From assembly GCA_013377005.1 (NCBI GenBank), contig JACABE010000020.1:1-33374 (forward strand): a stretch of 33,374 bases of DNA, written 5' to 3'. A model generated the notes under the pieces. The model made no database searches, was not told the origin of the DNA, and was given only the letters and a program-made list of their open reading frames with translations. Of the stretch, positions 1 through 33,374 are shown piece after piece (position 1 is the stretch's first letter; the number at the start of each line of letters is the position of its first letter). The position numbers and the translations under genes were made by a program. Source of the DNA: Bacteroidota bacterium. GTDB lineage: Bacteria > Bacteroidota > Bacteroidia > Bacteroidales > JACABE01.

Positions 1-43
1 CTTGATTTTTATTGGGGTCGCTTATAAATCACAAATTTTTATG

Positions 44-51
44 TAAGTTTG
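44..51 (+). promoter_or_regulatory. possible -7 promoter element for the copper ATPase gene
   Basis: The octamer TAAGTTTG fits the Bacteroidota -7 consensus TAnnTTTG and lies about 60 bases before the ATPase start codon. I see no TTG at the right distance upstream, so only half of the usual promoter is visible. Confidence 0.35.
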
Positions 52-113
52 TATTAATTATTCAAAACAAAAAAATACTTGATTTATATATTTTAAACTA
101 AAGCATAAAATTA

Positions 114-2774
114 ATGGAAAATATCAGAAATTCTGTTATGCCTTTAAGGGGATTATCCTGTAGCAATTGTGCATTATCAATCGAGTCGAATGTACGAAAA
201 CTTAAAGGTGTTTCTGTAGCAAATGTTGATTTTTCCAGCGAAAAATTATCAGTAAACTTTGATAAGTCAATAATTTCTGAAAGACAAATTATTGATAGTA
301 TTCATCATTTAGGTTATAAGGTAGCAATAGGTAAATTAGAAATACTAATCGAAGGAATAAAAAACAATCATGATAAAGCTTTTTTAGAAAAAGCCTTACA
401 TTCAGAAAACGGAATTATTTCATCAAAATATGAATATGAACAGCAACAAGCTATAATAGAATATATTCCCGGAATGATAAGTATTACTGAAATTACTGAT
501 ATCATTCAAAAATCCGGATTTAAAATTACAGTCGAAGATAAGCAAATAGAAGAAACGGATGTTGAATCAAAAATTCGTGAAAAAGAAATAAACCAACAGA
601 AAAAGCTGATGATTATCGGTTTATTTCTCACCCTCCCATTAGTAATTTATAGTATGTTGCGCGATTTTAAAGTTCTTGAATTCAAATATGATGATTATGC
701 TATGCTATTTACTGCTACTATCGTTCAGTTTCTTGTAGGATGGCAATTTTACATAAGTGCTTATAAAAGTTTAAGATTTGGAAGTGCAAATATGGATGTA
801 CTCATCGTGTTGGGCTCTTCAGCTGCCTATTTCTCAAGTTTACTTGTCACATTAGGAGTAATTAACAGTCCCAATGTATATTACGAAACATCAGCTGCTA
901 TCATCGCACTTATAAGACTTGGTAAATACCTTGAAACACGAGCGAAAGGAAGAACCTCTGACGCATTAAAAGCATTAATCGGTTTAAGACCGAAAACCGC
1001 TTTTGTTATCAGAAATGGCTTAGAAATTGAAATTAATGTTGAAGAAGTTATAGTTGGTGATACTGTTATTGTACGTCCCGGAAATAAATTTCCTGTTGAT
1101 GGAATCATAAGCGAAGGTCGTTCAGCAATAGAAGAGTCAATGCTTACCGGTGAATCAATTCCCGTAAATAAAGGCCCTGGTGATGAAGTAATTGCAGCTA
1201 CCATTAATCATGAAGGGTTTATAAAATACGAAGCCACAAGAGTAGGTAGAAACACTACTTTATCTCAAATTGTAAAAATGGTTAAAGAGGCGCAAAGTAG
1301 TAAAGCCCCCATTCAAAAGCTTACTGACCAGATTGGTAAATATTTTGTCCCAATTATTATTGCTATTGCCTTGTTTACTTTTTTAGGTTGGATATTTGTA
1401 GCTGAAATAAATTGGATTACAGCTTTGATGAATGCCATAGCTGTCCTTGTAATTGCTTGTCCTTGTGCAATTGGATTAGCAACTCCAACTGCTGTAATTG
1501 TTGGCACATCCAAAGGTGCTGAAAATGGAATACTATTTAAAAACAGCGAAATACTTGAAAAAGCAGGAAAAGTAAATATTATTGTTTTAGATAAAACAGG
1601 AACTATCACAAGCGGAGAGCCACAACTTACCGATATTATTGTTTTAGCTAATCTTTCCGAAAATATTATTTTAAGATATGCAGCAAGTGCTGAACAAGCA
1701 TCTGAACATCCTTTAGGACAAGCAATTGTAAAAGCAGCAAAAGAAAAATCATTAATGCTAAATAAACCAACACAATTTCGTTCTTACGGAGGTTTAGGCA
1801 TCAGAGCAACTGTTGAAAACAAAACAATAATGGTTGGAAACCTTCGTTTGATGAAAAATGAAGGAATTTCTAATGATGGATTTCTGGAAGATGTTATAAG
1901 ATTACAAAAAGATGGTAAAACAGCAATGATAATAGCTGTTTCTGATTTAGAAAATAAAATGAAAGCTGTTGGTATTATTGCAGTAGCCGACACTTTAAAA
2001 TCTGGAGCCAAAGAAGTAGTAGCTGATTTATTCAAGCTGGGGATGGAAGTAATCATGATTACCGGCGACAATCAGTCAGTCGCCGATGCTATTGCCCGTC
2101 AAATTGGCATTTCCAAGGTTTTTGCCGAAGTATTACCTGGTGATAAAGCCGAAGAAATTAAGAAATTACAAACATCTACAATCTTAGGAAATTATGCTCA
2201 TCCTATGGTTGCTATGGTTGGTGATGGCATAAATGATGCACCGGCTCTTGCTCAAGCTGATGTGGGCATTGCAATCGGGTCAGGTACAGAAATTGCCATG
2301 TCTGCAGCTGGTATAACTCTTATTAGTGGTGAGTTATCTGGCATAAGACGCGCTATTTCATTATCACGTAAAATTTCACAAACTATTATTCAAAATTTAG
2401 TTTGGGCTTTATTATATAATGTAGCATTAATACCAATTGCAGCTTATGGGCTGCTTAGTCCAATGTTTGCTGCTGGAGCTATGGCTTTCAGTTCTGTTTT
2501 TGTAGTTTCAAACAGTCTCCGTTTACGTAAAAATAAATTAGAAATCTTTGCTCCTAAAAAAACTGTCCTAAAACAATGCATTGAACTTTTACCCAGAATC
2601 ATTGCTCCTATTATTGCTCTTGCAGTTCTTATTATTGTACCTATGATTTACATGCACCACACAAATATGGAAATTAAAAGTGTTGTCGAAAATAATATGA
2701 CACCACTTTTAATGATGATAATTTCTATAGCCAATGCTTTAAAAGCTATTAGTATGCATTTATTCCTTCCTTAA
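114..2774 (+). CDS. copA: P1B-type heavy-metal (copper-type) translocating ATPase
   Basis: This 886-residue inner-membrane pump would export Cu(I) or a similar soft metal using ATP. An N-terminal HMA domain carries the metal-binding cysteines C16 and C19. A second HMA-like domain (about residues 75-140) has no CxxC pair. The transmembrane metal site CPC is at 449-451, followed by a helix with GLATPT. The phosphorylated aspartate is D493 in DKTGTIT, the nucleotide-binding HP motif is in SEHPLG, and the hinge GDGINDAP begins at G703. The actuator loop MLTGES is present. The CPC motif and the later YN and SS membrane residues favour copper or silver, which is family knowledge. About 75 residues after the usual last helix (from about 810) form two extra hydrophobic stretches, which is unusual. 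No copper chaperone or regulator gene is adjacent, and the gene appears monocistronic. Confidence 0.92.
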
Positions 2775-2789
2775 TGATCTATTGATACG

Positions 2790-2811
2790 AAAAAGAAAAG
2801 ATATTCTTTTT
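2790..2811 (+). terminator. weak AU-only hairpin after the ATPase gene
   Basis: AAAAAGAA pairs with TTCTTTTT across a six-base loop just after the ATPase stop codon. The stem has almost no GC, so its strength as a terminator is doubtful. Confidence 0.3.
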
Positions 2812-2899
2812 GAATTATTTATTTTGGTATGTGAAACCACGTGTTTAGTTCATGTTGTAAGTTTGATAGATTCATATATACTTTTGACAGAGAGTAGTT

Positions 2900-3253
2900 G
2901 ATATCTTTTGTGCTCTAATCTCGCTAGCAACAATAGTCGTATGCTTGTTCTTACCAAAAATACTTGCTATTCCAAGCCCAATAAAATGAAGACAACATAA
3001 TGAAGAATTACAAACAGAAAAGAATAAACTTTTAAAAACATAAACTGAACTGAAACAAGCTTATAATGATCTTGAAAAACAGGTTAATGAATGTACTACA
3101 GAATTAGAAATAGCCAATAAACTAATACAGGAGGAAATTATTGAGCAGAAAAAAGCAAAAAAAGCGATTAATAGAGAGCAAAAAGGATATCAAAGCTTAA
3201 TTGACACCCTTGAAGTTTTGACATTGTGTTACATACTCTATAAAACCCAATAG
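2900..3253 (+). pseudogene. remnant of a membrane-anchored sensor (histidine kinase-like) gene
   Basis: One reading frame runs 117 codons with two internal stops (TGA at 2987, TAA at 3041) before a final TAG at 3251. It first encodes a hydrophobic segment with LATIVVCLFLPKILAI and then a long charged coiled coil. The coiled coil includes LKQAYNDLEKQ and EEIIEQKKAKKAI, and ends with a YQSLIDTL start that resembles the entry into a PAS domain. This is the usual order in sensor kinases: membrane helix, signalling helix, PAS. No start codon, catalytic domain or sensor domain remains. It lies directly upstream of two intact PAS kinases, so it probably derives from a third one. Assignment rests on pattern and composition only. 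Confidence 0.6.
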
Positions 3254-3370
3254 GTTTAAACAATCCCATGATAACCGAATAGTTGTGGTTTTGCAATAAA
3301 TTAATTCCCTGTCAATGAAAATAATGGTAACGGGAATAATAATTGTTGCATTACTTATACAAAAAATTCA

Positions 3371-3400
3371 TTGAATTTTATTACATCTGTATTATATTTG
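3371..3400 (+). promoter_or_regulatory. Bacteroidota-type promoter for the first PAS kinase
   Basis: A TTG at 3371-3373 is followed after 19 bases by TATATTTG at 3393-3400, matching the TTTG-N19-21-TAnnTTTG pattern. Transcription would start near 3407, giving a leader of roughly 135 bases before the ATG at 3544. Confidence 0.5.
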
Positions 3401-3543
3401 TAAAGATTTAAGGGAAGAAGACATTTTGTACTCCTTATAGATTGGAATAAGTAACAATTGAGAGGTCAGCAAATTTATATTCTAAATTTGATTCTATCAA
3501 CTTATAACGTTTTACTACAATTATTTCTGTTAAAAAAAGACTT

Positions 3544-5964
3544 ATGGGCATGAAAAAGGAGAAAAAACATAAAAACGAAAATATAATAGATAATAAAGAC
3601 GTATTTTCTAATGAAATAGATGCAAAAAATCGTAAACTTTTGAATGAAGAATTACGCCAAACCAAAGATTATCTTGAAAACCTTATTGATTATGCAAATG
3701 CACCCATTATAGTTTGGGATGCCGCTTATAAAATAACACGATTTAATTATGCATTTGAACATTTTTCGGGATACAAAGCTATTGAAGTAATCGGAAACCC
3801 AATAGATATTCTTTTTCCCGAATCATCGCTAATAGATTCTCTTGAATTGATTAAAGAAACCTCTGCGGGCGAAAAATTGGAATCAGTAGAAATACCTATT
3901 TTACACAAATCAGGCGATATACACATTGCACTTTGGAATTCTGCAAATATATACAGTAGCGATAAAAAAACAATAATTGCTACAATTGCTCAGGGACAAG
4001 ATATAACAGATCGTAAAATAATTGAAAACACGCTGCTTTTTCTTTCTCAAACTGGAGAACATTCCAAAGGCATTGATTTTTTTACTTCATTGGCAAAACA
4101 TCTTGCCGAAACACTAAAAATGGATTATGTGTGTATTGACAGATTACTGGAAGGAAATCTTGAGGCTCAAACATTGGCTCAATATTTTGATGGAGATTTT
4201 AAAGACAATATAGTTTACACATTAAAGGATACACCCTGTGGTGATGTGGTTGATAAATCTATTTGCTGCTTTACTGACTCGGTTCAGCATTTATTTCCAA
4301 AAGACGAAGTATTGCAGGAAATGAACGCCGAAAGTTATATTGGAACTATACTATGGGATTCAAATTCACAAAAAATTGGTTTAATAGCAATAATTGGTCG
4401 CAAACGCATTACAAACCCTAATTTGGTTAAATCCATATTGCAATTGGTATCAGTTAGTGCTGCAAATGAACTTGAACGTCGAAAAGCTGAACAATCTATA
4501 AGAGAAAGCGAAGCAAAATTTCGTTCTCTGTTTACGCAAATGTCAGAAGGTTTTGCATTACACCAGCTTATTTACGATTCAGAATACAAAGCCATTGATT
4601 ACAAAATTATTGATATCAATCCGGCTTTTGAAACACAAATTGGTATTTCTGCCGAAAAAGCAAAAAATAGTATGGCAACCCAACTCTATGGAGTATCAGA
4701 AGCCCCATATCTGGAAATCTACGCTAATGTTGCCAAAACAGCAGAACCTTATTTTTTTGAATCTTACTTTTCTCCACTTGATAAGTATTTTAATATTTCT
4801 GTATTTTCGCCAAATTCTGGCTATTTTGCAACTATTTTTACCGACATTACTGAACGTAAACGTTCTGAAGAACAAATAACAAAACTGTCTCAAGCAATGG
4901 AACAAAGCCCTGTAAGCATTGTAATTACTAATTTAAAAGGAGATATTGAATATGTAAATCCTAAGTTTTCCATTATTACAGGCTTTACTTACGAAGAAGC
5001 GATAGGCAACAACCCAAGAATACTGAAATCTGACGAAACAACATCTGACGAATATAAAGAGCTTTGGGAAAACATTACTTCAGGTAAAGAATGGAGAGGT
5101 GAATTTCACAATAAGAAAAAAAATGGAGAGCTTTACTGGGAATTTGCATCTATTTCTCCCATAAAAAATAACGAAGGTGTGATCACTCACTTTTTAGCTG
5201 TAAAAGAAGACATTACTGAGCGAAAAAAAATAGATCAGTCAATCAAAGAAAGCGAGGCTCAACTTAAAGAACTCAATGCTACCAAAGATAAGTTCTTTTC
5301 GATTATTTCTCATGATTTGAGAAGTCCTTTCAATAGCATTTTAGGATTTAGCGAAATACTCATAGATCAGATTAAACGAATGGATTATAAGGGAATCGAT
5401 GAATATGCAAAGATTATACAAAAATCTTCCTTCAGAGCATTGGATTTGGTCACAAATTTATTAGAATGGTCACGTTTACAAACCGGCAGAATTGACTTTA
5501 ATCCTGAATATTTTGAACTACATGCACTCATAAAGGAAACAACAGAATTATTAGTAGATTCAGCTCAACAAAAATCAATAAATATTTTTAGTGAATCGCC
5601 TAGAAACATTCCTGTATTTGCCGATAAAGCAATGATAAGTACTGTATTGCGAAATATTATTTCAAATGCTATTAAATTTACAAATACAAATGGGAAAATT
5701 TTAATTTCAACAGAACAAAAACAGAATGAATTGTTAGTAACAGTTTCAGATAATGGTATTGGTATAAAAAAAGAAATTTTAGAAAAGTTGTTTCGTATAG
5801 AAGAAACCTACTCAACAAAAGGTACACAAAACGAACAAGGAACTGGTCTGGGGTTAATATTATGTAAGGAATTTATTGGAAAACATGGTGGGAAAATATG
5901 GGTTAAAAGCGAAGTGGGGAATGGAAGTAAATTTATCTTCTCAATTCCGAAATTTAATAATTAA
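3544..5964 (+). CDS. multi-sensor PAS/GAF histidine kinase
   Basis: This 806-residue kinase has no membrane helix and no signal peptide, so it should sense from the cytoplasm. Domains in order are PAS (about 37-155), GAF (about 160-310), PAS (about 326-440), PAS (about 446-560, closing in DITERKK), HisKA (about 575-645) and HATPase (about 685-803). The phosphoaccepting histidine is H590 in ISHDLRSPFNS. The N box contains N708 in NIISNAIKF, and the G boxes DNGIGI and GTGLGL are intact, so the enzyme should be active. The start could also be the second ATG six bases downstream. There is no receiver domain and no response regulator gene next door; the hybrid kinase 56 bases downstream carries the only receiver domain in the window and may be its partner. 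The signal cannot be deduced from the sequence. Confidence 0.88.
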   Translation: MGMKKEKKHKNENIIDNKDVFSNEIDAKNRKLLNEELRQTKDYLENLIDYANAPIIVWDAAYKITRFNYAFEHFSGYKAIEVIGNPIDILFPESSLIDSLELIKETSAGEKLESVEIPILHKSGDIHIALWNSANIYSSDKKTIIATIAQGQDITDRKIIENTLLFLSQTGEHSKGIDFFTSLAKHLAETLKMDYVCIDRLLEGNLEAQTLAQYFDGDFKDNIVYTLKDTPCGDVVDKSICCFTDSVQHLFPKDEVLQEMNAESYIGTILWDSNSQKIGLIAIIGRKRITNPNLVKSILQLVSVSAANELERRKAEQSIRESEAKFRSLFTQMSEGFALHQLIYDSEYKAIDYKIIDINPAFETQIGISAEKAKNSMATQLYGVSEAPYLEIYANVAKTAEPYFFESYFSPLDKYFNISVFSPNSGYFATIFTDITERKRSEEQITKLSQAMEQSPVSIVITNLKGDIEYVNPKFSIITGFTYEEAIGNNPRILKSDETTSDEYKELWENITSGKEWRGEFHNKKKNGELYWEFASISPIKNNEGVITHFLAVKEDITERKKIDQSIKESEAQLKELNATKDKFFSIISHDLRSPFNSILGFSEILIDQIKRMDYKGIDEYAKIIQKSSFRALDLVTNLLEWSRLQTGRIDFNPEYFELHALIKETTELLVDSAQQKSINIFSESPRNIPVFADKAMISTVLRNIISNAIKFTNTNGKILISTEQKQNELLVTVSDNGIGIKKEILEKLFRIEETYSTKGTQNEQGTGLGLILCKEFIGKHGGKIWVKSEVGNGSKFIFSIPKFNN

Positions 5965-6020
5965 ATAATAAACATTTGGTATAAGCAGAGGTATTATCCA
6001 ACAAATACTATCAATATGTT

Positions 6021-9000
6021 ATGAAAGAAGACAAAAACATATCATCAAAAGCAGCTTTATTTCAACAAAATACAGAAGAAAGACTACGCAAAAGCGAAAT
6101 GCGATATCAAAACCTTTTTGATTTATCTCCGAATGGTTTATTATTAGAAGACCTCAATGGAATTATTCTTGATGTAAATATATCTTTTTGCAAAAGCTTA
6201 GGGTACAAAAAAGAAGAGTTAATTGGTAAAAACATACAAATAATCATTCCAAAAGAAGACACTGATAAGATATTGCCTAATATTAAAAAGATTATAAGTG
6301 AAACAGCAATGTTTCATACAACAAGAAACTTAAAAAAAGATGGAAATCTGTGTTGGATGGAACTCAAAGAGATATTAGTTTCTTTACCCAACGACGATGA
6401 AGGAATACTCGTAGTATCAAATGATATTACTGAACAAATACAAATGGAAGCTAATTTAAGAGAAAGTGAATATTTTTTTAAAGAATCACAACGTGCAGCA
6501 TTTATAGGTTCTTATAAAGTTAATTTTCAAACAGGTATATGGGAATCATCGGATGTGCTAGACAGTATATTTGGAATCGAAAAATTCTACGAAAGAACAA
6601 TTGATAGTTGGATAGATATTATATATCCTGAAGACCAAGAGATGATGCATAAATATTTGTTGGAAGAAGTAATAGCTAAACACACATCCTTTAATAAGGA
6701 ATACAGAATAATAAGAAAGCTTGATAATGAAATAAGATGGGTGCAAGGTAAAGGTGAAATAAAAATTGATCAAAGTGATAATGTTGTTTCAATGATTGGA
6801 ACTATTCAAGATATTACTGAACATAAACTGTCTGAAGAAAAACTTATAGAAATAGAAAGTAATGCCAGAAAAAACAACGAACTTCTTCGTTCAATTTTAG
6901 AAAGTCCTAAAGGAATCATTATTTTTTCGCTTGACACTAAATATCAATACACTGCTTTTACTAATTCACACAAAGATACAATGAAACACATTTGGGGTGC
7001 AGATATTAAGGTAGGTATGAATATGCTTGATATTATTCTTAACCCTGATGACAGACAAAAAGCCAAATGCAATTTCGATTCTACTTTGCAAGGAAAACAT
7101 TTAACTCTTATTGAGGAATATGGTGATGATAATCTTTTTAGAACTTCATGGGAAAACAGGTATTCTCCAATTTACGACCATAATGAAATTATTGTGGGTT
7201 TAACCGTATTCGTTACCGATATTACAGAACGTAAACACATAGAAAAACTATTAATTGATAAAGAAGCCGATTTAAGAAAAGCTCAAGAGATTGCCAAAAT
7301 AGGAAGCTGGAAACGAGAAATTGATGGCAAGGGATGGTGGTCTGATGAAATGTATCATATTTATGGTGTATCTGCTGATACCTTTACTATAAATAAAGAA
7401 AATATTCTCAATCTTGTTCATCCTGATGACCGAAAAAAAATGGAAACTTGGAACAAGGCTTGTTCGGAAGGAAAAAGCCCTGGTGAATTGGAATTCCGTG
7501 TTATTCATCCAAATGGAGAAATTTGTTACATTAGTGGTCGAGGGGAGTTAACATATAATTCGGAAGGAAAACCATTGTTTATAAATGGTACTGCTCAAGA
7601 TATTACAGAACACAAACAAGCCGAAAATGAATTAATAAAAGCCAAAATTATTGCTCAAGAAAGCGAAGCAAAATTCAGGGCAATCTTAGAAAATTCACAG
7701 GATGCAATTGGCGTTTCTAAAAATGGAAATCTTATATTTTCGAATTCAGAATATCTTAATTTATACGGATATAACTCATCTGATGAATTAATAGGCAAAC
7801 CCACTCTAGACCAAATTGCACCACAAGAAAAAGCTAAAGTTTCTGAAATTACAATTAATAGAGAAAATGGCAAAAATGTTCCTGGATTTTATGAAACAAT
7901 TGGTGTGAGAAAAAATGGTGAAGAGTTTCCTTTTGAGGTGAAAGCGGGAATATTTTATTTTGAAAACGAATTATATAACATTGCTATTATTCGCGATATT
8001 ACAGAACGGAAGCTGTCAGAACAAAAATTATTACAATCAAATATTGAATTAAACGAAGCCAAAGAAAAAGCTGAAGAAAGCGAAGAAAGATTATTTACAT
8101 TTATGAATTCAATTCCTGATATTGTATGTTATAAAGACGGAGAAGGCAGATGGTTATTGGCAAATGATGCAGATTTAGAATTATTCGACTTGGTAGGTGT
8201 TGATTATTTTGGCAAAACTGATATAGAACTATGTGAATTTACAAATACAATTTATAAAAATGCTTTTACTTTATGCATGGAATCAGACGAACTTGCATGG
8301 ACAAATAAAGGAATTTTACAAGGAATAGAAAAAATCCCTACACTTGAAGGGAAAATAAGAACTTTTGAGGTTTATAAAATTCCAATTTTTTATGCAGATG
8401 GACAAAGAAAAGGGCTTGCTGTTATAGGTCGAGATATTACAACACTTCATGAAACAAATGAAAAACTCAATATTGCCAAAGACAAAGCAGAAGAAGCAAG
8501 TCGATTGAAATCATCGCTTTTGAGTAATATGAGCCACGAACTTCGTACACCTATGGCTGGCATTTTAGGGTTTTCTGAAGTACTCACACATGAACTTACG
8601 AATCCTGCACAAATTAAAATGGTTAATTCTATCAATAAATCTGGTAAACGATTAATGGCGACATTGAATTCAATTATGGATTTATCATTATTGGAATCAG
8701 CATCATTAAAAGTAGATTATAAACTTTTACACCCTGTAAGTTGTATAAATAATGTGTTTGAATTATTTAGAAATATTGCTGAAGATAAAAATTTAGATTT
8801 AGATTTAATTGTAAAAGATAAAAACATTGTAGTAAGAGTAGATTATAATTTGTTTCAGCAAGTGATAAGTTCGCTTATTGATAATGCACTTAAATTCACT
8901 AAAAAAGGAGGTATAAAAATTGAAATTGATAGTAAACAAACAGACGGGAAAGTAGTATTTATTTGCAGAGTTAACGATACAGGCATTGGCATTCCAAAAG

Positions 9001-9629
9001 AAATGCAAGAATTAATTTTTAACGAATTCAGGCAAGCAAGCGAAGGTATCGCACGTTTGTATGAAGGCAACGGATTAGGATTAACAATTGCACATAAAAT
9101 TGTAAATTTGATGAATGGTAAAATAAAACTCGAAAGCGAGCTTGGCATTGGTTCAACATTTACAATTGAATTGCCGGGTGAAATTTCAGAAGATAATACA
9201 AAAAAAAACTCTGTTAATCGAAAAAAAGTTGCGAACACTATCATTCCACTGAAAGGAAAAGACAGTAAACTCCCGAAAGTTTTATATGTTGAAGACAATG
9301 AAATAAACATTCAACTTACTAAAGTTTATTTACAAAATATTTGTGATTTTGAATTTGTAACCGATGGCGAAGCAGCCATTGAAAAAGTGCAGCAAACACA
9401 ATATAACATTATACTAATGGATATTAATTTGGGACATGGCATTGATGGGATTGAAACTACAAAAAAAATACGTAGCATAAAAGAATATAAAGATACACCG
9501 ATTATAGCTGTTACTGGTTATACAATGCCCGATGAAATTGAAAATATTTTAGCCGGAGGATGTAATAAAGTAATAACAAAACCTTTCACAAAAGCTCAAA
9601 TTCTCGAATTAATAAGTTTATTTACATAA
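6021..9629 (+). CDS. hybrid histidine kinase with six PAS domains and a receiver domain
   Basis: This 1202-residue cytoplasmic protein has about six PAS repeats, each closing with a DIT-type motif (near residues 135, 264, 400, 527, 659 and 805). HisKA follows with H839 in MSHELRTPMAGI, then a HATPase with NALKF, NDTGIGIP and GNGLGLTIAH. A C-terminal receiver domain (about 1086-1200) has the acidic pair E1091/D1092, the phosphorylated D1134 in LMDINLG, and the conserved lysine in ITKPF. All catalytic residues look intact. It follows the previous kinase by 56 bases in the same direction with no terminator between, so the two are probably co-transcribed. There is no DNA-binding output domain, so the phosphate is likely passed to a partner encoded elsewhere. 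Confidence 0.9.
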   Translation: MKEDKNISSKAALFQQNTEERLRKSEMRYQNLFDLSPNGLLLEDLNGIILDVNISFCKSLGYKKEELIGKNIQIIIPKEDTDKILPNIKKIISETAMFHTTRNLKKDGNLCWMELKEILVSLPNDDEGILVVSNDITEQIQMEANLRESEYFFKESQRAAFIGSYKVNFQTGIWESSDVLDSIFGIEKFYERTIDSWIDIIYPEDQEMMHKYLLEEVIAKHTSFNKEYRIIRKLDNEIRWVQGKGEIKIDQSDNVVSMIGTIQDITEHKLSEEKLIEIESNARKNNELLRSILESPKGIIIFSLDTKYQYTAFTNSHKDTMKHIWGADIKVGMNMLDIILNPDDRQKAKCNFDSTLQGKHLTLIEEYGDDNLFRTSWENRYSPIYDHNEIIVGLTVFVTDITERKHIEKLLIDKEADLRKAQEIAKIGSWKREIDGKGWWSDEMYHIYGVSADTFTINKENILNLVHPDDRKKMETWNKACSEGKSPGELEFRVIHPNGEICYISGRGELTYNSEGKPLFINGTAQDITEHKQAENELIKAKIIAQESEAKFRAILENSQDAIGVSKNGNLIFSNSEYLNLYGYNSSDELIGKPTLDQIAPQEKAKVSEITINRENGKNVPGFYETIGVRKNGEEFPFEVKAGIFYFENELYNIAIIRDITERKLSEQKLLQSNIELNEAKEKAEESEERLFTFMNSIPDIVCYKDGEGRWLLANDADLELFDLVGVDYFGKTDIELCEFTNTIYKNAFTLCMESDELAWTNKGILQGIEKIPTLEGKIRTFEVYKIPIFYADGQRKGLAVIGRDITTLHETNEKLNIAKDKAEEASRLKSSLLSNMSHELRTPMAGILGFSEVLTHELTNPAQIKMVNSINKSGKRLMATLNSIMDLSLLESASLKVDYKLLHPVSCINNVFELFRNIAEDKNLDLDLIVKDKNIVVRVDYNLFQQVISSLIDNALKFTKKGGIKIEIDSKQTDGKVVFICRVNDTGIGIPKEMQELIFNEFRQASEGIARLYEGNGLGLTIAHKIVNLMNGKIKLESELGIGSTFTIELPGEISEDNTKKNSVNRKKVANTIIPLKGKDSKLPKVLYVEDNEINIQLTKVYLQNICDFEFVTDGEAAIEKVQQTQYNIILMDINLGHGIDGIETTKKIRSIKEYKDTPIIAVTGYTMPDEIENILAGGCNKVITKPFTKAQILELISLFT

Positions 9630-9673
9630 ATTTAGTTTTATATTTTTGTAAAACAATCAACACCAGAAACTTA

Positions 9674-9709
9674 AAAAGTCTTGTAAATATTAATATTTAC
9701 AAGACTTTT
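9674..9709. terminator. perfect palindromic bidirectional terminator between the kinase and ssrA
   Basis: Positions 9674-9709 form an exact 36-base palindrome with arms starting AAAAGTCTTGTAAATAT. It has A/T runs on both ends and sits between two genes that converge, the kinase (plus) and tmRNA (minus), so one element can stop both transcripts. Confidence 0.85.
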
Positions 9710-9716
9710 ATTTGTG

Positions 9717-10084
9717 TGGAACTGCAGGGAGTCGAACCCTGGTCCAAACAAGCAGCAAAACTGCTTTCTACATGCTTAGTTTTTTATTGATTGTCGGGCA
9801 GGTTACCGGTAAAAAACCAACCTATAAATACCGTATCTCTTTTATTTCGCCTTTGCACCAGAGCCTTGCAAAAGCTATACCAACATTTATGATGCTCCGT
9901 TCAAAACGCCGTTAGTCAAAGCTTTTTGGGGAGCAAATAGCTACCTAATCCTAGATTAAGCTGCTAAAGCGTAAGAATTGTTTTCGCCGTTTATTGGCTG
10001 TGTAACTTGAGATTAACGAGTCATATTTACCACACTCGGCATGCTTACAACCCCACTTTCTTGCTGTCAAAACCGGTCAGCCCC
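9717..10084 (-). ncRNA. ssrA: tmRNA (transfer-messenger RNA)
   Basis: Read on the minus strand, the RNA begins GGGGCTGACCGG at 10084 and ends with a T-arm CAGGG-TTCGACT-CCCTG followed by CAGTTCC and a discriminator A at 9717. GGGGCTG pairs with CAGTTCC to form the tRNA-like acceptor stem. The segment GCATGCCGAG near the 5' end and CTAAGCATGTAG near the 3' end are hallmark tmRNA sequences. The internal tag reading frame ends TACGCTTTAGCAGCTTAA. The 3' CCA is not encoded (CAC follows the discriminator), so it must be added by tRNA nucleotidyltransferase. tmRNA rescues stalled ribosomes and tags the unfinished protein for proteolysis. Length is about 368 bases, in the normal range. Confidence 0.96.
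9956..9988 (-). other. tmRNA proteolysis-tag reading frame
   Basis: The frame ending at the TAA at 9956-9958 reads GENNSYALAA when started from the GGC codon at 9986-9988. The ALAA end is the universal degradation signal. The exact resume codon is inferred from the GENN-type tags known in the phylum; the upstream codons in the same frame would add PIN. Confidence 0.75.
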
Positions 10085-10098
10085 ATGAAATTGAATTG

Positions 10099-10106
10099 CA
10101 AAAGTA
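10099..10106 (-). promoter_or_regulatory. -7 promoter element of ssrA
   Basis: The minus strand reads TACTTTTG, matching TAnnTTTG, 15 bases before the mature 5' end of tmRNA. That spacing leaves a short precursor leader for RNase P to remove. No matching upstream TTG was found. Confidence 0.5.
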
Positions 10107-10200
10107 CTCATTTTTAGCATTGTTTTATAAAAATAATTCAAAATCTATTAAATATTGTTAAATGTAATTGCTAATTTTTTTATAAGAAAATAAATTCCCT

Positions 10201-10208
10201 TACATTTG
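10201..10208 (+). promoter_or_regulatory. -7 promoter element of the FKBP gene
   Basis: TACATTTG fits TAnnTTTG and lies 26 bases before the ATG at 10235. The upstream half-site is not clear. It is divergent from the ssrA promoter. Confidence 0.5.
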
Positions 10209-10234
10209 TCGAATAATTTTAAAACCTTTTAATA

Positions 10235-10948
10235 ATGAAAAAATACATTTTTTTTATTTCAGTAATGGTAGTTTTGTTTACCATAAGTGTTTCAGCTCAA
10301 AAAAACCAATCAACAAAACTTGTTTCAAACTCTGATTCAATTAGTTATTTAATTGGTGCTGATATTGGTCATAATTTAGTAAACAATTCTATTCAATTCA
10401 AATCAGAACTGCTTTTCAAAGGAATTGAAGATGCTGTTAAAAATATGGATACTCTTGTTGTAAGTAAACAAAAGAAAGACGAAGTATTGGGTAAATGGCA
10501 ACAAGAAAGAATGAAAAAACAAGAAAAAGAAAAAGCTAAAAAATCAGAAGGTCCCAAAAAAGCAGGTGCAGAATTTTTAGCTAAAAATAAAACAGCCGAA
10601 GGTGTTAAAGAATTACCAAGTGGCTTGCAATATAAAGTAATAAAAGAAGGCGTTGGCGAACATCCAAAAGCTAATGATAAAGTTAAAGTTCATTATCACG
10701 GTACTTTGATTGATGGAACTGTTTTTGATTCTTCCGTTGAAAGAGGCGAGCCTATCTCATTCGGATTAAATCAAGTAATTCCTGGTTGGACAGAAGGTGT
10801 TCAGTTAATGACCCCGGGTTCAAAATACGTTTTCTATATTCCATCTAATTTAGCTTATGGCGATAGAGAAGCAGGAAAAATACCTCCTGGATCTACTTTA
10901 ATATTTGAAGTTGAATTGTTTTCAATAGAAACTTCTACAGAAAAATAA
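10235..10948 (+). CDS. secreted FKBP-type peptidyl-prolyl cis-trans isomerase (FkpA/Mip-like)
   Basis: This 237-residue protein should fold proteins in the periplasm by isomerising prolyl bonds. A signal peptide of about 21 residues ends VSVSA before QKNQ. An FKBP N-terminal dimerisation domain (about residues 30-90, with SDSISYLIGADIG) is followed by a lysine-rich linker helix. The FKBP catalytic domain (about 130-235) shows the active-site residues in VHYHGTLIDGTVFDSS, VIPGWTEGV and LAYGDREAGKIPPGS. Length and order match the Mip/FkpA subgroup. Promoter and terminator flank it closely, so it is transcribed alone. The lack of a cysteine after the signal peptide argues against a lipoprotein. 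Confidence 0.92.
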   Translation: MKKYIFFISVMVVLFTISVSAQKNQSTKLVSNSDSISYLIGADIGHNLVNNSIQFKSELLFKGIEDAVKNMDTLVVSKQKKDEVLGKWQQERMKKQEKEKAKKSEGPKKAGAEFLAKNKTAEGVKELPSGLQYKVIKEGVGEHPKANDKVKVHYHGTLIDGTVFDSSVERGEPISFGLNQVIPGWTEGVQLMTPGSKYVFYIPSNLAYGDREAGKIPPGSTLIFEVELFSIETSTEK

Positions 10949-10977
10949 TTGTTTTTACTACACTACTACTTAAGCTT

Positions 10978-11012
10978 AAAAAGTCTCTATAAAATTATAG
11001 GGACTTTTTTTT
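10978..11012 (+). terminator. rho-independent terminator of the FKBP gene
   Basis: AAGTCTCTATAA pairs with TTATAGGGACTT (one G-T wobble) around a two-base loop, followed by a run of T. It directly abuts the next promoter element. Confidence 0.85.
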
Positions 11013-11019
11013 ATCTTTG
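11012..11019 (+). promoter_or_regulatory. -7 promoter element of thiF overlapping the preceding terminator
   Basis: TATCTTTG matches TAnnTTTG, begins inside the T-run of the upstream terminator and ends 21 bases before the thiF ATG. It covers the possible TTG start at 11017, which argues that translation starts at 11041. Confidence 0.5.
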
Positions 11020-11040
11020 CAACTTATAAAAACATACAAC

Positions 11041-11619
11041 ATGCTACTTGAATCTTTAAAAGGAAAAACAGTGGGTATTGCCGGTTGTGGTGGCTTGGGC
11101 TCCAATTGTGCCATTGCATTGGCTCGTATTGGTATAGGAAAACTTATTATTGCTGATTTTGATATAATTGTACAAAGTAATCTCAACCGTCAGTATTTTT
11201 TTATTGATCAATTGGGGATGTATAAAGTAGATGCTCTGCAAACCAATATAAAACGTGTAAATACAGATGTTATCGTTGAAAAACATTGCCTTAAGTTATC
11301 TACTGATAACATTACTCAACTTTTCAAGAATTGTGACGTTATTGTAGAAGCATTTGATTTGGCTGAAATGAAAAAAATGCTAATTGAAACAGTTCTAACT
11401 GAAATGCCTGAAAAATTTATTATTTCAGGATCTGGTATGGCTGGATGGGGAAATAACAATACAATTAAAACTATTAATTACGAAAAACTATATATCTGTG
11501 GCGATTTAACTACAGAAATCTCCGAAAATACACCTCCGCTTGCTCCAAGAGTTGGTATAGTTGCTAATATGCAGGCAAATCAGGTTGTTGAAATTTTATT
11601 AAACAAACAGAATCAATAA
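11041..11619 (+). CDS. thiF: ThiF-family sulfur-carrier adenylyltransferase (short form)
   Basis: The protein activates the C-terminal glycine of ThiS as an acyl-adenylate, the first step in loading it with sulfur. At 192 residues it is the short ThiF type. The nucleotide-binding loop GCGGLGSNC is at about residues 13-21, and the ATP-contacting DFDIIVQSNLNRQ follows. The long E. coli-type ThiF carries a C-terminal zinc-binding CxxC pair that is absent here. I chose ATG 11041 over an in-frame TTG at 11017 because that TTG lies in the promoter element and because homologues begin just before the glycine loop. thiS follows after two bases. No other thiamine genes are present, so use in another sulfur-transfer pathway remains possible. 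Confidence 0.85.
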   Translation: MLLESLKGKTVGIAGCGGLGSNCAIALARIGIGKLIIADFDIIVQSNLNRQYFFIDQLGMYKVDALQTNIKRVNTDVIVEKHCLKLSTDNITQLFKNCDVIVEAFDLAEMKKMLIETVLTEMPEKFIISGSGMAGWGNNNTIKTINYEKLYICGDLTTEISENTPPLAPRVGIVANMQANQVVEILLNKQNQ

Positions 11620-11621
11620 TA

Positions 11622-11825
11622 ATGAATATCATTCTTAATAATACACCCGAAACTATAGATGGAAAAGAAATAAGTATTGCACAATTACTTATTTTGAAAA
11701 ATTTCATATTTAAAATGCTGGTAATTAAAGTAAATGAACAAATAGTAAAAAAGCAGGATTACGAAACTACCATTGTAAAAGATGGTGATAATGTAGTTGT
11801 GTTGCATTTGGTTAGTGGAGGATAA
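11622..11825 (+). CDS. thiS: ThiS-like sulfur carrier protein
   Basis: This 67-residue beta-grasp (ubiquitin-like) protein ends in the diagnostic Gly-Gly, as VVVLHLVSGG. The terminal glycine is adenylated by ThiF and then converted to a thiocarboxylate. The VNEQIVKKQDYETTIVKDGD segment matches ThiS, where such a loop precedes the last strand. It starts two bases after the thiF stop codon, so the pair is translationally coupled. The region around residues 12-35 is slightly longer than in the commonest forms. Confidence 0.85.
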   Translation: MNIILNNTPETIDGKEISIAQLLILKNFIFKMLVIKVNEQIVKKQDYETTIVKDGDNVVVLHLVSGG

Positions 11826-11860
11826 AATTTAATTATTAATTGTTAAACAATACAATAATA

Positions 11861-11892
11861 TTGTTTTATAATCTATTTTTTATCTATTTTTG
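11861..11892 (+). promoter_or_regulatory. Bacteroidota-type promoter of the lipoprotein gene
   Basis: TTG at 11861-11863, a 21-base spacer and TATTTTTG at 11885-11892 match the phylum consensus. The ATG follows 19 bases later. Confidence 0.6.
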
Positions 11893-11911
11893 TACTCTAT
11901 TCTAAAATTTA

Positions 11912-12934
11912 ATGTTCATGTCTAAATATCTTAGCTTAATAGCAATAGCAATTTTTGCTTTATTTATTTCTGCTTGCGAAACCGATTTTAATCCAAATGC
12001 AGAATATAAAGATATTACTGTTGTGTATGGTTTGCTTAACCAAAAAGATACTTTTACCTATCTTAAGATTAACAAAGCTTTTTTGGGCAATGAAAGTGCT
12101 TATATTATGGCACAAAATGAAGATTTTAGCAGCTATGGTACTGATTTAAATGTGATAATGGAAGAAATACTAAATGGAAAAGTGGAAAAAACTTATTATT
12201 TTGACACAACTACTATTTATAACAAAGAACCCGGAATATTTTATGCACCCAAACAAGTTTTGTATAAATGCAAAACATATAACCCTGAGTTCCCTATTCA
12301 TGATTCTTTGAAAGAAGACAGAGAATACAAATTAACAATTAGAAATACAAAAACAAGCAAAATTATTAGTGCCCAAACAATGTTGGTAAATTCTTTTGAT
12401 ATAACAAATCCCAATGGAGCCACTACTATTGATTTTCCTTCAACATCTATTGGTAAGAAAAAAATAGAATGGATGTCGGCTAAAGGAGGCAAAAGATATA
12501 GTATTACTTTGCGTATTAACTATTTTGAAAGCAAAAATGGAATAGTAGATGAACCAAAATATATAGAGATTCCACTTAGCACTCAAACAAGAACAACGTA
12601 TGAAGGAGGTAGCGAAATGATTTTAGAATTTCCCGGTCTTACCTTTTATGAAACATTAAAAAATAGTTTATCGTGGTCAACAATTTCAAACCCCATTTCT
12701 CGTAAAATGGGTAAAATAGATTTTGTTGTTAGTGTAGCCGGTGATGATTTAAGCACTTATATCGAAGTAAACGAAGCTTCTAATAGTATTGTTCAGGTAC
12801 GCCCTGAATATTCAAACATTAATAATGGAATTGGTGTTTTTTCCGCCAGATTCAGCAGATATACAAACAAAATGGATTTAACTGCGAAATCTCTGGATTT
12901 TTTGCATAATCAATATCCAATGCTTGGATTTTAA
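11912..12934 (+). CDS. lipoprotein, DUF4249-like
   Basis: This is a 340-residue exported lipoprotein of unknown function. The signal sequence ends in the lipobox LFISAC, with the lipidated cysteine at residue 22. The rest is rich in beta-strand patterns and has no membrane segments. The N-terminal ITVVYGLLNQKDTFTYLKI and the C-terminal NINNGIGVFSARF resemble the DUF4249 family of Bacteroidota, which is found near outer-membrane transport systems. No TonB-dependent receptor is adjacent here. The start may also be the ATG six bases downstream (MSKYLS). Own promoter and terminator indicate a single-gene unit. The family call is from memory and moderately sure; the lipoprotein call is firm. Confidence 0.75.
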   Translation: MFMSKYLSLIAIAIFALFISACETDFNPNAEYKDITVVYGLLNQKDTFTYLKINKAFLGNESAYIMAQNEDFSSYGTDLNVIMEEILNGKVEKTYYFDTTTIYNKEPGIFYAPKQVLYKCKTYNPEFPIHDSLKEDREYKLTIRNTKTSKIISAQTMLVNSFDITNPNGATTIDFPSTSIGKKKIEWMSAKGGKRYSITLRINYFESKNGIVDEPKYIEIPLSTQTRTTYEGGSEMILEFPGLTFYETLKNSLSWSTISNPISRKMGKIDFVVSVAGDDLSTYIEVNEASNSIVQVRPEYSNINNGIGVFSARFSRYTNKMDLTAKSLDFLHNQYPMLGF

Positions 12935-12980
12935 GGAATCTAAACTATCTAATTGAAAAAATAGTTCAACTGCATTTTGA

Positions 12981-13017
12981 AAAAGACCTCAGTTTCAAAA
13001 AAAGCTGAGGCTTTTTT
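12981..13017 (+). terminator. rho-independent terminator after the lipoprotein gene
   Basis: CCTCAG pairs with CTGAGG around a 12-base loop, with flanking AAAAG and CTTTTTT extending it into a T-run. Confidence 0.8.
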
Positions 13018-13169
13018 ATGTTTTGAATTAAACAATCATAAAAAAACTCTTTAAAAGTATGTATATAAAACTTTTTGTTTAAATTTAAAAACATTTTGCT
13101 TTTTATAAATGTTTGGTTATTATTTAAACCAACGGTTTACAAAGAAAATCTATTATGAAAATAATTCCT

Positions 13170-13177
13170 TAATTTTG
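13170..13177 (+). promoter_or_regulatory. possible -7 element for the Hyf-like operon
   Basis: TAATTTTG fits TAnnTTTG, 70 bases before the first gene. A second match, TATATTTG at 13236-13243, ends only four bases before the ATG at 13248; if used it would give an almost leaderless mRNA. Neither has a clear upstream TTG. The rest of the 313-base gap (12935-13247) holds only the terminator above and AT-rich sequence. Confidence 0.35.
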
Positions 13178-13247
13178 CAATCTCTTAATTCTATCAAATT
13201 CTATGATTCTAGATGAGATTTAAATTATATTAATCTATATTTGTAAA

Positions 13248-15251
13248 ATGATTGGATTCGATTTAACAATTAATCTATCGTTAACAATTACGCTTTGTGC
13301 TATCATTGCTATTTTTTTTATACCATTAAAGTTGAAGTCAAATCTGGCAGCACTGACTGTTTTTGTAAATGCTGTACTTTATAGCAGGATCAGCTTGCCT
13401 GCACTTTATGGTAATGTAATAGAATACTCACTGAACACCGGAAATTTTATGGGAAATATTCCCCTCCGGATTGATGGTTTATCTGCATGGTTTATAATGA
13501 TAGTTGGCTTTACGTGCCTTACAGGCGTGATTTATGGAGGAGGATATCTGAAAACCTATAATTCAACTAAATCAGAGCTTAATTTGCACTGGATATTATT
13601 TATGTTGTTCCAGCTTTCGATGATTTGGGTTTGTATGCTACAACATGGACTGGCATTTATTATTGCGTGGGAAATCATGTCGTTATCCTCCATGATGCTG
13701 GTTATTTTTGAACATAACAATCCGAAAACTATCAAATCCGGCATCAATTATCTGGTTCAGATGCATATTAGTGTCATTTTGCTTACTATTGGTTTTATTT
13801 GGGTATATTTTCAGACAGGATCTTTTGATTTCAATGCATTCAATGTTTTTTTTAATGGTAATGCCAATATTTGGCTGTTTCTGATTTTCTTTTTAGGTTT
13901 TGGTTTCAAAGCCGGATTTATTCCTTTGCACACATGGTTGCCACATGCCCATCCTGCAGCACCATCGCATGTTTCGGGTGTAATGTCGGGAGTTATTGTA
14001 AAGATAGGGATTTATGGCATTTTCAGAATTATCTCTTTTCTGAAATCTGATTTTCTGTTACTTGGCGAAATTATTATTACCTTTTCTGTTCTTACCGGAT
14101 TGTATGGAATACTGAATGCTGCTGTTCATCGAGATTTTAAGCGGATGCTGGCTTATTGTACCATCGAAAATATCGGAATTATCGGAATCGGAATTGGAAT
14201 CGGAATGATGGGATTGGGGAATAATAATCCAATGCTTTATTATCTGGGATTTGGTGGTGCACTACTGCATGTGCTGAATCATTCATTATTCAAATCCTTG
14301 CTTTTCTATTCAGCAGGTTCGGTTTATCAGCAAACCCATACCCGTAATATGGAACGTTTGGGTGGTTTGATAAAATCCATGCCTAAAACTGCGGTTATTT
14401 TTCTGATTGGTGCTATTGCTATAGGTGGAATCCCTCCATTTAATGGCTTTGTTTCGGAATTTATAATTTACAGCGGACTATTGGAAGGTATGAAGTCAAA
14501 CAGTTTAAATCAATTAATTTTATTAATACTCAGCATTGCCGGACTTAGTGTTATCGGTGGAATTTCCATACTTGCCTTTACCAAGACTTTCGGAACCATT
14601 TTTCTTGGAACCGAACGAGAAAAATTAGCCCATAAACCTGAAGAAGTGTCTGTAAGAATGCTTTTCCCTCAATACGTTATAATAATAGTAATGATGACTG
14701 TGGCTTTCTTTCCTCAAATTTTCATGAATGCTATTGGCAATATTTTACAAAGGATGAGCATTTTACGTTCAGGATTTGAGATTGCTGGTTTTACTAATTA
14801 TTCCACAATTATCTCAAATATAAGCAGGTATTCAGCTGTATTTATTTGTATAGTTGCAATAATCTGGGGAGTTAGGACTTTTGTCATCAGAGGTAAAACA
14901 GCTGAAACAGTTCCAACCTGGGGATGTGCTTATGTTGGCTCTGTTCCTAAAGCACAATATACCGGAAAATCATTTTCAAAACCATTAGGGAAAATTTTGG
15001 GTTTCTTACTAATTGAGAAAAAGAAATATGTTGAGATAAAATCCGGTGAAATATTTCCTATAAGCAGAAAATATGCATCTAATTATCACGATTTTTTTGA
15101 GTTGTTTTTTATAAAACCTATAAGCAAACACTTAGTTTATGGGACTAATTACTTCAAATTTATACAAAACGGCAGAATACAATCTTATGTAATTTACGGA
15201 ATTGTTTTTATTATTGCTATTTTTATCATTACAGCATTAAATATAATATAA
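13248..15251 (+). CDS. hyfB: HyfB-like antiporter-type membrane subunit, copy 1
   Basis: This 667-residue polytopic protein belongs to the ND5/NuoL/MrpA superfamily and should translocate H+ or Na+ in the membrane arm of a complex I-like machine. The two charged residues of the channel are present: E142 in AWEIMSLSS and K221 in GFKAGFIPLHTWLP, followed by HAHPAAPSHVSGVMSG. The C-terminal motif VPTWGCAYVG with AQYTGKSF is typical of HyfB. It overlaps the next gene by one base (TAATG). The next gene is a close paralogue in full-length alignment, which is unusual because hyf operons normally carry one hyfB and a shorter hyfD. The operon has no NADH-input genes, so annotation as NADH dehydrogenase would be wrong. 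Confidence 0.88.
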   Translation: MIGFDLTINLSLTITLCAIIAIFFIPLKLKSNLAALTVFVNAVLYSRISLPALYGNVIEYSLNTGNFMGNIPLRIDGLSAWFIMIVGFTCLTGVIYGGGYLKTYNSTKSELNLHWILFMLFQLSMIWVCMLQHGLAFIIAWEIMSLSSMMLVIFEHNNPKTIKSGINYLVQMHISVILLTIGFIWVYFQTGSFDFNAFNVFFNGNANIWLFLIFFLGFGFKAGFIPLHTWLPHAHPAAPSHVSGVMSGVIVKIGIYGIFRIISFLKSDFLLLGEIIITFSVLTGLYGILNAAVHRDFKRMLAYCTIENIGIIGIGIGIGMMGLGNNNPMLYYLGFGGALLHVLNHSLFKSLLFYSAGSVYQQTHTRNMERLGGLIKSMPKTAVIFLIGAIAIGGIPPFNGFVSEFIIYSGLLEGMKSNSLNQLILLILSIAGLSVIGGISILAFTKTFGTIFLGTEREKLAHKPEEVSVRMLFPQYVIIIVMMTVAFFPQIFMNAIGNILQRMSILRSGFEIAGFTNYSTIISNISRYSAVFICIVAIIWGVRTFVIRGKTAETVPTWGCAYVGSVPKAQYTGKSFSKPLGKILGFLLIEKKKYVEIKSGEIFPISRKYASNYHDFFELFFIKPISKHLVYGTNYFKFIQNGRIQSYVIYGIVFIIAIFIITALNII

Positions 15252-17275
15252 TGAGAATCATAGAAGTATTTATAGTAATAGTTGTAATAGCAACGTTTCT
15301 TATCCCTTTTTTGAATGTAAAAAGGAAAGCTATCGTTGCATTTGCTGCTATATTGCTATGTGCTTTACTTTCCTCCTATTTTGCAATAAATACACTTTTG
15401 GGAAAGACTTATGAGTTCTTTCTGCCCGGTAGTTTAATTACAGGGCTTATTCCAGTTCGTATCGATAGTTTATCCGGATGGTTTATGCTGATAATAAACT
15501 TTGTATATATAACAGGCAGTTTTTACGGGATTTTTTATATGAATGCCTACAATGAGCAAAAAAATAACTTGAGTCTTCATGCAGTTGCATTAATATTTTT
15601 ACATTCAGCACTAATTAGTCTATGTGTAATTCAGAACAGTATGGTTTTCCTGATTGTCTGGGAAATGATGGCTCTTTCTTCTTTTATTTTAATAATCTTT
15701 GAACACGAAAAAACGGCAACTATCAAAGCAGGTATCAATTTTCTGATTCAATCGCATATATGTATTATCTTTCTGATGCTAGGATTTATCTGGGTTGCAA
15801 TCAAACAAAACAGTTTTGATTTTAATGCAATAACAGCTTATGCTTCCGGAAATCATGGTGTAGCAATTATACTTTTTTTATGCTTTTTTATCGGATTATC
15901 CATAAAAGCAGGATTTGTTCCATTTCATACTTGGTTGCCTTATGCACATCCGGTAGCTCCGGCACATATATCAGGGATTATGTCAGGCGTGATTATAAAA
16001 ATTGGGATTTTTGGAATCCTTCGAATGCTTTTACTGATAAAACCCGACTATACAATTGTTGGTTATATAATTCTCACCATATCTATTATTTCAGGATTAT
16101 ATGGTGTGATGCTGGCAATTATTCAGCATAATTTAAAGAAACTACTCGCCTATCATAGTATTGAAAATATCGGAATCATAGGTATTGGAATTGGAATTGG
16201 ATGTATCGGAATGGGATCAAATAATCAGGTGCTTGCTTCACTTGGATTCGCAGCTGCGTTATTGCATACTTTAAATCATGGATTGTTCAAATCATTATTG
16301 TTTTATGCTGCAGGGAATGTTTATCAGGCAACACATATACTCAATATCGAAAGTTTAGGAGGATTAGTAAAAAAAATGCCACAAACTGCTTTTTTGTTTC
16401 TAATTGCTGCCATTGCTATTTCGGGAATTCCTCCTTTCAATGGATTTGTATCAGAATTTTTAATTTACAATGGTTTATTTAGTTGGCTACATGATGCAAC
16501 TCTTGCAGCTTTAATTACCATTGTATTTTCGATTTTAGGTTTGGTACTGATTGGTGGCTTAGCATTGCTGTGCTTTACAAAAGCTTTCGGTATCGTTTTT
16601 TTGGGAAACCCACGTCATGAATTTCAACACGAGATTAAAGAAGTATCTTTATTTCAATTAATGCCGCTTTATCTGATTGCATTTTTTATTGTATTTATTG
16701 GCTTGTTTCCCATTTTATTCTTAAACCTTCTATATCATCCCATTGCTTTATTTGCAGGAACTTTAATTAATCACGAAAGTGCATTATCTTTCAATACAGT
16801 AGGAGTAATTCAACCTATCAATTGGGCAATGTGGATGCTGGTTTTATTAGTTATACTTGTATTTTCAATAAGAAAAATTGTTACCAGAAAACAAAAAGTA
16901 GTTATTGAGCCCACATGGGGATGTGCCTATGTAGGCTTTGCCCCTAAAACGCAATATACTGCCAATTCATTTATAAGACCTTATCGTAAGCTTTTTAAAC
17001 CATTTTTATTGATTTTTAAACATAAAAAGGATATTGAAGGAATCTTCCCTATCAAATCACATTATGAATCGCATTCTTACGATAAAGTTGAGAAATGGAT
17101 GATTGACTCTCCTATAAGATCTTTAAAATCGTTTATGGGTAGATTTACTTTTTTACAAAATGGAAGATTACAGTTTTATATATTATATGGCATCGTTTTC
17201 ATTGTTTCAGTGATTTGTATACCGGTGATTTATAAAACAATTATTGAATTTATTGAATTTATAAAACAATTATAA
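15251..17275 (+). CDS. hyfB: HyfB-like antiporter-type membrane subunit, copy 2
   Basis: At 674 residues this has the same architecture as the gene before it, including E138 in VWEMMALSS, K219 in SIKAGFVPFHTWLP, and the C-terminal EPTWGCAYVG with TQYTANSF. The conserved charged residues suggest a working ion channel rather than a relic. Both copies also share the GIGIGIG-type glycine segment and the NGFVSEF motif. The start ATG overlaps the previous stop by one base, and the next gene begins one base after its stop, so translation is tightly coupled. It occupies the position where hyfD is expected and may replace it, giving the complex three antiporter-like subunits with HyfF. Confidence 0.88.
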   Translation: MRIIEVFIVIVVIATFLIPFLNVKRKAIVAFAAILLCALLSSYFAINTLLGKTYEFFLPGSLITGLIPVRIDSLSGWFMLIINFVYITGSFYGIFYMNAYNEQKNNLSLHAVALIFLHSALISLCVIQNSMVFLIVWEMMALSSFILIIFEHEKTATIKAGINFLIQSHICIIFLMLGFIWVAIKQNSFDFNAITAYASGNHGVAIILFLCFFIGLSIKAGFVPFHTWLPYAHPVAPAHISGIMSGVIIKIGIFGILRMLLLIKPDYTIVGYIILTISIISGLYGVMLAIIQHNLKKLLAYHSIENIGIIGIGIGIGCIGMGSNNQVLASLGFAAALLHTLNHGLFKSLLFYAAGNVYQATHILNIESLGGLVKKMPQTAFLFLIAAIAISGIPPFNGFVSEFLIYNGLFSWLHDATLAALITIVFSILGLVLIGGLALLCFTKAFGIVFLGNPRHEFQHEIKEVSLFQLMPLYLIAFFIVFIGLFPILFLNLLYHPIALFAGTLINHESALSFNTVGVIQPINWAMWMLVLLVILVFSIRKIVTRKQKVVIEPTWGCAYVGFAPKTQYTANSFIRPYRKLFKPFLLIFKHKKDIEGIFPIKSHYESHSYDKVEKWMIDSPIRSLKSFMGRFTFLQNGRLQFYILYGIVFIVSVICIPVIYKTIIEFIEFIKQL

Positions 17276-17276
17276 T

Positions 17277-18182
17277 ATGCTGATATTTATATTAATATTA
17301 ATTGCAGCAATCTTTTTTTCGGGTATTATTATCCGAACAAAAAGTATTTTTTCAGGACGCAAAGGCCCAGGAATATTACAGCCGATTAAGGATGTAATAC
17401 GGCTTTTCAGGAAAGGATCAGTTTACAGTCAAACCACAAGTTTTGTCTTTCAAATTGCACCTACTGTCTATTTCGCTTCTGTTATTATGGCAATGCTGGT
17501 AGTCCCTTTCGGACAATACAAAGGTTTTATCAGCTTTAATGGCGATTTTATTTTCTTTGCTTATGTACTTGCTTTGGGTAAGTTTTTCAGCATTATTTCA
17601 GCAATGGATACCGGAAGTAGTTTCGAAGGTATGGGAGCAAGTCGCGAAGCACTTTATTCGATGTTAGCCGAACCTGCATTTTTTATATTGATGGGTTCTT
17701 TAGCTTTGCTTACTGGACATTTGTCGTTTCAGGAAATATTTGCAGCCCTTCACATTGGCTCTTATATTACCTATGCTCTTGCAATACTGGCAACTTTTGT
17801 TATTCTAATGATTGCCATGATTGAGAACAGCCGAATGCCTATTGATGACCCTAAAACACATCTTGAATTAACAATGATTCATGAAGTCATGATTTTGGAT
17901 AACAGTGGTTTCGATCTTGGACTTATTCTAACTACCGGTTATCTAAAATTTGCCATTTACGGTGCTTTAATTGTAAATTTATTTGTGGGTGTAATTCCAT
18001 ACGGATATACCATTCCTATGTTCTTTATTATTCAATTTCTTGTTGCTATAGCAATTGGAACTATCGAATCCTTTATGGCACGTTTTCGTATGGGACACAA
18101 TGCACAGTTTATTTTTGCTTTAACTTCAGTAAGTTTACTGATTTTTTTTGGAGCTTTATTAATTTTAGGAAAATTTATTTAA
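17277..18182 (+). CDS. hyfC: HyfC / NuoH-like membrane subunit
   Basis: This 301-residue membrane protein belongs to the NuoH/ND1 family, which links the peripheral arm to the membrane arm and lines the quinone or proton entry path. Diagnostic motifs are GRKGPGILQPIKDVIRLF near residues 25-45, MDTGSSFEGMGASREA near 105-125, and the acidic loop MIENSRMPIDDPKTHLELTMIHE. The conserved glutamates and aspartates of this loop are intact, so the coupling module appears functional. It starts one base after copy 2 of hyfB and is followed by hyfE after 21 bases. Confidence 0.9.
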   Translation: MLIFILILIAAIFFSGIIIRTKSIFSGRKGPGILQPIKDVIRLFRKGSVYSQTTSFVFQIAPTVYFASVIMAMLVVPFGQYKGFISFNGDFIFFAYVLALGKFFSIISAMDTGSSFEGMGASREALYSMLAEPAFFILMGSLALLTGHLSFQEIFAALHIGSYITYALAILATFVILMIAMIENSRMPIDDPKTHLELTMIHEVMILDNSGFDLGLILTTGYLKFAIYGALIVNLFVGVIPYGYTIPMFFIIQFLVAIAIGTIESFMARFRMGHNAQFIFALTSVSLLIFFGALLILGKFI

Positions 18183-18203
18183 TCTGCTAAAATATTTAGA
18201 AAC

Positions 18204-18836
18204 ATGATAAATGTATTGCTTATAACATTCCTTATTACACTGTTTTATATGGCTATTGCAAACAGATTGCTTACATACATTAATGTACTTGCTTTACAGG
18301 GCGTTTTGCTTTTTTTTGTTGTGTTTTTACAACTCAACGAAATAAGTACTTTAAATCTTGTGTTAATTCTTTTGGAAACCATTGTATTTAAATCTATTGC
18401 TGTACCTGTTTTTCTGGCTTACGTATTAAAACGCAATAAAATTACCCGTGAAGCCGAACCTTTTTTACCTAATTTTGTATCGTTGATTATTACAACCGTT
18501 ATTGTGGTAACGACTATACTTTTAGCTAATATAATTAAAGACACTCATTTGGATAAAATATTTTTTGTAGTAGCACTTTCCACGCTGTTTACAGGTTTAT
18601 ATTTTATTGCAACCCGAAGGAAAATCATCACTCATGTGATGGGTTATATGGTGATTGAAAACGGTGTTTTTGTTTTGTCACTTGCAGTGGGAAATGAAAT
18701 GCCAATGCTTGTTAATCTAGGTATTATGCTTGATATTTTTGCAAGTGTACTTATATTGGGTATCTTTTTGAATAAAATAGGAGATGTGTTTAAAGACATA
18801 GATGTAAATCAGTTAAGTAACTTAAAAGATTATTAA
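18204..18836 (+). CDS. hyfE: HyfE-like membrane subunit
   Basis: This 210-residue membrane protein has about six to seven hydrophobic helices. The C-terminal half resembles NuoK/MrpC, with HVMGYMVIENGVFVL and a later MLDIFASVLILG that keep the membrane glutamate and aspartate of that family. HyfE proteins combine a NuoK-like part with extra N-terminal helices, matching the length here. It lies between hyfC and hyfF with 21- and 22-base gaps, all on one transcript. Confidence 0.85.
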   Translation: MINVLLITFLITLFYMAIANRLLTYINVLALQGVLLFFVVFLQLNEISTLNLVLILLETIVFKSIAVPVFLAYVLKRNKITREAEPFLPNFVSLIITTVIVVTTILLANIIKDTHLDKIFFVVALSTLFTGLYFIATRRKIITHVMGYMVIENGVFVLSLAVGNEMPMLVNLGIMLDIFASVLILGIFLNKIGDVFKDIDVNQLSNLKDY

Positions 18837-18858
18837 TCCAACCAAATATTAAAATATA

Positions 18859-20289
18859 ATGACATTAATATATCTGATACTCGCTTTTTTAATTGCTATT
18901 TCACTTTTTGTAAATAAAAATAAAGCTATCAATGTAAGTCTCGTTTGTTTATTTGTAATTCTACAGTGGGCTTATACCATTTATGCTTGTTTCAATTTTA
19001 GAAATATTGAACTTGATTATTTTACATTCGATTCGCTGGGAATACTACTGTTGATTACCCTAAGTGTAATCAGTATTCCTGCAATGATTCATAGTTTTAT
19101 TTATATTCGTAACAATAATGAAGAAACTCCACAATCAAGAGGGATTTATTTTGCAGCCATTGTTGGATTAATTACAGCAATAAGTGCCGGCTATCTGTCT
19201 AATCATATAGCAGTTACCTGGATTTTTACCGAACTTACTACACTTTGCGCTTCTGCTCTTATCTACCATCATCGCAATAAGTTAGCATTGGAAGGAACCT
19301 GGAAGTATATTTTTATTTGTGCAATCAGTATTACTTTCATCTTTATAGGAATTTTATTTTTAAGTCTTTCATTACAACATGCAGGATCTGATGACCTTTC
19401 TTTTAAAAACTTATTATCTAATGCAGGAAATCTGAATCCATTTTGGTTGCAACTTGCTTTCTTATTTATCTTTACAGGATTTACAGCAAAGTTAGGTTTA
19501 GTTCCAATGTTTACTGCCGGAATTGATGCTAAAGACAATGCTCCAGGGCCTGCTGCAGCATTGCTTACAAGTATATTAACGAATCTGGGATTTGTTGGAG
19601 TTTTTCGTTTTTATATTGTTGTTGCAAACACACCTTTGCATCATTGGGCTAATCTGGTAATTGGAATTACAGCTGTTTTATCTGTATTTGTTTCTACAGT
19701 TTATATGATTAAAGTAAAGAATATCAAACGAATGTTTGGTTATTCAGGTATTGAACACATGGGACTGGTAATGCTCGGGCTTGCTGCGGGTGGTGTTGGA
19801 TATTATGCTGCTATTTTGCATATTGTGCTTCATGCTTTAGTGAAATCGAGTTTGTTTTTTCAATACAATCAATTATACCGAGTTTTTCAGACAAAAAGTA
19901 TTTATCATATTGGTAATTATTTTAAATACAATGCTACAGGTGCGATGGTACTTTTGTTCGGATTTATCTTTGCAACAGCCATGCCACCATCAGGTTTATT
20001 TGTTAGTGAATTTTTGATATTTAAATCATTATTTGAGGCAAATCAAATAATTGTATTAATTATCATTCTTTTGCTTTTAACAATGATAATCTGGGCATTT
20101 GGAAAAAATATGTTCAAAATTCTCTTTATTCCGGCAATAGGCTTCAATGATAAAACAGTTCCAAAAATAAGTTCTTGGGAATCTGTAACTCAAATAATTT
20201 TACTGGTAGCATCAGTTTACTTTGGATTAAATCCTCCAAAAGAATTTGTTCAACTTATTAATGAAAGTATTATGCTTTTACCAATTTAA
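18859..20289 (+). CDS. hyfF: HyfF-like antiporter-type membrane subunit
   Basis: This 476-residue protein is the third antiporter-like subunit of the complex, of NuoN/NuoM length. WIFTELTTLCASALIYHH carries the conserved membrane glutamate, and FTAKLGLVPMFTAGIDAKDNAPGPAAALLT carries the channel lysine and the HyfF-type substitution of the usual HTWLP-AHP motif; these are family-level observations. It also has the GYSGIEHMG motif that HyfF shares with MrpD. It is followed by the large-subunit gene after 12 bases. Confidence 0.85.
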   Translation: MTLIYLILAFLIAISLFVNKNKAINVSLVCLFVILQWAYTIYACFNFRNIELDYFTFDSLGILLLITLSVISIPAMIHSFIYIRNNNEETPQSRGIYFAAIVGLITAISAGYLSNHIAVTWIFTELTTLCASALIYHHRNKLALEGTWKYIFICAISITFIFIGILFLSLSLQHAGSDDLSFKNLLSNAGNLNPFWLQLAFLFIFTGFTAKLGLVPMFTAGIDAKDNAPGPAAALLTSILTNLGFVGVFRFYIVVANTPLHHWANLVIGITAVLSVFVSTVYMIKVKNIKRMFGYSGIEHMGLVMLGLAAGGVGYYAAILHIVLHALVKSSLFFQYNQLYRVFQTKSIYHIGNYFKYNATGAMVLLFGFIFATAMPPSGLFVSEFLIFKSLFEANQIIVLIIILLLLTMIIWAFGKNMFKILFIPAIGFNDKTVPKISSWESVTQIILLVASVYFGLNPPKEFVQLINESIMLLPI

Positions 20290-20301
20290 AAAGTAATAGA
20301 T

Positions 20302-21798
20302 ATGAACTATATTTCAGTTTCTAATAATCAACGCATAGATATACAACAAATTCCTGAAATAACTTATGATTTATTTTTTGAGTTAAATACAGGATTTATT
20401 ATTTCACATCCTGAGAGGCATTGTGTAAATTATTATGGATTCAAAATATCGGATAAAATCAAACTAATTTGCTGTATTGCCGATGATAATACACACGAGA
20501 TATTTATTTCTTCTTGTATTATTGGAGATTCAACCACATTAATTGCTTTTACTTCAAAACTTTTATGTTTTGAAAAATTTGAAAGAGAAATTCATGAGAA
20601 TTTTGGAATTCAATATATTGCTCATCCATGGTTAAAACCGCTTCGCTATCCTTATAATCGCTTTGATAAATCAAAAACCATTGCAAATTACCCTTTCTAT
20701 TCTATTGATAGTGAAGAATTACACGAAGTAGGCGTAGGTCCGATTCATGCAGGAGTAATTGAGCCCGGACATTTTCGCTTTATTTGTAATGGCGAGCAAA
20801 TTCTACATCTCGAAATCCAGTTAGGTTATCAACACAGAGGAATCGAACAATTATTTATTGAGAAGAAAAACCTACTTCAGAGAACTATTTTAGCAGAAAA
20901 TATAGCTGGTGATACAGTTGTGGGGCATACTACTGTATTTTCTCATATCTGGGAAAGCCTTTGCGGATTTCAATCTTCCAGAGATATTCAATTTGCACGT
21001 ACTCTGGCATTGGAAATGGAACGAATTGCTATACACACAGGTGATTTAAGTGCTGTATGTACCGATATTGCTTATCAATTAGGTAGTTCTGTATTTGGAA
21101 GACTCAGAACTCCTATTATTAATTTTATGCAGGAATGGTGTGGAAACCGTTTATCGAAAGGATTAATAAGACCAGGAAAAAATCAGTTTACATTTACCCA
21201 GAATTTGGCAAATCGATTAAATGAAGTTTTAAATACTTTTGAACCTGATTTTGATGAAATGTGCAAACAATTATTCAAATTACCCAGTGCATTATCCCGT
21301 TTTGAAAGAACAGGTGTCGTTTCATATGACGATGTATTATCAATTGGAACTGTGGGATTATCAGCCCGAATGAGTAATCTGAACAGAGATGTTCGTTTAT
21401 CGCATCCGTATAGTCTTTATAATGAATTTAATCACGAACCAATTTACAAACGACATGGTGATGTCTATTCACGAGTTCAAATCAGAAAGTTAGAAGTTAA
21501 GCAATCAATTGAATACATTCGTAAGCTGTTGGTGAACATTCCAGATTACGAAGAAAAGGCATATATGAATTCTCCAAAGCCAAATTCCTTTGCCATTTCC
21601 ATGGTTGAAGGTTGGCGTGGTGAAATTTGTCATTGTGCAATTACTGATGATAATGGTGATTTTCTGCATTATAAAGTAAAAGATCCTTCGTTTCACAATT
21701 GGATGGCATTAGCTTTATCGGTAAGAAACAATGAAATATCAGATTTCCCGATTTGCAATAAGAGTTTTAATTTATCCTATTGCGGACATGATTTGTAA
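20302..21798 (+). CDS. hyfG: hydrogenase-like large subunit lacking Ni-Fe ligands (HyfG/Ehr type)
   Basis: This 498-residue fusion has an N-terminal NuoC (30 kDa)-like domain with FEREIHENFGIQYIAHPWL and a NuoD/HyfG-like domain starting at VGVGPIHAGVIEPGHFRF. In a true [NiFe] hydrogenase two CxxC pairs bind the metal. The first should lie in a CGIC motif, but here the segment is ENIAGDTVVGH, with A202 and T205 in the cysteine positions. The second should be DPCxxC near the C-terminus, but here it is NLSYCGHD, with S492 and G495 in the cysteine positions. C494 is one residue off and alone. The protein therefore cannot hold a normal Ni-Fe centre. The GPIHAG-EPGH motif that faces the membrane quinone-like cavity is kept. 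This matches Ehr complexes, whose substrates are unknown. Confidence 0.85.
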   Translation: MNYISVSNNQRIDIQQIPEITYDLFFELNTGFIISHPERHCVNYYGFKISDKIKLICCIADDNTHEIFISSCIIGDSTTLIAFTSKLLCFEKFEREIHENFGIQYIAHPWLKPLRYPYNRFDKSKTIANYPFYSIDSEELHEVGVGPIHAGVIEPGHFRFICNGEQILHLEIQLGYQHRGIEQLFIEKKNLLQRTILAENIAGDTVVGHTTVFSHIWESLCGFQSSRDIQFARTLALEMERIAIHTGDLSAVCTDIAYQLGSSVFGRLRTPIINFMQEWCGNRLSKGLIRPGKNQFTFTQNLANRLNEVLNTFEPDFDEMCKQLFKLPSALSRFERTGVVSYDDVLSIGTVGLSARMSNLNRDVRLSHPYSLYNEFNHEPIYKRHGDVYSRVQIRKLEVKQSIEYIRKLLVNIPDYEEKAYMNSPKPNSFAISMVEGWRGEICHCAITDDNGDFLHYKVKDPSFHNWMALALSVRNNEISDFPICNKSFNLSYCGHDL

Positions 21799-21805
21799 AA
21801 TAACA

Positions 21806-21812
21806 AGGAGGT
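21806..21812 (+). promoter_or_regulatory. strong Shine-Dalgarno site before hyfI
   Basis: AGGAGGT lies five bases before the hyfI ATG at 21818. It is the only full-strength site at a gene start that I see in the window, where most genes show AT-rich leaders without one. Confidence 0.7.
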
Positions 21813-21817
21813 AAATT

Positions 21818-22564
21818 ATGATTGATAATTTAAAAATATTATATCATCAAGGAAAACAATATATTCCAGATGTAACTACAGCTAAAGTTCCGGGGATATT
21901 CAGAGGAAGACCTATAATCACTCTTAAAAAAGTGGATGAGGATAAGTTAGTTGAAGTATGTCCCTTGCAGGCAATTACTAAAAATCCGATTGCAATTGAT
22001 TTAGGCAAATGTAATTTTTGCGGTGAATGCACTATGCAATTTCCCGAAAAAATTTCTTTTACAAAAGATTATAAAATAGCCACTAACGAACGTGATAGGT
22101 TAATTATAAAAGAAGGAGATGAAAATCCAGTAGAAGTTAATCCTGCTAACGTTCGCGATGAAATTCACAATTTATTTGGCAAATCTTTAAAATTAAGGCA
22201 AATAAGTGCTGGTGGTGATAATAGTTGCGAATGGGAGCTTAATGCCAGTAACAATGTTCAGTTTGATATGAGTCGTTTTGGTATTGAATTCGTTGCTTCA
22301 CCCCGACATGCTGATGGTATTGCAATTACCGGACCTATTTCGGAAAATATGGCTGAAGCCATCCAGATTTGTTACGATGCAGTTCCTGAACCTAAAATTA
22401 TTGTACTTGTTGGAACTGATGCAATCAGTGGGGGTATTTTTGCTGATAGTTTTGCAATTGACCGAAGTTTTTTGAACAAATATCTAATTGATCTTTATAT
22501 ACCAGGAAATCCTGCACACCCGTTGACAATAATAAATGGTTTGTTGGATTTGACAAGAAAATGA
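21818..22564 (+). CDS. hyfI: ferredoxin-NuoB fusion small subunit lacking most proximal-cluster ligands (HyfH-HyfI)
   Basis: The 248-residue protein fuses a HyfH-like ferredoxin domain (about 1-90) to a HyfI/NuoB-like small subunit (about 120-248). In the ferredoxin part only C48 (in VCPLQAI) and C65, C68, C71 (in CNFCGEC) remain, enough for one [4Fe-4S] cluster; the other cluster's ligands are gone. In the small subunit the four proximal-cluster positions read D134 and C137 (GGDNSCE, normally GGCNGCE), D201 (GTDAISGG, normally a cysteine) and N231 (IPGNPAHP, normally IPGCPP). Only one of four cysteines survives. The surrounding fold motifs RFGIEFVASPRHADGIAITGP and SGGIF are well kept, so the loss looks selective rather than decay. 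It is the last gene of the operon; no terminator is visible after it. Confidence 0.85.
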   Translation: MIDNLKILYHQGKQYIPDVTTAKVPGIFRGRPIITLKKVDEDKLVEVCPLQAITKNPIAIDLGKCNFCGECTMQFPEKISFTKDYKIATNERDRLIIKEGDENPVEVNPANVRDEIHNLFGKSLKLRQISAGGDNSCEWELNASNNVQFDMSRFGIEFVASPRHADGIAITGPISENMAEAIQICYDAVPEPKIIVLVGTDAISGGIFADSFAIDRSFLNKYLIDLYIPGNPAHPLTIINGLLDLTRK

Positions 22565-22649
22565 AATTAGCTAAAATATTTTTTTCATCATCAATATGAC
22601 CTTATTCTATTATAAAGTGAAAATTATCAACAAATTTGTGTTGGTAAAT

Positions 22650-22680
22650 TTTGTTATATAAAAAATAAATACTAATTTTG
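22650..22680 (+). promoter_or_regulatory. promoter of the rplM ribosomal operon
   Basis: TTTG at 22650-22653, a 19-base spacer and TAATTTTG at 22673-22680 give a textbook Bacteroidota promoter. The TSS would be near 22685, about 50 bases before the rplM ATG. Confidence 0.75.
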
Positions 22681-22734
22681 CACTCCCTTTTTAAAAAAGG
22701 TATAGTAGCGAAAAAGAAATATTTAAACAAACAA

Positions 22735-23190
22735 ATGGATACATTAAGTTATAAAACAGTATCAGCAAACAAGGAAACCGTAATAAAAGAGTGGATTCTG
22801 ATAGATGCTGAAAATGAAGTTTTGGGGCGATTGGCATCAAAAGTTGCCAATGTTTTAAGAGGCAAAAACAAACCCAGCTTTACACCTCATGTTGACTGTG
22901 GTGATAATGTAGTAATCGTGAATGCAGAAAAAATTAAATTGACCGGCAACAAAATGAACGATAAAGTTTATGTTCGCCACACTGGTTACCCAGGGGGTCA
23001 ACGTTTTGCATCTCCTAAAGAACTACTTGCCCGTAAACCAATTTCGGTAATTGAAAAGGCGGTAAAAGGCATGTTACCTAAAAATACGTTGGGTAGCACA
23101 CTTTTTAGAAATTTACATGTTTATGCAGGAGCAGAACATCCTCATCAAGCACAATCTCCAAAAGTAACCAAATTAAATACATTAAAGTAA
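22735..23190 (+). CDS. rplM: 50S ribosomal protein L13
   Basis: This 151-residue protein is an early-assembly component of the large ribosomal subunit that binds 23S rRNA. Family motifs include [40 protein letters not shown] and [10 protein letters not shown] chose the ATG at 22735; a longer frame from a TTG at 22678 would start inside the promoter -7 element and add 19 residues not found in L13. The gene is followed after one base by rpsI, the usual bacterial pairing. Confidence 0.97.
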
Positions 23191-23191
23191 C

Positions 23192-23578
23192 ATGGAAATT
23201 ATCAATACAATAGGAAGAAGGAAGACTGCTGTTGCACGTATTTATATGAAACCAGGAAGTGGAATAATAACTATCAATGATAGAGATTATAAAGAATATT
23301 TCAATACCGGTACATTACAATATATCGTAACTCAACCATTTGAAGTTTTAGGAAATCAAGGAAGTTTTGATATTAAAGCAAATCTCGACGGTGGTGGTAT
23401 TACCGGACAGGCAGAAGCCATCCGTTTAGCTATTTCCCGTGCTTTATGCGTTTTTGATGCGGAAAACCGTCCACCGCTAAAAGCAAAAGGATTAATGAAA
23501 AGAGATCCAAGAATGGTAGAGCGTAAAAAACCAGGTCAGAAAAAAGCCCGTAAAAAATTCCAATTCAGTAAACGTTAA
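23192..23578 (+). CDS. rpsI: 30S ribosomal protein S9
   Basis: This 128-residue protein binds the 3' domain of 16S rRNA, and its C-terminal tail reaches the P-site tRNA. Motifs are IGRRKTAVARIYMKPGSG at the N-terminus, GGGITGQAEAIRLAISRAL in the middle, and the basic tail KKPGQKKARKKFQFSKR, which ends with the conserved SKR. It follows rplM by a single base and is co-transcribed with it. Confidence 0.97.
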   Translation: MEIINTIGRRKTAVARIYMKPGSGIITINDRDYKEYFNTGTLQYIVTQPFEVLGNQGSFDIKANLDGGGITGQAEAIRLAISRALCVFDAENRPPLKAKGLMKRDPRMVERKKPGQKKARKKFQFSKR

Positions 23579-23606
23579 GACTTGTATAGAACAGTTTAGT
23601 ATCTAA

Positions 23607-23642
23607 ATTATCAAGACTCCTTTAAAAGGGCTACTTGATAAT
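23607..23642 (+). promoter_or_regulatory. leader hairpin upstream of rpsB
   Basis: ATTATCAAG (23607-23615) pairs exactly with CTTGATAAT (23634-23642), and an inner CCTT/AAGG stem can stack on it. No T-run follows, so it is not a standard terminator. Its place between rpsI and rpsB suggests a control or processing structure, for example S2 feedback; that role is inference. Confidence 0.5.
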
Positions 23643-23679
23643 TGTCTTTAGTGAATGTAAACAATAAAAAATTAATTAA

Positions 23680-24609
23680 ATGTCAAGAACAAATTTCGAT
23701 CAATTATTAGATGCAGGTGTTCATTTTGGCCACCTTAAAAGAAAATGGAATCCTAAAATGGCTCCTTATATTTTTATGGAACGCAATGGAATCCACATCA
23801 TCGATTTACATAAAACCGTAGCAAAAGTTGATGAAGCTGCTTCAGCTTTAAAACAAATTGCAAAATCGGGTAAAAAAATACTTTTTGTTGCAACTAAAAA
23901 GCAAGCAAAAGAAATCGTTGCAGAACAGGTAAAAAGAGTAAATATGCCTTACGTAACTGAACGTTGGCCAGGTGGTATGTTAACCAATTTTGCTACTATC
24001 CGCAAAGCTGTTAAAAAAATGTCTTCAATAGACAGATTAATGACAGACAAATCTTTTACAGATATTTCAAAAAGAGAAAGGCTTCAAATTAGTCGTGAAA
24101 GAGCTAAACTAGAAAAAAACTTAGGTAGTATTTCTGATTTAAATCGTTTACCATCTGCTATTTTTATCATCGATATCAATAAAGAACACATTGCTGTTGC
24201 CGAAGCCAAAAGATTAAACATTCCTACTTTTGCAATGGTTGATACTAATACTAACCCAGATTTAATCGATTTTCCAATTCCAGCCAATGATGATGCATCA
24301 AAATCTATCAACGTTATTTTGGAAGCTATCGTTAACGCGATTGAAGAAGGATTAAATGAAAGAAAATTTGATAAAGATAAAAAAGCTTCTGATGAAGCTG
24401 ATGATTCTGAAGATTCTTTTGATACAACTACTGAAATTCGTTCATTAGCTGATGTTGATGAAGACGAAAGCGCAGCTGAAGCTAAAAGAAATCTGGCTAA
24501 AAAGATGAAAGAAGAAGAAAGCCTTGCAATGGGTGGTGATCCAACCAAGAGACCACGCAAACCAATTGCAAAGCCAACAACTTTAAAGAAAAAACCAACA
24601 ACTAAATAA
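23680..24609 (+). CDS. rpsB: 30S ribosomal protein S2 with a long C-terminal extension
   Basis: The core S2 domain (about residues 1-230) binds the back of the small subunit. It carries the family motifs LLDAGVHFGHLKRKWNPKM, IHIIDLHKT, FVATKKQA and RWPGGMLTNF, plus the late FAMVDTNTNPDLIDFPIPANDDA. The total of 309 residues exceeds the usual 230-250. The last 75 or so residues form an extension that is first acidic (DEADDSEDSFD) and then basic and proline-rich (DPTKRPRKPIAKPTTLKKKP). It would be disordered and might contact rRNA or mRNA near the platform; this is inference. It is followed by tsf after 29 bases. Confidence 0.96.
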   Translation: MSRTNFDQLLDAGVHFGHLKRKWNPKMAPYIFMERNGIHIIDLHKTVAKVDEAASALKQIAKSGKKILFVATKKQAKEIVAEQVKRVNMPYVTERWPGGMLTNFATIRKAVKKMSSIDRLMTDKSFTDISKRERLQISRERAKLEKNLGSISDLNRLPSAIFIIDINKEHIAVAEAKRLNIPTFAMVDTNTNPDLIDFPIPANDDASKSINVILEAIVNAIEEGLNERKFDKDKKASDEADDSEDSFDTTTEIRSLADVDEDESAAEAKRNLAKKMKEEESLAMGGDPTKRPRKPIAKPTTLKKKPTTK

Positions 24610-24638
24610 ATTTTAAAACCTTTATAACTCATTATAAA

Positions 24639-25463
24639 ATGGCTATTACTGCAGCAGAAGTAAACAAACTAAGACAAATGACAGGTGCAGGCATGATGGA
24701 TTGCAAAAACGCACTTGTAGAAAATGACGGTGATTTTGACAAAGCTATTGATTTCCTTAGAAAAAAAGGACAGAAATTAGCCAGCAAAAGAGCTGACAGA
24801 GATGCAAATGAAGGAGTTGTTATTGCTAAAACCAATGCAGATAAGACCTTTGCAGCTACAATCATGATTAACTGTGAAACTGATTTTGTTGCTAAAACTG
24901 ATTTATTCATAAACTTTTGTAAATCTGTATTGGATTTGGCAATTGAAAAAATGCCAAAATCTGAAGATGAATTAAAAGCTATGCAACTAGAAGGTGTTTC
25001 TATTGCTGATTTACTTATTGAACAAACAGGGAAAACCGGTGAAAAAGTTGAATTAGCTCATTATAACTTTATCGAAGCTCCTATGAACTTTGCATACAAT
25101 CATCAAGGTTCACGTTTGGCTACCATAGTTGGCTTCAACAAAACCTGTGACGAAGTATTAGGTAAAGATATTGCAATGCAAATAGCTTCAATGGCACCAG
25201 TTGCTATTGATAAAGAGAGTGTTTCAGCAGAAACTATTGAAAAAGAACTTGAAATCTACAGAGATTTGATTCGTCAAGAAGGCAAACCTGAAAATATGGT
25301 TGAACAAATTGCACAAGGAAAATTAAATAAATTTTTCAAAGACAGCACCTTATTAAATCAGGATTTTATCAAAGAAGGTAAAAAAAGTGTAGAACAACAT
25401 ATCAAAGAAATTGATAAAGATTTAAAAGTTACTGCATTCATCAGATTAATGTTAGGTGCATAA
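24639..25463 (+). CDS. tsf: elongation factor Ts
   Basis: This 274-residue protein is the nucleotide exchange factor that releases GDP from EF-Tu. The N-terminal UBA-like domain reads VNKLRQMTGAGMMDCKNAL, and the conserved core motif NCETDFVAKTDLF that contacts EF-Tu follows. Length is normal. It closes the rplM-rpsI-rpsB-tsf group and is followed by a strong terminator. Confidence 0.97.
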   Translation: MAITAAEVNKLRQMTGAGMMDCKNALVENDGDFDKAIDFLRKKGQKLASKRADRDANEGVVIAKTNADKTFAATIMINCETDFVAKTDLFINFCKSVLDLAIEKMPKSEDELKAMQLEGVSIADLLIEQTGKTGEKVELAHYNFIEAPMNFAYNHQGSRLATIVGFNKTCDEVLGKDIAMQIASMAPVAIDKESVSAETIEKELEIYRDLIRQEGKPENMVEQIAQGKLNKFFKDSTLLNQDFIKEGKKSVEQHIKEIDKDLKVTAFIRLMLGA

Positions 25464-25474
25464 GCTAAAAAAAA

Positions 25475-25524
25475 TGAAAACAAAAAAAGCTGCTTGAAAT
25501 TTCAAGCAGCTTTTTTTGTTTTCA
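25475..25524. terminator. 50-base perfect palindrome, bidirectional terminator
   Basis: The arms, each 25 bases, include AAAAAAAGCTGCTTGAAA and its exact complement, with A and T runs on the outside. It stands between tsf (plus) and the converging outer-membrane gene (minus), 11 bases from the latter's stop codon, so it serves both. Confidence 0.9.
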
Positions 25525-25534
25525 AACTATGCTC

Positions 25535-26446
25535 TCAAAGCTTGATATCCAATCCTATTTTTAATCCTAAAGAAGAATTATGATAAGGAAGTGTCATGTT
25601 TGGGTAATTTTTTACACCATTAATCTTTATCTTCCAAAAATCTTCTACATATGAATTAATATTGTAACCATATAAGACTTGAGAAGATTGATTTTTAATG
25701 TCAACAAACCCGATTTGATAATTGAAATTCAATGGCATTGACATTTTATCTGATAATTTTAGTTGAATTCCAATTCCTAATATCCCTCCAAAATCGATAG
25801 ATTTATATGGTTTCCCATTAATAAAAGCAAAATATTCATTAGGGTAATCATTATATTTGGTTTGCAGTAATGTTCCACTTGCAGTTAAGGTAATAGTACT
25901 AGGACCTCCAGCACTACTTGAATTCGTATAATCATTGATTATAGTTTCATCATTATAATTCACTAAAAAAGCAAAATAAAATCCGGTTGAAAATAAAATA
26001 GATAATTTTTTTTCAGGATTGGATGTAAACTGAAATTGAACAGGTAATTTCAAATAATTTAATGAAACACTTTTTGATATTGTTTCACTATAAATATATT
26101 GTTCAGATGAATAATCTTGATAATTTTGGCCTTGTCGTGTAAATAATAAACCAAGGCTTGTACTCATTTTATTATTTATTTTATATCTCAAAGCAACACC
26201 AATTTCATACCCAAAAGTTAAAGACTTTTTTATTGCAATCCATGTTGTATCAATAATTGGAATGTATGAAGGAAGATTTGATATTCTTTTATTTACATCA
26301 TATTCTCCACCCATAGTAAAACTAGGCATTGCAATAATTTCCATGCTAAATTTCTTTTGAGCTAATGTTGCATGGGAAATAATTAATAAGAAAAAAACAA
26401 AAACAGTTCCTTTTAGCATTGCAATATTAAATATTTTTATATTCAT
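25535..26446 (-). CDS. outer-membrane beta-barrel protein (PorT-like family)
   Basis: This is a 303-residue exported protein with a signal peptide ending SHATLAQ. The mature part alternates polar and hydrophobic residues and contains strand-like stretches such as FGYEIGVALRYKIN, KLPVQFQFTSN and GLKIGLDIKL at the C-terminus. This pattern and length fit the small outer-membrane barrels of Bacteroidota. Translation could start at 26446 or, leaving a more compact signal peptide, at the internal ATG at 26419 (MLKGTVFV). It is alone on its transcript, with the shared terminator at its end. The biological role is unknown. Confidence 0.7.
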   Translation of the reverse strand: MNIKIFNIAMLKGTVFVFFLLIISHATLAQKKFSMEIIAMPSFTMGGEYDVNKRISNLPSYIPIIDTTWIAIKKSLTFGYEIGVALRYKINNKMSTSLGLLFTRQGQNYQDYSSEQYIYSETISKSVSLNYLKLPVQFQFTSNPEKKLSILFSTGFYFAFLVNYNDETIINDYTNSSSAGGPSTITLTASGTLLQTKYNDYPNEYFAFINGKPYKSIDFGGILGIGIQLKLSDKMSMPLNFNYQIGFVDIKNQSSQVLYGYNINSYVEDFWKIKINGVKNYPNMTLPYHNSSLGLKIGLDIKL

Positions 26447-26495
26447 AATCTTACATTTATATTTTAAAGATTCAATTCATCTTAACTTCATTTTA

Positions 26496-26503
26496 CAAAG
26501 ATA
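26496..26503 (-). promoter_or_regulatory. -7 promoter element of the outer-membrane barrel gene
   Basis: The minus strand reads TATCTTTG, a TAnnTTTG match, about 50 bases before the ATG at 26446. The -33 half-site is weak. Confidence 0.45.
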
Positions 26504-26564
26504 TTTTATTTTAGTGGATATTAAAATTGAAAAAAAGGAAACTCAAAATTCAGCATATTAAATT

Positions 26565-27644
26565 TTATTTCAATTTCACATTCATCAATACCGGATTGTG
26601 GTTTGAAAACTCAAAATTCAAATCAAAATTTCTGATATTTAAGATTTCAATATTAGGCGAAATCAAGTAAAAATCGCTAATGGTTGTTGCTGTTGTACTA
26701 ATATCATAAGCTTTGTTTGTTCTTCTACAGCTTGGCGTTTCGGAATCATATACCCATTTCCAGTTATATGGCATATAATTAGCTACTATTTCATTTCTAA
26801 AGTGAAATAAAGGATATTCTTTGGTAAATACTTTAACTTTACTAAAATTCGGAGGATTCATATTCCATCCACCTCCTATAATTACATAATTACCTTTGAT
26901 ATATTCACTGACAGCATACAACTTTAATTCTTCCAACTCATGATTATTTATTATGTGGTCATCGACAATTGAATTATGCGTATTTATTAAAATTAATTGT
27001 TTTTTGTTTTTCAATAAATACTTTGTTACTAAAAAACACTGATCAGGCATTAATAATTTCTTTGGATAATTGAAACAAGAAGAATAAGCAAACTTTTTTA
27101 TTTCAACTGATTTGTATTTCATTAATGTTTGCAAACCAGCTTTAACTCTGCCCATAGGAGCATAAAGTGGCAATAAATCATACTTTACATCATAATTTAA
27201 GGCAAAAGTAAATGCAAAATCAGGCAAGAAATCTGATACAAGCTTTTCTTGATTAGAATAATAACTTCTATCTGAAAAAACATCAACATCTTGTAATAAA
27301 ATAAAATCAACATAAGAATATGTGACCAGCATATTAAGAATTCCATTTAGATTTTTTTGATAGATTTCTATAGAAGGTTTTGTATTTTTTCCTCCATAAT
27401 AATAAAAATCCATTTCTTTACTTAATCCTGCATGCCCAATGTTCCAAGATAAAATAGTAAACTCATCGTATATAATCTGATTATTCTCAATATTACCAAT
27501 ATTACCAATCTGATCAGGACTTTCAATCTTTTGAGGTTTATAATCAGTAATAGATAAAAATAGCAGATAAATACCAAACAAATAGAGTATTGAAATCAAT
27601 ACTATTAGAAATATTCTCAAAATCTTTTTTACGAAACTTCTCAT
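26565..27644 (-). CDS. membrane-anchored endonuclease/exonuclease/phosphatase-fold protein with altered catalytic residues
   Basis: This 359-residue protein has one N-terminal transmembrane helix (about 8-30) followed by an EEP (DNase I-like) domain that would face the periplasm. Family motifs can be followed in order: LSWNIG, LLQDVD, INTHNS, GGGWNMNPP, SDFYLIS and SNHNPVLMNV. Active EEP enzymes have an aspartate before WN or FN and an SDH near the C-terminus. Here G259 replaces that aspartate and N348 replaces the SDH aspartate, while N261 and H349 remain. Metal-dependent cleavage may therefore be lost or modified. The gene is divergent from the GH3-type gene with a short gap. No clear promoter was found. 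Confidence 0.75.
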   Translation of the reverse strand: MRSFVKKILRIFLIVLISILYLFGIYLLFLSITDYKPQKIESPDQIGNIGNIENNQIIYDEFTILSWNIGHAGLSKEMDFYYYGGKNTKPSIEIYQKNLNGILNMLVTYSYVDFILLQDVDVFSDRSYYSNQEKLVSDFLPDFAFTFALNYDVKYDLLPLYAPMGRVKAGLQTLMKYKSVEIKKFAYSSCFNYPKKLLMPDQCFLVTKYLLKNKKQLILINTHNSIVDDHIINNHELEELKLYAVSEYIKGNYVIIGGGWNMNPPNFSKVKVFTKEYPLFHFRNEIVANYMPYNWKWVYDSETPSCRRTNKAYDISTTATTISDFYLISPNIEILNIRNFDLNFEFSNHNPVLMNVKLK

Positions 27645-27702
27645 TTAAGTATTCTTTGAATGGCTAAAAATACAAAAAATTATAAATACACACACCAAAG
27701 AA

Positions 27703-27731
27703 TTGAATATTACAAAATTTTCTTAATTTTA
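27703..27731 (+). promoter_or_regulatory. possible promoter of the GH3-type gene
   Basis: TTG at 27703-27705, an 18-base spacer and TAATTTTA at 27724-27731 come close to the consensus (final G replaced by A). The position supports translation from the ATG at 27750. Confidence 0.35.
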
Positions 27732-27749
27732 CACCTTAAAATAAGAATT

Positions 27750-29288
27750 ATGCCAATTTTAGGATCTATAGTAAAAAGAGCAATTGAACTAAGAAGTAAA
27801 ATTCCTATTGATAGTAAAAATAGTATCAATGCTGAAAAAGCACAACGAAAAGAATTAAAAAAACTATTAAAAAAGGCCTACTACACTACTTTTGGCGAAC
27901 ATTATCAGTTTATAGATATTCTCAAAGAAAAAGATATCATAAGTGCTTTTAAACAAAAAGTACCTGTTCATAATTACAATTCAATTTTTAGTAAATGGTG
28001 GTACCGAACCATAAATGGAGAAGCTTATGTTTGCTGGCCTGGAAAGGTAAAATATTTCGCACTAAGTTCCGGAACTTCTGAAGCATCCAGTAAATATATT
28101 CCTGTTACAAGCGATATGCTTAAAGCAATAAAGAAAACAAGCATTCGTCAGATTATTTCCTTAGCTAAATATGATTTCCCTAACGAATTTTACGAAAAAG
28201 GTATTTTAATGTTAGGTGGAAGTACGCATTTGCAATACAATGGAACTTATTATGAGGGTGATTTATCGGGGATTACAGCCGGGAATATCCCTTTTTGGTT
28301 TGAACACTTTTATAAACCCGGTAAAAGAATTTCGAAAGAACGTGACTGGACAACCAAACTCGAAGAAATTGTTAAAGATGCAAGGAAATGGGATATTGGT
28401 GTAATTGTTGGTGTTCCTGCGTGGTTGCAGATTTTAATGGAAAAAATCATTGAATACTATCAGGTTGAAACCATACATGATATCTGGCCTAATTTGTCAA
28501 TTTATGTTCATGGAGGTGTGTCTTTTGAGCCTTATAAAAAAGGTTTTGAGAAATTATTGGGACATCCTATTACCTATATGGAAACCTATTTGGCTTCCGA
28601 AGGGTTTTTAGCTTACCAAAGTCGTCCCAATACCAATTCGATGCAATTGGTATTAGATAATGGACTGTTTTTTGAATTTGTTCCGTTTAACGAAGAAAAC
28701 TTTGATGATGAAGGAAATCTTTTATGCAATCCAAAAACATTGACAATAGGCGAAATTGAAGAAAACAAAGAATATGCGTTGTTAATTTCGTCTTCTGCCG
28801 GTGCATGGAGATATTTAATTGGAGATACCATTAAGTTTACCAACAAAAAATTAAGCGAAATTGTAATTACCGGACGAACCAAACATTTTTTAAATATTTG
28901 CGGTGAGCATCTTTCGCAAGAAAATATGAACATGGCTGTTAAAATGCTGGGTGATGAATTAAATGTTGAAATTAAAGAATTTACAGTTGCCGGTATAAAA
29001 TACGACACCATGTTTGCTCATAAATGGTATATCGGTACCGACGATTACATTGACGCTACTTTTGCCAAAAATAAAATAGATCAATACCTAAAGAAATTAA
29101 ACGACGACTATCGGGTAGAACGAATTGCAGCTATTAAAGAAATTTTTGTTGAAATTCTCCCATCGCATACTTTCTACGACTGGATGAAAATACAAGGTAA
29201 AGAAGGTGGACAAAACAAATTCCCTAGAGTTATTAAGAATGAGAAATTAAAAAGTTGGTCGGATTATTTAAAAACACTAAAACAATAA
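27750..29288 (+). CDS. GH3-family acyl-adenylate/amide synthetase
   Basis: This 512-residue enzyme belongs to the adenylating GH3 family, named after plant enzymes that conjugate amino acids to auxin or jasmonate. ATP-binding motifs are visible: the P-loop-like SSGTSEASSKYIPVT, the YMETYLASEG segment and RYLIGDTIKF. It should activate a carboxylic acid with ATP and join it to an amine or amino acid; the substrate is unknown. I start at ATG 27750 (MPILGSIVKRAIELR), which follows a promoter-like element and matches the start of the conserved region. An in-frame ATG at 27660 would add 30 residues that do not look like part of the fold. A LysE-type exporter follows after 28 bases, probably on the same transcript. 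Confidence 0.85.
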   Translation: MPILGSIVKRAIELRSKIPIDSKNSINAEKAQRKELKKLLKKAYYTTFGEHYQFIDILKEKDIISAFKQKVPVHNYNSIFSKWWYRTINGEAYVCWPGKVKYFALSSGTSEASSKYIPVTSDMLKAIKKTSIRQIISLAKYDFPNEFYEKGILMLGGSTHLQYNGTYYEGDLSGITAGNIPFWFEHFYKPGKRISKERDWTTKLEEIVKDARKWDIGVIVGVPAWLQILMEKIIEYYQVETIHDIWPNLSIYVHGGVSFEPYKKGFEKLLGHPITYMETYLASEGFLAYQSRPNTNSMQLVLDNGLFFEFVPFNEENFDDEGNLLCNPKTLTIGEIEENKEYALLISSSAGAWRYLIGDTIKFTNKKLSEIVITGRTKHFLNICGEHLSQENMNMAVKMLGDELNVEIKEFTVAGIKYDTMFAHKWYIGTDDYIDATFAKNKIDQYLKKLNDDYRVERIAAIKEIFVEILPSHTFYDWMKIQGKEGGQNKFPRVIKNEKLKSWSDYLKTLKQ

Positions 29289-29316
29289 ATAGCAATCAGA
29301 AAATAAATAGTACTAA

Positions 29317-29943
29317 ATGCTTCATACAATATTAAAAGGTTCGCTGCTTGGATTGACATTGGCTGGTTTATTAGGACCTGCTTTTTTTTCCTTGGTGCAA
29401 ACCAGCATACACAAAGGATTTAAATCGGGTATGTTTCTTGCCATTGGTATATTTTTTAGCGATGCTTCTTTAATATTTCTTTCTTACATTGGGGTTTCAA
29501 AGATAATTAATGCACCTAACAATCAATTTTTGGTTGGAATAATTGGTGGTATAATGTTAATTGCATTTGGCATTTATACTTTTCGTCATAGAATGAAACT
29601 ATCTGTAGATGGCGAAATAAATGTAAAGAAAACAGGAGCCTTTACATTTATCTTAAAAGGTTTCTTTTTAAATATTGCCAATCCATCTGTTTGGTTATTC
29701 TGGGTGAGTGTGGTTACCTTGAATTTAGGAACTGCCGAAAGTAAAGATTTACATTCGTTTTTTGCTTTCTTTGCAGCTGCTTTATTAACAGTTTTTTCAA
29801 CTGACTTGCTTAAATGTTTTATCGCATTCAGAATAAAAATCTATTTGAATGATAAAGTATTGAAGTTGGTAAATCATATTGTTGGTGTGTTACTCTTCAT
29901 CTTTGGTTTGTATTTAATTTACAATGCAATTCTTATCAAATAA
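29317..29943 (+). CDS. LysE/RhtB-family amino-acid exporter
   Basis: This 208-residue inner-membrane protein has about six helices. LAGLLGPAFFSLVQTSIHKGFKSG near the N-terminus is the LysE family signature (GPxxxxxxxxxxxxGxxxG), and the later FFLNIANPSVWLFWVSV matches the conserved NP helix. Members export basic or neutral amino acids and related small metabolites. It follows the GH3-type gene by 28 bases with no terminator, so it may export the product or relieve the amine substrate; that link is inference. Confidence 0.85.
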   Translation: MLHTILKGSLLGLTLAGLLGPAFFSLVQTSIHKGFKSGMFLAIGIFFSDASLIFLSYIGVSKIINAPNNQFLVGIIGGIMLIAFGIYTFRHRMKLSVDGEINVKKTGAFTFILKGFFLNIANPSVWLFWVSVVTLNLGTAESKDLHSFFAFFAAALLTVFSTDLLKCFIAFRIKIYLNDKVLKLVNHIVGVLLFIFGLYLIYNAILIK

Positions 29944-30017
29944 TATAAACATTTTTATTTATTCATTTTGCCATGAGGGTATCATGAAGATAAAAAAAAG
30001 GTTTCCTTAAATAGCAT

Positions 30018-30055
30018 AAAAAAAGCTCCAACAGCATTACTGTTGGAGCTTTTTT
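30018..30055. terminator. bidirectional terminator between the LysE-type gene and the coiled-coil gene
   Basis: GCTCCAACAG pairs with CTGTTGGAGC around the loop CATTA, flanked by an A-run and a T-run. It separates converging genes. Confidence 0.9.
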
Positions 30056-30073
30056 CAATATTGTAAGATGTCT

Positions 30074-30988
30074 TTACTTTAACTCAAATTGCGACTGACC
30101 TATTTCATAACCATCTACAAAAAGAGCTACATGATATACTCCGGCCATTGCAGGTGTTTTCTCATCTTTTTTAGTCCATGACAAACAGATTTCCTGTGCT
30201 TTGTTGTCATAGTTTATCTCTTTTTTCATTGAATACTGTATCTTTTGCCCTTGGAAATCGAATGAATACATATCATCTTTGCCTTCACAAACAATTACAT
30301 TGTCAGGTCGTGCAATTCGTACATATATGGTTTTGAGCCCGGATGTGGCAATTTTGTTTTCGCTTAATGTAAAACAGATATTTACACGCCCTATACGTTT
30401 TGCCTTATCGGTTTCAACTTCTTTTGTACCGTTCGAACGCAATTTTACCGTTGAAGATTTGATATTATAAGCTTTCAACATAGACGCTATCGATACTTTT
30501 TCGTTTAATGCTGCTTTATCTTTTGATAGTTCGGTGTTTATTTGTCTTTCGTTGCTGAAATCTTTTTTAATTCTTAGGTTTTCATCCGTTAAAGCCTGAT
30601 TAACTTTATATAATGAGTCTAATTGCGAAACATAACCTTGTGTAATGTTTCTTAATAGTTCCAATTTCTTTTTGGTACGTTTATAATCGCCTTGTACTGC
30701 TATCAATCGTTGAATTTCGCCGGCATTAACAAGAATAATACTGTCTTTTTCTGCAAGTTGACCCGAAAGTTCACCATACTCAGCTTTTATTTTATTATGC
30801 TCATTCAACAATGAATCTAATTCCGATTGTAATTCAGTATTATGAGCCACAGTAGCATTTTTTTCTAAGTATATTGTATGTATTTTACTTTTTTCTACTA
30901 TAAGCCATACTATTAATAAAGCAATTACAAAACACAGAATAGCAATTATTCTTTTGTACTTTCTTTCTTGATTATCGTTTTCTGACAT
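30074..30988 (-). CDS. membrane-anchored coiled-coil protein of unknown function
   Basis: I do not recognise a named family. The 304-residue protein has a short charged N-terminus, one transmembrane helix (about residues 13-31), and a long coiled coil (about 40-175, rich in L, E, K and Q, including ELQSELDSLLNEHNKI). A compact C-terminal beta-rich domain (about 190-304) follows, with GRVNICFTLSENKIA and GVYHVALFVDGYEIGQ. The layout would place the C-terminal domain outside the inner membrane on a stalk. Proteins of this layout are common in Bacteroidota, sometimes labelled as chromosome-partition proteins only because of the coiled coil. It is a single-gene unit. Confidence 0.7.
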   Translation of the reverse strand: MSENDNQERKYKRIIAILCFVIALLIVWLIVEKSKIHTIYLEKNATVAHNTELQSELDSLLNEHNKIKAEYGELSGQLAEKDSIILVNAGEIQRLIAVQGDYKRTKKKLELLRNITQGYVSQLDSLYKVNQALTDENLRIKKDFSNERQINTELSKDKAALNEKVSIASMLKAYNIKSSTVKLRSNGTKEVETDKAKRIGRVNICFTLSENKIATSGLKTIYVRIARPDNVIVCEGKDDMYSFDFQGQKIQYSMKKEINYDNKAQEICLSWTKKDEKTPAMAGVYHVALFVDGYEIGQSQFELK

Positions 30989-31053
30989 TTTTTTATTTTT
31001 TAATATTAACAGTAAATATTATTGTTTATTATATTTTATTATTAAATTTACTG

Positions 31054-31061
31054 CAAAATTA
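31054..31061 (-). promoter_or_regulatory. -7 promoter element of the coiled-coil gene
   Basis: The minus strand reads TAATTTTG, a consensus TAnnTTTG match, about 65 bases before the ATG at 30988. No clear -33 half-site. Confidence 0.4.
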
Positions 31062-31100
31062 ATTTTTATAACTGGTTTAAAAAATAAAACTTATTCACAG

Positions 31101-31790
31101 ATGACTCTTTTTCAAGATTTCTTTTCGTTAATATACCCAAATAACTGTTTGGCTTGTGGCAATAATTTGTTTAGAAATGAGCATATTATATGTACTTCCT
31201 GTTTATTTCACCTTCCTAAAACCAATTATCATTTGGAAAACGACAACCCCATTAGTCAAACATTTTGGGGAAGAACCAAAATAAATACAGCCACTGCCTT
31301 TTATTTTTTTACAAAAGCAGGGAAAGTGCAGCATTTGGTGCATCAATTAAAATATAAAGGCAAAAAAGAAGTAGGAATATACATAGGCGAATTGTATGGA
31401 AAAGAGCTTATGAATACACAAAGTTTTGGGAAAACAGATGTTATAATACCGGTACCATTACATCCGAAGAAAGAAAAGAAACGTGGATTTAATCAAAGCG
31501 AAGTTTTTGCAATAGGATTGTCTTCGAGCATGAATGTGCCTATCGACACCTCTTCGCTTATCAGAGTTTTTGCTTCGGAAACACAAACCAAGAAAACCCG
31601 GTTCAAAAGATGGGAAAACGTAAAAGAAATATTTAGTTTGCAAGATGCTGAGAAACTTAAAAATAAACACATTCTGTTGGTTGACGATGTGATAACAACA
31701 GGTGCAACCATAGAAGCTTGTGCCAACCTCTTAAATACTATTGAAGGTGTAACGATTAATATTGCAAGTATTGCCGTTGCATCACATTAG
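31101..31790 (+). CDS. ComF-family phosphoribosyltransferase-like protein
   Basis: This 229-residue protein has an N-terminal zinc-finger-like group of cysteines C16, C19, C31 and C34, followed by a type I phosphoribosyltransferase domain. Motifs are PVPLHPKKEKKRGFNQSE, the TKKTRFKRWENV segment and the PRPP-binding loop LLVDDVITTGATIEA. These define the ComF/GntX family. ComF supports DNA uptake in competent bacteria and GntX is linked to gluconate and DNA utilisation, but its chemistry is unsettled. No other competence genes are in the window, so the role is left open. It is divergent from the coiled-coil gene. Confidence 0.9.
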   Translation: MTLFQDFFSLIYPNNCLACGNNLFRNEHIICTSCLFHLPKTNYHLENDNPISQTFWGRTKINTATAFYFFTKAGKVQHLVHQLKYKGKKEVGIYIGELYGKELMNTQSFGKTDVIIPVPLHPKKEKKRGFNQSEVFAIGLSSSMNVPIDTSSLIRVFASETQTKKTRFKRWENVKEIFSLQDAEKLKNKHILLVDDVITTGATIEACANLLNTIEGVTINIASIAVASH

Positions 31791-31969
31791 TTCGTTTTTA
31801 TACATCAATTATGCGAGTCAGGATTCGAAATCTTCATCATTAAAACTAAAATAGAACTTAAAGTGCCTTGAGTACTTGGAATACTTGAAGTTGTAAAGAA
31901 CGCATTGAATCCCCATGCAATATTAATTTCTTTATTTTACATTACGATTGGATATTTTATCATAGTAAT

Positions 31970-32002
31970 AACCCTGCAAGGGTTTAAAACCCTTGCAGGG
32001 TT
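31970..32002. repeat. 33-base near-perfect GC-rich palindrome
   Basis: AACCCTGCAAGGGTTT, a single A, and the exact complement form a strong hairpin within the 827-base gap after the ComF-like gene. It lies about 180 bases from the gene end and has no T-run, so it is unlikely to be that gene's terminator. It resembles dispersed palindromic repeats of the phylum, which is a recollection rather than a check. Confidence 0.75.
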
Positions 32003-32062
32003 GGCGTAAAGTTTTTTCGCTTTTTATATCGAAAAGAACCTCTTTTTTAATCCGCCTTCCGG

Positions 32063-32220
32063 AATTTTGCGTTAAAAAAATCAAACAGAATTGAACAAGC
32101 GAAGGGACGCAAGCGTTCCCGAAGTCACTAAGTTCTTAAACTCTTTTTTTGTAATATATTTAAATAGCGACGGCTGGGGACGCGGCAAGGGTTCAATTCT
32201 GTTTGATTTTTAGCAAAATT
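32063..32220. repeat. 158-base inverted-repeat element, MITE-like
   Basis: AATTTTGC (32063-32070) pairs with GCAAAATT (32213-32220). Inside that, the exact 21-base arms at 32076-32096 and 32191-32211 pair without mismatch; they contain ATCAAACAGAATTGAAC and its complement. The central 94 bases are richer in GC than the surroundings and include a smaller hairpin around GGGACGC / GCGTTCCC. No reading frame is seen inside. The shape fits a non-autonomous mobile element or a large structured RNA. The other parts of the 31791-32617 gap are AT-rich, and I see no gene in them. Confidence 0.7.
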
Positions 32221-32489
32221 ACGGTAAGCGTTGATTTTTGTTTTACTTTTTATTAAGAAAAAGTAAAGAATAAAGTAATAATACACTCATTCAGGTAATA
32301 ATTTACCCTTTAGGTAACTTTAACTGACATTCAAATATTTTTTTATGGATATAACTACCCTAACCACAAAAGTAAATATCGAAAAAATACATATAAGCTA
32401 TAACGTCAACTCTTGATACGAAATTATTACTTTACAAACTGTTCAGATAATTAATTTCATTAAAATGTAATAGCTGCCAATTAATGTAT

Positions 32490-32497
32490 TACCTTTG
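32490..32497 (+). promoter_or_regulatory. -7 promoter element of the RNA-binding protein gene
   Basis: TACCTTTG is a TAnnTTTG match 120 bases before the ATG. It implies a leader of about 115 bases. No clear upstream TTG. Confidence 0.5.
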
Positions 32498-32503
32498 CCG
32501 CAG

Positions 32504-32617
32504 TTTAACACAGGTTTTAGTTTAGCAGAGAAAATGCTTCTTTATTTTACGATTTACACAATCTTTTAATTCGCTTCACTATCCCCTATCATTTATTTTA
32601 TTAATTATAATTCATTT
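32504..32617 (+). promoter_or_regulatory. long untranslated leader of the RNA-binding protein gene
   Basis: The stretch between the predicted start of transcription and the ATG at 32618 has no gene. Long leaders on small RNA-binding protein genes are known to mediate temperature or self-regulation in other bacteria. No strong hairpin stands out, so the assignment is tentative. Confidence 0.35.
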
Positions 32618-33004
32618 ATGAACATTTATGTAGCGAATCTTAGCTATAAGATTCAAGACGAAGATTTAAAAGAAATCTTCGAAGAGTACGGAGCAGTTAA
32701 TTCAGCCAAAGTTATTATTGACCATACAACTGGTAAATCAAGAGGATTTGCATTTGTTGAAATGGCAAACGACGCTGAAGGTCAGGAAGCAATTGATCAA
32801 TTGAACAATGCTGAACTTGATGGCAAAAACTTAACCGTTAACAAAGCTAAACCTAAAGAAGCAAACGGCAACCGTGGTGGCGGTGGTGGCTTCAACCGCG
32901 GTGGTGGTGGCGGTGGCTATAATCGCGGTGGTGGCGGCGGTTACAACCGTGAAGGTGGAAATGATAGAGGCGGAGATCGCTCAAGATCTAACAGCAGATA
33001 CTAA
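32618..33004 (+). CDS. RNA-binding protein with one RRM domain and a glycine-rich tail
   Basis: This 128-residue cytoplasmic protein has one RNA recognition motif. RNP2 is IYVANL at residues 3-8 and RNP1 is RGFAFVEM at 42-49, both with the aromatic residues that stack on RNA bases. Residues 85-128 form a tail of repeated NRGGGGG blocks ending in RSRSNSRY, typical of the small RRM proteins of Bacteroidota and Cyanobacteria that bind single-stranded RNA. Members are often cold-induced or act as global post-transcriptional regulators. The codons in the glycine tail raise local GC content. A terminator follows closely. Confidence 0.95.
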   Translation: MNIYVANLSYKIQDEDLKEIFEEYGAVNSAKVIIDHTTGKSRGFAFVEMANDAEGQEAIDQLNNAELDGKNLTVNKAKPKEANGNRGGGGGFNRGGGGGGYNRGGGGGYNREGGNDRGGDRSRSNSRY

Positions 33005-33011
33005 AAAAAAC

Positions 33012-33037
33012 GCAGGATTTATTCCTGCTTTTTTTTT
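33012..33037 (+). terminator. rho-independent terminator of the RNA-binding protein gene
   Basis: GCAGGA pairs with TCCTGC around a five-base loop and is followed by nine T. An A-run just before it could pair with the T-run, making it usable in both directions. Confidence 0.9.
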
Positions 33038-33050
33038 GCCCTTTTTTTAG

Positions 33051-33074
33051 CCTTCCTTTGAACCTTCCTTTAAA
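33051..33074 (+). repeat. short tandem 12-base repeat
   Basis: CCTTCCTTTGAA is followed directly by CCTTCCTTTAAA. Two copies only, placed between the terminator and the 42-base array. Confidence 0.6.
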
Positions 33075-33084
33075 TCAAATTATA

Positions 33085-33374
33085 TAACGTAAGGCTTCGA
33101 TTAAAAATGCACACTTATGCAGAGACCATCGTAAGCATAAGATAAAGAGTGTACATCTTTGCAGTGTCTATCGCAAGCCTACGAGAAAGGGTGCACGCTC
33201 GTGATATGTCTATCGTAAGCCTACGGGAAAGGGTGCACACTTGTGCAGAGACTATCGTAAGCATAATATATAAGATGCACGCTCATGCAGTGACTATCTT
33301 AAGCATAATTTATGAGTTGCACACTTGTGCAGAGACCATCTTAAGCTTAATTTATGAGTTGCATGCTCGTGCAA
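33085..33374. repeat. 42-base-period tandem repeat array reaching the window edge
   Basis: Units begin at 33107, 33149, 33191, 33233, 33275, 33317 and 33359, each exactly 42 bases apart. A decayed half unit precedes the first, with GTAAG at 33089, exactly 42 bases before its match at 33131. Each unit contains a TGCACA-CT-TGTGCA type palindrome (variants TGCACG, TGCATG) and a second core like ATCGTAAGCATA or CTTAAGCTTAA. Units differ at many positions, and no unit is a constant repeat with unique spacers. All six reading frames contain stops, so it is non-coding. The array continues beyond the last base. Confidence 0.9.

Follow-up and report, generated by a model that had tools for sequence, protein, structure and literature searches.

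The window, that is, the whole stretch of 33,374 nucleotides analysed here, contains an operon of seven genes, A1-A2-B-C-D-L-S, at positions 13248-22564 of the forward strand. A1 (13248..15251, 667 aa) and A2 (15251..17275, 674 aa) encode HyfB/NuoL-type antiporter-like membrane subunits, with Proton_antipo_M matches of 1.1e-53 and 1.8e-53, respectively; the top NCBIfam model for A1 was hydrogenase 4 subunit B, under its cut-off. B (17277..18182, 301 aa) encodes a NuoH/HyfC-type membrane anchor (NADHdh, 4.5e-36), and C (18204..18836, 210 aa) encodes a HyfE/NuoK-type membrane subunit, which matched Oxidored_q2 at 1.6e-05, barely under the Pfam cut-off, and the NCBIfam hydrogenase 4 membrane subunit at 5.9e-19, also under the cut-off. 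D (18859..20289, 476 aa) encodes a HyfF/NuoN-type antiporter-like subunit (Proton_antipo_M, 3.7e-37). These are followed by L (20302..21798, 498 aa; Complex1_49kDa, 4.7e-35), a HycE/NuoCD-like large subunit without [NiFe] ligands, and by the last gene, S (21818..22564, 248 aa), a ferredoxin-fused small subunit of the NuoB/HyfI type. Pfam and NCBIfam revealed no NADH-oxidising module among the seven genes. Downstream of the operon (22678-25463) lie the genes of ribosomal protein L13, ribosomal protein S2, and elongation factor Ts. The order A-B-C-D-L-S was common to the relatives whose loci were of sufficient length, with one or two A genes; the tandem HyfB-type pair (13248-17275) was shared by the nearest relatives, and many others had one A. 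Given this tandem pair, the lineage of the window may have a larger membrane arm. The genome contains two more Oxidored_q6 genes with scores above that of S, and no match to PF00374 at E 0.001.

Residues 136-244 of S matched Oxidored_q6 (Pfam, 1.5e-19), and approximately residues 56-99 gave weak NuoI-type NCBIfam matches, every one under its cut-off. According to the sequence-only reading, D134, D201, and N231 stand in for three of the proximal cluster's four cysteines. When S was aligned by phmmer with MbhJ of P. furiosus (6cfw_J) and HycG of E. coli (7z0s_G), the motifs GGD134NSC137EWEL, GTD201AISGG, and PGN231PAHP ran gap-free against the cysteine motifs. The AlphaFold2 model of S (mean pLDDT 93.4) superposed on HycG 7z0t_G over 136 residues with a Z of 15.4 and an rmsd of 1.7 Å, in the same register, confirming the placement. 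The codons of the first, third, and fourth positions, D134, D201, and N231, are at 22217..22219, 22418..22420, and 22508..22510, respectively, and that of C137, the sole proximal-cluster cysteine left, is at 22226..22228. S has six cysteines in all (48, 65, 68, 71, 137, and 185). The ferredoxin ligands proposed earlier for one cluster, C48 (21959..21961) and C65, C68, and C71 of a CxxCxxC motif (22010..22030), were present in all 145 homologues described below. By the NuoI assignment, we take this set to be that of the N6b-type cluster, which adjoins N2, with the N6a-type set absent.

Homologues were collected from 59 relatives, from 395 genomes of the phylum, 198 of a second phylum, 23 of one family, and 246 of the order, and from a named genome collection of which the best 80 of 540 confirmed matches were taken, so that close relatives are over-represented. 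In the order-level search, 56 of the 246 genomes, the window's own counted in, gave a match with an E value no higher than 1e-28. The strict set (E up to 1e-40, at least 235 aa; locus L017 was thereby left out) comprised 145 distinct proteins. We defined a DxDN group by D or E at position 201 together with N or H at 231. To this group belonged 102 proteins; the other 43 had cysteine at all four positions (four-Cys), and none was intermediate. Position 134 was D in 99 DxDN proteins and G, A, or E in one each. D at 201 and N at 231 were each found in 101 of the 102, which partly follows from the group definition, whereas the empty intermediate class owes nothing to it. Among the best 80 of the 540 matches, DxDN members were by label mostly Bacteroidota, with bins marked Spirochaetes and Planctomycetes, and some were cultured (Chryseolinea serpens and two Arcticibacter). 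C137 was retained in 79 DxDN proteins and lost in 23, requiring 8 changes on a tree of 40 DxDN rows. The earlier statement that only C137 remains is right for the window protein, but C137 is not a conserved ligand. Because C137 varies, a four-ligand [4Fe-4S] cluster in every member is disfavoured.

In 14 close pairs, each at least 84% identical, dN/dS was 0.035-0.115, indicating purifying selection. Identity to the S of the window reached down to 54% in DxDN proteins and up to 57% in four-Cys proteins (single BLAST segment), so that the ranges overlap. Four-Cys forms in close relatives had been named as a possible sign of decay: none exceeded 57% identity, but DxDN members were as distant as 54%, and one four-Cys locus (L207) belonged to the window's own order. 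The 102 DxDN proteins, the lack of partial states, and the low dN/dS exclude sequencing error or recent decay of D/D/N. Judged from these sequences, the D/D/N small subunit is a real, selected, and widespread variant, which bears out part of the earlier interpretation.

To see how the DxDN forms differ from others, we compared 92 DxDN, 4 transitional, and 34 four-Cys rows, with L207 left out. The transitional members (L022 and L191-L193, one family) kept every N2 and ferredoxin cysteine, and their large subunits had H40, W279, N282, and K286 as in the DxDN group. D134, D201, and N231 were the only residues of S present in at least 93% of DxDN rows and absent from transitional and four-Cys rows; therefore, the remainder of S needed no change. 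At P57 and A179 of S and E96, Q173, and K458 of L, DxDN rows differed from the transitional rows only. In L089 and L097, the acidic residue was shifted from 134 to 137, and L017, unrelated to the main DxDN group, had D/C/D/D at the four ligand positions, as if acidic residues were favoured in the pocket. The D/C/D/D small subunit of L017/L140 has no fused ferredoxin and a different gene order, which marks it as a separate loss of the proximal-cluster ligands.

The large subunit L matched HycE at 9.5e-35 (phmmer) and had A202, T205, S492, and G495 at the HycE [NiFe] ligand positions. Across 117 family rows, at most one of the four ligands was kept, with C at 202 in 7 rows. An identity as a [NiFe] hydrogenase was ruled out by the absence of the four-cysteine ligand set from L. 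At the positions of H38 and Y87 of Nqo4, L has I153 and G203. C443 and H444 (codons at 21628..21633) were counted in 75 DxDN, 4 transitional, and 34 four-Cys rows, L207 being left out. H444 was found in all 75 DxDN rows and C443 in 70, and C443 was absent from all transitional and all four-Cys rows. The region presumably corresponds to that of the histidine of [NiFe] hydrogenases near the proximal cluster, and we assume that C443 and H444 face the D/D/N pocket. Yet C443 also occurred in L207 and in the outlying four-Cys L188 and L189, which weakens its tie to the empty pocket. C137 and C443 were associated (Fisher p 0.011, kinship ignored), and the 6 supported independent pairs, none of them opposed, are too few to establish the pairing.

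The membrane arm kept its charged residues at the channel and the interface. In DxDN rows, E142, K221, and K252 of A1 had a conservation of 1.00 and E404 of 0.98; the values were 1.00 for E183, R186, D190, D191, E197, and E203 of B and for E125, K211, and E384 of D. E138, K219, K250, and E402 of A2 and the loop PIDDPKTHLELTMIHE of B were likewise conserved. The channel residues expected of the ion-translocating complex I superfamily are thus present in the antiporter-like subunits. Since the ion-channel part is intact while the cluster cysteines are replaced, these D/D/N relatives of complex I may shift ions without the usual electron delivery.

The small-subunit tree comprised 77 rows out of 141 after thinning at 74% identity; trait columns were in, and the fragments L016, L018, L020, L114, L122, L154, L169, and L173 were dropped. 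In one further row set, 24 rows were set aside, and of rows with the same last 120 residues a single one was kept. In the tree, 46 DxDN rows formed one clade (99/93) within the four-Cys forms, and L017 stood apart. Three DxDN members (L113, L117, and L124) still had an eight-cysteine ferredoxin; therefore, the N2-type ligands were probably lost before the N6a-type ligands. The latter were also gone, fully or partly, in several four-Cys rows. A DxDN-type large subunit was paired with a four-cysteine small subunit in five cases, the four transitional members and the mosaic L207. L207 (3-1932), from the window's order, combines a four-Cys, eight-cysteine small subunit, placed outside the DxDN group, with a DxDN-type large subunit carrying C443, placed inside it. 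This looks like gene replacement and not like recent decay of the other members.

The large-subunit tree placed the four-Cys L130 inside DxDN, and so did a joint tree without trait columns, for which the AU test did not reject a single DxDN clade (p 0.316). When L207 and the four transitional rows were added (38 chosen rows), the large-subunit data rejected one DxDN clade (p 0.004). The small-subunit data for the 38 chosen rows, trait columns taken out, did not reject it (p 0.794), and there the constrained tree was better than the free one. A single origin of the DxDN small subunit, followed by exchange of small-subunit genes, best explains these results, which fall short of proof. Repeated loss of the proximal-cluster ligands across DxDN lineages is a possible alternative.

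By its subunits and its missing ligands, the complex of the window is classed as an Ehr complex. Sections of published accounts describe Ehr as having hydrogenase-like subunits and antiporter-like membrane subunits and as lacking the [NiFe] ligands (PMC6349859, PMC10284858, PMC7304191). The operon has the same composition, with large and small subunits like those of group 4 hydrogenases, antiporter-like membrane subunits, and an L that has lost the [NiFe] ligands. The sections cited name the [NiFe] ligands only, whereas the window complex is also without the N2-type and N6a-type ligands. Among solved structures, S and L matched formate hydrogenlyase/hydrogenase-4 best (HycG, HycE, Hyf), and the membrane arm is of the Hyf type; the window complex differs in the missing [NiFe] ligands, in the loss of the proximal cysteines save C137, and in the one-cluster ferredoxin fused to S. 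Unlike group 4 [NiFe] hydrogenases, L has no set of four cysteine ligands. With complex I (NuoB/NuoD), the window complex shares the fold and the membrane-arm residues, but S lacks the four N2 cysteine ligands of NuoB, the equivalents of Nqo4 H38 and Y87 are missing, and the operon has no NADH module. The MBS sulfur reductase of Pyrococcus has an altered proximal cluster held by three cysteines (PMC7684303); here at most one cysteine is left. Single natural Cys-to-Asp and Cys-to-Asn replacements at the proximal cluster are listed for two-subunit [NiFe] hydrogenases in Table 1 of PMC4070099. In that table one position is replaced, and in S three are replaced together. We found no account of proximal-cluster loss in Ehr in the literature searched, and an earlier description is possible.

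Our preferred reading, which we hold tentatively and at somewhat less than an even chance, is that the DxDN complex is an Ehr complex that still moves ions without electron supply to the cavity, the acidic pocket substituting for the charge of the cluster. From the cluster distances of complex I structures, we infer that the electron route to the cavity is broken. Electrons of the single remaining cluster would reach the large-subunit cavity too slowly for turnover, and the complex would have ceased to be a conventional redox pump. Owing to the D/D/N pocket, the site would stay folded and have a fixed negative charge where the cluster used to be, and this would hold the S/L interface in a working state. 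The membrane arm would still move ions, powered either by a gradient already in place or by some non-redox event in the cavity, and the last ferredoxin cluster would serve for sensing, gating, or mere stabilising. The selection on the D/D/N pattern, the retention in DxDN rows of charged positions in the membrane arm and at the interface, the restriction of DxDN-specific changes in S to D134, D201, and N231, the shifted acid in L089/L097, and the D/C/D/D of L017 are consistent with this reading. The DAB2 system of vectorial CO2 hydration is a precedent for a NuoL-like channel subunit tied to non-redox chemistry (PMC13144422); it differs in that the genome of the window is without DabA. However, the invariant ferredoxin motif (145/145) suggests that redox still counts. 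DxDN-type large subunits also occur with fully clustered small subunits (L207 and the transitional members), so that the mechanism shows no sign of having changed wholesale. One report regards the Ehr of Geobacter as nonfunctional (PMC13194489), a view that tells against ion movement and would suit a relic, for which the loss of the ligands of two clusters also speaks. A decaying or non-functional relic is nonetheless highly improbable, considering the low dN/dS in 14 pairs, the 102 DxDN proteins with no partial states, and the conserved operon and channel residues.

A new metal site would also account for the pocket, with D134, D201, and N231, together with C137 if present and perhaps C443/H444, binding a metal ion or an atypical cluster that takes over from N2 the role of relay or catalytic centre. 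We consider this the main rival, less likely than the preferred reading. Acidic residues are kept, even if moved to 137, and C443 separates 70/75 DxDN rows from 0/38 close four-Cys and transitional rows. Asp and Asn are found at individual hydrogenase cluster positions, where both can be tolerated and Asp is tolerated best (PMC4070099); in the same source, the multiply substituted hydrogenases (medial and distal clusters) were all inactive among those tested. An Fe-S cluster would have to do without a common thiolate, as C137 was lost about 8 times. C443 accompanies intact four-Cys small subunits in L188, L189, and L207, and the link between C137 and C443 is only tentative once the tree is taken into account. 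L207 slightly lowers the odds of both the metal site and the ion-moving Ehr. Another exit for electrons, by which the remaining cluster would trade them at some other place with a partner, soluble or in the membrane, and bypass N2, seems to us rather improbable. The ferredoxin cysteines of all 145 homologues fit it, as does the loss of N6a-type ligands in several four-Cys members, which implies that the remaining cluster can be an entry point. Against it, no recurrent redox partner gene stood beside the DxDN operons among the clusters listed, a flavin/FlpD-type gene lying 3' of the operon in L104 alone.

How the redox state of N2 shifts charge in the distant membrane arm is a central open question of complex I. 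Natural members of the present family form a series that shares one kind of membrane arm, from all clusters present, through forms with the N2-type ligands gone and two ferredoxin motifs, to forms with one motif. Comparing the members of this series could separate a drive by electrostatics or conformation from electron transfer proper. It would also open a way into Ehr complexes, for which the function is given as unknown (PMC10284858).

Of 185 locus entries with enough sequence past S, 10 had a SulP gene (PF00916 in the proteins tested) on the strand of S that started at most 700 nt 3' of it. These are nine places, L022 and L130 being one: the four transitional members (L022/L130, L191-L193) and DxDN L097, L099, L109, L112, and L124. 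PF00916 was present in 12 of 16 genomes searched and had no match in those of L105, L113, and L117; the genome of the window matched neither PF00916 nor PF10070. DabA was found in 2 of 8 genomes searched. As SulP and DabA are missing from the window's and other genomes, inorganic carbon or anion transport was rejected as the general function, and it serves as a lead for some family members only. Near the Ehr operon of L089 (12917-20640), a DabA gene has a SulP gene and an antiporter-like gene close to it.

Two further arrangements were observed. Near the operon of L136, a gene of approximately 220 aa (3034-3708) encodes HTH and PTS_EIIA_2 domains; BLAST located this type of gene near 18 other four-Cys loci and beside none of the DxDN operons compared. 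L104, labelled Brocadiaceae, has a second, partial set of A, L, and S (21-13148) 5' of its DxDN operon and the flavin/FlpD/ferredoxin gene on the 3' side.
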